A stretch of DNA of 50,290 bases, from contig NZ_ALJL01000033.1 in the NCBI RefSeq assembly GCF_000287675.1, forward strand, positions 1 to 50,290, in the 5' to 3' direction. A model generated the notes under the pieces. It was not told the origin of the DNA and ran no database searches. It saw only the letters and a list, made by a program, of their open reading frames with translations. Origin of the DNA: Lachnoanaerobaculum sp. ICM7. GTDB lineage: Bacteria > Bacillota > Clostridia > Lachnospirales > Lachnospiraceae. Below, one piece after another: positions 1 through 50,290 of the stretch (the stretch's first letter is position 1; every line of letters starts with the position of its first letter). The translations under genes were made by a program, and so were the position numbers.

Positions 1-876
1 AAGTATTTTACAGATAGTAGCTGTACAAGCCTTATTCTCTGATGGTAGAAGTTCTGTATTTAATAGAGCGTTTATAAGTGTAGACTTTCCACTACTGGCA
101 CTGGAGATAAAATTTATTTTCAAAATATCTTGACTGTCACTATCCATTGCAGACCCTTTTTCCACGTTACTATCATTCTTTATATCCACTTTACCGTCAC
201 AAAGTTGTTTCGATAAATCTGCATTTCTATCAATAAGTAAATCAAAACATTTTTTGGTAATTTTTATATTATCTACTAATTCCACAATATAATATTCAAT
301 AACTTTTTGCAAAATGCTTTCAGCTAAATGATCTATACCCTCTGAAAACATCTGTTTTGCCAATTTCTTATACTCACTTATTTTATAATCAAATGAGCAT
401 GGCGAATTACTAAAGCCTTTAGCATCTTCAATAATATAATCTCTTACCTCCATCTCTGCTTCATATACCAGATTATCCGATTCTTTTATAATCCAATCCT
501 TATCATATTTAGTAAATTCAAATTTACATAGGTCAACACAATTGCTATTTAAGCCTTTTAAACCATATTTATTAAAGATGCTTTCCCCTGTATAAATAAT
601 ATTATCATGGTATTTTTTTTCTACATTTACCAACAAATCACTAAAATCATCTGTTATATCATTTATTGTACCTGTTAAAGTAAAATCAATGTTATTTAAT
701 AACTCCTCTACATTGTTGCATCTATCTAGTACACCATTTACTCTTTTTTTTGATTCCCATATTGTATTGTTTATATTTTGTATTTCTCCATATATCTCTT
801 CCTTAGCAGAACGTACTGCAGAAAATAAATTGTCTTGTATCTCTCTTTTTATTCTTATCAACTTACGCCTTTTCAT
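1..876 (-). CDS. Dynamin-like GTPase, partial (C-terminus beyond window)
   Basis: The frame is open from an ATG at 876 to the window edge, giving 292 residues with no stop. Near the visible end is a G1 P-loop of the form SSASSGKST (lysine about residue 264). It is followed by LINALL, LLPSENK and a G2-like threonine in ACTATICK, a spacing typical of bacterial dynamin-like proteins, which hydrolyse GTP and act on membranes. About 250 mostly helical, charged residues precede the P-loop, an unusually long N-terminal extension for the family; the first P-loop glycine is replaced by serine. The gene lies 41 bases after the HNH/membrane-protein gene on the same strand, so the two are probably co-transcribed. 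The upstream ribosome site is weak. Family assignment is from motifs; a defence or membrane-repair role is inference. Confidence 0.8.
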   Translation of the reverse strand, partial: MKRRKLIRIKREIQDNLFSAVRSAKEEIYGEIQNINNTIWESKKRVNGVLDRCNNVEELLNNIDFTLTGTINDITDDFSDLLVNVEKKYHDNIIYTGESIFNKYGLKGLNSNCVDLCKFEFTKYDKDWIIKESDNLVYEAEMEVRDYIIEDAKGFSNSPCSFDYKISEYKKLAKQMFSEGIDHLAESILQKVIEYYIVELVDNIKITKKCFDLLIDRNADLSKQLCDGKVDIKNDSNVEKGSAMDSDSQDILKINFISSASSGKSTLINALLNTELLPSENKACTATICKIL

Positions 877-917
877 TATAATACTACCCGACTTCCCAAT
901 TTGTTGTAAAAATAATA

Positions 918-2351
918 CTACGCTTCTAATTCAGCTTTTATAATTCTATCCATCATTTCAAAAGCTTCATTAAAGCAGTTTGGATAATCTCTGAAATAAG
1001 TAGCTAAATATGATTTAAGTTCATCTCTATAATTCTTAGTCTGCTCCAGCGCTTTTTCTTTTTCAGCTAATAGCTTTTCTTTTTTATCTTTACCATCTGT
1101 TATAGCATCATAAACTTTCTTACCTATGAGCTGGCTTACCACTGGAACAGGAACTAAAGTACTCACTGCTGTCCCTGCCATTAATGCATCTTTATCTATA
1201 TTATTTTTCTCAAGTATTTCACTTACCTTGTTATAAGTATAACTGGAAAGTACTGACCCCACTAATGATCCGACTGCAGCACCAACTATAGGAATAGGAA
1301 CCAAAATTTGCCCTCCAATTGCACCTCCAAACGTTCCCCCAGCGAATACACTTGCTTTTTCTTGAAGTTTATTCATACATTGTTTTGTGGATATCTTTCC
1401 TTCTGCATACTGTGTTACAGTATCTCCAGTGATCATCACTGCTGTTATCACCTGTCCCGGAACATTTGATTCAGCTAAAGCCCTTATAAAACTTGATGAA
1501 GAATATGATAGTGTATGTGAAATAACTGTTAATGCTGAGCTCAAGCCATATCCTGTTGCAGCAGCCTTACCTGTGTCTTTCGCAGTATCTACAATAGCCT
1601 CTTTTGCAGTTTTCTCTCCCTTTATTACTGAAACAATATTTTGAATTGTAGAAACAGTAAATACAAATGTACCTGAATCCTTCATACCATCAAGTCCAGC
1701 CTTATTTCCTGTATCCAATATATTTCTAGCACTATCCTTCATATCCTGAAGTTGCAATGCTTTTTTTGCATTATTTTCACTTTCAATAGCTCTATTTTTT
1801 CCTTCTTTAGATAACTCTACCCCAGTTTTTTTCAAATAATCTTCATCAGTTACAAATTCTGTATTTGAACGACTACGCTTTGCATTATTAAACTCCCTCG
1901 ATACCGTTTCCATATTGCTAGAACTATTTGATGACTTTCTAATGTCCTTTTCTTTTAGCCAAGGTTTGTTCTTGGTTTGTTCATGACGCTTTTGTAAAGA
2001 AACTATATGGTCTGATTCTGCCATATACTTTTTATAATCTTTTCCACCTTGTCTCTTAGCCTCAGATCTAGTTAGGTATAAATCTCTATTTGTATAAGGA
2101 TCTTTTACATTCCCATTATCAAAAAATGCTTGCTCTTTTATCCTTCTTTTTGCATTTCCATCATCCAGAATACGTCTATCATATCTCTCTGGCTTAGAAA
2201 ATTCATCTTTTGCAGCCTTTGTCGCTTTACTAACCGAGTCTGTTACAGACCTGCCTGTCCCAATCCTTTTAGTATCTCTAAGTACTTCTTTTTCATTCCC
2301 TTTATCTGTATTGCTCTTTTTCTCAATTCCTTTGTCCTTAAAAAATTCCAT
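918..2351 (-). CDS. HNH-like motif protein with glycine-rich membrane-associated C-terminal region
   Basis: 477 residues, start ATG with GAGAGGGG upstream. Residues 1-80 are charged and probably disordered. Residues 84-165 look like a betabetaalpha-metal (HNH-like) nuclease: DPYTNRDLYLT, then a D114-H115 pair in AESDHIV, then conserved asparagines in NSSSNME and an FNNAKRSRSN segment. Residues about 225-420 contain long small-residue, hydrophobic, glycine-rich stretches (for example GGAIGG and PIPIVGAAVGSLVGS), which suggest membrane insertion or an amphipathic glycine-zipper region. The C-terminus is a charged helix. I recall similar proteins in Lachnospiraceae beside dynamin-like GTPases, but could not check. 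It sits between a WYL regulator and a dynamin-like GTPase on the same strand. A toxic effector role is possible; no function is established by the sequence. Confidence 0.7.
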   Translation of the reverse strand: MEFFKDKGIEKKSNTDKGNEKEVLRDTKRIGTGRSVTDSVSKATKAAKDEFSKPERYDRRILDDGNAKRRIKEQAFFDNGNVKDPYTNRDLYLTRSEAKRQGGKDYKKYMAESDHIVSLQKRHEQTKNKPWLKEKDIRKSSNSSSNMETVSREFNNAKRSRSNTEFVTDEDYLKKTGVELSKEGKNRAIESENNAKKALQLQDMKDSARNILDTGNKAGLDGMKDSGTFVFTVSTIQNIVSVIKGEKTAKEAIVDTAKDTGKAAATGYGLSSALTVISHTLSYSSSSFIRALAESNVPGQVITAVMITGDTVTQYAEGKISTKQCMNKLQEKASVFAGGTFGGAIGGQILVPIPIVGAAVGSLVGSVLSSYTYNKVSEILEKNNIDKDALMAGTAVSTLVPVPVVSQLIGKKVYDAITDGKDKKEKLLAEKEKALEQTKNYRDELKSYLATYFRDYPNCFNEAFEMMDRIIKAELEA

Positions 2352-2410
2352 ACAGTTCCCCTCTCATTATTAAAATTTATAACCTTTATAAAATCTATTT
2401 CATGACTTCA

Positions 2411-3364
2411 TTATCCTATCACCCTCACATTCTCCCCCTGGCTCCTCAACCACATATCAATACCCTTGCCAAATACCTCTGCCCTGATGATAAATTTGCC
2501 ATCCTTTTCACTTTCTATCTTTGCAGTTGGTAGGCGATCAAGTATTGCGTCAACATCAGAGCCGGTGTATTCAAAACGGATTCTGTTTATTTTTCCGCCA
2601 TACATAAACTGTATTCTTTTTCTAAACTCTCCTTCTTCGAATCTGTCTTTATAAGGCATTTTAAATCTATCTTCCATTACCTTATAGCTGACAATTCTAT
2701 CCACACGGTATATTGTAGGAAAAGAGTCATTTATTACATCAAAGTTCTCACAAACTTCTTTGTCATCTATAAATGCTGTGATATAAAAGTAGTACTCGGA
2801 AAACATTATTCCTACAGGCTTTACTTTTCTTTTTACGATTGTCTTATCTTTGGTTCTCCTGTACTCAAGTTCCACATATTTACAGCTTCTAGTCGCCTGA
2901 CCCAGATCCCATAATGTATCAAGGAAGTTTGTTTTATGCCTCAGCTCTATATAATGATGTTCTTCATTTCCTATCAACTCCTTGACCGGCTGCCTGTTTT
3001 CTTTCGGTACACAGCAACTTATAAGCTTATCAAGTATCCCTTGCATTTCATCTTTTGGAAATGCCCTGCTGTCCAACAATATTTTACATACTGCAAGTGT
3101 CTCACTGTTTGACAAAGTTCCTTGATATGATGATTCCATCCTATAGCCACCTGCCTCTTTGTCATAGACTATGGAGTTTATAATACCGTTACTCGTTATA
3201 TCGGAACACATATAATCTTTTATGGAAGCGATATCCCTTTGAATCGTTCTTTCATCCACATTGAAGTTATCAGCTTCTTCTCTTTTATTTACAATATAGC
3301 CCTTCACCAGCTTTGAATATATCTTAAGCAATCGTGATGACCTATCTGCCCCAAAGACATTCAT
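2411..3364 (-). CDS. WYL-domain transcriptional regulator
   Basis: 317 residues. The first about 60 residues form a DeoR-type winged helix-turn-helix (SSRLLKIYSKL then DERTIQRDIASIKDY). The middle and C-terminal parts match the WYL architecture: a KPVGIMFSEYYFYITAF segment at the position of the usual P-x-W-Y-L core (tryptophan replaced), then YRVDRI and a WCX-like C-terminal extension. WYL proteins bind ligands or nucleic acid and often regulate phage-defence loci (established for several families). It is the first gene of the run that leads to the HNH/membrane protein (59-base gap) and the dynamin-like GTPase. A GACA-ATATA-TGTC half-site pair lies about 40 bases upstream of the start and could be its operator. 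Regulator identity is firm; the target is inferred. Confidence 0.88.
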   Translation of the reverse strand: MNVFGADRSSRLLKIYSKLVKGYIVNKREEADNFNVDERTIQRDIASIKDYMCSDITSNGIINSIVYDKEAGGYRMESSYQGTLSNSETLAVCKILLDSRAFPKDEMQGILDKLISCCVPKENRQPVKELIGNEEHHYIELRHKTNFLDTLWDLGQATRSCKYVELEYRRTKDKTIVKRKVKPVGIMFSEYYFYITAFIDDKEVCENFDVINDSFPTIYRVDRIVSYKVMEDRFKMPYKDRFEEGEFRKRIQFMYGGKINRIRFEYTGSDVDAILDRLPTAKIESEKDGKFIIRAEVFGKGIDMWLRSQGENVRVIG

Positions 3365-3766
3365 ATCTCATCTCCTATATGCCTAATATACTATTTAACA
3401 TAGACATATATTGTCGTTGTAAAAATTATTTATATATAAAAATTTATATTTCCCCTCATATAATAACACCAGCTAATTATAACAAATTTATTAATATTTT
3501 TCATTAACAAAATTAATATTTAATCTTTTTTCTTACAAAAAAGAACTTTTTACATTGTGCCCCTTATATTTACTTAATTTATTTTTTATTTATTGAAAAA
3601 TAGTCTTCTGTATTTCCTTTAAATCTTAATAACTAACTACTTTATTACCCTCTTTATTACACTCATTATTACCCTCTTTATCTTACATAGTCTCAACATA
3701 ATTAGGGCCATACAAAAAAGGACACCTTTTACAGTGTCCTCATTGTTTTAAGTCTTACTAAAACAT
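3365..3766. other. Intergenic region, 402 bases, AT-rich
   Basis: No gene is visible. It holds the upstream region of the WYL gene (dyad GACA/TGTC at about 3402-3414), a 15-base direct repeat TTATTACCCTCTTTA at 3642-3656 and 3666-3680, and a minus-strand terminator at 3714-3740. On the minus strand the repeat unit reads like the AAGGAGGGTAATAA stretch inside the neighbouring Rpn-tail gene, so this may be decayed sequence from the same element. Confidence 0.5.
3714..3740 (-). terminator. Rho-independent terminator after the Rpn-tail gene
   Basis: On the minus strand AGGACAC and GTGTCCT pair around an 8-base loop and are followed directly by a run of T (3714-3719 read in reverse). It lies 27 bases past the stop of the Rpn-tail gene. 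Confidence 0.8.
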
Positions 3767-4111
3767 TTACATCTTTTCATTTAAATATTTTTGAAGCTTG
3801 CTTACGCTTAAGTTTGCTCTTTTTGCAGCATCTTCTACTGAAATTATTCCATCTTTTACAAGTATAAGTAATGTATTTATAACACCTTCTTTTATACCCT
3901 CTTTTCTACCTTCTTTTATACCCTCTCTTCTACCTTCTTTTTTACCCTCTTTTATCCACTTGTCTTTAGATTCTTCTTTAAATATGTCGTATAACTCCTT
4001 CATTGCATCCGTCATTTTATTACCCTCCTTAACATACTTAAAATCATATTTCATTTTAGATGTTACAGGAAAATTTTCACTGTAACAATCATCTTTTGTA
4101 AAAACTCCCAT
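3767..4111 (-). pseudogene. C-terminal remnant of an Rpn/PD-(D/E)XK-type nuclease gene, with an internal start
   Basis: The frame encodes 114 residues with no nuclease core. The C-terminal part, KDKWIKEG followed by KEGRREGIKEGRKEG repeats and a short helical tail (EDAAKRANLSVSKLQKYL), resembles the tail of Rpn-family recombination-promoting nucleases and PD-(D/E)XK putative transposases. The first ATG at 4111 has no clear ribosome site. By contrast, the ATG at 4015 (MTDAMKELYD, giving 82 residues) has GGAGGG at good spacing. Rpn genes are reported to carry an in-frame internal start producing a short C-terminal inhibitor protein, so the surviving piece could still be expressed alone. Truncation is seen directly; the Rpn link is from tail similarity. 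Confidence 0.55.
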
Positions 4112-4226
4112 CAGTTCAGATAATATAGTACCGTCACATTATCAAAGCTTTCTCCTTTTTTTCATCAAGCTTGTGGTCAAAACACTGCTGTAATATCTCA
4201 CTCTTTTTATGTAAAAAATTTAGGAT

Positions 4227-4251
4227 GGTGTGAATCAAAATTAGTCACACC
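4227..4251 (-). terminator. Possible terminator after the toxin-antitoxin pair
   Basis: GGTGTGA and TCACACC form a 7-bp inverted repeat with an 11-base loop, 60 bases past the toxin stop. The T-rich tract on the minus strand starts several bases after the stem, so termination would be weak. Confidence 0.4.
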
Positions 4252-4310
4252 ACCCCTTTCTTATGACTGTCATTTCACAACAGTCTATTTATATATTTCC
4301 CACAGTACTC

Positions 4311-4577
4311 TTATTTATCACCATAGTGAGATCCACACTGTATTATCTCAATACTATTCTCAAATAATCTGAATACGATTCGATTTTTCTCATCAATACG
4401 AACGCTCCAATATCCCGAAAGATTTCCGCTAAGCGGTTCCGGCTTACCGGTACATTCATATCCGTTTCTATCAATATCTACCAATAACCTATGGATTTTC
4501 TTTAAAATCTTCTTATCATGTGTTTGCCAATATAGATATTCTTCCCATGCATTATCATCCCATAGTTTTCGCATCAT
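4311..4577 (-). CDS. yoeB: YoeB-family mRNA interferase toxin
   Basis: 88 residues, the usual YoeB size (84 in E. coli). It matches along its length: WEEYLYWQTHDKKILKKIH, GKPEPLSGNLSGYWS, RIDEKNRIVF and a C-terminal SHY. The catalytic residues known for YoeB (E46, R65, H83 and the following Tyr) correspond to E47, R66, H84 and Y85; from the second of two adjacent ATG codons the numbering is identical. YoeB cleaves translated mRNA in the ribosomal A site. The start overlaps the antitoxin stop (ATGA), so the pair is translationally coupled. All catalytic positions are intact, so the toxin is predicted active. Confidence 0.93.
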   Translation of the reverse strand: MMRKLWDDNAWEEYLYWQTHDKKILKKIHRLLVDIDRNGYECTGKPEPLSGNLSGYWSVRIDEKNRIVFRLFENSIEIIQCGSHYGDK

Positions 4578-4831
4578 TCAACTCCTATTAAGTCATGTTC
4601 TTTTAACACACTTTTTCCTGTGCGAATATTGGCAACTCTCCTCTCCAATTCATCCATATTCTCTTTACTGTAAAAAGGATCCGCCGACACTTCAAACGGT
4701 ATTCGTCTCTCTGACCCAAGCCTTTTCAAATAGATATTTACTGCTGTAGACATTGACATTCCAATATCTTTGCATACTTTCTCTGCATTTACCTTTACAT
4801 CATCATCAATTCTCAAACTAATTTGTGCCAT
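4574..4831 (-). CDS. relB: RelB/DinJ-family antitoxin
   Basis: 85 residues from the ATG at 4831. I chose this start because AAGGAGG lies six bases upstream; an ATG at 4837 is too close to that site, and the longer upstream frame (to 4972) runs through the promoter. The N-terminus AQISLRIDDDVK is a ribbon-helix-helix strand, followed by GMSMSTAVNIYLKRL, typical of RelB/DinJ. The C-terminal half (KENMDELERRVANI) would wrap the YoeB toxin. It precedes the toxin with a 4-base overlap; the complex normally represses its own promoter. Confidence 0.9.
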   Translation of the reverse strand: MAQISLRIDDDVKVNAEKVCKDIGMSMSTAVNIYLKRLGSERRIPFEVSADPFYSKENMDELERRVANIRTGKSVLKEHDLIGVE

Positions 4832-4855
4832 AATCATCCTCCTTCCTTTAACTTT

Positions 4856-4884
4856 ATTGTATTCTATTTGCACTTGTTTGTAAA
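4856..4884 (-). promoter_or_regulatory. Promoter of the toxin-antitoxin operon
   Basis: On the minus strand TTTACA (4879-4884) and TACAAT (4856-4861) are separated by 17 bases, with the antitoxin ribosome site just downstream. Confidence 0.7.
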
Positions 4885-5022
4885 GCATTTCACTTATATT
4901 GAAAACGATAATACATCGTTTAATAAATAAAATTGTTTCTCTATAACTTTGCACTTTATTAACTTTCGACACAACTTGTCATTAGTAATAGAATTTATAA
5001 CCTGCTTATACAAAACTAAAAT

Positions 5023-5052
5023 AGAGGTATCACTTTCATCCATGATACCTCT
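5023..5052 (-). terminator. Terminator at the end of the first glycan operon
   Basis: AGAGGTATCA and TGATACCTCT form a perfect 10-bp stem with a 10-base loop, followed on the minus strand by ATTTTAGTTTT. It lies 19 bases past the DUF2304 gene stop. Confidence 0.8.
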
Positions 5053-5071
5053 TTAATTACTATATAGATTC

Positions 5072-5419
5072 TTATTCTCTACTATCCCTATCCTCTTTCT
5101 CCTTCAGCGCCATCTCCTGAGCCAGATTCACCACCTTGTTCTCAAGGAGTGACATCTGTATGCTCATAAAGAAAAGCTTTACAAGGAGCATGCCTATTAT
5201 TATCAGATAGACTATATTTGCCGGGGATTTTGCACCGACTAAGTCGGATATAAAATAAATTATTCTCGGGAATATGGCAAAGATTATCAGTATGATGGCA
5301 AAGACCACCCAAAAGAGTCCATCCTCTATTCTTATCTTTGACTTTCTTATTTTTCTTATAATGACAAAAAACGACATTATTGATATCAAAATCAAACCTA
5401 TTCTTAGTATAGCAGTCAT
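5072..5419 (-). CDS. DUF2304 small membrane protein, likely partner of the adjacent glycosyltransferase
   Basis: 115 residues from the ATG at 5419 (MTAILRIGL), which begins one base after the stop of the upstream gene; a longer frame adds only overlap. Three hydrophobic helices (about 3-20, 34-54 and 66-84) are separated by a basic loop (RKIRKSKIR) and followed by a charged tail (VNLAQEMALKEKEDRDSRE). This layout fits DUF2304. In group A Streptococcus the small protein GacJ, which I believe belongs to this family, stimulates the polyprenyl-phosphate glycosyltransferase GacI encoded beside it; the same gene pair occurs here. Role inferred from context. Confidence 0.75.
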   Translation of the reverse strand: MTAILRIGLILISIMSFFVIIRKIRKSKIRIEDGLFWVVFAIILIIFAIFPRIIYFISDLVGAKSPANIVYLIIIGMLLVKLFFMSIQMSLLENKVVNLAQEMALKEKEDRDSRE

Positions 5420-5420
5420 A

Positions 5421-6110
5421 TTATTTCTTCTTCTCTCTAAAACTTTGAATAAATATAATGGAGCAGAGCATTCTAAACATATACTTGGCGGCATTTATAG
5501 GAGTAAGATAACTTATTCCAGCCACTCTTTCATCCATTTCACCCTGTATTTCACATACTTTCACACCTTGCTTTATCAGATAGGATATTGTATCCGGCTC
5601 AGGTGCATAGTTAAGTCTAAGTGCAAACTCTGTAATCAGCTTTTCATTATACATTCTCATACCCGAGGTAGGATCATGAATAGTAGCACCTGTACTTAAC
5701 TTTATCGCAAGAGCAATAAGTCGGGAGCCCAGCATTCTCGGAGTGAACGGCTTTTTCTTGGTGACAAACCTTGAAACAATGACTATATCACATTCCTCAC
5801 ATTTTTTCCTCATTTCAGAAATGTATTCGGGTCTGTGCTGTCCGTCTCCGTCAAATTGCACAGCATATTTATAGCCATGCTTGTGAGCATACTTCATACC
5901 GGTTTGAAAAGCACCTGCAAGCCCCAGGTTTACCGGCAAATTTATAATATTAAATCCTCTTTCTCTGCAGATCTTGGATGTAGAGTCAATGGAGCCGTCA
6001 TTTACAATCACATAGTCCACATCATTTAATGTATTTGTCAGTCGATCTATTACATTTGCAATATTCTTTTCTTCATTAAACGCCGGTATTATTACCAATG
6101 TATCAGCCAT
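5421..6110 (-). CDS. GT2 polyprenyl-phosphate glycosyltransferase (GacI/DPM1-like)
   Basis: 229 residues from the ATG at 6110, chosen because GGAG sits six bases upstream. Dolichol-phosphate-mannose-synthase-like motifs are present: VIIPAFNEEKNI at the N-terminus, VNDGSIDST, NLGLAGAFQTGM, and the metal-binding DGDGQH (D87-D89). The C-terminal half has HDPTSGMRMYN, common in this subgroup. It probably transfers a sugar from a nucleotide sugar to undecaprenyl phosphate at the inner membrane face, to make a donor for side-chain addition outside. There is no long C-terminal membrane domain, so membrane association may rely on the DUF2304 partner. The GT-C enzyme that would use the lipid-linked sugar is not in the window. 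Confidence 0.85.
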   Translation of the reverse strand: MADTLVIIPAFNEEKNIANVIDRLTNTLNDVDYVIVNDGSIDSTSKICRERGFNIINLPVNLGLAGAFQTGMKYAHKHGYKYAVQFDGDGQHRPEYISEMRKKCEECDIVIVSRFVTKKKPFTPRMLGSRLIALAIKLSTGATIHDPTSGMRMYNEKLITEFALRLNYAPEPDTISYLIKQGVKVCEIQGEMDERVAGISYLTPINAAKYMFRMLCSIIFIQSFREKKK

Positions 6111-6112
6111 AT

Positions 6113-7048
6113 CTATCTCCAAAACTCTCTGTTCATACTAAAGGCTCTCACAACACCCTTTGGCAATTTCTTGTAATTTTTTCCTGCCAAAAATCCCGCA
6201 TACTTGCAGGCACTGATATAAATAAGCCTGATTGCGCTGATATATGAGTGAGTGGCGAGAAGGTGTTCCATAGTTTTAAATACCATTTTTTTACCTTCGC
6301 TCTCACTTTTTATATTCTTAAAGATATGAGGATTGCTTGCCTGTGACGCCCCGATATCAAAGTTTCTTTTAAACTGAGTAACTCCGGTATAATTGTGAGA
6401 ATGTACCACCTTTGCCCATGCCTCATATTTTACAAAATATCCGTTTTCTATAAGCTTGTAGGCAAAAAGCATATCTTCATTCAAAATCTGACCGGTATCA
6501 AATCTTCCCAAAGCATCAAAAGTTTCTCTTTCATATGCCGCACAGACATTTGAAGCAAAATATGTCTTAATTCCAAGCGTCTGTCTTTCGTTAAATGACT
6601 TTATCATTGACTCTGCAGGATAATTAAATTCTCTTGTAAACTTCTCTATTTTATTTGCATTTTTATCCGGTACCTGTCTTGCATAAGTCATCTTGATGGA
6701 CTTATCCATACCTCTAAGCAAATATTCAATAGTCTTCTTGTCAAAACAGACTGCGTCCTGAGTCATGCAAACAAAATACTCGGCCTTTGACTTTGACACG
6801 CCGAAGTTTCTGGTAGCCCCATGGTCAAAATCCTGCTTTTCTATATGCTCCAATATAAGTTTAGTATCGCTTTCTTCAAAAAGCTCTTTTAATTTCTCTT
6901 CTATTCCTGTCTTATCCCATACAGCTTTGTCTGTATTTATAATAATTATCTTACCCGGTGCTACTGTCTGAGCCAAAAGTCTTTTTATTGATACCAAAAA
7001 TTTATTGTCAGGTTTGTATGTAGGTATTATTACATCTACTAAATTCAT
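6113..7048 (-). CDS. GT2 glycosyltransferase, rhamnosyltransferase-like
   Basis: 311 residues. The N-terminal GT-A fold begins VDVIIPTYKPD; FDHGATRNFG and CMTQDAV follow, a combination typical of GT2 rhamnosyltransferases, and LNEDMLFAYKL supplies the ED acid motif. It starts with a 4-base overlap with the upstream flippase gene and ends two bases before the next start, so it is tightly coupled. The acceptor is unknown. dTDP-rhamnose as donor is plausible because rfbA, rfbB and rfbD are nearby. Confidence 0.82.
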   Translation of the reverse strand: MNLVDVIIPTYKPDNKFLVSIKRLLAQTVAPGKIIIINTDKAVWDKTGIEEKLKELFEESDTKLILEHIEKQDFDHGATRNFGVSKSKAEYFVCMTQDAVCFDKKTIEYLLRGMDKSIKMTYARQVPDKNANKIEKFTREFNYPAESMIKSFNERQTLGIKTYFASNVCAAYERETFDALGRFDTGQILNEDMLFAYKLIENGYFVKYEAWAKVVHSHNYTGVTQFKRNFDIGASQASNPHIFKNIKSESEGKKMVFKTMEHLLATHSYISAIRLIYISACKYAGFLAGKNYKKLPKGVVRAFSMNREFWR

Positions 7049-8277
7049 TTTTTAACCTTTCTGAGTCCAAAAATCACTGCAACAAGGAAGGATATTGAAA
7101 GTAACAGCATGGTTATCATATATGCAAAAGCCGCTCCGTTCATTCCGAAACTCTTTACCATGAAATCACTGATAAAGTATGCAAACACCGCCCCTACAGC
7201 ATATATTGAAAATATAACTCCTGTCATTTCAAAGATAACCAAACAGTAATATCCGAGATTTACTATTGCATAAAGTCCGCCACCAAGTATTACCAAAACC
7301 AAGGCAAGTTTGTAAGGCTCTATTGCATTTCCCACATCACCAAGCACAAGCTTGAGTGCAGGTATTCCGAGAATATAAGCCGCAAGCATTCCAAATAAAG
7401 TGGCCACAAATATAAATACCGCAATCTTTGATATTGTCGAAATAAACTTTTTTCTGTTACCTGTCTTATACAGCAATGAAAGTTTTGTAAGTATCGGCCT
7501 TATTATAAAGCCTGCCATCAGATTTATAATGGATGTCGGGATAAATATTATGCTGAAGTATCCGTTTAGCTCCTCTCCAAGTCTGTAATTTACAGCGTAC
7601 TTTGCCGCCGCAAAGATATAAAGATCTATAAAAGCTCCTAAAAAAAGCCATTTGCTCTTATTTATTAAGCTTATATAAGAGTTCTTTTTTACAACTTTAT
7701 CAGGAACTAATCTTCTTAAAGGCAGTATATCAAAAATTATTGCAGCTATCACTATACTCGGTAAAAGCGCCAAAGAACTTAATTTTAAATCCTTTGTAAA
7801 TCCAAGTGTAACAAGGAATATGCCTACACAAAATATTGTTCTGAAAAGTGTTGCCTTTCCTGTCATATCAAGCCTGTCCTGCCTTTGCATTTCAGACTCA
7901 AATATATCACAAAATCCGTCTAAAATCTTATACAGTGACAAAATCATATATACTTCAAAGACATAGCTGTCCTTAGTCATAATAATTGTATATACAAAGC
8001 CTGCCAAAACAGCCAGAGCCGAGGTAATAACTCTAAGCCTCAGATAATCTCCGAAACTGTATTCATTTGAAACATCGGTAACCTGTATAGGTCTCATTCC
8101 AAAGTATGAAACTATATAAAGTTGCTGGCCTAATGTAGAAAATCCGAAGAAAAATATTCCTCCTGCATATGCTCCTGCAAGCTTTGTTACAGCCACACCC
8201 AGCAGCATGCTGGTAACAGCATATACAAGGCTTCCCAGCATATTCCAAAAATATGCGCTTCTTTCTTTACTGTCCAT
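7045..8277 (-). CDS. Polysaccharide flippase, MOP/Wzx family (second of two)
   Basis: 410 residues with about 12 predicted membrane helices spread over the full length, and an N-terminal amphipathic start (KERSAYFWNMLGSLVYAVTSMLLG) typical of O-antigen flippases. It would move undecaprenyl-linked sugars across the membrane. It is flanked by an ATP-grasp gene and GT2 genes. Because the GacI/GacJ-like pair follows two genes later, this protein could be the flippase for the single-sugar lipid donor (as GacK is thought to be), leaving the other flippase at 9301-10728 for the main repeat unit. The upstream ribosome site is weak. Family is clear; substrate is inferred. Confidence 0.82.
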   Translation of the reverse strand: MDSKERSAYFWNMLGSLVYAVTSMLLGVAVTKLAGAYAGGIFFFGFSTLGQQLYIVSYFGMRPIQVTDVSNEYSFGDYLRLRVITSALAVLAGFVYTIIMTKDSYVFEVYMILSLYKILDGFCDIFESEMQRQDRLDMTGKATLFRTIFCVGIFLVTLGFTKDLKLSSLALLPSIVIAAIIFDILPLRRLVPDKVVKKNSYISLINKSKWLFLGAFIDLYIFAAAKYAVNYRLGEELNGYFSIIFIPTSIINLMAGFIIRPILTKLSLLYKTGNRKKFISTISKIAVFIFVATLFGMLAAYILGIPALKLVLGDVGNAIEPYKLALVLVILGGGLYAIVNLGYYCLVIFEMTGVIFSIYAVGAVFAYFISDFMVKSFGMNGAAFAYMITMLLLSISFLVAVIFGLRKVKK

Positions 8278-8290
8278 AATATATCCAAAT

Positions 8291-9298
8291 CTATTTTAAT
8301 TCCACCATGGTTATTTCTTTTGCAAAGCAGCCATATTTTTTAACACTTAAATCATTAAGTTCCATGCCGCCGCAAAGTCTTATAATTGCTTCCAGCTCGT
8401 TTACTCCGGCATTGTGAGTAAAAGGATAGCCTCCTCCAAATCTCGCATTCATATCTATTATATAGGCTTTCCCGTCTGATAAGAGTATATCCATATCAAG
8501 ATTTCCTATATGAGAAAGACTTTTTGCTATCTTCTTTCCTACAGTTTTAAGATCGCTGTTTTTGGTAACCTCTGCAATATCTGTTTCACCGGATCTCATT
8601 GCATATTTTCTCTTTACCGTAACACTTAAGTTCTCTCCTTTAAGATCGTTGAAAATATCCAGCCCGAACTCGTCTCCTTTGATTTTTTCCTGTATAAGTA
8701 TTGCTTTGTTCATATCGGCATTTGACTCAAATCTTAAATAAGATTTTTGTATACTTCTCTTTGCCTTTTCATAGAGAACTTCAAGTTCTTTTTTATTTTC
8801 GGCTTCAAATATGCTTAGAGAGCCCATTCCCCATCTGGGTTTTAAAATATAAGTCTTATTATTAAAGTCCGCCCCTTCAAGCGCCTTATCAAGATCCAAA
8901 TAGGTCTCCGGCACAGGCATATTTATCTTCTCAAGATATTTAAGCATTTCAAATTTATCATTACAAATATTTATAACATCCTCATTTGAAACAATGACCT
9001 TTACACCCAAAGCCTCAAATTCGGCTTTATTCTTTGCAAGTATCATAAGGTCAATGTCAAAGAGTGAAATTAAAATATCTATTTTTTCATTTTTGCATAT
9101 TTCCAGTAGAAACGGAATATATTCTTCATCATATATAAGCGGTGACTCAAAAGCCTTATCAGCTACGCTCATAGCTGTTGTATTCATATCCGAATTTGTT
9201 GCTACGATACTTCCGATTAATCCAAGGTCCTTATATATATCCCTTAAATAATCGATTATATATGCTCTTCTACCCACACTGGTCAAAAGTATATTCAT
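8291..9298 (-). CDS. ATP-grasp ligase, carbamoyl-phosphate-synthase-like
   Basis: 335 residues. An N-terminal Rossmann-like pre-ATP-grasp domain (NILLTSVGRRAYIIDYLR) is followed by an ATP-grasp core with KPRWGMGS for nucleotide binding, LIQEKIKGDEFGLD, and a C-terminal metal site in AYIIDMNARFGGGYPF. Such enzymes join a carboxylate to an amine or thiol through an acyl phosphate. It lies between two flippases in a glycan operon (2-base gap from the upstream gene), so it may attach an amino acid or similar group to a sugar or precursor. The substrate cannot be read from the sequence. Confidence 0.82.
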   Translation of the reverse strand: MNILLTSVGRRAYIIDYLRDIYKDLGLIGSIVATNSDMNTTAMSVADKAFESPLIYDEEYIPFLLEICKNEKIDILISLFDIDLMILAKNKAEFEALGVKVIVSNEDVINICNDKFEMLKYLEKINMPVPETYLDLDKALEGADFNNKTYILKPRWGMGSLSIFEAENKKELEVLYEKAKRSIQKSYLRFESNADMNKAILIQEKIKGDEFGLDIFNDLKGENLSVTVKRKYAMRSGETDIAEVTKNSDLKTVGKKIAKSLSHIGNLDMDILLSDGKAYIIDMNARFGGGYPFTHNAGVNELEAIIRLCGGMELNDLSVKKYGCFAKEITMVELK

Positions 9299-9300
9299 TA

Positions 9301-10728
9301 TTATCTCACCTTACTCACTATCATCTTAAAGTTCTCATTTTTCATAACTACAGCCAATGCTATATAAATAATTACACCAAGCACTATCTGTATCAAAAGG
9401 CTTAAAATACCGATTCCTATATGCTTACCTGCAATGTAAATAATAATTCCCATAATTATAGCAGGCATGAAGTTATTTAAAGCATCCATACTCTGTTCTT
9501 TTAGTGTGTAGCCCAAAAGCCTTTCATTCGGTGCCGCATTTATATATGCACAGATCAAATCTGAAAAAGCCTTAAGCCCTACAAACACAAATACATTATA
9601 CCTTATTCCTATCAGCAATATGGCAATTCCAAGGATCTTTTTTATAATCTCAAGCTTTAAAAATATATCACTTCTGCCCATAGCATTTAATGCCTCAAGG
9701 TTTGATACATGAATCGGCCAAAATACATATGAAAAACACATCATCTGCAAAAACGGTATTGCAATCCTCCACTTTTCTCCAAGCAGTAAAAGTATCAGAT
9801 TGTCACTGACCGCCGCCAGACCGCACATCATAGGTGCCACCACAAATGTGGAAAGTCTTACCGATGACTTTAAAAGTGATTTTACATCCTCCTTACTTTC
9901 CTGTTTCTTTGACATAGCAGGAAGAAGTACGGACTGTATGGCTGATGAAAGATTGCTTACTACAAGTTTTGGAAATTGCTCACCTCTGTTGAATGAGCCA
10001 AGCATATCCTCACTGTATGCCTTACCTATGACAAGTCCGTGTATATTTGTAAAAATCGTATCTATAAGTGATGCCGCCAAGAGCTTCGAGCCATAGGCAA
10101 ACATGGTTTTTAATCTATCCAAGCTGAACTTAAGCCCCGGAAAATATTTTATACCTATACCGAGTATTATAAGGAGTGCAAAATAATAGACTATCTGCTG
10201 GAAAACCAAAGCCCAGACCTTTGCTCCCTCAAGTGCCATAATTACACTCACGCTGCCTGAAATAACAGACGAAAAAAATGTTGCTATGAAAAGTGTTTTA
10301 AACTTCATATTTCTGGCAACATATGAATTTTCTATTGATATAATACTCCCGGGCAGTATTATTATGCCCATAACTCTAAGTATATCGGTAAGCTCCGGAT
10401 TTTTATATATATCGGCTATTACTGGAGAACCCAAAAATAGCAGCATATATATCGCCAGTGATAAAAGTACATTAAAAATCAGCACAGATGAAAAGTCCAA
10501 ATCATCTGCATGAAACTTTTGTATCAGTGCTGAAGCAAAACCGTTTTGTACCAAAACATTTGCTATTGTTGTAAATATCAAAACTATTGCAACTATTCCA
10601 TACTCTGACGGACTTAAAAGCCTTGCAAGGAGTACAGATACTATAAACTGGACTCCCTGTGAACCCCCGTTTTCAAGTATTTTCCAAAAAAGAGATGTGG
10701 AAATCTCACTTTTATTTTTTTTATTCAT
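9301..10728 (-). CDS. Lipopolysaccharide-type flippase, WzxC-like (first of two)
   Basis: 475 residues with about 12-14 hydrophobic helices; the N-terminus SLFWKILENGGSQGVQFIVSV and PSEYGIVAIVLIFT match the polysaccharide-biosynthesis subfamily that includes WzxC. It should flip a lipid-linked oligosaccharide. The start overlaps the previous stop by one base (TGATG) and the stop is two bases before the ATP-grasp gene. It is not closely similar in sequence to the other flippase of this operon (7045-8277), so this is not a recent duplication. Confidence 0.85.
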   Translation of the reverse strand: MNKKNKSEISTSLFWKILENGGSQGVQFIVSVLLARLLSPSEYGIVAIVLIFTTIANVLVQNGFASALIQKFHADDLDFSSVLIFNVLLSLAIYMLLFLGSPVIADIYKNPELTDILRVMGIIILPGSIISIENSYVARNMKFKTLFIATFFSSVISGSVSVIMALEGAKVWALVFQQIVYYFALLIILGIGIKYFPGLKFSLDRLKTMFAYGSKLLAASLIDTIFTNIHGLVIGKAYSEDMLGSFNRGEQFPKLVVSNLSSAIQSVLLPAMSKKQESKEDVKSLLKSSVRLSTFVVAPMMCGLAAVSDNLILLLLGEKWRIAIPFLQMMCFSYVFWPIHVSNLEALNAMGRSDIFLKLEIIKKILGIAILLIGIRYNVFVFVGLKAFSDLICAYINAAPNERLLGYTLKEQSMDALNNFMPAIIMGIIIYIAGKHIGIGILSLLIQIVLGVIIYIALAVVMKNENFKMIVSKVR

Positions 10729-11708
10729 CAGATATTCAACATCTCTCCTAATGTAAGTATTTTTGAACTTTTAAAAAATGAATATTTCAAGATATCTCTT
10801 ATCTTTGATATTCTGTTTTTTGATTTCATATTTGCAAAGGCATTTAAATATTTGTGTGCATAATATGTATCGGCCAACCTGCTTTTCCCAAGTTCATTCT
10901 TATATAATAGTAAAAACTCCTCTACTTGTGCAAACATACAGTCATAGTTTTCTCTTATCCTTTGTTTATTTCTCTTTTTTATATTGCGAAGTTCCAGAGG
11001 ATTCTTTGCGCCAAGCTCATTGCTTTCATGTTGACGATATTTTACAAGGCACTCATTAAGAAAACCAACCTTACCGAATGTAAAGGCAATCAGTCCAAGC
11101 CACCAGTCGTGCATAAAAGAAACTTTAGGTCTTTTGTATATATCAAGCAATGCTTTATTTATAATCACCGTATTTCCTGTGATATTGTTTTCAACCAAAT
11201 ACCTTGAAAAACTTTCTTCAGTGCTTATTGTATAAAGGTATTTTGACTCTTCTTTTGCATGCGTTATGGCTTCACTTATACCTGTAAGCTCAGACATTTT
11301 TTTGTTTTGTGAATTCAGGTTTTCATCCACTATCTCCAAATCCGAATGCACAAGTATCGGTGTTTCTTTGCCATACCTTCTTTCAAGCCTTTTTACAGCC
11401 TTCAGACTTTTTTTGAGTCTATCTCTTTCCCAAAAGTCATCCTGATCGCATAGTGCAATATATTCGGCATCAGCCATATCAAGCAGATTGTAAAAGTTTT
11501 CTTTAGCGCTGTGAGTATTGCTCTGAACAACATTTATCTTTTCGCCCAATACGCTCTCATAGCCTCTTAATATTTCAAGTGTACAATCGCTTGAATTATC
11601 GTCACTTGCAAGTATACTGTAGTCCGTATAGCTTTGATTTATTATACTTTCTATCTGCTCAGACAAAAATCTTTCACCGTTATAGGTCGCAAGTAAAATC
11701 TCTATCAT
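10728..11708 (-). CDS. GT2 glycosyltransferase, RgpB-like rhamnosyltransferase candidate
   Basis: 326 residues. GT-A motifs: IEILLATYNGERFL, ASDDNSSDCT and the diagnostic ALCDQDDFW, which is common in RgpB-type alpha-1,3-rhamnosyltransferases of rhamnose polysaccharides. HDWWLGLIAF contains the later conserved histidine-aspartate region. It probably adds a rhamnose (donor dTDP-L-rhamnose) on the cytoplasmic side. The gene is eight bases after the upstream GT2 gene. Subfamily assignment is moderately sure; linkage is not determined. Confidence 0.8.
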   Translation of the reverse strand: MIEILLATYNGERFLSEQIESIINQSYTDYSILASDDNSSDCTLEILRGYESVLGEKINVVQSNTHSAKENFYNLLDMADAEYIALCDQDDFWERDRLKKSLKAVKRLERRYGKETPILVHSDLEIVDENLNSQNKKMSELTGISEAITHAKEESKYLYTISTEESFSRYLVENNITGNTVIINKALLDIYKRPKVSFMHDWWLGLIAFTFGKVGFLNECLVKYRQHESNELGAKNPLELRNIKKRNKQRIRENYDCMFAQVEEFLLLYKNELGKSRLADTYYAHKYLNAFANMKSKNRISKIRDILKYSFFKSSKILTLGEMLNI

Positions 11709-11716
11709 AAACTTTC

Positions 11717-12595
11717 CTACACCAACCCGAAAATAATCACTTCAAATCTTACAAACGCAAAGAAAACTTTTGCAAATATCTGCTGAAGAGGGTTTATATT
11801 CAGATAATTTTTATAAAAATACATTGTGGACTCTTCTCTGATTTTCTGGCGTGAATAAAGGCTCTTTAAACTTTTTTTGATGCTTGCGGAATGTATATGC
11901 TTATACTTATATCCTGTAATAACGGACGTTTTTAATCCGATACCTTCCATCTTTTTTGAAAGCAAATCCTCCTCACCGTATAAAAACATCTTTTCGTCAT
12001 AACCACCGACCTTTATAAATGCGTCAACTCTTACCATAAGTAGTGCCCCAAGTACAGCGCCTACTTTTCTTATCTTGGCATTATAAAAGTTTCTGTCATA
12101 ATGAAGTGCCTTTGTAAAGATTCGTCTGCATATAGGACCGTTCTCCGCCAAGGAATGAAGAAAATCTCTCATCGGCCAACATGACGCACCTTTTAGTACA
12201 TTTTCTCTGCAGCCATATACATCATTTGTTTCTACCAAAGGAGCGCATATGCCGATATTTTCATTTTTTTCCATAGCTGACTTTAATACTCTAATCACTC
12301 GTTCTTCAAAGTCTGTATCCGGATTTGCAATCAAAGCCAAATCCATTCCGAGTTTTTTCGCTACAAAAATACCGATATTATTTCCGGAACCATATCCTTT
12401 GTTTTCATGGTTTTCTACAAAGTATATTTTTTCATTATCTTCGCAGTAGCTTTTTAATCTGATTCTTGAATCATCATTTGAAGCATTGTCTACCACAATT
12501 ACTTTATCAAATACATCATAATTTGCCGTATTTCCAAGGACTTTTAATGTATTATCCGCATCATTATAATTTAATACTACTAAAGCTAATTTCAT
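11717..12595 (-). CDS. GT2 glycosyltransferase, WbbL-like
   Basis: 292 residues. The motifs LALVVLNYND, VDNASNDDS, ENKGYGSGNNIG and ANPDTD are characteristic of the WbbL/RfbF rhamnosyltransferase branch of GT2, with MFLYGEEDLLSKK as the catalytic acid region. The start has AAGGAGAG upstream. It lies between a GT8 gene and another GT2 gene on the same strand. The C-terminus has a short hydrophobic stretch that may touch the membrane. Confidence 0.8.
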   Translation of the reverse strand: MKLALVVLNYNDADNTLKVLGNTANYDVFDKVIVVDNASNDDSRIRLKSYCEDNEKIYFVENHENKGYGSGNNIGIFVAKKLGMDLALIANPDTDFEERVIRVLKSAMEKNENIGICAPLVETNDVYGCRENVLKGASCWPMRDFLHSLAENGPICRRIFTKALHYDRNFYNAKIRKVGAVLGALLMVRVDAFIKVGGYDEKMFLYGEEDLLSKKMEGIGLKTSVITGYKYKHIHSASIKKSLKSLYSRQKIREESTMYFYKNYLNINPLQQIFAKVFFAFVRFEVIIFGLV

Positions 12596-12604
12596 TTGCT
12601 CTCC

Positions 12605-13585
12605 TTATTTTCTTTCAGAATGCTTCTTGTATGCTTTATCTATGTAATACTCGGATATCCTTTTTCTTAATGTCGGACAAATACATGTAATCAAATCCAT
12701 CATATGATATATGAGCATATACAGATTCTTTCCCTTTTCTATAGGAACATCTCTAAAAGGAGTCTTTTTCTTAAAGTAATCGTATGCTTTCTTATACGGA
12801 TTAAAGCTTCCTGCTATCCATGGCCTTTCATCTCCTGCAAAATGTATTATTACCGGTCTTCTCTTCGCTTCTTTTAAATCCTTCTTTGTGTAGGAAAGGC
12901 TTGCACTGTAAACTTTAATAAATGAATTGTATGAAAAATATTTATAATTTGAAAAGAAATTATACTTAGGTAAAAGCTTCTTTATCTTCCATCTGAGTAC
13001 ACCGTTTATAGCATCCTGCTCTCCGAAAAGACTCTTATCCCATATACTTTTGCTGTAGCTTATAGTCTTTTCACCGAGATTATTCTCTCTCCACTTTTTT
13101 AGATCGATAAGTAGCAGCCCGGCATTTACATAAGACGCCTCAAAATCAAGTCCTATTTCATACCTTACTCTTTCAAGTACTGTAGGCTCCTCCACTGCAG
13201 CTATTATATTTTCTCCAAGCTCTGTATTGTATAATTCCCTTATAGAATGCAATATAACCATATCACAATCCAGATAAAGTATTCTATCAACATCTTCAGG
13301 CAAAATCTCACCTACAAGCAGTCTACCCATCTTGCTGATATCAAATGTTGAATCCTGCAAACCTGTATCAAAATATTTTGATGTATCTTTAAGTTCTATT
13401 ATTTCTACATCTCTACCAAACCTTTTTGCTATACTTTTCAATTTGCCCAAAGAGTCCTCACCAATTCCTGTGGAAATGATGAAGACTCTGATATCTTTTT
13501 CGTTTCTGTTTCTTTCGTATAGAGAATATAAGCTGACACCCAGGTGCACTGCAAATTTTTCATTTGCTATATAAACTATATTCAT
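12605..13585 (-). CDS. Glycosyltransferase family 8 (retaining)
   Basis: 326 residues with the GT8 signature set: NIVYIANEKFAVHLGVSL at the N-terminus, the metal-binding YLDCDMVI, VNAGLLLIDLKKWRE, a GEQDAING segment, and IIHFAGDERPW near the end. GT8 enzymes transfer glucose or galactose with retention of configuration (LgtC/GspA type). It is the first gene of the minus-strand run ending at 5072, with GAGGTAAGT upstream of ATG. It follows the leuA terminator; I see no strong promoter, only an AT-rich TATAAT-like box near 13600. Confidence 0.88.
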   Translation of the reverse strand: MNIVYIANEKFAVHLGVSLYSLYERNRNEKDIRVFIISTGIGEDSLGKLKSIAKRFGRDVEIIELKDTSKYFDTGLQDSTFDISKMGRLLVGEILPEDVDRILYLDCDMVILHSIRELYNTELGENIIAAVEEPTVLERVRYEIGLDFEASYVNAGLLLIDLKKWRENNLGEKTISYSKSIWDKSLFGEQDAINGVLRWKIKKLLPKYNFFSNYKYFSYNSFIKVYSASLSYTKKDLKEAKRRPVIIHFAGDERPWIAGSFNPYKKAYDYFKKKTPFRDVPIEKGKNLYMLIYHMMDLITCICPTLRKRISEYYIDKAYKKHSERK

Positions 13586-13614
13586 ACTTACCTCATTTAT
13601 TATTATATGAACAT

Positions 13615-13650
13615 AAAGGAATACACACTTTAATACGCATGTATTCCTTT
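13615..13650 (-). terminator. Terminator after leuA
   Basis: AAAGGAATACA and TGTATTCCTTT form an 11-bp stem with a 14-base loop, 14 bases past the leuA stop. The following tract on the minus strand is T-rich but interrupted, so partial read-through into the GT8 operon is possible. Confidence 0.65.
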
Positions 13651-13663
13651 AATAAAAGTACTT

Positions 13664-15328
13664 TTAATAGAACAATCTATTTACTGCAGAGAATAAAGCT
13701 CTGATAGATGATCTTGTGATATTACCTGAAATACCCACACCATAAGTGGTCTTTCCGCTTTCCACATCAAGCATATGGATATATGAAGCCGCCTTTGCAT
13801 TTGAACCTGATGTAAGAGCATGCTCATTATAATCAAGAACCTTAATTCCCTTACCGACAACATTTTCAAGGCCTCTCTTAACAGCATCGATAGGACCGTT
13901 TCCGGTACTCTCAAACACTTTCTCTTCACCGTTAAATGTGTATGTAACCTTAACATATGTAGAGAAATCTCCGTCCTCATCGGCATCAGTGATAATACAT
14001 TTCTCAAAATGCAGAGGTTCTTTCTTCTCAATGTAATTCTTTTCAAATTCCTTGTAGATTTCTTCCGGTGAAACTTCACCCTGTACTTCTGAAATCTTCT
14101 GAATAATATCTGCGAATTCCTTGTGCATACCCTTCGGTAATTTGAAGCCATAGAATGTATCCATAACAAATGCAACTCCGCCCTTTCCGGACTGTGAGTT
14201 TATTCTTACTACAGGCTCATACTCACGACCTATATCTGCAGGATCTATAGGCAGATATGGAACTTCCCAGTATGGGTTGTTTCTCTGTCTCATCGCCTGA
14301 ACGCCCTTATTTATAGCATCCTGATGAGAACCTGAAAAAGCTGTAAATACAAGCTTTCCTGCATATGGATGTCTCGGGTCGATGCTCATCTTTGTGGTTC
14401 TCTCATATACATCTATGATTTCTTTAATATTGCTGATATTAAGATTCGGATCAATACCCTGTGAAAACATATTGTAGGCAATATTAAGTATATCCACATT
14501 TCCTGTTCTCTCACCGTTTCCGAAAAGTGTACCCTCCATTCTGTCGGCTCCTGCCAAAAGCGCAAGTTCCGCAACAGCTGTACCTGTACCTCTGTCATTA
14601 TGAGGATGTGTGGAAAGTATAATCGCCTCTCTGTTTTTTAGGTGTGTACTCATCCACTCTATTCTGTCTGCAAATACATTAGGTGTTGTCATCTCAACAG
14701 TGTTCGGAAGATTGATTATTATCTTCTTATATTTTGTAGCGCCCCATGCATCTACAACGGCGTCACATACATCAAGTGCAAAATCAAGTTCTGTTCCCAT
14801 AAAACTCTCAGGTGAATATTCCAATATAATTTCACCGTCATGATCTTTCATATACTTCTTTACAAGATCCACACCTTCAAGTGCAATATTTTTTATTCCT
14901 TCTCTATCAAGAGCGTATACTACATCTCTTTGTAATGTATCCGTGGAATTATAGATATGCATTATACATTTTTTAATTCCCTTTATAGCTTCAAAACTTC
15001 TTTTTATAAGATGCTCTCTACACTGGCAAAGTATCTGTACTACAACATCATCCGGTATAAGTTTTCTGTCCACAAGCTGACGAAGGAAGTCAAATTCTAT
15101 CTGGGATGCTGCCGGAAAACCTATCTCTATTTCCTTAAAGCCCAACTTTACAAGCAGATTAAACATCTCTATCTTTTCTTCTACCACCATTGGCTCGACC
15201 AATGCCTGATTGCCGTCTCTTAGATCTGATGAACACCATATAGGTGCTTTCTCTATTTGCTTATTCGGCCATGTTCTCTCTTTAAAATCCACTACAGGAT
15301 TTCTCTTATATCTTTCAATATGATACAT
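13664..15328 (-). CDS. leuA: 2-isopropylmalate synthase (long form)
   Basis: 554 residues. It condenses acetyl-CoA with 2-ketoisovalerate in the first step of leucine synthesis. The catalytic TIM barrel begins with SDLRDGNQ (residues 34-41), carries the metal-binding HPHNDRGTG near residue 242, and is followed by a linker and the C-terminal LeuA allosteric domain (about 430-550), ending SSIRALFSAVNRLFY. The length and N-terminal KRNPVVDFKERTWPNK fit the long fungal/actinobacterial-type LeuA2. Ribosome site AGGAGAG. The gene follows glmM by 62 bases and no other leucine genes are near; no T-box or leader peptide is visible in that gap. Confidence 0.95.
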   Translation of the reverse strand: MYHIERYKRNPVVDFKERTWPNKQIEKAPIWCSSDLRDGNQALVEPMVVEEKIEMFNLLVKLGFKEIEIGFPAASQIEFDFLRQLVDRKLIPDDVVVQILCQCREHLIKRSFEAIKGIKKCIMHIYNSTDTLQRDVVYALDREGIKNIALEGVDLVKKYMKDHDGEIILEYSPESFMGTELDFALDVCDAVVDAWGATKYKKIIINLPNTVEMTTPNVFADRIEWMSTHLKNREAIILSTHPHNDRGTGTAVAELALLAGADRMEGTLFGNGERTGNVDILNIAYNMFSQGIDPNLNISNIKEIIDVYERTTKMSIDPRHPYAGKLVFTAFSGSHQDAINKGVQAMRQRNNPYWEVPYLPIDPADIGREYEPVVRINSQSGKGGVAFVMDTFYGFKLPKGMHKEFADIIQKISEVQGEVSPEEIYKEFEKNYIEKKEPLHFEKCIITDADEDGDFSTYVKVTYTFNGEEKVFESTGNGPIDAVKRGLENVVGKGIKVLDYNEHALTSGSNAKAASYIHMLDVESGKTTYGVGISGNITRSSIRALFSAVNRLFY

Positions 15329-15390
15329 TTAATCTCTCCTCTTTTCTAATCTAAGTTTAAGCTTTGTCCCATTCTCTGATTTTTGTCCCC

Positions 15391-16737
15391 CTATATTAAA
15401 AGTCCTTCTTTTTCCATAACTTTTATTACTTCATCTGTATATTTTTCGCATTCTTCCATGCTCTTTGCTTCTACCATTACTCTGATAAGAGGCTCGGTAC
15501 CGCTTGGACGAAGAAGTATTCTTCCGTCATCTCCAAGTGCTTTGCTTACGGCATCTACCGCCTCAAGCACCGCCTTGTTTTCTCCGGCTTTTTGCTTATC
15601 CACAACTCTCACATTCTTTAAAACCTGTGGGAAGATATCCACTTCACTTGCGAGTTTTGATAGAGTCTGCTTGGTTTCAAGCACCACCTCCATTACCTTA
15701 AGTGATGTAAGTATTCCGTCACCTGTTGTGGCATGTTTTGCAAATATAATATGTCCCGACTGCTCACCGCCAAGGCAGTGACCGTTATTTTGCATATTTT
15801 CATACACATATTTATCACCTACAGCAGTCTTTTCAAAATTTATATTTTCTCTTTCAAAGGCTTTATACAGTCCGAAGTTTGACATAACGGTTGTAACTAC
15901 GGTATTGTTGAAAAGCTCTCCCCTCTCCTTCATATACTTACCGCAAATATAAAGGATTAGGTCTCCGTCCACTACATTACCGTTCTCATCAACGCAAAGG
16001 CATCTGTCGGCATCTCCGTCATATGCAAAACCTATATCGCAACCGTTTTCCAAAACACATTTTTGTAGACTCTCTATATGTGTTGAACCGCAGTCGGTAT
16101 TTATATTTATACCGTCAGGATTGTTATGAATCACATAGGTATCAGCTCCCAAGGCATCAAAAACATTCTTTGCAATACTTGAAGCCGAGCCGTTTGCAAG
16201 ATCCAGTGCCACCTTCTTTCCCTTAAAGGATCTGGTAGCTATAGAGATAAGATATCCTATATATCTGTTTCTGCCTGCGGCATAGTCTATAGTTCTTCCG
16301 ATATCTTCCTTTGTTGCAAAAGGAAGAGAATCTGCAGGTCCGTCTATATAGCTTTCTATTTTTTCTATAACTTCCTCTTCAAGCTTTTCACCCTTGCCGT
16401 TGATTACCTTTATACCGTTGTCATAGTATGGATTATGGCTTGCGGAAATCATTATTCCACAATCAAAATCATCACTTCTTACAACATAGGATACACTTGG
16501 GGTTGTAGTAACATGAAGCAGATATACATCTGCTCCGGATGCTGTAAGTCCCGCTACCAAAGAATATTCAAACATATAGCTTGATCTTCTTGTATCCTTA
16601 CCTATAGCAACTCTGCATTTTTTACCGTCCTTAGAGTAGAAGCTTCCCAAAAATCTTCCAACCTTATATGCATGTTCAACTGTAAGGTCTATATTTGCTT
16701 CTCCTCTAAATCCGTCTGTACCGAAATATTTTCCCAT
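15391..16737 (-). CDS. glmM: Phosphoglucosamine mutase
   Basis: 448 residues from the ATG at 16737, which overlaps the rfbD stop by one base (TAATG) and has GGAG upstream; a longer frame would only run into rfbD. It interconverts glucosamine-6-phosphate and glucosamine-1-phosphate for UDP-GlcNAc. The N-terminus MGKYFGTDGFRGEAN is the GlmM hallmark. The phosphoserine loop ISASHNP places the catalytic Ser at residue 100, the metal loop is DGDADR, and the C-terminal phosphate-binding loop is RPSGTEPLIRV. It belongs to the rfbA-rfbB-rfbD transcription unit, tying amino-sugar and deoxysugar supply together. Confidence 0.96.
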   Translation of the reverse strand: MGKYFGTDGFRGEANIDLTVEHAYKVGRFLGSFYSKDGKKCRVAIGKDTRRSSYMFEYSLVAGLTASGADVYLLHVTTTPSVSYVVRSDDFDCGIMISASHNPYYDNGIKVINGKGEKLEEEVIEKIESYIDGPADSLPFATKEDIGRTIDYAAGRNRYIGYLISIATRSFKGKKVALDLANGSASSIAKNVFDALGADTYVIHNNPDGININTDCGSTHIESLQKCVLENGCDIGFAYDGDADRCLCVDENGNVVDGDLILYICGKYMKERGELFNNTVVTTVMSNFGLYKAFERENINFEKTAVGDKYVYENMQNNGHCLGGEQSGHIIFAKHATTGDGILTSLKVMEVVLETKQTLSKLASEVDIFPQVLKNVRVVDKQKAGENKAVLEAVDAVSKALGDDGRILLRPSGTEPLIRVMVEAKSMEECEKYTDEVIKVMEKEGLLI

Positions 16738-17597
16738 TAGCCATTCTCCAGTTCTGACAGGTATCTCTTTAGAGCATCCTGCCATGAAGGCAAAAGCTCA
16801 AATCCGTTCTTTGTCAGCTTTGATTTATCCATTCTTGAGTTGTGAGGTCTCTTAGCCTTCACCGGGAAAGCATCCGAGTTCACAGGTGTAACTGCCACAT
16901 CAAGATTTGCCTGCTTAAATATCTCACAGGCAAATTCATACCAGGAACAAAGCCCCTCATTCGTAGCATGATATCTTCCGTATTTGTCGGTTAAAATCAT
17001 ATCCACCAAAAGTCTTGAAAGATCAGGAGTATATGTAGGTGATCCGATTTGATCGTTTACCACGCTTACAGCTCCTCTTTCCTTTCCGAGTCTTATCATT
17101 GTTTTTATAAAGTTGTTTCCATGAAGACCGAATACCCAAGAAATTCTTACTATAAAATATTTCTCAAGTAATTCCTCAACATATAGCTCTCCCTTATACT
17201 TTGCCATACCGTAAATATTAAGAGGTGCTCTCTTATCATCCGGCTCCCATGGTCTTTCGCCCTCTCCGTCAAATACATAGTCTGTAGAAATATACATCAT
17301 GGAAAGGTCAAGCGCCTTCGCCACCTTCGCAATATTTTTAGTACCTTCCGCATTTATCTTCGTTACAAGGGCTTCATTATCTTCCGCCGCATCCACTGCC
17401 GTATATGCCGCACAATGGATGATTGCATCAAGCTTTTTTTCACCATTGATTTTTTCTATTACTTCCTTTGTCGCCTCAGGATCCGTAATATCCAAATCGT
17501 CAATGTCTATGCCTATCGCATCAATATTTCTATTTGACAACTCGCAAAGAAGATCGCTTCCAAGCTGACCCTTTGCGCCTGTTACCAATACTCTCAT
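16737..17597 (-). CDS. rfbD: dTDP-4-dehydrorhamnose reductase
   Basis: 286 residues. It makes dTDP-L-rhamnose by NADPH-dependent reduction in the last step of the pathway. The Rossmann motif GAKGQLGSDL is at the N-terminus and the SDR catalytic YGMAKYKGE and TDYVFDGEG are present. Start overlaps the rfbB stop by one base. It needs the epimerase RfbC to make its substrate, and rfbC is not in this window. Confidence 0.95.
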   Translation of the reverse strand: MRVLVTGAKGQLGSDLLCELSNRNIDAIGIDIDDLDITDPEATKEVIEKINGEKKLDAIIHCAAYTAVDAAEDNEALVTKINAEGTKNIAKVAKALDLSMMYISTDYVFDGEGERPWEPDDKRAPLNIYGMAKYKGELYVEELLEKYFIVRISWVFGLHGNNFIKTMIRLGKERGAVSVVNDQIGSPTYTPDLSRLLVDMILTDKYGRYHATNEGLCSWYEFACEIFKQANLDVAVTPVNSDAFPVKAKRPHNSRMDKSKLTKNGFELLPSWQDALKRYLSELENG

Positions 17598-18619
17598 TAA
17601 AGTCTTTCTCCATACATATTCTCAAAATACTTTGTGTATTCACCACTGATAATATGCTCCCACCAGTCTTTATTGTTGAGATACCATTCAATAGTTTTTA
17701 CAATACCTGTATCAAATGTATACTCAGGCTTCCATCCAAGCTCAGTCTCTATCTTTGTCGGGTCTATAGCATATCTTCTGTCATGTCCCGGTCTGTCTGT
17801 TACAAACTTGATAAGGCTCTCAGGCTTCCCCAGTGCCTTAAGTATTGTCTTTACAACTTCAAGGTTTGTTCTTTCATTGTGACCTCCGATATTGTAAACT
17901 TCACCGACTCTACCCTTTCTTACTACCAGGTCGATAGCCTTACAATGGTCTGTAACATAGAGCCAGTCTCTTACATTATCACCTTTTCCGTATACAGGAA
18001 GTTCCTCATCATTAAGTGCTCTGCTTATGATAAGAGGAATAAGCTTCTCAGGGAAATGGTATGGTCCGTAGTTGTTTGAACATCTTGAAACTGTCACAGG
18101 AAGACCATATGTTCTATGGTATGCAAGTACAAAAAGGTCCGCACTTGCCTTTGATGATGAATATGGGCTTGATGTATGAAGCGGTGTCTCTTCTGTGAAG
18201 AATAAATCAGGTCTGTCAAGTGGAAGATCTCCGTATACCTCATCTGTTGATACCTGATGGTATCTCTTAATTCCGTACTGTCTGCATGCATCAAGTAAGG
18301 TTGTTGTCCCCATAACATTTGTTCTTACAAAACTCTCAGGATCTGTGATTGATCTGTCTACATGACTCTCTGCAGCAAAATTGATTACAATATCAGGCTT
18401 CTCTTCTTCAAAGAGCTTGAAGATAAATTCTCTGTCTGCAATATCGCCTTTTATAAACTTGTAATTCGGTGCATTTTCCACCGGCTTTAAAGTCTCCAGA
18501 TTTCCTGCGTATGTAAGAAGATCAAGGTTTATAATCATATCCTCAGGATATTGATTTACCATATAGTGAACAAAATTTCCGCCGATAAAGCCGGCACCGC
18601 CTGTAACAATAATTTTCAT
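17597..18619 (-). CDS. rfbB: dTDP-glucose 4,6-dehydratase
   Basis: 340 residues. It converts dTDP-glucose to dTDP-4-keto-6-deoxyglucose with bound NAD. The extended-SDR motifs GGAGFIGGNFV, FAAESHVDRSI, STDEVYGDL and the catalytic YSSSKASADL are intact. The product is a branch point: rhamnose (RfbC/RfbD) or 3-amino sugars via the FdtA-like cupin encoded at 23122-23544. The gap to rfbA upstream is 76 bases without an obvious terminator. Confidence 0.96.
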   Translation of the reverse strand: MKIIVTGGAGFIGGNFVHYMVNQYPEDMIINLDLLTYAGNLETLKPVENAPNYKFIKGDIADREFIFKLFEEEKPDIVINFAAESHVDRSITDPESFVRTNVMGTTTLLDACRQYGIKRYHQVSTDEVYGDLPLDRPDLFFTEETPLHTSSPYSSSKASADLFVLAYHRTYGLPVTVSRCSNNYGPYHFPEKLIPLIISRALNDEELPVYGKGDNVRDWLYVTDHCKAIDLVVRKGRVGEVYNIGGHNERTNLEVVKTILKALGKPESLIKFVTDRPGHDRRYAIDPTKIETELGWKPEYTFDTGIVKTIEWYLNNKDWWEHIISGEYTKYFENMYGERL

Positions 18620-18695
18620 ATTAACCTCTTTTTAATTTAAATTTTATTAACGAGCCTGATTTACAAAGCTTCGCAATTTTACTACACAATTATGA

Positions 18696-19583
18696 CTAGT
18701 GTACATCATCTATGTACTTACCATCATATACATCTTTCAGATATTTGCCATACTGATTTTTCTTAAATATTTCATAAGCCTTTAATAGCTCTTCATCACT
18801 AATCCAACCGTTCAAATATGCTATTTCCTCTAAACAGGCAATCTTTCTGTGCTGGTGTGTCTCCATTGTATATACAAAATTGGTAGCCTCTACAAGACTC
18901 TCATGTGTTCCTGTATCAAGCCACGTAAAGCCCTTTCCAAGTAACTTTACATCAAGCTCGCCCTTTTCAAGATAGATTCTGTTAAGATCTGTAATTTCAA
19001 GTTCACCTCTGGCAGAAGGCTTTAAGTTCTTAGCATACTCCACTACATCATTGTCATAGAAATATAGACCGGTAACACAATAATTGCTCTTTGGCTTTTC
19101 AGGTTTTTCTTCTATTGAAATGGCTTTACCGTTTTTATCAAACTCTACAATACCGAATCTTTCAGGATCGTCTACATAGTATCCGAATACTGTAGCTCCC
19201 TTTGTCTTTGAAGCTGCCGATTTTAAATGATTTTTAAGCCCATGTCCATGGAAAATATTGTCACCAAGTATCATTGCCACAGGCTCATTACCTATAAAAT
19301 CCGCTCCAATAATAAATGCCTGTGCCAGTCCGTCAGGACTTGGCTGAACTGCGTACTCTAATTTAAGTCCGAATTGTGTACCGTCTCCAAGTAATTCTTT
19401 AAATCTCGGAGTATCATCCGGTGTGGAAATTATAAGTATCTCTCTAATACCTGCCTCCATCAATACGGAAATAGGATAATAAATCATCGGTTTGTCATAA
19501 ATAGGCAATAGCTGTTTTGATGTAACCTTTGTAAGCGGATATAATCTTGTGCCGCTACCACCTGCTAATATAATACCCTTCAT
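18696..19583 (-). CDS. rfbA: Glucose-1-phosphate thymidylyltransferase
   Basis: 295 residues. It activates glucose-1-phosphate with dTTP, the entry step for all dTDP-deoxysugars. The N-terminal [11 protein letters not shown] nucleotide-binding loop, [23 protein letters not shown] and [10 protein letters not shown] are all present at family positions. Good ribosome site (GTGAGGA). First gene of the operon, with a promoter about 70 bases upstream. Confidence 0.96.
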
Positions 19584-19653
19584 TGTTCGTCCTCACTTTC
19601 GCTCAAGTTTTTCGATCTCAAAGCATTTTCCTTTGTAACTTTCAGTAACTTTT

Positions 19654-19682
19654 ATAATACCATAATTTAACAAAACTGTGAA
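19654..19682 (-). promoter_or_regulatory. Promoter of the rfbA operon
   Basis: On the minus strand TTCACA (19677-19682) and TATTAT (19654-19659) are 17 bases apart, each one mismatch from consensus, about 70 bases upstream of rfbA. Confidence 0.65.
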
Positions 19683-19747
19683 GAAATAAAGTTTCTTATA
19701 TTGGTTAGTATAAAAAAAGCCAATGTATTGTTCCTATATCACCAATA

Positions 19748-19786
19748 CAAAAACAGATGCCACATTTATTTGTTATGACATCTGTT
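19748..19786 (-). terminator. Terminator after the acyltransferase gene
   Basis: AACAGATG and CATCTGTT form the stem (loop about 19 bases) and are followed on the minus strand by TTTTTG. It lies 23 bases past the acyltransferase stop. Confidence 0.75.
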
Positions 19787-19808
19787 CTTAACTACCATTG
19801 TTATTATG

Positions 19809-20930
19809 CTATATTCTACAAACAGTACTATTTTTTGTAATGTTCTTTCTAATACTCAAATCATTTAATATATGTGAGACTAATATAGTAAACCCTAAGC
19901 ATATTACAAATCTTGTCCAACTGTTTGACAGTATAAAATGCTTATTATATAAAAACTCATTATAATATCTTATTATAATAAAATGAGTAATAAATGCAAA
20001 ACCGCTTATTTCCCCTATATAAATTACAAGCTTATTTGTCAGAAGCTTTGAAATAATACCTTTATTTAATGCAAACAGATACACTGCCATTGTAGATAAA
20101 GGTGTATACAAAAGAGTAAATTTGAAATATATACTACCCGGTACACCTATGGAATCATCATAAATCTTATTTGCAATTACTGTTAAGACCAAAATCAGAA
20201 CTTCAACAGCGCTTATAAAAATACCGAAATATGGTTTAGATAAAGAATCAAATAGACACTTTTTATTTATAAATATATATCCTATCACCATTCCTATATA
20301 AAAATCTCCAATTCTGTATATAGGCATTATATAAGTAACCCACTTTGCTATTTCTTCTGTAGCATTTAGTCTCCCTAATATAATTCCAACTACAATTTGT
20401 ACAGATAAAATCATGGATATTTTTATAAACGACACAAAAATTGAATTGTATTTCTTTACTCTGTTTATAATATACGGAAACATAAAGTATAAAAATAAAC
20501 TTGTAGAAAGATACCACGAGACTCCATTAAGAGAAAAAAATATATTTTGATCAGGCATCCAAGATTGCATTAAAAATGTATTCAAAACTATTCTTTCATA
20601 AATATCTCTCACATTATTAGGTGCTATATAATCAAAATACATATACACCTCTATCACTACAGCAAGTATCATAGTGATAATATGAAGCAGATACAATTTC
20701 TTTATTTTTCTGAATGCAAATAATATATTCTTTTCAAAACCTGATTCCAAATTTCTGTTCCTATAAGCATAAAACATTATAAATCCCGAAAGGATAAAAA
20801 AGACAGAAACTCCCCACACACCGATTGTAGCCCCTTCCAAATGTAATATAAAAACAGTCAAAAAAGCACAGGCTCTTAGTGACTGAATAGAGGCAATTTT
20901 ATTATCTTTCACTGAACATGTCGATTCCAA
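19809..20930 (-). CDS. Membrane acyltransferase, acyltransferase-3/OafA family
   Basis: 373 residues from a TTG start at 20930, supported by AAGGGGG seven bases upstream. About ten membrane helices. The conserved R-x10-H of this family is R19-H30 (SLRACAFLTVFILH), followed by GVWGVSVFFILSGFIMFY. Such proteins O-acylate (often O-acetylate) surface glycans during or after export. It sits alone between two strong minus-strand terminators, so it is its own transcription unit between the heptose/amino-sugar operon and the rfb operon. Its base composition is more AT-rich than the rfb genes, consistent with separate acquisition. Confidence 0.88.
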   Translation of the reverse strand: MESTCSVKDNKIASIQSLRACAFLTVFILHLEGATIGVWGVSVFFILSGFIMFYAYRNRNLESGFEKNILFAFRKIKKLYLLHIITMILAVVIEVYMYFDYIAPNNVRDIYERIVLNTFLMQSWMPDQNIFFSLNGVSWYLSTSLFLYFMFPYIINRVKKYNSIFVSFIKISMILSVQIVVGIILGRLNATEEIAKWVTYIMPIYRIGDFYIGMVIGYIFINKKCLFDSLSKPYFGIFISAVEVLILVLTVIANKIYDDSIGVPGSIYFKFTLLYTPLSTMAVYLFALNKGIISKLLTNKLVIYIGEISGFAFITHFIIIRYYNEFLYNKHFILSNSWTRFVICLGFTILVSHILNDLSIRKNITKNSTVCRI

Positions 20931-20956
20931 CGCTCAACCCCCTTATTCTTATTAAT

Positions 20957-20962
20957 ATTATA
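20957..20962 (-). promoter_or_regulatory. Possible -10 box for the acyltransferase gene
   Basis: A perfect TATAAT lies 27 bases upstream of the TTG start, between the gmhA terminator and the gene. No good -35 at 17 bases; a TGACAC sits 18 bases away, inside the terminator stem. Confidence 0.4.
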
Positions 20963-20970
20963 CAACATAT

Positions 20971-21009
20971 AATAAAAATAGTGTCATAAAACTATTTTTA
21001 TGACACTAT
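20971..21009 (-). terminator. Terminator of the large glycan operon after gmhA
   Basis: ATAGTGTCATAAAA and TTTTATGACACTAT pair as a 14-bp stem, followed on the minus strand by TTTTTATTAT. It lies nine bases past the gmhA stop. Confidence 0.88.
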
Positions 21010-21017
21010 CTTATATT

Positions 21018-21671
21018 TTAACAGTAAAACTCACTTTCAAGCATTGCGCAAAGTGCATGGTATATAGGTAAATGCAGCTCCTGTACCTTATAAGTCTCCG
21101 TTTCAGGAACATGTATTATTACATCACATAATTTATCCAGCTTGCATTCCTTTTCACCTACCAAAGCCATAACCTTAAGTCCCTTTGCCTTTGCAAGCAT
21201 CGCAGCTTTGACTATATTTCTTGAATTCCCTGAAGTACTTATTCCCCAGAATAAATCTCCCTTAACTCCTATTGAGTTTAGCATCTGAGCAAACATTATA
21301 TCACTGTTTACATCATTTATTATAGCAGTTGAAAGTGATACTAAAGAAGGCAGTGGCACCGCTCTAAATCCTCCCTCAAGATCCAGACTTAGGCTCTCCC
21401 CCTCTTCACCATACATATCTTTCAATTTCTGCGCAAGATTCCCGTCTATCGGTCTCTTGGCCATAAATGATTTCATAAGCTCCCCGGCTATATGCTCACT
21501 ATCTGCAGCACTTCCACCATTACCTGCCAAGTATAAAGTATTTAGATTAACAGCCGTATCTTTCAATATATTAAACGCCTGATTTATACTATCTTTACAT
21601 ACCTCTAATGAAGGGTACCTTCTAAAGAGATTATCAAATATTTCATCTTTTTGTATGAATACATTTTGCAT
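21018..21671 (-). CDS. gmhA: Sedoheptulose-7-phosphate isomerase-like SIS protein
   Basis: 217 residues from the ATG at 21671, which has GGGAG seven bases upstream. The SIS fold motif LAGNGGSAADSEHIAGEL and the later WGISTSGNSRNIVKAA, and DVNSD and QELHLPIYHALC, are GmhA hallmarks. GmhA makes heptose-7-phosphate from sedoheptulose-7-phosphate, the entry to NDP-heptoses. It is the last gene of the operon that starts with the heptose kinase gene hddA 14 kb upstream. GmhB phosphatase and HddC nucleotidyltransferase are not seen in the window. Slightly longer than E. coli GmhA (about 192 residues), with an insertion around residues 80-100. Confidence 0.9.
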   Translation of the reverse strand: MQNVFIQKDEIFDNLFRRYPSLEVCKDSINQAFNILKDTAVNLNTLYLAGNGGSAADSEHIAGELMKSFMAKRPIDGNLAQKLKDMYGEEGESLSLDLEGGFRAVPLPSLVSLSTAIINDVNSDIMFAQMLNSIGVKGDLFWGISTSGNSRNIVKAAMLAKAKGLKVMALVGEKECKLDKLCDVIIHVPETETYKVQELHLPIYHALCAMLESEFYC

Positions 21672-21700
21672 AAACAAACTCCCTTATATATTTATATACA

Positions 21701-23107
21701 CTACTCAAAATGATCTCTACACTCTGCAATCAGTATAGTATCTGTAAGAACATTCATCATAGCCGGTCTGTATATACGAAATTGATAATTCAAATTTAGA
21801 CTCTCCAACATAGGTTTTATATCAAAGAAATCTTCTGCACTATGGTATATGCTTATAAGCAAAGTAGGTCTTTGCTCGGTAATTGTCTTCATAGCACCTT
21901 TTATCAGATTTTTCTCCGCACCTTCCACATCTGTCTTAATTAATCCAACTTTAAGAGAATTCTTTTCCACATACTCATCTATGGTGGTACAATCCACCAT
22001 AATTTCTTTCTCAGTGCCGTCTACCTGTATATATGAGCATTCATCCATAATCTCAGACTCATAAAATGTTATCTGACCGGTATAGTCTCCCAAAGCCTTG
22101 TTCTCAAGGACAATGTTTTCAAGCTTATTATATTCTATTGTCTTTTTGAAAAGTTCGTAATTATTTTCCATCGCTTCAAAAGAGTGAACCTTTTTATCTG
22201 TGTACTTTGATAAAATAAGAGCCGAATCTCCTATAAAAGCTCCTGCATCTATAATGTTATTCTGTCTGATATATTTCAGAGTTTTGAGTTCATTCATACC
22301 ATGATAGTAATATAAAACAGATGGATTGAAATAATTAATGGGCATGAAATAATTCTTATAGCAGTAAAGATCCGAGTTAAGTTCGACTATATTCTTATCA
22401 AAGTGGTCAAACATTTGCCTAAGTTCCTGCTGCTCTTCATAAGTATATATATCAACATCTCCATTGTCTAATTTGGATATTCGCCTTGCCCTGTTAATTA
22501 TTCTCTCTACAGTTTCCACACTCTCAGAATCCATATCCTTTATAAGACTCATATATTTTTCGGCAATATTTTCAAAATCCTGCATGCCCTTTACAAAGCC
22601 ATCTATAAATCTATCCTTTTCAGGTTTAAAGTTTTGATATATAACTCTGTCAAACGGAATCTGTATTCTAATCATATTTGTAGTATCAGATATAGTTTTT
22701 TGCATGCCTGCCATATCATTTATAGCAGCCTGTAAAGACTCCAGCCTTTTAATACTTGACTCAAATTCGGACTTGAAGTCCGTTTTCAAGTCCGAAAATA
22801 AATTATCGGTATTATCCTGATATAATTTCAGAGTACTATGAATTTCATTACTCTTTTCTTTCAATAACGAAATTTCATCATTTATTTCATTATATCTTTT
22901 TCCAAGCTCTTCAAAAACAGCTCTGTCTTCAAGTCTAAGTCTGTAGTTCTCTTCCAGGCTCTTATCAAGCCTTTCTATTTGCTCTTCAAGCGCCTGTCTG
23001 TTTCCGACTATTTCATCAGAAAGTTTCATCACATTCTTTTTTGAAGACGGCAATATGCTCATCAAAAAGGAATATAATTTATTTGGTTTTGATGTGTTTT
23101 CCACCAC
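21701..23107 (-). CDS. FkbM-family methyltransferase with long coiled-coil N-terminus
   Basis: 468 residues from a GTG start (two adjacent GTG codons) with AGAGG upstream. Residues about 28-145 are heptad-rich coiled coil (for example ALEEQIERLDKSLEENYRLR). Residues 150-280 are a linker domain I do not recognise. Residues 285-460 form the FkbM methyltransferase: NIIDAGAFIGDSA as the SAM-binding loop, VHSFEAMENNYELF, and IKTDVEGAEKNLIKGA. FkbM enzymes O-methylate sugars or related molecules. The coiled coil may tether it to a chain-length or export complex, an arrangement reminiscent of other capsule-modifying enzymes; that is inference. Confidence 0.85.
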   Translation of the reverse strand: MVENTSKPNKLYSFLMSILPSSKKNVMKLSDEIVGNRQALEEQIERLDKSLEENYRLRLEDRAVFEELGKRYNEINDEISLLKEKSNEIHSTLKLYQDNTDNLFSDLKTDFKSEFESSIKRLESLQAAINDMAGMQKTISDTTNMIRIQIPFDRVIYQNFKPEKDRFIDGFVKGMQDFENIAEKYMSLIKDMDSESVETVERIINRARRISKLDNGDVDIYTYEEQQELRQMFDHFDKNIVELNSDLYCYKNYFMPINYFNPSVLYYYHGMNELKTLKYIRQNNIIDAGAFIGDSALILSKYTDKKVHSFEAMENNYELFKKTIEYNKLENIVLENKALGDYTGQITFYESEIMDECSYIQVDGTEKEIMVDCTTIDEYVEKNSLKVGLIKTDVEGAEKNLIKGAMKTITEQRPTLLISIYHSAEDFFDIKPMLESLNLNYQFRIYRPAMMNVLTDTILIAECRDHFE

Positions 23108-23121
23108 AATAAATCCTCTTT

Positions 23122-23544
23122 TTAATCTTCTTCTTTTGCTATTTCTTCCACAAACTCATCATAATTTCTTATATATTCATTTGGATTGTATGCTTCACTT
23201 GCAAGCACCAATAACACTGAGTCTTCTGAGAAATCATACATATCTTTCCAAACCATGGTTGGAAGATATATTCCTGTATGAGGTCTGTTAAGAATAAATA
23301 TAGCCTCATTACCTTTTCCGTCATATACTTTTACCTTGCTTTTTCCGGCAACATTTACCAGAACAAACTCGGTTTCTCTATTTGCATGCTGTCCTCTTAT
23401 AACATTAGGATCTGAACCATAGATATAAAATATTCTTTTTATATCAAAAGGAACATCTTTATTTCCTTCAATTACTACAAGATGTCCTCTGTCATCTCCG
23501 TTCTGCTTAAAACTAAGCATCTTAACTTTATTCATATTGTGCAT
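23122..23544 (-). CDS. FdtA/QdtA-like dTDP-4-keto-6-deoxyglucose 3,4-ketoisomerase (cupin)
   Basis: 140 residues from the ATG at 23544, seven bases after AAGGAGG (an ATG at 23550 is too close). It is a single cupin of the WxcM/FdtA type: NGDDRGHLVVIE, VPFDIKRIFYIYG, RGQHANRE with the catalytic histidine, a conserved GIYLPTMVWKDMYDFS, and YIRNYDEF. FdtA/QdtA isomerise the RfbB product to the 3-keto form. The expected next enzyme, a DegT aminotransferase, is in the same operon (27839-28930). Together they predict a dTDP-3-amino-3,6-dideoxyhexose (Fuc3N or Qui3N type); the stereochemistry cannot be told by eye. Confidence 0.85.
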   Translation of the reverse strand: MHNMNKVKMLSFKQNGDDRGHLVVIEGNKDVPFDIKRIFYIYGSDPNVIRGQHANRETEFVLVNVAGKSKVKVYDGKGNEAIFILNRPHTGIYLPTMVWKDMYDFSEDSVLLVLASEAYNPNEYIRNYDEFVEEIAKEED

Positions 23545-23559
23545 AAACATACCTCCTTA

Positions 23560-24927
23560 TCACTTTTTCAATTTACCTATAAGTTTTTTCAATCCTGTAA
23601 ATGCCCATACTGCAGGCAAGAAATGGAAAGATTTTGAACCTCCGTATTGTACTATCCTTATAAACGGCAATCCAAATATAAATATGTTTTTATTTACATG
23701 CGATGTCATTGCATAAGTATATATAGGGAATCCAAACAACTTAATCTCGTAAATTATACCGCCTCTAAACTTCTCATAAATATATCTTGTTGTCCACAAA
23801 AACAGCTTACCGTTAAATGTTCTTCTGTTGAAATCCACATACTTCTGTCTGGTCATAGTTGATGCGGCTATAGCATCTCTAAACATCTCGAGATTTGATG
23901 TATGGTTCTCCACATAGTACTCATAACATTTATCACCAATCTCTTTTTTCTTTCCTTTTACATATATATCATCAAGAATCTCAGCTACAGTATGTGTTTC
24001 TATATCAAGTTCATCTATCTGGTCAGGTCCCCAACCAAGGGCATATCCCTCAGACTCATACAGATAAGAATACTTATTACATGAAAAAGGAACTGTATCA
24101 TTAGGTATAATAACCGACGGCAATTTTACGGAAGCACCATCAAGTACAGATGTTCCCATAGCAAAGAGTATATCTACCTTTTTACAGAAAAGATCAATTA
24201 TCTTTTCTATATCCATAGTCTTACATTTAATCAGCTTTATGTATGAAGGAAGCTTCTTGTTAAAAAGCATGTCTTGACAGTCACCCTCACCTATAACATA
24301 AATATTGGTCTTCACATTATCACGTGAGGCTATTATATTATCCACCAAATCTGTTACAGCAAATATTTTATCAAGTACAAGCCTTCCCAGAACAGCAATA
24401 TTTCTTTCCTTTTCCTTTACTATTTCCTGATTTACTGTTTTATCTCGTTCAGGAATAGTTATAGGTACGTATTCCTCTTTAAATTTAATGGTATCTGTGT
24501 TCTGCGCCAACAAATGTGTCTTATCAAGGAAAAACACACTGGAAGTATCTCTAACCAACTCAAGGAACTTATTAACAAATCTTGTGGTACAATGCCAGTC
24601 TCCCTTTAATACAGGTATACAGCAATTGTGCCAGTTTAAGAATACAACCTTGGAATCCGGATGCATTATCGGAACCATATGAGCCCAATAAATAACCATA
24701 ACCAATACTATCGGTTCATCCTTGAAGATTGTATATTTCTTTCCCTCGTTGTCATATATAAGAACTTCTATATCTTTATTTTTAAGCAAGGTATTTGCAA
24801 GACCGCCCTTATAATCTACATAATATACATCATATTCTTTAGTCTCTGCGATTGCATTAGCGATTCTTGTAAGGTAAAACGGCCCTCCACTTACTTCAGG
24901 CCATGGGAAATAAAATACCAGCTTCAT
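23560..24927 (-). CDS. GT-B glycosyltransferase-like protein (GT4/GT1 type)
   Basis: 455 residues from the ATG at 24927, six bases after AAAGGAG. The N-terminus KLVFYFPWPEVSGGPFYLTRIANA has the glycine-rich acceptor loop of GT-B enzymes. Around residue 190 NIAVLGRLVLDKIFAVTDLV begins a second Rossmann domain with VIGEGDC and later FAMGTSVLDGASVKLPSVI, where the usual E-x7-E region would lie. The C-terminal 80 residues (FGFPIYTYAM and similar) resemble tails seen in capsule proteins. Probably a cytoplasmic sugar transferase; donor unknown and family placement less sure than for the GT2 genes. Confidence 0.7.
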   Translation of the reverse strand: MKLVFYFPWPEVSGGPFYLTRIANAIAETKEYDVYYVDYKGGLANTLLKNKDIEVLIYDNEGKKYTIFKDEPIVLVMVIYWAHMVPIMHPDSKVVFLNWHNCCIPVLKGDWHCTTRFVNKFLELVRDTSSVFFLDKTHLLAQNTDTIKFKEEYVPITIPERDKTVNQEIVKEKERNIAVLGRLVLDKIFAVTDLVDNIIASRDNVKTNIYVIGEGDCQDMLFNKKLPSYIKLIKCKTMDIEKIIDLFCKKVDILFAMGTSVLDGASVKLPSVIIPNDTVPFSCNKYSYLYESEGYALGWGPDQIDELDIETHTVAEILDDIYVKGKKKEIGDKCYEYYVENHTSNLEMFRDAIAASTMTRQKYVDFNRRTFNGKLFLWTTRYIYEKFRGGIIYEIKLFGFPIYTYAMTSHVNKNIFIFGLPFIRIVQYGGSKSFHFLPAVWAFTGLKKLIGKLKK

Positions 24928-25001
24928 GTGCATCTCCTTTATTTACTCAAGTTTTATTTTTATATTATTTGTATTTGAAATAACTGTACAATATTTGTCG
25001 G

Positions 25002-25985
25002 CTAAATTTTTTCAACAAGCTCTATCATCTCCATATTCGGCAAAATCATAAAGCAGATTCTTGTCTTATAAAATGTGGACATAACAAGTGGTGAAATTAT
25101 TTTAGCCTTATTTGCTTTAAACAATTCTATAGCGCCTTCGATATTCTTTGTAAGATAAGCTCTATGATACATTTTATTGCCTGATGCCAGCTGTTTTGTT
25201 ACAGTGTCTCTTCCTTCAAGATTCTCTAAAAGCTCCAACTTAGGATGTCCGTCTCTTGCAAGGAAAATGCCTCGTATACCCTGAGTCTCATCCTCAAAAA
25301 TATCGGAATCCTTTCTATAACCAAGCAAAAGATAGTTCTTCATTTCTTTTTCTATATTTTTTACAGCAACTCCTATATGCTCAAACTCCAATTCTCCGAC
25401 ACTCTGCTTAATCATACGTTTATATATCATATAAGCATTATTATCTAACTTAGGCTCTACCACTTCATAGAAATTTTTTCTGTCAGAGTACTGTATTACC
25501 GAGTTGTATCTCTTACCTTCCAACTCGATCTCGTCTATAAGCACTTCTCTTGTCTTTTCTCCGATAGAAGTATGGAATGAAACCACGGCCTTATTATCCT
25601 CTATAGTATCGCAATAAAGTTCATCAAGACCTACCTGTTCAAAGGCAATCTTATAGAGCAACTTAACACTTTCCGCTGCAGCAAAAGATCCCTTTTTTAT
25701 GACCCATCTTCCCCATTCGGCCCTATTGTCAGCCACATTATAAAAGGCTATCAGACCTTCGGGTTTATTGTTAAACCTGTTCTCTACAATAAAATAATAA
25801 TCCCCTTCTCTCTCAAGGTAGTTTTTTATCCACTCCTCCTGAAGAGAAATATCCGGTGATATTTTATGTATAAATATATTTCTTTCGGCATCTTCCAGCC
25901 TTGTTTTAACTATAAATTCAGCATCTGATACCTTTACAGGTCTTAACCTGTAGCAATATCCGTCAAGAGTGCACTTATGATTCAT
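25002..25985 (-). CDS. Fusion: GNAT N-acyltransferase + VOC (glyoxalase-fold) metalloenzyme
   Basis: 327 residues. Residues 1-175 are a GNAT domain of the PseH/WecD sort (YRLRPVKVSDAEFIVKTRL, then WGRWVIKKGSFAAAESVKLLY with LYCDTIEDNKAVVSFHTSIG as the acetyl-CoA-side helix). Residues 198-327 are a VOC domain related to methylmalonyl-CoA epimerase, with the four metal ligands apparently intact: H203 (FEHIGVAV), E251 (KLELLE), H274 (YHRAY) and E322 (MIELVE). Start overlaps the ACP stop by one base (TAATG). I infer that the GNAT part N-acylates the amino sugar made by this operon using acyl-ACP, and that the VOC part acts on the acyl group or its carrier. The fusion is unusual. Confidence 0.85.
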   Translation of the reverse strand: MNHKCTLDGYCYRLRPVKVSDAEFIVKTRLEDAERNIFIHKISPDISLQEEWIKNYLEREGDYYFIVENRFNNKPEGLIAFYNVADNRAEWGRWVIKKGSFAAAESVKLLYKIAFEQVGLDELYCDTIEDNKAVVSFHTSIGEKTREVLIDEIELEGKRYNSVIQYSDRKNFYEVVEPKLDNNAYMIYKRMIKQSVGELEFEHIGVAVKNIEKEMKNYLLLGYRKDSDIFEDETQGIRGIFLARDGHPKLELLENLEGRDTVTKQLASGNKMYHRAYLTKNIEGAIELFKANKAKIISPLVMSTFYKTRICFMILPNMEMIELVEKI

Positions 25986-26209
25986 TATTCTTCCGCCTTT
26001 TTAATTGCCAACGCTATAAACTTTGCCGGTGTATTAATCTCCGGTAACTCATCTTCTTCAAATGTTATACCGTACTCATCTTCAACAGCGAACATTATTT
26101 CAACTCTGTTCAAAGAATCCCATGTATTGGCATCATCAAGTCCTGCCTCAATTACTGATACATCCTTTTTTAATACCTCTGCAATTATCTTGATTATCTC
26201 TTCTCTCAT
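25985..26209 (-). CDS. Acyl carrier protein
   Basis: 74 residues, acidic, four-helix ACP pattern. The phosphopantetheine site is S32 in TWDSLNRVEIMFAVEDEYG. It lies between the FkbH-like gene (2-base gap) and the GNAT-VOC gene (1-base overlap), so it is almost certainly the carrier for the acyl unit that FkbH loads. It is not the fatty-acid ACP by context. AAAGG ribosome site before ATG. Confidence 0.93.
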   Translation of the reverse strand: MREEIIKIIAEVLKKDVSVIEAGLDDANTWDSLNRVEIMFAVEDEYGITFEEDELPEINTPAKFIALAIKKAEE

Positions 26210-26211
26210 GA

Positions 26212-27807
26212 TTATGACCTTTCTATTATATCTATGGTTATCAAATCCTTCGGAAAATCATATTTGAATTCCTTTATGTCATCTACATATTCGCTCAAAT
26301 AAGAGTCTATGTAGTTTTTAGCAGGTGTGTTTCTTTCACCTTCTTTAAACAATACTTTTACCTTTTGTACTCCTAGTCTTTCGGTAAGCAGTTTTATGGC
26401 ACCCATAATAATGACATCATCTATGCCTCTACCCAAAGCTCTACAGCTCATAAAACATTCTTCCAGACTTATATAATCATCTGTTTTCTTACCTACACAA
26501 ACAGCAATCAAACCGCTGTCAGACAGGCAATCCTGCAATGATATACTCACTATCATGTAGTCATCAGATGCATATATATTTTCAATCTCCTGCTGAGAAT
26601 ATCTCTTATAATTAAATATAAACTGGTTTGTCTTATTGGCAAGCTCTGATATTCTCTTTAATTTTTCCTTATTGTCAAAATCATATGTGAGTTTTATTTG
26701 TAATGACCTTATATAATCTTCCTTATTCTCAACACTTGATTTCAAAAGTCTTCTTTTTTCATTGGCAATAACATCATCTTTTCTGATAGACGATTCTGCT
26801 GTAGTATTAAGAAGTAAGAGTCCCGGATAATTATCCAGTACTTCGCAAGTCTCATTTGCATCATCCTTGGCATGTATTAATTTCAACTCAGGATAAGCAA
26901 AAGCCAGTGCATTTACCTCGCCTATGTTATCATCTATCATTAATATACTGTCGATACCGATATTCAAGTATTCTGATATCTCTTTTATAGAATCTGATTT
27001 AGCCTGCCAGGATACACACATCTTTGTGAAATCTTCTCTTTTCAATTCAAAATCGGATCTCTTTTCAAGAAGTTTCTCCACATCCTCCGCCTCATTTTTT
27101 GAAGCTGCACACAGAAAAATGCCTTTCTTTGACAGTTCCTTTAAATGCTGTTGAAGTTTCTTATGTCCTTCGGTAATTTCTAAGCCGTCAATACCGTCTT
27201 CTCCCAACACTCCCTTATACAAAGTATTGTCAAAGTCCACAACCACAGCCTTTAGTGAAGGCTTTAAAATTGCCGGTATGTATCTTAAACCAAGCTCCTT
27301 TGATATTTTTAACATAGCTACATTACTCAAAGAAGTTCCTGTTACCGAAGCAACTCTTTCATCTGTAAATTTATCGCCAAGCTCGTTCTTTATATCATCC
27401 AAAGAGAATACAACTATGGAATTGTCCTCACTTTTATAATCGCATCCATAAGGTACAAGCAAAATCGATTTGCTATACATTGCCCTCAGCTGTTCAAGTC
27501 TGCCTTTTAAAAATCCGGAAAAATTATCCGTATTATATCTCTTTGCATCTACCCAAACAATAATTGCATCGGCACTTATATCAACTTCAGAGAATGAGAA
27601 GCTGTCATCATATCCACTGTATTCAAAGTTTACACCGATACCTGCATAGTCCAAATATGCTGATATCGTATGCTCCACCAATTCAAATGAATGGTTTCTG
27701 AAAACTTGGACATTGTATTTTTTGCTCAATTCACTTTCATATTCAAGTAACTTTCTTCTTGTTGCATTAGAAGAGAATATAAAGTTTTGAAGTTCAATCT
27801 TATTCAT
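26212..27807 (-). CDS. FkbH-like HAD-IIIC enzyme (glyceryl-ACP loading)
   Basis: 531 residues. Residues 1-180 resemble the N-terminal SGNH-like part of FkbH proteins. Residues 186-330 are a HAD core: DFDNTLYKGVLGEDG (nucleophile D191, D193), LCAASKNE and MIDDNIGE. The C-terminal region has ELANKTNQFIFNYKRYS and DSGLIAVCV, the FkbH signature that follows the HAD. FkbH/OzmB enzymes take 1,3-bisphosphoglycerate, form an enzyme thioester, remove the phosphate and pass glyceryl to an ACP. One difference: family members usually have Cys directly before SKN, while here that residue is Ala235 and a Cys lies at 233. The adjacent ACP supports the same reaction. Confidence 0.88.
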   Translation of the reverse strand: MNKIELQNFIFSSNATRRKLLEYESELSKKYNVQVFRNHSFELVEHTISAYLDYAGIGVNFEYSGYDDSFSFSEVDISADAIIVWVDAKRYNTDNFSGFLKGRLEQLRAMYSKSILLVPYGCDYKSEDNSIVVFSLDDIKNELGDKFTDERVASVTGTSLSNVAMLKISKELGLRYIPAILKPSLKAVVVDFDNTLYKGVLGEDGIDGLEITEGHKKLQQHLKELSKKGIFLCAASKNEAEDVEKLLEKRSDFELKREDFTKMCVSWQAKSDSIKEISEYLNIGIDSILMIDDNIGEVNALAFAYPELKLIHAKDDANETCEVLDNYPGLLLLNTTAESSIRKDDVIANEKRRLLKSSVENKEDYIRSLQIKLTYDFDNKEKLKRISELANKTNQFIFNYKRYSQQEIENIYASDDYMIVSISLQDCLSDSGLIAVCVGKKTDDYISLEECFMSCRALGRGIDDVIIMGAIKLLTERLGVQKVKVLFKEGERNTPAKNYIDSYLSEYVDDIKEFKYDFPKDLITIDIIERS

Positions 27808-27838
27808 AGTTATAATCTCCTTAACTTTATGACTTATA

Positions 27839-28930
27839 TTAATATTTATTGATCACCTCAACAACATACTTAACTTCTTCATCAGTCATTCCGTTATATA
27901 TAGGTAATGACAGCATTTCTTTCGCATACTTTTCAGTCATAGGGAAGCTACCTTCCTTTAAATTAAGGTACTCATACGCCTTTGACAAATGCGGTGGAAT
28001 AGGATAGTGGATAGTTGTTATTATCTCATTTTCCTTTAAGTATTCTTCAAAACGATCTCTTTCATCAGTTCTTACAACATACTGATGCCATACTGAAGTT
28101 GCTCCTTCCTGAAGCTCAGGCTTTATTATCTTATCGTTCTTTATATTCTTTGTATAATAGTCGGCTATACGCTCTCTTTCCTTCGCCATAGCCTCAAGAT
28201 ATCTTAATCTTACACGAAGTAATCCTGCCTGAAGCTCATCAAGTCTTGAGTTTAGACCTACTTCTTCAAAATGATATTTCACCTTGCTTCCATAATTTCT
28301 AAGCATTGCGATCTTATCTCTGAGCTCTTTATTTGATGTAAGTATTGCTCCTGCATCTCCAAAAGCTCCGAGGTTCTTTGTAGGATAGAAAGAAAAACAT
28401 CCGATGTCTCCGAATGTACCTGTCTTCTTACCGTTGTAACATGCATCATGTGACTGTGCGCAGTCCTCGACAACATATAATCCATGTTTTTTTGCAACTT
28501 CCATTACAACATCCATCTTACATGCCTGTCCGTAAAGATGTACAACCATAATAGCCTTTGTCTTAGGTGTTATTTTAGACTCAAGATCCTCTACGGAAAT
28601 ATTGTAATACTTGTTTGCCTCAACAAATACAGGTGTAGCACGATTCATTGTTATACCCATTACACTTGCAATATAGGTATTAGCCTGAACCAAAACCTCA
28701 TCACCTTCTCCAATTCCCAGTGCTCTGATAGCAAGAGCCAAAGCATCCAATCCGCTTGCAACACCCACACAGTACTCTATATTATTATGAGCGGCAAATT
28801 CCTCTTCGAAACTGCTCACTTCTTTTCCCAGTATGTACCATCCCGATCTTAAGACTTCTATGGCTTTGTCTTCATATTCTTTTTGGTGAAGCTCAAAGGC
28901 TCTGTCCAATCTTCCTGATATTACTTTCAT
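27839..28930 (-). CDS. DegT/DnrJ/EryC1/StrS aminotransferase (FdtB/QdtB-like)
   Basis: 363 residues, PLP-dependent sugar aminotransferase. Motifs: YCVGVASGLDALALA, EVLVQANTYIASVMG, VVEDCAQSHDA (D156 to PLP) and SFYPTKNLGAFGDAG with the Schiff-base K185; HYPIPPHLSKAY near the end is typical of the FdtB/QdtB branch. It would aminate the 3-keto sugar from the FdtA-like cupin, giving a dTDP-3-amino-3,6-dideoxyhexose for the GNAT-VOC protein. Its start overlaps the GT2 stop upstream by four bases. Confidence 0.92.
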   Translation of the reverse strand: MKVISGRLDRAFELHQKEYEDKAIEVLRSGWYILGKEVSSFEEEFAAHNNIEYCVGVASGLDALALAIRALGIGEGDEVLVQANTYIASVMGITMNRATPVFVEANKYYNISVEDLESKITPKTKAIMVVHLYGQACKMDVVMEVAKKHGLYVVEDCAQSHDACYNGKKTGTFGDIGCFSFYPTKNLGAFGDAGAILTSNKELRDKIAMLRNYGSKVKYHFEEVGLNSRLDELQAGLLRVRLRYLEAMAKERERIADYYTKNIKNDKIIKPELQEGATSVWHQYVVRTDERDRFEEYLKENEIITTIHYPIPPHLSKAYEYLNLKEGSFPMTEKYAKEMLSLPIYNGMTDEEVKYVVEVINKY

Positions 28931-29904
28931 TTCAATATCCTCTCTATAACAAATTTTTCAACTATGCGTTTCATAGTATATAAAGGCATTTTAATTCTGA
29001 CCATAATTTGAAGTATTATAGGCATAATACGATTATTTTCGTATCTGCTTCTTTCAATAAGATAATTGTTCAATAATCTCCTATGTCTTTTCCATGCCAT
29101 ATATTGTTTCAATATTTTTTTCGGATTTTTTGCAAATGGAGTAACCTCGTTTGCAAATATCATATCACTCTCTTCCATATACTTCAGATTACAGTTCTCT
29201 GCAGAACTCACTCCGCCACCACGATATTTTATAACGCATCTGTCAAAAAAGTGTATATGATTTCCCTCTCTCAGATATTTCAGCACAAAAGGATGGTCAT
29301 CTATCATTCTGTAACTTTCATCAAAATATCCAAACTCTTTTAGTACCGTTTTTTTTCTGGCGGTACAACATCCCAGTACAAAGTTTTCAACAGCTATCTT
29401 CTCAAATAAAGCTTCCGGACTCAATGTCTTAATCATATGTATCTGCAATACTGTTGGTGCAGTTCCATTTTCTTCCGACATTTCCGAATCATAATCCGCC
29501 CTTTTAGCTGTTATAACCTCTGCTTTTGACTTTTCAAATTCATTTATCCAGTCAGTTATTACCTGCCTGTCATAAAAACAATCATCTCCTGCCAGTGAAA
29601 ATATATATTCTCCCCTCGCATACTTAAAAGCCCGATTCATAGTTTTTACAGTTCCCAAATTACAATCATTTTGAGAAATTATAAAATCAACTATGTTTGA
29701 GGACTTATTTTGATTGATATAGTCCTCAATATCTTTTGGCGAAAATTCACTTGAGCAATCATCAATCAGTATTATTTCTATATTAGAGTAATCCTGCTCT
29801 AATACCGATTGAATTGTCAATTTCAAATCCGGACTGTTATAGCTTGGTATCAATACCGAAGCAAGCGCCCTCATTTCGCCGTCCTGATATAAGTTTATAG
29901 CCAT
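28927..29904 (-). CDS. GT2 glycosyltransferase
   Basis: 325 residues. GT-A motifs ASVLIPSYNSPD, ILIDDCSSEFS, NDCNLGTVKTMNRAF and the metal site LAGDDCFYD; RMIDDHPFVLKYL provides the catalytic acid region. C-terminal 60 residues are very basic, suggesting membrane-surface contact. Ribosome site AGAGGGA. It lies between the ABC ATPase fusion and the aminotransferase; it may transfer the acylated amino sugar, but the donor is not determinable. Confidence 0.82.
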   Translation of the reverse strand: MAINLYQDGEMRALASVLIPSYNSPDLKLTIQSVLEQDYSNIEIILIDDCSSEFSPKDIEDYINQNKSSNIVDFIISQNDCNLGTVKTMNRAFKYARGEYIFSLAGDDCFYDRQVITDWINEFEKSKAEVITAKRADYDSEMSEENGTAPTVLQIHMIKTLSPEALFEKIAVENFVLGCCTARKKTVLKEFGYFDESYRMIDDHPFVLKYLREGNHIHFFDRCVIKYRGGGVSSAENCNLKYMEESDMIFANEVTPFAKNPKKILKQYMAWKRHRRLLNNYLIERSRYENNRIMPIILQIMVRIKMPLYTMKRIVEKFVIERILK

Positions 29905-29973
29905 TTTTTATCCCTCTGATTTAATAATGTAAGAACTTTGTGGCATTGGCAAATTCTTATCAAAATAATTGTA

Positions 29974-32277
29974 TCATTTGATATCAAATTCATCAAGAAC
30001 TTGATTAAGATAGTAAGTACCCAGGTAAAAAGCACCACTTACAAAGTCATAATCATCCCATCTGTACATGGTTGATGACAGCCATATAAGCGCATGTATA
30101 AACTTAATCGTAGCACTGTTTTCAACATTTATTCTGTCTAAGAAGTGTGATTCGAGATGTTCCCAGTTACCTGATTTAACATTTACTTCTACACTATTAT
30201 TGTTATAGTTTAATGTGAAATTACCAAGTACGAACTGATCCCAGTTACCAACTATAGACATATAAAGCTTTGCCCAATCATAATTGATATCTCCATAGTA
30301 ATCAGTCTGTCCAAAGCACCCTTGCGGATCTATCAATGTAAGTTTTTTATCTTTACCCAATATAATATTTGAGAATGTACAATCACCATGCATCAGATAA
30401 AACTTCTTGCAATTTTCCATAAGTTTTTCCTGTATTGCAAAGTATATCTCATGTCTGAGTTTGAAAGGGTTTCTACAGTCCTTACCGTTTATTTTGATCA
30501 ATTCGTCAGTGGCAAAAGGAACTATATTTTTTATAGCATCCAAACTTGAGAAAGTGCTGTTATAGTAAACATCTTTCATACTGTACATATTAACAGACTT
30601 GCTACCCTTACTATGCAGATCGTTAAGCACATCTATCAAATCATCCAAAACTTCTTTTTTTTCATCATTTCCAAGAGAAGCCTTGTATAACACATCACCA
30701 TCGATTTTTTTCATACGAATAGGGTTGTACTCATATATAGGTGGTATATTCATAAAGTTCAGATCAGCAACTTTCTGATACCATTTGGTCTCCTGTGCAG
30801 CCAATAATTTTCCAAGATCGTCTTGAGGTAATTTTACAAGTATATTATCGCTAACCTTTATCATATTAAAGGCTCTTCCCGGATAAGCACTTACATCTTC
30901 TTCATTATCTTCCTCCAGGTCTTTAAGACTTGTCACCTTTTTGGTATTCTCAAGGTCTATCGTATTAAATTTAATTTTAGACTTACTGAGATACTCTATA
31001 AATTCACCCTTTTGCGGCATATCCTCAAGTACAGACTTATCTTCAAGTAAAACACAATTCATAATGGCATTTTTATTTGTTTTCTTCTTCTCTATAATGC
31101 CCTTTTCAAATCTCCATTCACTTTCATACTTGTCGCTTGTTCCTATGGTATTTCCTGTCGTTGATTCAATCTTTACGTCATTATCCAGTACCATATTTGC
31201 ATCAATTATCAAAAATCTCTTATCCCTAGGAATATAATTAAGTGCCTTTTGGATATTTTCAATGCTGTCTTTACTGTCGGTCTTTATAGAAACAAAAGGA
31301 ACACCACCAAAAGCCTCTACATATTTTTCAATTATATCGATATTCTCATTTCCCAAAATTACATACTTTTTTTGAGGATATCTTCTCATAGTATAGAAGA
31401 TAATAGGTAATTGCTTCTTTGAGAGAAGCTCCAGCGGCTTATTTCCGTCAAACTTATCATATTTACTGTCTTCATGTACTGCAGAAACAATAACATAATC
31501 AAAGTCATCACCTTTTTTTGCAGCCTTTATATCTCCAACCATCTCTTTTATATAGCCTTCACAAACGGTAAGAGCATTGCCCTTCATCACTTCCTTACCC
31601 TTATCAAGCCATATTGCGTGGTCACAAAGTCTTCTTACCGAATTTATATCATGCGATACATATATAAGAGTTGTACCGTCTTCCAACATCTTATGCATTC
31701 TTTCCTCACACTTTTGCTGGAATGCATAATCACCTACAGACAATACCTCATCACATATAAGAATATCTGTCTTTACCATGGTAGCTATAGAAAATCCAAG
31801 TCTTGCCGCCATACCTGATGAATAGTTCTTTATAGGCATATCCAAAAAGTTTTGTAATTCGGCAAACTCCACTATCTCGTCAAAATGCTCTTCCATGAAC
31901 TTATGATCATGTCCAAGCACCGCACCGTTTAAAAATATATTCTCTCGTGCGGTAAGATCAGGATCGAAACCCGCACCAAGCTCTATCAAAGGTGCTATAC
32001 TTCCGTTTATTGTCACCTTACCCTTATAAGGCTTTAAAATTCCTGAAATAAGCTTTAGAAGAGTTGACTTTCCGGAGCCGTTTACACCTATAAGTCCCCA
32101 TGACTCTCCCTTTCTTATTTCAAATGAAATATTTTGAAGTGCAAGGAACTCTTTAAACATCAGCTCCCTTTTTACCGCTTTTATAATATACTCTTTTAAA
32201 TTGTCAATTCTTTCAGATGCCATATTAAATCTGACTGTGACATCATCAACTTTAATTATCGTTTTTTTCTCTTCCAT
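29974..32277 (-). CDS. Polysaccharide ABC-exporter ATPase fused to nucleotidyltransferase-like and kinase-like domains
   Basis: 767 residues, about twice the length of ordinary Wzt/TagH. Residues 1-247: Wzt-type ATPase with Walker A GVNGSGKST (64-72), the ELGAGFDPDLTARENI insert typical of polysaccharide exporters, signature YSSGM (152-156), Walker B ILICDE (E177) and H-loop H209. Residues 258-370: nucleotidyltransferase-like fold (KPLELLSKKQLPIIFYTMRR, FLIIDANMVLDNDV) but without the usual GxGxR loop, so probably inactive. Residues about 465-767: APH/choline-kinase-like domain with VK482, catalytic HGDCTFSN (H630-N637) and LIDPQG (D650), then NYDWAKLYMSIVG. It precedes no other ATPase gene and is 11 bases from the permease gene. 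A kinase coupled to export, perhaps capping the chain, is the obvious hypothesis. Confidence 0.87.
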   Translation of the reverse strand: MEEKKTIIKVDDVTVRFNMASERIDNLKEYIIKAVKRELMFKEFLALQNISFEIRKGESWGLIGVNGSGKSTLLKLISGILKPYKGKVTINGSIAPLIELGAGFDPDLTARENIFLNGAVLGHDHKFMEEHFDEIVEFAELQNFLDMPIKNYSSGMAARLGFSIATMVKTDILICDEVLSVGDYAFQQKCEERMHKMLEDGTTLIYVSHDINSVRRLCDHAIWLDKGKEVMKGNALTVCEGYIKEMVGDIKAAKKGDDFDYVIVSAVHEDSKYDKFDGNKPLELLSKKQLPIIFYTMRRYPQKKYVILGNENIDIIEKYVEAFGGVPFVSIKTDSKDSIENIQKALNYIPRDKRFLIIDANMVLDNDVKIESTTGNTIGTSDKYESEWRFEKGIIEKKKTNKNAIMNCVLLEDKSVLEDMPQKGEFIEYLSKSKIKFNTIDLENTKKVTSLKDLEEDNEEDVSAYPGRAFNMIKVSDNILVKLPQDDLGKLLAAQETKWYQKVADLNFMNIPPIYEYNPIRMKKIDGDVLYKASLGNDEKKEVLDDLIDVLNDLHSKGSKSVNMYSMKDVYYNSTFSSLDAIKNIVPFATDELIKINGKDCRNPFKLRHEIYFAIQEKLMENCKKFYLMHGDCTFSNIILGKDKKLTLIDPQGCFGQTDYYGDINYDWAKLYMSIVGNWDQFVLGNFTLNYNNNSVEVNVKSGNWEHLESHFLDRINVENSATIKFIHALIWLSSTMYRWDDYDFVSGAFYLGTYYLNQVLDEFDIK

Positions 32278-32288
32278 ATACCACCACT

Positions 32289-33077
32289 CTATATATAAAG
32301 TATAAATTTATCCTGTGATCCGACAAATAATAAAGTTCCAACCAAGAATGTACCTAATGACCATAAAATTCCGGAAATTATAAGACTCATATCAGGAAAT
32401 GTCTGCTGTAAAACCAAATCTCTGAACTGACTTATATATAAAAAAAGCGGATTGTATGTTCTGATACCGTTTGCCAGATATTCAGGTATTGCTGTCAAAG
32501 GATAAAATACAGGTGTTAAATACATCCATACGGTAAGTAAAGCCGCATATATATACTGAACGTCTCTGAAAAAAACATTTGCCTGAGCTATAAAAAGTCC
32601 CAGTCCCAAAGAGAATACATAAACCTGCAAAAGTACCACAGGTATAAAAAGCATAAGCGGAGTAAACTGCACCTGACATACTATGAATACTATAAGCATT
32701 GCTCCCAGAGCAAATAAGGTATTAACAAAAGAGCTTGTTATCTTTGACCATGTGAATATATATTTTGGCACATACGTCTTTTTTATCAGTGCCGCATTAC
32801 CTGTAATTGACCACATAGCCTGATTGGTTGATTCAGATACAAAACTGAATATTGTCTGTCCTATTATCAAGTAAACCGGGTAGTTTACAATGTCAAATCT
32901 GAACATATTTGAAAACACTATAACCATGATTATCATGATTATAAGAGGATTCATAATACTCCATACATATCCCAGAAAACTTCTTCTGTACTTTAACTTA
33001 ATGTCTTTTACTACCAACTGCTGAAATAAAGGGACATATTTATTATGTCGTAATACCCTCTCCTTTATACTTCCCAT
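32289..33077 (-). CDS. Polysaccharide ABC exporter permease (Wzm/TagG type)
   Basis: 262 residues with six hydrophobic helices. The cytoplasmic start FQQLVVKDIKLKYRRSFLGYVWSIMNPL is the standard amphipathic entry of Wzm/TagG permeases, and YLTPVFYPLTAIP and NPLFLYISQFRDLVLQ complete the family pattern. It pairs with the ATPase fusion encoded 11 bases downstream to export a completed glycan. The presence of an ABC exporter implies chain synthesis in the cytoplasm, distinct from the flippase route at 7-10.7 kb. Ribosome site AAGGAGAAG. Confidence 0.93.
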   Translation of the reverse strand: MGSIKERVLRHNKYVPLFQQLVVKDIKLKYRRSFLGYVWSIMNPLIIMIIMVIVFSNMFRFDIVNYPVYLIIGQTIFSFVSESTNQAMWSITGNAALIKKTYVPKYIFTWSKITSSFVNTLFALGAMLIVFIVCQVQFTPLMLFIPVVLLQVYVFSLGLGLFIAQANVFFRDVQYIYAALLTVWMYLTPVFYPLTAIPEYLANGIRTYNPLFLYISQFRDLVLQQTFPDMSLIISGILWSLGTFLVGTLLFVGSQDKFILYI

Positions 33078-33106
33078 ATCTTCTCCTTCCTTTTTGGAAC
33101 TAAAAA

Positions 33107-34144
33107 TTATATCTTATTTATGGCTTTATAAATTAAAGACATAAGCTCGAATGTCATGTAATCTGTTTTTCTCAAAATCTTGACCGCTTTATTTATATTG
33201 GCATCGTAGATTTCTTTATATTCACATTTAAGCATCTTATCAAATTCCCTGATTTGCTCTTTTTTATTTAAAGCAAGCGGGAAACTGAGCGCCACCTTCA
33301 CTTTACCGGCTATTATTCTGGAAACAACTCCGGCTATATAGTTTTTTTTCGCTTCTGAACACTTTACCTCTTTGCCTAAAGTATCATAGAAAGCACACAA
33401 TGACTCCAAGACTTTATCATAATGTCCTTCGTAGGTTTTCATTTTATCTATACCTACACTCTGACCGCTTCTGCCTATTCTATAATAATAAACAACGTCT
33501 TCTATAAAGATTATCTTATCAGCATACGGTATCGGATAGAGTATATATTCCGAATCAACATAATACAAATGCTCGTCTATTACTATATTATTGGTCTTAA
33601 GTATATCTGTCTTAACCGTCATATTATGCATTTTAATATATGTTTTTCCTGCAATATCATCAAACTTATATTCTTTGCCGTATTCCACACCTTTAAAAGG
33701 CTCCTCAAATTCAGCCTTTACTTTAAAGCTTTTAACATCTTTTGTTCCGTTATCAAAGGTCCACAGGAATTTTGAATAAACTATATCCACATCTGTATTC
33801 TTCAAAGCACTTACCAGTTTTATAATTCCTTCTCTTCCGACCCAGTCATCGGAATCCACCACTTTGAAGTACTTTCCTGTTGCATATTTTATTCCATAGT
33901 TAATTCCCGAACCATGTCCGCCGTTTTCTTTAGAAATAACTCTGAATGTATCAGGGTATTTTTCTTCATACTCCATGGCAATCGACAAAGATTTGTCTGT
34001 AGAGCCGTCATTTATAATCAAGACTTCTATACAATCTATTATTTCGTCTATACAAAAAGAATCCAAATTGGTCCTTAAGTAATTTTCAGAATTGTATGTG
34101 GGCACTACTACAGATAACACCTTATCAAAATCACCATTACTCAT
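33107..34144 (-). CDS. GT2 glycosyltransferase
   Basis: 345 residues. LSVVVPTYNSENYL, LIINDGSTDKS, KENGGHGSGINYGIKYA and KVVDSDDWV are clear GT-A motifs of the EpsE/WcaA kind. The start overlaps the hddA stop by eight bases. It is second in the operon; with hddA before it and the exporter permease after it, it is a candidate for adding the heptose, but that is only positional inference. Confidence 0.83.
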   Translation of the reverse strand: MSNGDFDKVLSVVVPTYNSENYLRTNLDSFCIDEIIDCIEVLIINDGSTDKSLSIAMEYEEKYPDTFRVISKENGGHGSGINYGIKYATGKYFKVVDSDDWVGREGIIKLVSALKNTDVDIVYSKFLWTFDNGTKDVKSFKVKAEFEEPFKGVEYGKEYKFDDIAGKTYIKMHNMTVKTDILKTNNIVIDEHLYYVDSEYILYPIPYADKIIFIEDVVYYYRIGRSGQSVGIDKMKTYEGHYDKVLESLCAFYDTLGKEVKCSEAKKNYIAGVVSRIIAGKVKVALSFPLALNKKEQIREFDKMLKCEYKEIYDANINKAVKILRKTDYMTFELMSLIYKAINKI

Positions 34145-35147
34145 TATCGCTCCTCATCACAAAACTCTCAGGATCGTAGTATATAACCTTTGTACCTCCG
34201 CTTTCAAACTCAAAAGGTACATGTAAAAGCTTATTCATGGCTTTTTTTACATGATCCTGCTTATCTTTTTCAACATAAAATAGTAAGAAGCCTCCACCTC
34301 CGGCACCTAGAAGCTTCCCTCCGACCGCACCGGCATCCATCGCCTGTTTATATAAAACATCTATTTCATTTGTGGAAATTTTGCTTTCTATTCCCCTTTT
34401 CAGCATCCAAGTATAATCAAGCAATCTTCCAAACTCATTAAGATCTTTTTCTTTGGAGGTAAGTATACCTTGAGCAGTATCCACCAAAGAAAGCATTTCT
34501 AAAAGTTCCTTACTTTTATCTTTTATTACGGATTCCGTACCTTTTTGTATATCTGAAGAGAACCTTGAAAAACCGGTAAAGAACAGCATAAGATTATCAT
34601 TAAGTGCCTCTTTTCTCTCCGGTGAAATTATTATAGGCTCCACCTCATATCCGTCCGCATTAAACACTATTCTGTTGAGTCCGCCAAAAGATGCTGCTAT
34701 CTGATCCTGAACACCTCCGCTCTCTTTACACAGCTCTCTTTCCAGATAAATAGCATCATCCGCAAGTTTTCTCTTATCTGCATATTTCCCCTTAAGTGCA
34801 TAAAAGGCATTCAACAAGCCAACTGCAAAAGAACTGCTTGTTCCAAGTCCCGAACGTGCAGGTAAATCCGCATCATAAGATATTCTAAGCTCATGCATAT
34901 CAAGATATTTCATTGCTTCTCTGACAGCAGGATGTTCTATATCGTCGACATTTTTTACAGACTCTGTTCTTGAGTATACTATCTGTGATGTATATTCAAA
35001 AAATCTGGGCAAATGTCTTACTGTAAGATAACAATACTTGTCAAAGGTGGTGGAGATTACCGAACCGCCATGCTGCTTGTAAAAATCCGGGAAATCTGTA
35101 CCACCACCAAAAAAAGACATTCTAAAAGGTGTTCTTGTAATTATCAT
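34137..35147 (-). CDS. hddA: D-glycero-D-manno-heptose 7-phosphate kinase (GHMP family)
   Basis: 336 residues. IITRTPFRMSFFGGGTDFPDFY and the GHMP phosphate loop PARSGLGTSSSFAVG (96-110) with KLLGAGGGGFLLFY near the C-terminus are typical of HddA, which phosphorylates heptose-7-phosphate at C1 for the GDP-heptose route. GmhA at the end of the same operon supplies the substrate. A related possibility is a fucokinase-like sugar kinase, but the FGGGTDFP start favours HddA. AAGGGGAT ribosome site; first gene after the operon promoter. Confidence 0.88.
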   Translation of the reverse strand: MIITRTPFRMSFFGGGTDFPDFYKQHGGSVISTTFDKYCYLTVRHLPRFFEYTSQIVYSRTESVKNVDDIEHPAVREAMKYLDMHELRISYDADLPARSGLGTSSSFAVGLLNAFYALKGKYADKRKLADDAIYLERELCKESGGVQDQIAASFGGLNRIVFNADGYEVEPIIISPERKEALNDNLMLFFTGFSRFSSDIQKGTESVIKDKSKELLEMLSLVDTAQGILTSKEKDLNEFGRLLDYTWMLKRGIESKISTNEIDVLYKQAMDAGAVGGKLLGAGGGGFLLFYVEKDKQDHVKKAMNKLLHVPFEFESGGTKVIYYDPESFVMRSDNE

Positions 35148-35190
35148 TATAATCCCCTTGAATTGTTTATTTAAGGTTTATTTCATGCCA

Positions 35191-35219
35191 ATTATACTAC
35201 AATTCATTTCATAATACAA
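35191..35219 (-). promoter_or_regulatory. Promoter of the hddA-gmhA glycan operon
   Basis: On the minus strand a perfect TATAAT (35191-35196) lies 17 bases from TTGTAT (35214-35219), about 45 bases upstream of hddA and just past a terminator hairpin. Confidence 0.7.
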
Positions 35220-35249
35220 ATGCGTTAATGTGTAAATTACAGTTAAAAA

Positions 35250-35288
35250 ATAGAAAAACTTGCATTAAGATTTTTCTCAATGCAAGTT
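35250..35288 (-). terminator. Terminator between the GT2 remnant and the hddA promoter
   Basis: AACTTGCATT and AATGCAAGTT form a 10-bp stem (12-base loop), followed on the minus strand by TTTTTCTATTTTTT. It starts ten bases past the stop of the 21-codon reading frame at 35298-35363. Confidence 0.82.
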
Positions 35289-35297
35289 CTGTAATCC

Positions 35298-35363
35298 TCA
35301 TTTCAAATCAAAAGCTTCCAAATTAAATACAGTTATAATTACTGAAACCCTACAATTGTTCAT
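35298..35363 (-). pseudogene. N-terminal remnant of a GT2 glycosyltransferase gene (21 codons)
   Basis: A short frame with a good ribosome site (GAGGTGAAT before ATG) encodes MNNCRVSVIITVFNLEAF then a few residues and a stop. VSVIITVFN is the canonical first beta strand of GT2 enzymes, so this looks like the surviving first codons of a deleted glycosyltransferase gene, joined to what may be its original terminator. The alternative is a leader peptide controlling the terminator just downstream; the GT2-like residues favour a remnant. Confidence 0.55.
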
Positions 35364-35441
35364 TATTCACCTCGATTACCACTTAAATGATACCCCTACT
35401 ATAAATAATTAAAATTTCTCATCCTGAAAAATTATGTGATT

Positions 35442-35492
35442 CTAAAAAAGGATTGTATGCCACTATCCTTTTAAAGCCAACATACAATCCTT
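35442..35492 (-). terminator. Terminator of the ATP synthase operon
   Basis: AAGGATTGTATG and CATACAATCCTT form a 12-bp stem, followed on the minus strand by TTTTTTAG. It starts five bases past the atpC stop. The 21-base loop is long for a terminator. Confidence 0.78.
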
Positions 35493-35497
35493 ATAAT

Positions 35498-35899
35498 TTA
35501 TTTAATCCCTGCTACATCCAGACGAACCAATGCTCTTCTGAGTGCAAGTTCCGCTCTGGCAACATCTATACCGTCTCTTTGAGAAAGTCTTTTTTGGGCT
35601 CTCTCCTTTGCCTCTTTGGCTCTGTTAACATCTATCTCATCACTGTACTCACATGAATCGGCAAGTATTGTAACCTCATCCTGTAAGATCTCCGCAAAGC
35701 CTGAGTGAAGAGCACAAGTCTTTACACTTCCGTCCTCACAATGTATAGATAATTTACCCGGTGCTATTACATTTACCATAGGGATATGCTTGGCATATAT
35801 ACCGACATTTCCCTGTGTTGTGGTAAACTCCACCATTGTAGCATCCCCTTCAAAAAAAATATGGTCGGGACACATTATCTTTAATGCAAACTTGTCCAT
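35498..35899 (-). CDS. atpC: ATP synthase F1 subunit epsilon
   Basis: 133 residues, normal length. The N-terminal beta sandwich (CPDHIFFEGDATMVEFTTTQGNVGIYAKHIP) is followed by LHSGFAEI and a C-terminal helical hairpin (RAKEAKERAQKRL, ARAELALRRALVRL). It links the rotor to F1 and can inhibit hydrolysis. Last gene of the operon, eight bases after atpD. Confidence 0.96.
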   Translation of the reverse strand: MDKFALKIMCPDHIFFEGDATMVEFTTTQGNVGIYAKHIPMVNVIAPGKLSIHCEDGSVKTCALHSGFAEILQDEVTILADSCEYSDEIDVNRAKEAKERAQKRLSQRDGIDVARAELALRRALVRLDVAGIK

Positions 35900-35907
35900 A
35901 CTACCTC

Positions 35908-37338
<1,431 letters not shown>

Positions 37339-38205
37339 TTATTCTATGGCGTTGGCTCCGGCCACAATCTCTGTAAGCTCTTGAGTGATAGCACCCTGAC
37401 GAGCCCTGTTATACTGTAATCCGAGCTTATCTATAAGTTCTTCCGCATTTGATGTTGCAGAATCCATAGCGGTCATTCTGGCACCGTTTTCTGAAGCAAC
37501 AGACTGCATCAGACCGCCATAAATAACAGAAGAAATGTATTTTGGAATTATAGCATCCAATACTTCATCTTCATTGGGAGAATAATTCATAAGGGCTCTT
37601 GGACCCTCACTTTCTGTAGTCTCAGGCTGTAATAAATCTTCCTTGCTGATAGGAAGCAATTTCAAAAGTACAGGATCATGTACCACCGTATTCTTGAAAT
37701 TGGTATATATCACATAAATCTCTGAGAGTTTTCCGCTTTCATAGTCGTCAAGCAACACCTTTGTAATATCTGCGGCATCCTTGTACAGCGGCTCTTCCAC
37801 AATCTCTGAAAAGTCTCCCTCTACTTCAAAGCCTTTATGTAAGAGTGTATCTCTACCTTTTTTACCCACTGCATATATAAGTGTTTCATTGCTTTTGAAT
37901 TCGCTTATTACCTGCCTGCTTACAGCATTGTTATAGCCTCCTGCAAGACCTCTGTTACCTGTAATAACCAATACTCCTGTCTTACCGCCGTCATTTTTCT
38001 TAAGATACTTATGAGATATATTCTCACTTTTCTCAAGCATTGATGCGATAGTTTGATACATTACGGTAAAGTAAGGCTTGGAAGCATCCGCTTTTGCCCT
38101 TGCTTTTTGAAGCTTAACCGTTGCTACAAGTTTCATGGCTTTGGTAATCTGAGCAGTGCTTTGTATCGCCGCACGCCTACGCTTTATTTCCTTCATTGAA
38201 GCCAT
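37339..38205 (-). CDS. atpG: ATP synthase F1 subunit gamma
   Basis: 288 residues. The central stalk: N-terminal helix MKEIKRRRAAIQSTAQITKAMKLVATVKLQKA, the Rossmann part VLVITGNRGLAGGYN, and the C-terminal helix ELIDKLGLQYNRARQGAITQE with the typical R-x-x-x-I-T-x-E ending. Twelve bases after atpA. Confidence 0.97.
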   Translation of the reverse strand: MASMKEIKRRRAAIQSTAQITKAMKLVATVKLQKARAKADASKPYFTVMYQTIASMLEKSENISHKYLKKNDGGKTGVLVITGNRGLAGGYNNAVSRQVISEFKSNETLIYAVGKKGRDTLLHKGFEVEGDFSEIVEEPLYKDAADITKVLLDDYESGKLSEIYVIYTNFKNTVVHDPVLLKLLPISKEDLLQPETTESEGPRALMNYSPNEDEVLDAIIPKYISSVIYGGLMQSVASENGARMTAMDSATSNAEELIDKLGLQYNRARQGAITQELTEIVAGANAIE

Positions 38206-38217
38206 AATACACCTGCA

Positions 38218-39717
38218 CTATGCTTTCTTACATTCATTGATAACATCTGTAAGTCTTTTTGCCAAATCGTCGGAAATTTCTTTCTTATCTCTAATCTCAG
38301 CAGCTATCTCAGGATGCTTGCTCTCTATAAATCTGAACAACTTATCCTGGAACTCAAGTACCTTCTCTGTAGGAACGTCAAGCAAAAGTTTCTTTGTAGC
38401 GGCAAAGATAATGATTATCTGATATTCAACCGCCATCGGCTTATAGTTTGGCTGCTTTAAGATTTCTCTGATTCTCTCACCCTGTGCCAACTGATTCTTT
38501 GTAGCTTCATCAAGCTCAGAACCGAACTGTGCAAATGATGCAAGCTCTCTGTACTGTGCAAGCTCAACTCTTATAGGTCCTGCAATCTTCTTCATAGCCT
38601 TGATTTGTGCGGAACCACCTACTCTTGATACTGAAAGTCCGGCATTGATAGCAGGTCTGAATCCCGCATTGAACATCTCTGTCTCAAGGTAAATCTGACC
38701 GTCTGTAATAGAAATAACATTTGTAGGAATATACGCTGAAACGTCTCCTGCCTGTGTCTCTATTATAGGCAATGCGGTAAGTGAACCGCCACCAAGGTCT
38801 TCCGACAATCTTGAAGCTCTCTCAAGAAGTCTTGAGTGAAGATAGAATACATCACCCGGATAAGCCTCACGTCCCGGTGGTCTCTTAAGAAGGAGTGAAA
38901 GTGTACGATATGCGGCAGCATGCTTTGTAAGATCATCGTATACTACGAGTACATCATCTCCTCTTTCCATCCATTCCTCACCTATAGCGCAACCTGAGTA
39001 AGGTGCGATATATTGAAGCGGTGCAAGATCACTTGCAGTAGAAACTACTACTGTAGTGTAGTCCATAGCACCGTAATCCTCAAAAGTCTTTACAATTGAT
39101 GCAACAGTAGAAGCCTTCTGTCCTATAGCAACATAGATACAGTGAACATTTTGTCCCTTTTGATTGATTATAGTATCTACAGCGATAGAAGTCTTTCCTG
39201 TCTGTCTGTCACCGATTATAAGCTCTCTTTGTCCTCTTCCTATAGGAATCATGGCATCAATAGCCTTTATTCCTGTTTGAAGCGGTGTATCTACCGATTT
39301 TCTTTCGATAACACCATGTGCAACTCTCTCTATTCTTCTAAAGGTATCTGAAGTTATAGGTCCCTTTCCGTCGATTGGCTGTCCAAGCGCGTTTACAACT
39401 CTACCTGTAAGTGCATCTCCTACAGGAACCTCTACAACTCTACCTGTGGTCTTTACTGTATCACCCTCGCTGATATTCTTCTTATCACCAAGTAAAACAG
39501 CGCCGACATTGTCCTCTTCCAAGTTAAGAACCATGCCGTAAACATCCCCCGGGAATTCCAGAAGCTCACCCTGCATAGCCTTTGCAAGACCATGTATTCT
39601 GGCAATACCGTCTGCTACCTGGATAACAGTACCCACATCTGATACCTCGAGTTTAGTTGAATACTTATTTATCTGCTCTTTTATAACTGAGCTGATTTCT
39701 TCAGGTCTTAGATTCAC
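38218..39717 (-). CDS. atpA: ATP synthase F1 subunit alpha
   Basis: 499 residues from a GTG start at 39717 (GAGGT upstream). Non-catalytic nucleotide-binding subunit: N-terminal [13 protein letters not shown], Walker A GDRQTGKT (169-176), and the arginine-finger region [15 protein letters not shown]. Normal length. 45 bases after atpH. Confidence 0.98.
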
Positions 39718-39762
39718 TAGACTCGTACCTCTTTTCTTTAAACTTTTTGCCGGTAATACGGC

Positions 39763-40296
39763 TTATGATAACATTTTTCTCATCTTATCAATTCTTGTTT
39801 TTACACTTGAATCCACAACTCTGTCACCGATTCTGATGACAATACCGCCTATGATACTCTCATCTACCACGTATTCCGCTTCGAGAGACTTATAATGTGA
39901 TGACTTCAAAAGCTCATCCACTATTCTCTCCTTCTTTGAATCATCAAGCGGCAGCGCAGTCGTAACAGTTGCCTTTCCGATAAGAAGAAGCTCCTTTACA
40001 CAATCTATAACATAATCAAGTATAGGTAAAAGTTCAGCCTGTCTCTTCTTTTCGATTATAGTCAATAAAAATCCCATTGAATCCACACTGATGTGATTCT
40101 CAAATATTCCCTTTATAAAGTCGATTTTTTCCTCATCATCCATCTTAGGTGAATCAAGAAGTTCTATAATCTCGACATTCTCAAGCAAAATATTTTTTAC
40201 GGATTTTATCTCCTCAAGTGCATCAATCAGATTGTTCTTTTCAGATACTACCGACACATAAGCATCTCCATATACTTTGGACACTAATTTTGCCAT
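39763..40296 (-). CDS. atpH: ATP synthase subunit delta
   Basis: 177 residues, the usual size for OSCP/delta. N-terminal helical domain (SKVYGDAYVSVVSE, IDFIKGIFENHIS) and C-terminal VDESIIGGIVIRIGDRVVDSSVKTRIDKMRK, a conserved signature. It holds F1 to the peripheral stalk. The start overlaps the atpF stop by 13 bases. Confidence 0.95.
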   Translation of the reverse strand: MAKLVSKVYGDAYVSVVSEKNNLIDALEEIKSVKNILLENVEIIELLDSPKMDDEEKIDFIKGIFENHISVDSMGFLLTIIEKKRQAELLPILDYVIDCVKELLLIGKATVTTALPLDDSKKERIVDELLKSSHYKSLEAEYVVDESIIGGIVIRIGDRVVDSSVKTRIDKMRKMLS

Positions 40297-40799
40297 GTAC
40301 CATCTCCGATTTCTTTTAAAGTCTCTTCAACAAGTCTATCCTGCACTTCAACATTCATTGCAGAATTGACTGCTTTGCTTGCAATAATCGAAGCAACATC
40401 CACTATATTTGATTTAACTTCTTCCATGGCTTTTTTCTTTGCCAACTCTATTTCGTTGTTAGCCCTGTCAGTAATTCTTCTAGCTTCCGCCTTTGCTTCT
40501 TCTATGATTTCGTTTTCTCTATCCTTTGCCCTTTTTCTGGCATCCTCTAAGATAGCGTCAGCCTGCTTTTGGAAAGAGGCCAATTTTTCTTCGTACTCCG
40601 CCTTAAGAGCATCAGCTTTTGCCTTTGCATCTTTTGCACTTTCCAGGTCTCCGGCAACTCGCTCTCTTCTTTTTTTGAGCATATCCTTAGCCGGATTAAA
40701 AAGCAAATAGGAAAGAATAAAGAACAAGAAAAGGACCGCCAAGCCGGTAATGGCTGAATCAGCCAAAAGCTGAGGGTCAAATCCTATCAGTCTTTCCAT
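40284..40799 (-). CDS. atpF: ATP synthase F0 subunit b
   Basis: 171 residues. One N-terminal membrane helix (AITGLAVLFLFFILSYLLF) and a long charged dimerisation helix (KRRERVAGDLESAKDAKAKADALKAEYEEKL and onward). Peripheral stalk. Twelve bases after atpE. Confidence 0.95.
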   Translation of the reverse strand: MERLIGFDPQLLADSAITGLAVLFLFFILSYLLFNPAKDMLKKRRERVAGDLESAKDAKAKADALKAEYEEKLASFQKQADAILEDARKRAKDRENEIIEEAKAEARRITDRANNEIELAKKKAMEEVKSNIVDVASIIASKAVNSAMNVEVQDRLVEETLKEIGDGTWQN

Positions 40800-40811
40800 A
40801 AAACCTCCAAA

Positions 40812-41093
<282 letters not shown>

Positions 41094-41095
41094 TC

Positions 41096-41116
41096 AAGTG
41101 AGGCACTTCCTCACTT
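41096..41116 (-). promoter_or_regulatory. Hairpin in the atpB-atpE leader
   Basis: AAGTGAGG and CCTCACTT pair as a perfect 8-bp stem with a 5-base loop. No T run follows, so it is not a terminator. It ends 27 bases before the atpE start and could stabilise or enhance translation of the mRNA for the c subunit, which is needed in many copies. Confidence 0.5.
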
Positions 41117-41148
41117 AAATCCATGAAAATATTTTACTATTCAATGAA

Positions 41149-41877
41149 CTATTCTAATTTGTCATTGATATAGACCATGCTGAGCATACAGAAAACATAT
41201 GTCTGTAGTGCTCCTGAAAATACATCTGTATACAGATGTAAGAATGACGGCACACCAATCTTTAAAAAGATCGGCATCATACCATACCAAAGCCCCATGA
41301 TCAAAACACCTGAAAGCACGTTTGCAAAAAGACGCAATGATATAGATATCGGGTTTGCTATCTCACCGATAACATTTATCGGAAAGAGCAACGGTATCGG
41401 CTCAAAGAGCGATGTAAAATGTTTTAACTTTCTGTTCTTTATACCCTGGAAATTTACTATTAAGAATGTAAAAAATCCAAGCATAAAAGTTACACCATAA
41501 TCCGCTGTCGGGTTTCTAAGTCCGAGCAAACCGCTGAAGTTAGAAACAAAAATAAAGATAAAGATTGTTCCTATATAGTTTAAGAATCTATCCTTGTTTG
41601 CACCAAGTATAGTATCGGTCATTCCCTCTAATGCTTCAATACCACATTCCAAAAAGTTTACAAATCCGCTCGGGACATTGTACGGATCAGCCGCCTTTAT
41701 TGCTCTGTTTGCAAAAATTGCAAATATTGTAATCAATAAGACAACAATCAATAAGGAAACTGTAGTCGTAGTCAAATAGAGTTCCTGTCCGAAAAGCTTA
41801 TACTTATACAGGCCATGGATCATGAAATCCAAATTTTTGCTTCCGGCTGCACTTTCAGCTAAAATACTTAAGCTCAT
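41149..41877 (-). CDS. atpB: ATP synthase F0 subunit a
   Basis: 242 residues with five to six membrane helices. The essential arginine is R182 in ISLRLFANVLSG, preceded by NVIGEIANP. It forms the ion path beside the c ring. The start overlaps the atpI stop by four bases, with AAAGGAGGAG upstream. Confidence 0.96.
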   Translation of the reverse strand: MSLSILAESAAGSKNLDFMIHGLYKYKLFGQELYLTTTTVSLLIVVLLITIFAIFANRAIKAADPYNVPSGFVNFLECGIEALEGMTDTILGANKDRFLNYIGTIFIFIFVSNFSGLLGLRNPTADYGVTFMLGFFTFLIVNFQGIKNRKLKHFTSLFEPIPLLFPINVIGEIANPISISLRLFANVLSGVLIMGLWYGMMPIFLKIGVPSFLHLYTDVFSGALQTYVFCMLSMVYINDKLE

Positions 41878-42287
41878 GTCTCCTCCTTTCTTCTTTTTTC
41901 AAATATTTTTTTAAACAATGGATACATATATGCACCCGATTTCAGTCCGAAAACAGATATGACAATCGCGAGTGCATTTATGTATCTACTGTTCCAAAAT
42001 ATTGCTACAACAATAAATAAAGCCGCCTTCCTAAGCAAAGAATGAATCATAATCTTTCTCTGTGCAAAAGAAGGGTTCCCCCCATACAGGCTGTCTTCTG
42101 TGGATATTCCCATATCAATGACCATGCCTATTACCAAAACACTACCTATAAGTATCCCAAGTTCAATCGGATAAACGGAATACTTCATAATTCCGGCAAA
42201 GGGAATTGCCGCCAGGCTCAAAATGATTTCATAAAGTAAAACTCCCATACCCATATAAAAGCATGTTCTTCTTGTTTCCTTATTCAT
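41874..42287 (-). CDS. atpI: ATP synthase subunit I-like membrane protein
   Basis: 137 residues if started at the ATG at 42287 (MNKETRRTCF), which overlaps the upstream gene by eight bases; a longer frame begins at 42329 and either start is possible. Four hydrophobic helices, with a basic C-terminus (KKIFEKRRKEE). Position directly before atpB and topology fit the AtpI/UncI family that helps assemble the c ring. Sequence identity is low, as is normal in this family. Confidence 0.75.
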   Translation of the reverse strand: MNKETRRTCFYMGMGVLLYEIILSLAAIPFAGIMKYSVYPIELGILIGSVLVIGMVIDMGISTEDSLYGGNPSFAQRKIMIHSLLRKAALFIVVAIFWNSRYINALAIVISVFGLKSGAYMYPLFKKIFEKRRKEET

Positions 42288-42570
42288 CCTTATTCTTAAA
42301 AATCCTACTTTCTCTCTTTGGCAAAACAAAAGTATTTTCTTGTTTTTGCAGGTTTTCTTCTTTCTTTTTGTCCATCTTTTTTATGGTATTCATGATCAGT
42401 CTAAACCCCGACATACATCCGCTTATCACTCCTATAAGCATAAATATCAGAGTAAACGGAAAGTGAAATCTTTCCTCCAATTTCATACCCAAAAAAGTAC
42501 ATAGTAAAATCGGTGTAACCATGGTAAAGCCGACCTGCGAAATCAGTGACAAATATTTTAAGGCTTCCAT
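42280..42570 (-). CDS. atpZ: AtpZ/AtpI-type small membrane protein
   Basis: 96 residues with two membrane helices: LISQVGFTMVTPILLCTFLGMKLEERF and FTLIFMLIGVISGCMSGFRLIMN, the AtpZ layout, then a charged tail. First gene of the ATP synthase operon, GGAGG ribosome site. AtpZ proteins have been linked to magnesium or calcium transport and ATP synthase assembly; the role here is inferred from position. Confidence 0.82.
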   Translation of the reverse strand: MEALKYLSLISQVGFTMVTPILLCTFLGMKLEERFHFPFTLIFMLIGVISGCMSGFRLIMNTIKKMDKKKEENLQKQENTFVLPKRESRIFKNKDE

Positions 42571-42650
42571 ATCTCATACCTCCTACTATACTCCAAACCC
42601 TCAAAAACTTTCAATATTGCATTTTATACTAAATTTTTTTCGGTTTTCTT

Positions 42651-42679
42651 ATTATACCTATATAATTCTTACTTGTCTA
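42651..42679 (-). promoter_or_regulatory. Promoter of the ATP synthase operon
   Basis: On the minus strand TAGACA (42674-42679) and a perfect TATAAT (42651-42656) are 17 bases apart, about 80 bases upstream of atpZ. Confidence 0.8.
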
Positions 42680-42778
42680 TATCCGTGTTGTTTTTATCAG
42701 TATCATTGTTAAATTAAAAACTTATTTTCAAAAAAATTATACAAAAATATTTTTGAGATGAAAGATGATAAAATGATG

Positions 42779-42807
42779 TTCTGTAAATCGTAAATATTTG
42801 TTATAAT
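42779..42807 (+). promoter_or_regulatory. Promoter candidate for the repeat-protein genes
   Basis: TTCTGT (42779-42784) and a perfect TATAAT (42802-42807) with a 17-base spacer, about 105 bases upstream of the ATG at 42914. The -35 is poor. Confidence 0.5.
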
Positions 42808-42913
42808 ATAGGAACTATTTTATTGTTGACTAAGATGCTATAATAACTTGATATAGGGAATCGTGAGATTAAAATCAGTTTTATTCCCGGATAATCTAAT
42901 AAAAGGAGGACAT

Positions 42914-44104
42914 ATGAAACATACTATCAGAAAAATGTTGGTTACAGGTATGATAAGCGGCTTGCTTTCACTTTCTGCCGTTTCTGCGGTATATGCTGCA
43001 AACGGTTGGAAAGAGTCAAACGGTACTTGGACCTATCTCGATGACAACGGACAATTGCACAAAAGTTGGCTCCCGTCTTCAAACGGGTATTATTATATGG
43101 ATTTGTCTACAGGCGTTATGGTGACCGGATGGAAGAAAATCGATTCCAAATGGTACTACTTTAAGTCTAACGGAATAATGGCTACAGGCTGGTTCAAAGT
43201 TGATAATGACTGGTATTACACGCTCAGCAGCGGAAACCTTGTACAAAACAGCTGGTTAAAGAGCGATTCAAACTACTTCTACCTTAAGGGCACAGGTGTC
43301 ATGGCCACAGGTTGGAGACAGATGGACGGTGCGTGGTATTATTTCAAGCCTGACGGAAGAGCCGCTTTCGGTTGGACAAAAGTTGGCGATAAGACCTATT
43401 ATTTCTCCAGTTCCGCAAAGATGTATACATCATGGAATCAAATCGACGGCGTTTACTACTATTTCAATGCTGACGGTTCTATGAAAACAGGTTGGATAAA
43501 TGACGGTACTCATAAGTTCTATATGGAAGAAGCTGAAGGCGAAAATCACGGTAAAATGACATTCGGTCTTAAGAAAATTTCCGGTGCATCTTACTATTTC
43601 AATGAAAAAGGTCATATGATCACCGGTTGGTTGCAATCAAACGGCAAGTATTATTACTTTGATGCCGACGGAAAGATGGTAACCGGTAAATCTATAAATA
43701 TAGAAGGAAAAGAATACACATTTGATGCAAATGGTGTATGTACAAATCTTAGTGGCACTCCTAGCAGTGTCACTAATGCTATATCCGAAACAAAGAAATC
43801 AGACGGTAAAAACAGTACGGCAGCACCTACTGCAGCCGCTAATGAGGCACCTACAGTTGCACCCGGAGCAAAAACCGAATCTTCAAGTTCTTCTTCCTCT
43901 TCAGCTTCCCAGGCTTCTGCCGAAGCTAAACCCGGAAGCAAAGAAACAACAGCTCCCGCTTCACCGCTTGATGAGGCAAAAGCGAAAAATAATAAAGAAG
44001 AAGCGAAAAGTCCGGCTGATGAGAGCAAAAAGAATGCACAAAGTTCTTCTTCAAGCAAGGATGAAGTAGGTTTAAAACCCGGTGAAACATCCGGACCGAA
44101 ATAG
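42914..44104 (+). CDS. Secreted choline-binding-like repeat protein without catalytic domain
   Basis: 396 residues from the ATG at 42914, which follows AAAAGGAGG; an earlier ATG at 42863 has no ribosome site and would spoil the signal peptide. Signal peptide about residues 1-29 (basic start, hydrophobic core, VYAANG cleavage region). Residues 30-265 are about twelve 20-residue cell-wall-binding repeats of the W-x(n)-YY-x-G-x-M-x-TGW type. The last 125 residues are low-complexity Ser/Ala/Lys/Glu/Pro, with no LPXTG or membrane anchor. No enzyme domain is visible. It probably binds a surface glycan or teichoic-acid-like decoration, and may be a structural or adhesin partner for the lysozyme encoded nine bases downstream. 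Confidence 0.85.
   Translation: MKHTIRKMLVTGMISGLLSLSAVSAVYAANGWKESNGTWTYLDDNGQLHKSWLPSSNGYYYMDLSTGVMVTGWKKIDSKWYYFKSNGIMATGWFKVDNDWYYTLSSGNLVQNSWLKSDSNYFYLKGTGVMATGWRQMDGAWYYFKPDGRAAFGWTKVGDKTYYFSSSAKMYTSWNQIDGVYYYFNADGSMKTGWINDGTHKFYMEEAEGENHGKMTFGLKKISGASYYFNEKGHMITGWLQSNGKYYYFDADGKMVTGKSINIEGKEYTFDANGVCTNLSGTPSSVTNAISETKKSDGKNSTAAPTAAANEAPTVAPGAKTESSSSSSSSASQASAEAKPGSKETTAPASPLDEAKAKNNKEEAKSPADESKKNAQSSSSSKDEVGLKPGETSGPK
43001..43709 (+). repeat. Cell-wall-binding repeat array 1 (about 12 modules)
   Basis: Coding repeats of about 60 bases in the repeat protein. Each codes for a Trp-led strand, a YY pair and a Gly-x-Met turn. Modules are diverged, and the ninth carries a short insert (EEAEGENHG). 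Confidence 0.8.
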
Positions 44105-44113
44105 AGGTACAAA

Positions 44114-46024
44114 ATGCATTTAAATAAATTTATAAAAACGGCTATATCTTTGTCACTTGCGCTGTCTTTGCTTAGTCCGGTTACATCATTTGCAGCCAAT
44201 GAATGGACAATGCAAACACCGGGAGTATATCAAATGCTTGACGGATCATCCCTTACCGGAGTAGTTGCAAGAGGTATTGACCTTTCACATTATCAAGGTG
44301 ATGTTGACTGGGATAAGGTTGCCGCAGATGATGTTCAGTTCATCATACACGGAACCAGATACAAAGGTCAGATTGACCCTGTTATAAGAAGAAATCTTAC
44401 TGAAGCAAACAAAAGAGGTATAAAGCTCGGAGTATATATTTATTCCTATGCAATGACAGTCGCACAGGCTGATGCAGAGGCTGACTTTGTTTTGGACATA
44501 ATAAAGGACTATCCTATTTCATATCCTGTAGCATTTGACGTGGAGGATGCCAATACACAGGGTAAACTTCCAAAAGACGAGCTTACAGCTATAATAAAGA
44601 CATTCTGTAATAAGGTGGAAGCCGCAGGATATTATCCTATCGTATATGCAAATGACTATTGGATTGCAAACAAGCTTGATATGAATGCCTTGAAAAAATA
44701 CGATATCTGGGTTGCCAGATATAATGTAAAGCATTCATATCCGGATCCTGTTATCTGGCAGGCTACAAGTACAGGTAAGGTAAACGGTATAAAAGGTAAT
44801 GTAGATATTGACTTCCAATATAAATCTTTTTCCGATAAGATTCCTGCAAATACCTGGAGAACTATTGCAGGAAAGAGATATTATTACAAAGACTACAATA
44901 TGGTAAAGGATTCATGGGTACATGACTCCAACAATTCTTACTATATGGATTCAAACGGTACGGCAAAGACAGGTTGGTTTACTTCAAATAATGCAAGCTA
45001 TTATCTGGATCCGTTAAAAAACGGTGCCACAAAAAAAGGATGGTACAAGGAAAATTCAGACTGGTACTATCTTGACAGCACTGACGGCAAGATGATTACA
45101 GGTTGGATAAATGACGGAAACAAGAGATACTATGCCGACAAAGACGGTAAAATGCAGACAGGTTGGCTTGTAGACGGTAAAAATACATATTTTCTTGCTC
45201 CTTCAGGTGTTATGACTACCGGTTGGGTAAATGACAATAACACATGGTACTACATGGATAACAACGGTAGAATGCAGACAGGCTGGATAGATACCGGTAA
45301 CCAAAGATATTACATGGACAATACAGGTAAGATGCAGACAGGTTGGACAGATATCGGAAATTCAAGATATTTCCTCACCAAGTCAGGTGCTATGTATAAG
45401 GGTTGGCTGAATGATTCTGGTGCCTGGTATTATATGGATAATAACGGTGCTATGAAAACAGGTTGGATCAATGATAAGAACACCTGGTATTACACGGATA
45501 ACACCGGTAAAATGCAAACGGGCTGGATAAATGACGGAAAGAACAGATATTTCCTTACCGACTCGGGTGCTATGAAGACAGGTTGGTTAAAGGATGGCAA
45601 TGACTGGTATTATATAGACAAGTCAGGCTCTCTAAGAACCGGATGGATAAATGACGGAAATACATGGTACTATTTGGACGGCTCAGGCAAGATGCAAACA
45701 GGCTGGCTTGATCAAAACAATCAAAGATATTTCCTTTCTCCAAGCGGTGCTATGAAGACAGGTTGGATAAATGTAGATAAAAGCTGGTATTACATGAACA
45801 ATTCAGGAAGCATGACAAGAGGCATGATAAATGTCAACAATGTTTCATACTATTTTGATGAAAGCGGAAAGATGCTTTCCAATACAACAGTAAATGTAAA
45901 CGGTACAGACTATCGTATAGACGCTTCAGGTGCTATGTCTCAGATTGTTCCCGAGACAACATCAAGTCCTGAAACTTCAGCAGCCGTTTCCACACAGGCA
46001 AGTGTAGGACCAACAGGAAACTAA
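44114..46024 (+). CDS. Secreted GH25 lysozyme with cell-wall-binding repeats
   Basis: 636 residues. Signal peptide 1-28 (LALSLLSPVTSFAAN). Residues 50-240 are a GH25 muramidase: RGIDLSHYQGDVDW with catalytic D56, YPVAFDVEDANT with the D142-x-E144 pair, and DIWVARY and WQATSTGKVNGIKGNVDID late in the domain. From about 246 to 615 there are eighteen 20-residue repeats of the choline-binding type. A Ser/Thr-rich tail follows. It should cleave peptidoglycan between MurNAc and GlcNAc, during growth, division or turnover. Nine bases after the first repeat gene, GAGG ribosome site; the pair ends at a strong terminator. Confidence 0.94.
   Translation: MHLNKFIKTAISLSLALSLLSPVTSFAANEWTMQTPGVYQMLDGSSLTGVVARGIDLSHYQGDVDWDKVAADDVQFIIHGTRYKGQIDPVIRRNLTEANKRGIKLGVYIYSYAMTVAQADAEADFVLDIIKDYPISYPVAFDVEDANTQGKLPKDELTAIIKTFCNKVEAAGYYPIVYANDYWIANKLDMNALKKYDIWVARYNVKHSYPDPVIWQATSTGKVNGIKGNVDIDFQYKSFSDKIPANTWRTIAGKRYYYKDYNMVKDSWVHDSNNSYYMDSNGTAKTGWFTSNNASYYLDPLKNGATKKGWYKENSDWYYLDSTDGKMITGWINDGNKRYYADKDGKMQTGWLVDGKNTYFLAPSGVMTTGWVNDNNTWYYMDNNGRMQTGWIDTGNQRYYMDNTGKMQTGWTDIGNSRYFLTKSGAMYKGWLNDSGAWYYMDNNGAMKTGWINDKNTWYYTDNTGKMQTGWINDGKNRYFLTDSGAMKTGWLKDGNDWYYIDKSGSLRTGWINDGNTWYYLDGSGKMQTGWLDQNNQRYFLSPSGAMKTGWINVDKSWYYMNNSGSMTRGMINVNNVSYYFDESGKMLSNTTVNVNGTDYRIDASGAMSQIVPETTSSPETSAAVSTQASVGPTGN
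44849..45950 (+). repeat. Cell-wall-binding repeat array 2 (about 18 modules) with a 3-module period
   Basis: Coding repeats of about 60 bases in the GH25 gene. From about 45160 a higher-order order appears: one module with YFL and AM (or VM), then two with YY, repeated four times (YFL at about 45185, 45365, 45545 and 45725). This indicates growth by duplication of a 180-base block. Confidence 0.75.
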
Positions 46025-46040
46025 ATTAAAATGATAAAGA

Positions 46041-46080
46041 GCCACCTAAAGTTTTTAAACTTTCATAGGTGGCCTTTTTA
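46041..46080 (+). terminator. Terminator after the GH25 gene, probably bidirectional
   Basis: GCCACCTA and TAGGTGGC form the base of a long hairpin whose inner part (AAGTTT and AAACTT) also pairs; CTTTTTA follows. It lies between convergent genes, and the opposite strand is also T-rich after the stem. Confidence 0.9.
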
Positions 46081-46119
46081 TCTCACTAACTCTTTTTTAT
46101 ATCAAACAATTAACCCAAG

Positions 46120-47205
46120 TTATTCCAAAAGCTTTTTCCATTTTTTAATCATATCCTCTGCATAAGAAATCAAATCTTTATTCTTACTCTCCTTCAAAAC
46201 AAGCTCCAGCCATTTAATTGCCTCTTCAACCTTGTTATCAAAATAGTAGTTATCCGCCACTATACAATGAAGCTCATCCCTTAAGTCGGTTTCTTCATCA
46301 GGTATTCTATCCAGCAAATCTTTAGCTGTTTCTGTAGATTTATCATACATCTCTACTTGCTGATATATATACGCCAGTTTTCCTCTTGCCTCTATATCAT
46401 CGGGGTCCAATTCAACAGTCTTTTCAAACCAAGGTATTGCCATAGAATATTGGTAACAGTTATTTAAAGAGATTGCAATGGCATAAGCGTTATCTGCAGT
46501 CGGATTGTTTGCATACATCCTATATCCTAATGGCAGGTATTCCAGGTTTTGATCATCGCTTAATTCGTTTGCATATTGCTCTTCCTCTTTTGTAAGAGGA
46601 GTTTTATCCCCGGTATCAAGAAATTCTTTTGTCAATGTATTGATTCTGTCTTCTTTATGTGAATTTATAAATTCCAACACATCAGGAATAACATTCTCTT
46701 TAGCATATTCTGATTGTGCAAACCACACATTGGATTGTCCGAATCCCTTTCCTGTTCCATCCTTTGCCGCTCTTCCAACAGTAAAGGTTCTCTTATCTTC
46801 CGGTAAAAGATATGCATCCTCTGCCTTACATTCAAACCAATAAGATCTGTCAATACCGCTTGCAGGTGTACAACGCATTTCTTTTAAAAATCTGTTTGCA
46901 GTTGCATTCTCATACCATCCAACGACTACTGTACCTCTTTCAGGATGCACGGCACACCAAACAACCAGTACATTATTTGTCTCATCAAAATGGCGATACT
47001 TCTTATCAAATTTCTCTATATGAAATTCCTCTCCAATAGTTCTAACGAAGCCATAGCAACGCCCGTCCATATTTAGGAAGTTCCACTTTTCATGTGCATC
47101 TTCATTTTCCTGAACCCATCTGCCTCCTGTTTTCGGCTTTATCTCTCCTGCAACACGTCCGTCATAGTATCTCAAATATGCAATATTACAAAATATTATA
47201 TACAT
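46120..47205 (-). CDS. TPR protein with an unrecognised N-terminal domain
   Basis: 361 residues. Residues 1-165 form a domain I cannot name with certainty: GRWVQENEDAHEKWNF, GRCYGFVR, then NNVLVVWCAVHPERGTVVVGWYENATANR, a pattern that recalls small beta-barrel ligand-binding modules. Residues about 215-361 carry TPR-like helix pairs (AYAIAISLNNCYQYSMAIPWFEKTVELDPDD; AYIYQQVEMYDKSTETAKDLL; ADNYYFDNKVEEAIKWLELVL). No signal peptide, so cytoplasmic. It overlaps the upstream XRE regulator by ten bases and has AGAAAGGATG as ribosome site, so the two are co-translated. Function unknown; TPR plus sensor-like domain next to a regulator suggests a signalling pair. Confidence 0.75.
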   Translation of the reverse strand: MYIIFCNIAYLRYYDGRVAGEIKPKTGGRWVQENEDAHEKWNFLNMDGRCYGFVRTIGEEFHIEKFDKKYRHFDETNNVLVVWCAVHPERGTVVVGWYENATANRFLKEMRCTPASGIDRSYWFECKAEDAYLLPEDKRTFTVGRAAKDGTGKGFGQSNVWFAQSEYAKENVIPDVLEFINSHKEDRINTLTKEFLDTGDKTPLTKEEEQYANELSDDQNLEYLPLGYRMYANNPTADNAYAIAISLNNCYQYSMAIPWFEKTVELDPDDIEARGKLAYIYQQVEMYDKSTETAKDLLDRIPDEETDLRDELHCIVADNYYFDNKVEEAIKWLELVLKESKNKDLISYAEDMIKKWKKLLE

Positions 47206-47792
47206 AACTCATCCTTTCTATCTTCAATAACAATATTCAATGCATTATTTCCGTCTTTCAAGCATGCAATCGGCTTATTTCGCATACTTGCAAAAGAAGA
47301 CATCCTCTTTGGTAGCGCTTCTTTTGTATCAACATAGTACTTTGCCTTACCTCTCTCTACTACTAAAAAGATTTCGAATTCTTCTGGAACGAGTACGTCC
47401 AACAGATAGAACATATTATCATGAAATTCCTTAAGAAGTTCTCTTCTTACATCTGCAGTGCTCTCAGGATTCAGATTTATCAAATCATCAATCCTATGTA
47501 AAACAAACTCTCGCTCATTCTCTCTAAAATCTTCCTGCATTCGCGGTATCTGCTCTCTTTCAAGCAAGCCTACCGGACCATGATACCCCAGAGCATATTT
47601 CATCCAGTTCAGATCCATATCAAGTAATACCGATAATTTAAAAAGTGTTTCTGCACTTACAGTATCGTGATTAAGCTGTGCCGAAAACGTGGTATTTTTA
47701 ATTCCAAGTTCGCCTGCAATCTGTTTTTCCGTTCTGTTTCGATTTTTAATAAAACGCTTTATCATTCCACCTATACTATTTGTATCTTTCAC
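47196..47792 (-). CDS. XRE-type helix-turn-helix regulator
   Basis: 198 residues from a GTG start at 47792; AAAGGAGGTGA lies at ideal spacing, whereas the longer frame to 47897 has none and crosses a palindrome. The helix-turn-helix is in residues 12-60 (TEKQIAGELGIKNTTFSAQLNHDTVSAETLFKLS). The C-terminal 130 residues contain LDVLVPEEFEIFLVVERGK and may sense a signal. It is coupled to the TPR gene. The palindrome at 47858-47882 just upstream is a plausible operator. Confidence 0.85.
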   Translation of the reverse strand: MKDTNSIGGMIKRFIKNRNRTEKQIAGELGIKNTTFSAQLNHDTVSAETLFKLSVLLDMDLNWMKYALGYHGPVGLLEREQIPRMQEDFRENEREFVLHRIDDLINLNPESTADVRRELLKEFHDNMFYLLDVLVPEEFEIFLVVERGKAKYYVDTKEALPKRMSSFASMRNKPIACLKDGNNALNIVIEDRKDELCI

Positions 47793-47857
47793 ACCGGAAT
47801 CACCTCCTTTATTTGATATATATACTATATCAGGCCTTCTACATTGATAATAGAGTA

Positions 47858-47882
47858 AAAAATCCAATGTGGTTGGATTTTT
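47858..47882. promoter_or_regulatory. Palindrome upstream of the XRE regulator, candidate operator
   Basis: AAAAATCCAA and TTGGATTTTT are perfect inverted repeats around a 5-base centre, 66 bases upstream of the GTG start. Confidence 0.5.
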
Positions 47883-48080
47883 ATGAGAAATTTGCACTAT
47901 TTATAAAGTAGAGTCTAAATCCAAGGTATTTCCACTATATAAATATCAAAACTCTACTACTATCAATAATTGAGATACCTATGTGTACATGGTGACAAAA
48001 GATTCGCGTACTATAAAAAATATACGACATCTGTATTATTGGTATTTAATAAATAATATTTATTATGTATACTATACATT

Positions 48081-48119
48081 GAAAAACTTCTGAACTAACG
48101 CTTAGTTTAGAAGTTTTTC
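48081..48119. terminator. Long hairpin between divergent genes, possible orphan terminator
   Basis: GAAAAACTTCT and AGAAGTTTTTC, with an inner AACTA/TAGTT, form a stem of about 16 bp with one mismatch. The flanking A and T tracts lie inside the stem, so it could terminate in both directions. It sits upstream of the lipoprotein promoter, not after any annotated gene. Confidence 0.5.
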
Positions 48120-48125
48120 TCCATA

Positions 48126-48154
48126 TTTACAATCCATATATTTAATGATAGTAT
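48126..48154 (+). promoter_or_regulatory. Promoter of the lipoprotein gene
   Basis: TTTACA (48126-48131) and TAGTAT (48149-48154) with a 17-base spacer, 42 bases upstream of the ATG. Confidence 0.6.
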
Positions 48155-48196
48155 TTACGTGAGTAAACTTCAAATATATTTTTAGGAGAATTTATA

Positions 48197-49336
48197 ATGA
48201 AAAAGAAGCTATTTGCCTTATTCTTATTATCATTTTTAATGTCTTCACTTTCAGGATGCCATTCACCAAAAGATAGTAATACCACCTCTGTTGCACAGGA
48301 AAGTGAATCTCTCTCAACACCGGAAACTTCAACAGAAGAAAAACCTACCACTTCAGCCAAAAGTGATATAACTCAAACTTCAATAGATAACGAACTTTCT
48401 ATATCAGAAAGTACCTATTTTCCGTATGAAAATTTAAATGAGTTAACTATTAATGAAAATACTGATAAGGACAGCTTAAAAAATATCATCAGCAAACTCC
48501 CTGAGATAGCTGAATATATACAACTTAGTGATGTGGAGTTAAGTAATGACTCTTCGACCATCACAATCAAATATGATGAATTTTATGAAGGTGCAATCGC
48601 ATCCAGGCTTTATGATATTGATTTAACACCACCCGGCATAGATGAAAATCCTTTGCATTCTTCACCATATATATTTCCAAGGCTTGACAATAATGCTTTG
48701 CTTTTAATAATAGCCAATGATTCCATATCATATGTAAATTATGAGATTTCTGTACCTGAGGAATTTTATGATTCAAAACCTCTTACTCTAAAACTTGCAA
48801 GAGAAAACTTTATAAAGCACATAGGTGATATATCTGGTGCCAGAGAAGATAAAAGCCGTTATGATATTTTATTAGATTATGATAACGCCATATTTGCCAA
48901 TAGAATTCACCTTAATGGTGTAGTCCTCGGTTCTGAAGAAGAAGTGCTCATTAAAAGATATAAAGAACCTAATGAAAAAAATGGAAATAATTATATATAT
49001 CTTTCCGAAGATAGCACTATAACATTTAGGCTCGAAAAAGGAAAAACTGAAGATAATCTATTAACTGTTACAAAGATTTCAGTTCGCCCACTTAAAAAAA
49101 TCATATATGAACAGTTTTTCCCACTCAGTATAGGATTATTACCTGAGCAAAATGGAGTTTTAAACAAATCGCGTGTTGTGGACTACCTTGGAGAACCTAG
49201 AATAAAAACTTCGGATACTTATTATTATAGACTAACCTCCGGTTTATCTGATTATCTATACTTTACATATGATGATAATGAAAATGTAATAGAATATGGA
49301 ATGGTAAGAGAAGAACTTATACCTAAAAATCATTAA
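48197..49336 (+). CDS. Lipoprotein of unknown function
   Basis: 379 residues. Lipobox LSGC with the modified Cys at residue 21, after a basic start and hydrophobic core, so membrane-anchored on the outside. Residues 22-75 are Ser/Thr/Glu-rich linker (SLSTPETSTEEKP). The rest is a globular, beta-rich domain with no family I recognise; the C-terminal third (RVVDYLGEPRIKTSDTYYYR, DNENVIEYGMVREE) resembles beta-lactamase-inhibitor-like or SmpA-like repeat folds only loosely. GGAG ribosome site, own promoter and terminator. Confidence 0.8.
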   Translation: MKKKLFALFLLSFLMSSLSGCHSPKDSNTTSVAQESESLSTPETSTEEKPTTSAKSDITQTSIDNELSISESTYFPYENLNELTINENTDKDSLKNIISKLPEIAEYIQLSDVELSNDSSTITIKYDEFYEGAIASRLYDIDLTPPGIDENPLHSSPYIFPRLDNNALLLIIANDSISYVNYEISVPEEFYDSKPLTLKLARENFIKHIGDISGAREDKSRYDILLDYDNAIFANRIHLNGVVLGSEEEVLIKRYKEPNEKNGNNYIYLSEDSTITFRLEKGKTEDNLLTVTKISVRPLKKIIYEQFFPLSIGLLPEQNGVLNKSRVVDYLGEPRIKTSDTYYYRLTSGLSDYLYFTYDDNENVIEYGMVREELIPKNH

Positions 49337-49345
49337 ATATAAAAT

Positions 49346-49379
49346 GGGCTGTAACTTATAAAAAATTACGTTACAGCCC
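49346..49379 (+). terminator. Terminator between convergent genes
   Basis: GGGCTGTAAC and GTTACAGCCC form a 10-bp stem with a 14-base loop, followed by CCTCTTTTAT on the plus strand and ATTTTAT on the minus strand. Confidence 0.78.
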
Positions 49380-49424
49380 CCTCTTTTATACAAAACTATT
49401 TTATTCTATCATAGATTATTCAAG

Positions 49425-50105
49425 TTACTTTACAAATCTGGAAAACAAATCTATCAATATTCCAATTAATATACTTACAGCAACACATATTAAAGTTATC
49501 CTTGCAAGCATCCTGCCCTTATTCCAGTACTTTGTACTTATATGCAATCCGTCTATCAAATCTATTCCCGGTATCAGTTGAAGTATAAAGTGCATTGAAC
49601 TTCTCTCAAAAGTCATCTTCTTTTGCTTCCTTGTAATGTCCAAAATACAAATAGTTAATATAAAACATGGCAACTCTATTACAGTTGTGCATACCAGCAG
49701 TACAGGTAGTAAAATCCACATACCAATTATAAATGGCCAAGTAATAATGACAAACGGTAATAAAAATACCAAAAAAAAGGCTCCAACTCCGAATAAGCAA
49801 ATATAAACAGGCAGACCTCTACCAATTAACATAATTGGCATAAGTGTGTATTTATAAAAGAAATAGTTATTTATACAGTAATCTATATCCTCTGTCTTTA
49901 TAGCTTCCAGTATATTTATAATTTGTACTCTGATAAGTATTACATATACCACAATAAACAATATATTATTCACCGCAACAATTACAGTAGGAATACTTAC
50001 ATCTGATTCCGATAAGATTTGATGCAAAACAATTATATTAAAGCATAGCCATGCATATATTAAAATTATATAGAATATATCTAAAACAGGCTGAAATTTC
50101 TTCAA
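49425..50105 (-). CDS. Multi-pass membrane protein, family not recognised
   Basis: 226 residues from a TTG start at 50105 with GGAG eight bases upstream. Five to six hydrophobic helices (near residues 10-30, 40-60, 92-115, 118-150 and 200-222). A conserved-looking cytoplasmic stretch PGIDLIDGLHISTKYWNKGRMLA precedes the last helix. A partial gene upstream (50142-50290) encodes a closely similar C-terminus, so this is one of a tandem pair. No catalytic motif; could be a transport or immunity-like membrane protein, but the sequence does not decide. Confidence 0.7.
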   Translation of the reverse strand: MKKFQPVLDIFYIILIYAWLCFNIIVLHQILSESDVSIPTVIVAVNNILFIVVYVILIRVQIINILEAIKTEDIDYCINNYFFYKYTLMPIMLIGRGLPVYICLFGVGAFFLVFLLPFVIITWPFIIGMWILLPVLLVCTTVIELPCFILTICILDITRKQKKMTFERSSMHFILQLIPGIDLIDGLHISTKYWNKGRMLARITLICVAVSILIGILIDLFSRFVK

Positions 50106-50141
50106 ATTATTTTCTCCGTACTTATTTAAACAAGATTATAC

Positions 50142-50290
50142 CTAAAATCTATATGCCAAATAAATCCACAATACTAACAATATTTCGCTAAAGGTAAAAA
50201 CGGCAGACACAATGGCCAATCTCCTGCCTCTATTCCAATACTTTATACTTATATATAAACCGTCTATAATATCCAACACCGGTATCATCT
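50142..50290 (-). CDS. Partial paralogue of the adjacent membrane protein
   Basis: The last 49 codons are in the window, ending in TAG. The sequence MIPVLDIIDGLYISIKYWNR and a final hydrophobic helix match the C-terminus of the protein encoded at 49425-50105 (PGIDLIDGLHISTKYWNK). The start is beyond the window edge. Confidence 0.8.
   Translation of the reverse strand, partial: MIPVLDIIDGLYISIKYWNRGRRLAIVSAVFTFSEILLVLWIYLAYRF

Follow-up and report, generated by a model that had tools for sequence, protein, structure and literature searches.

The window analysed here (the whole stretch of 50,290 nucleotides, positions 1 to 50,290 of contig NZ_ALJL01000033.1 of Lachnoanaerobaculum sp. ICM7) contains a cassette of four consecutive genes that probably loads a small glycolytic acid on a carrier protein to decorate an amino sugar of a surface polysaccharide. 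From sequence comparison, a probability of about 0.6 is assigned to the full scheme, in which the cassette would make an unusual N-acyl group and attach it to the 3-amino sugar of an exported polysaccharide. FkbH proteins have a known place in polyketide and peptide pathways; in the window and in related bacteria, FkbH and its carrier protein sit inside glycan gene clusters (Table 1 for the window).

Table 1. Genes and domains of the cassette and its surroundings, in order of position.
Feature	Position	Strand	Evidence
RmlB, dTDP-glucose 4,6-dehydratase	17597..18619	(-)	TIGR01181 501.3 bits, over cut-off
RmlA, dTDP-glucose synthesis	18696..19583	(-)	TIGR01207 493.5 bits, over cut-off
Acyltransferase-like membrane protein	19809-20930		
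FkbM-family methyltransferase	21701..23107	(-)	TIGR01444 108.4 bits, cut-off 37.7
FdtA/QdtA-type sugar 3,4-ketoisomerase	23122..23550	(-)	PF05523 150 bits; QdtA and FdtA structures among best matches
Possible glycosyltransferase, judged by appearance and place	23560..24933	(-)	Position in operon
VOC metalloenzyme-type domain of GNAT-VOC fusion (residues ~198-327)	25002..25400	(-)	H203, E251, H274, E322; PF13669 52.4 bits, cut-off 27
GNAT sugar N-acyltransferase domain (~residues 10-175) and linker helix of GNAT-VOC fusion	25401..25985	(-)	PF13302 41.4 bits, over cut-off; FdhC 5kta; model
Dedicated acyl carrier protein (ACP)	25985..26209	(-)	74 aa, Ser32 in DSL; PF00550 28.8 bits, cut-off 20.8
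FkbH-like HAD-IIIC acyl-ACP loading enzyme	26212..27807	(-)	531 aa; TIGR01686 269 bits, cut-off 146.65
DegT/DnrJ-type sugar 3-aminotransferase	27839..28930	(-)	363 aa, catalytic Lys185 in FYPTKN; PF01041 372.5 bits
GT2 glycosyltransferase	28927..29904	(-)	PF00535 79.7 bits; 4 bp overlap with aminotransferase gene
Wzt/Wzm-type polysaccharide ABC exporter, two genes	29974..33077	(-)	PF00005

The route that we infer, including the donor, the acyl group, the VOC reaction, the use of acyl-ACP by the GNAT domain and the way of export, would comprise the following steps: (i) RmlA and RmlB would provide dTDP-4-keto-6-deoxyglucose; (ii) FdtA would shift the keto group to C3; (iii) the DegT enzyme would aminate C3, giving dTDP-3-amino-3,6-dideoxyhexose; (iv) FkbH would accept a three-carbon acyl donor bearing a phosphate, with 1,3-bisphosphoglycerate as the likeliest candidate, the HAD domain of FkbH would strip the phosphate, and the acyl group would pass, probably via Cys455, to the phosphopantetheine on Ser32 of the ACP; (v) the VOC domain, of a fold common to methylmalonyl-CoA epimerase and glyoxalase I, would alter the ACP-bound alpha-hydroxy acid, in the simplest form by D-to-L epimerisation via an enediolate; (vi) the fused GNAT domain would transfer the acyl group to the 3-amino group; and (vii) the acylated sugar would be built into a polysaccharide that leaves the cell through the Wzm/Wzt transporter.

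All four cassette ORFs lie, almost gapless, where the preliminary description had placed four tightly coupled genes: 31 bp separate the aminotransferase gene from the FkbH gene and 2 bp the latter from the ACP gene, which overlaps the GNAT-VOC gene by 1 bp. The catalytic lysine, the HAD motifs, the ACP serine and the GNAT domain that it had pointed out are all present. Likewise, the co-occurrence in other genomes that it had suggested looking for was found by genome comparison, since a second genus of the family keeps the order DegT/FkbH/ACP/GNAT-VOC and has all five genes (the cassette plus FdtA) at 34-48% identity. Its interpretation, a glyceryl group transferred to a 3-amino-3,6-dideoxyhexose of a surface glycan, holds in part: gene content, conservation and context support an ACP-linked acyl donor, a dTDP-3-amino-3,6-dideoxyhexose as acceptor and a surface glycan as destination, and glyceryl itself is a presumption.

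With regard to the sugar, the nearest solved chains of the DegT aminotransferase are 7n63 and QdtB (3frk). Its family, Lys185, its nearest relatives (3-aminotransferases) and the FdtA gene in the operon mark it as a QdtB-type dTDP-sugar 3-aminotransferase. The presence of FdtA places the amino group at C3 and, together with that of RmlA and RmlB, points to a dTDP-3-amino-3,6-dideoxyhexose. The window FdtA has Arg and Lys where QdtA has Tyr17 and Arg97, positions that presumably bear on stereochemistry (Fuc3N or Qui3N); the sugar may be either of the two. Among the neighbouring genes, the ORF at 23560..24933 had no match at E 0.001 in either Pfam or NCBIfam, the FkbM-family enzyme could possibly O-methylate the sugar or the acyl group, and the best NCBIfam matches of the exporter genes are of the Wzt/TagH and Wzm types, below the cut-offs of those families. 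A polyketide or NRPS cluster was discarded, as no PKS or NRPS gene appeared among the part of the window ORFs scanned with Pfam and NCBIfam; so was the methoxymalonyl/hydroxymalonyl branch, whose dehydrogenase is not found among the cassette genes. One locus elsewhere, L098, does resemble that branch, as read from its neighbours, which differ from those of the window.

Within the bacterial family of the window, 63 of 299 genomes encode FkbH proteins over the cut-off (some of polyketide type), and at 59 of the 81 FkbH loci an ACP gene follows directly downstream. Hence, to call this a distinctive pathway in the group, as had been done, was too strong; three precedents discussed below (the gene set of Clostridium acetobutylicum, a D-glyceroyl O-antigen and a proposed ACP-dependent O-antigen acylation) also speak against it. 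The source genome has 1 FkbH gene and 3 PF00550 matches, of which the cassette ACP is the weakest; these low numbers and the gene order kept in a second genus speak against a chance arrangement. The window FkbH, which matched no Pfam family in a Pfam profile search, consists of an N-terminal domain, a HAD domain (~184-333) and a C-terminal GNAT-like domain (~371-513) with Cys455. Its motifs (DxDNT, SKN, Lys, DD and the C-terminal SCR) are intact: D191, D193, S236-N238, K270, D292-D293 and C455.

The identity of the acid is where an alternative fares best: by the same ACP route, FkbH might load or yield another short hydroxy acid (e.g., lactyl), resulting in a different N-acyl group. This is less likely than not but has two supports. 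Firstly, on a list of common residues that is our own and not a published definition, drawn from up to 81 FkbHs (W197 in 78/81, N397 in 76/80, R298 in 72/81, P295 in 70/81 and G198 in 69/81), the window FkbH deviates at all five positions and its single close relative, that of locus L016, at W197, N397, G198 and R298. Both form a divergent pair, with Tyr at W197, Ile at N397 and altered G198 and NPxER motif, and these differences suggest that the acyl group may be other than glyceryl. Secondly, at other FkbH-ACP loci a MaoC hydratase, often with an SDR, takes the place of the VOC (VOC and MaoC plus SDR occur together near FkbH in 0/81 loci), which implies that the acyl group is processed further. 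Against this, the window enzyme keeps the catalytic motifs that it has in common with one FkbH of a tetronate-type set and one of a hydroxymalonyl-type set, labels that were read from neighbouring genes.

Concerning the acyl donor, the GNAT domain has FdhC (5kta, E 9.4e-20) as its nearest solved sequence, also tied for best fold in the model, so it can be classed as an FdhC-type sugar N-acyltransferase; against PseH (TIGR03585) it scores 31.7 bits, under the cut-off of 93.1. FdhC (5kta, 5ktc) was solved with CoA and, according to the PDB title, a 3-hydroxybutanoylamino-3,6-dideoxygalactose product, which points to acyl-CoA as its donor. It is thus conceivable, if improbable, that the window GNAT uses ordinary acyl-CoA and that FkbH and the ACP serve some other reaction, for instance an O-acylation carried out by the acyltransferase-like membrane protein, all the more so because FdhC lacks the same G-x-G loop (P-loop). 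The 1 bp overlap of the ACP and GNAT-VOC genes and the recurrence of the order FkbH-ACP-GNAT in pseudaminic-acid loci favour acyl-ACP instead. The loop itself is absent from the 9 well-matched FkbH-linked GNATs, as against 1 of 26 other PseH-like GNATs. The GNAT of L151, a short locus with no FkbH or ACP in a genome with no FkbH match, lacks it. Its loss was nevertheless rejected as proof of an ACP donor because of the exceptions, FdhC and L151. Five more GNAT matches within 2.5 kb of FkbH (L096, L105, L108, L128 and L139) are weak, at 26-66 bits, and hence only 9 of the 14 FkbH-linked GNATs at the 81 loci are secure; the loop was seen in none of these five, for which the alignment is unreliable, and another GNAT of L096, 2.9 kb from FkbH, does have it.

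The preliminary description left FdtA unused and gave the VOC domain no role, though VOC genes recur beside FkbH. This domain probably acts on the ACP-bound acid as an epimerase or isomerase that depends on a metal. The residues H203, D232, E251, H274 and E322 of its site are kept (as H, D, E, H and E) in 19/19 VOCs of FkbH loci; H203, E251, H274 and E322 we take to be metal ligands. It scores 41.2 bits against methylmalonyl-CoA epimerase (TIGR03081), under the cut-off of 114.95. Its nearest solved relatives, from C. acetobutylicum, carry the labels glyoxalase I or lactoylglutathione lyase, as would suit a domain uninvolved in acylation, either a passenger or a glyoxalase for general methylglyoxal detoxification. 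Such a reading is quite improbable in view of (i) the position of VOC genes: on the same strand, 17 of the 81 loci have one within 2.5 kb of FkbH and 0/81 at 2.5-8 kb; (ii) the GNAT fusion, present in two apparently separate lineages; and (iii) the protein CA_C2192 of C. acetobutylicum, listed as a glyoxylase, to which the solved relatives may correspond and whose gene, in the available text, is clustered with those for NeuB, an N-acetyltransferase, an ACP and an N-acetyltransferase plus HAD protein (PMC4000134).

With both strands counted, the numbers are 18 (within 2.5 kb) and 1 (2.5-8 kb) of 81, opposite-strand VOCs being found at L113 and L134. The neighbour profiles were self-built and mostly seeded from genes near FkbH, which biases them toward near matches; 7 of the 17 VOCs were not among the seeds. 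About 27 unlinked PF13669 matches in ~66.5 Mb lead to an expectation of ~0.16 FkbH-near VOCs, a background that counts unlinked matches only and rounded sizes of 20 hand-picked genomes, 12 of them with a known FkbH-adjacent VOC. No VOC lies within 2.5 kb, on either strand, in 63/81 loci (certain contigs stop short), which means that FkbH-ACP chemistry does not depend on it; L066, L119 and L086 have FkbH-ACP-GNAT and no VOC.

As for the fusion, the window type occurs in 2 of 250 family genomes, the source genome included. Apart from the window, neither 398 phylum genomes nor 391 class genomes yielded a full-length relative; the former gave three matches to the GNAT part, and in the latter G022 and G198 match that part alone. 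With two short peptide patterns, an insensitive approach, a single full-length relative was recovered from genome_contigs, on BBZO01000007.1, which by length and place corresponds to contig G205:C7, along with four GNAT-part matches and one VOC-part match. The same kind of search found no relative in viral_contigs, and a viral origin was discarded; a plasmid one was too, since the 8 plasmid records match the GNAT part only, none over at least 80% of the query. One pseudaminic-acid locus, L103, carries a GNAT-VOC fusion that seems to have arisen separately.

Related bacteria have versions of the cassette too, in some cases next to genes for flagellar sugars. Several pseudaminic-acid loci contain FkbH, ACP and a PseH-like GNAT, sometimes joined by a VOC, next to equivalogs of PseI, PseF, PseG, PseC or PseB, and 4 of the 6 PseH matches over the cut-off in 250 genomes adjoin FkbH. 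These recurring FkbH-ACP-GNAT/VOC sets suggest an apparently portable acyl-donor module for the N-acylation of amino sugars. Tentatively, and with less than even confidence, the GNAT-VOC protein of such a module might act in two steps, with glyceryl-ACP epimerised or isomerised at C2 by the VOC domain and then used by the GNAT on the sugar amine, VOC and MaoC plus SDR being alternative means of tailoring. If true, the module is a general one that channels an intermediate of glycolysis into both the surface polysaccharides and the flagellar nonulosonic acids of Clostridia. Confirmation of the cassette's role would (i) open unusual N-acyl groups of polysaccharides and flagellins, groups that can influence phage and immune recognition, to genetic study; and (ii) suggest what an uncharacterised VOC family for which structures have been solved (2qh0, 3hdp) is likely to do.

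Several known systems resemble the cassette in part. According to the text available, Mad7/Mad8 and Mad14/Mad12 perform FkbH-ACP glyceryl loading in tetronate and methoxymalonate pathways, with an FkbH, a stand-alone ACP and the FkbH motifs (for which the window was compared with other FkbHs, not with the Mad proteins); but in those pathways a FabH-like enzyme or polyketide dehydrogenases take over the glyceryl-ACP, instead of an amino-sugar GNAT and a VOC (PMC7489565). The set CA_C2186-2199 of C. acetobutylicum comprises a NeuB-type synthase, a glyoxylase, an aminosugar N-acetyltransferase, an ACP and an N-acetyltransferase plus HAD protein; it differs in its nonulosonic-acid context and separate genes, and the text available offers as function only a remark on acyl-adding enzymes (PMC4000134). 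FdhC, like the window GNAT, N-acylates a 3-amino-3,6-dideoxyhexose, but has no VOC domain.

In Campylobacter jejuni, whose flagellin carries dimethylglyceric acid on pseudaminic acid (Pse), an fkbH-domain gene, cj1302, is located in the flagellar glycosylation locus, and the sources, as available, tie this acid to cj1295 (PMC3068675, PMC7099621). A link with cj1302 may be suspected: strain 11168 has dimethylglyceric-acid Pse and strain 12664, with cj1302 as a pseudogene, does not, a mere correlation; it is absent from 12661 as well, yet the missing gene named there is cj1301, not cj1302 (PMC7099621). For the O-polysaccharide of Flavobacterium psychrophilum, a dedicated ACP and an acyltransferase (wfpD/wfpG) are predicted to N-acylate a nucleotide amino sugar, but the acyl group is 3,5-dihydroxyhexanoyl, for which ketoacyl synthases and a reductase are the proposed source, and no FkbH is mentioned in the available part of that paper (PMC6519341). 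Finally, though the sugar is Qui2NAc4N, the O-antigen of Pragia fontium 97U124 is described, in the text available, as having a D-glyceroyl amide on an amino sugar (PMC10609480).

The window cassette is real, conserved and functionally coherent. Its four genes lie where the preliminary description had placed them, on the minus strand and as a single operon-like run (spacings of 31, 2 and -1 bp for aminotransferase-FkbH, FkbH-ACP and ACP-GNAT-VOC, respectively). They encode (i) a DegT-type aminotransferase with Lys185 present, whose nearest solved chains are 7n63 and QdtB; (ii) the single FkbH found in this genome (269 bits; profile cut-off 146.65); (iii) an ACP, among the genome's three PF00550 matches; and (iv) a GNAT-VOC fusion. 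ACP-dependent N-acylation of an amino sugar, as originally proposed, is well supported by this gene context, while glyceryl as the acyl group is plausible but unproven.

Two genes past the cassette end, with one gene between it and GNAT-VOC, lies an FdtA-type 3,4-ketoisomerase gene, and RmlA and RmlB genes are found farther downstream. A 3,4-ketoisomerase together with a 3-aminotransferase constitutes the established route to dTDP-3-amino-3,6-dideoxyhexoses. The window FdtA carries Arg and Lys at the positions matching QdtA Tyr17 and Arg97 and, in consequence, Qui3N and Fuc3N are not distinguished. Wzm/Wzt-type export genes lie upstream of the cassette. Judging from the encoded proteins, an HddA-like kinase and a GmhA-like isomerase suggest heptose in the window glycan.

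Coordinates of the cassette and of other features observed in the window and in genome G205
Feature	Location	Strand	Observation
Four-gene cassette	window 25002-28930	minus
HddA-like sugar kinase	window 34137-35147		below equivalog cut-off
GmhA-like isomerase	window 21018-21677		below equivalog cut-off
Wzt-type ATPase	window 29974-32277		long C-terminal part; weak APH phosphotransferase match (21.5 bits, below cut-off 23.2)
Two neighbouring genes with choline-binding repeats	window 42863-46024	plus	second also with GH25 domain
RelB antitoxin-like gene and resolvase-type HTH protein	window 3767-4972		bordering glycan cluster
Second FkbH-ACP-VOC locus of G205	L018:13463-15941		FkbH frame broken in draft

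Among the sets searched, G205 is the sole other species with FdtA, aminotransferase, FkbH, ACP and GNAT-VOC genes, there consecutive. Identities to the window proteins are 39% for FdtA (94 aligned columns), 47-48% for the aminotransferase (compared in two segments, its reading frame being interrupted in the G205 draft), 47% for FkbH, 34% for ACP and 48% for GNAT-VOC. In G205 FdtA lies upstream of the aminotransferase, and the genes flanking the set differ between both genomes.

The neighbourhood census comprised all FkbH matches over the cut-off (n = 81; 72 from 299 family genomes and 9 more from 299 phylum genomes), including the window, G205 and polyketide-type FkbHs, with flanks scored up to 8 kb, contig permitting. 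ACP was directly downstream of FkbH in 59 loci and on the same strand within 2.5 kb in 68. A same-strand VOC occurred within 2.5 kb in 17/81 loci (7 of these VOCs were not seeds of the custom profile) and at 2.5-8 kb in none; on either strand, the counts were 18 and 1 (L113 and L134 added). Twenty FkbH-bearing genomes (~66.5 Mb) held 40 PF13669 matches, 13 beside FkbH and 27 elsewhere; from the latter, ~0.16 VOC would be expected near 81 FkbH genes. The size of the observed excess is approximate, given that census and background used different profiles and that many of the genomes sampled are kin to one another. Near and at 2.5-8 kb, respectively, GNAT was found in 14 and 2 loci (5 of the near ones being weak matches, 26-66 bits), MaoC-like hydratase in 13 and 1, and SDR in 11 and 2. 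VOC and MaoC never occurred together near FkbH (0/81; ~2.7 expected under independence), which is only suggestive. A parallel FkbH-ACP-MaoC hydratase-SDR module (L068, L079, L097, L108, L116, L125, L127, L130, L133 and L139) might yield lactyl- or other processed acyl-ACP.

PseI-, PseF- or PseG-like genes (custom profiles) occur in 11 of the 81 loci. In several such pseudaminic-acid loci, FkbH is followed by ACP and then GNAT, and VOC may be present or absent. When ten neighbouring proteins from four loci were compared with NCBIfam, those over the cut-offs were PseI (L103, L118), PseF and PseG (L066), PseC, PseB and PseH (L107), and PseH (L118). The GNAT-VOC fusion encoded in L103 is 330 aa long; its GNAT half scores 84.0 bits against PseH (cut-off 93.1) and clusters with PseH-like GNATs, apart from the window GNAT; therefore, the fusion probably arose twice, according to trees drawn without printed supports. 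Across 250 genomes, 4 of 6 PseH matches over the cut-off adjoin an FkbH gene. Locus L151 (G164:C32) has a PseH-like GNAT without the G-x-G loop, adjoining a PseF-like gene; no FkbH match is listed for G164. On Maritalea myrionectae plasmid pHL2708Y3 (L172), an FkbH-type HAD-IIIC gene lies between pseB and a NeuB-family gene, and a DUF4910 gene adjoins it.

FkbH proteins are reported to load glyceryl from 1,3-bisphosphoglycerate onto ACP or T domains (PMC7489565, PMC8949500). An amino sugar bearing D-glyceroyl is described in Pragia fontium (PMC10609480), and ACP-dependent N-acylation has been predicted in F. psychrophilum (PMC6519341). C. jejuni makes Pse with dimethylglyceric acid, absent when cj1295 is missing (PMC3068675); its flagellar glycosylation locus contains the fkbH-domain gene cj1302, a pseudogene in strain 12664, which lacks this Pse, as does strain 12661, without cj1301 instead (PMC7099621), a correlation across three strains, no more. 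C. acetobutylicum CA_C2186-2199 encodes NeuB, glyoxylase, N-acetyltransferase, ACP and an N-acetyltransferase+HAD protein (PMC4000134); Pse was predicted on flagellin of the same strain in 2026 (PMC13317340), in a main text containing neither "acyl carrier" nor "glyoxalase". The new element of the cassette is the VOC enzyme.
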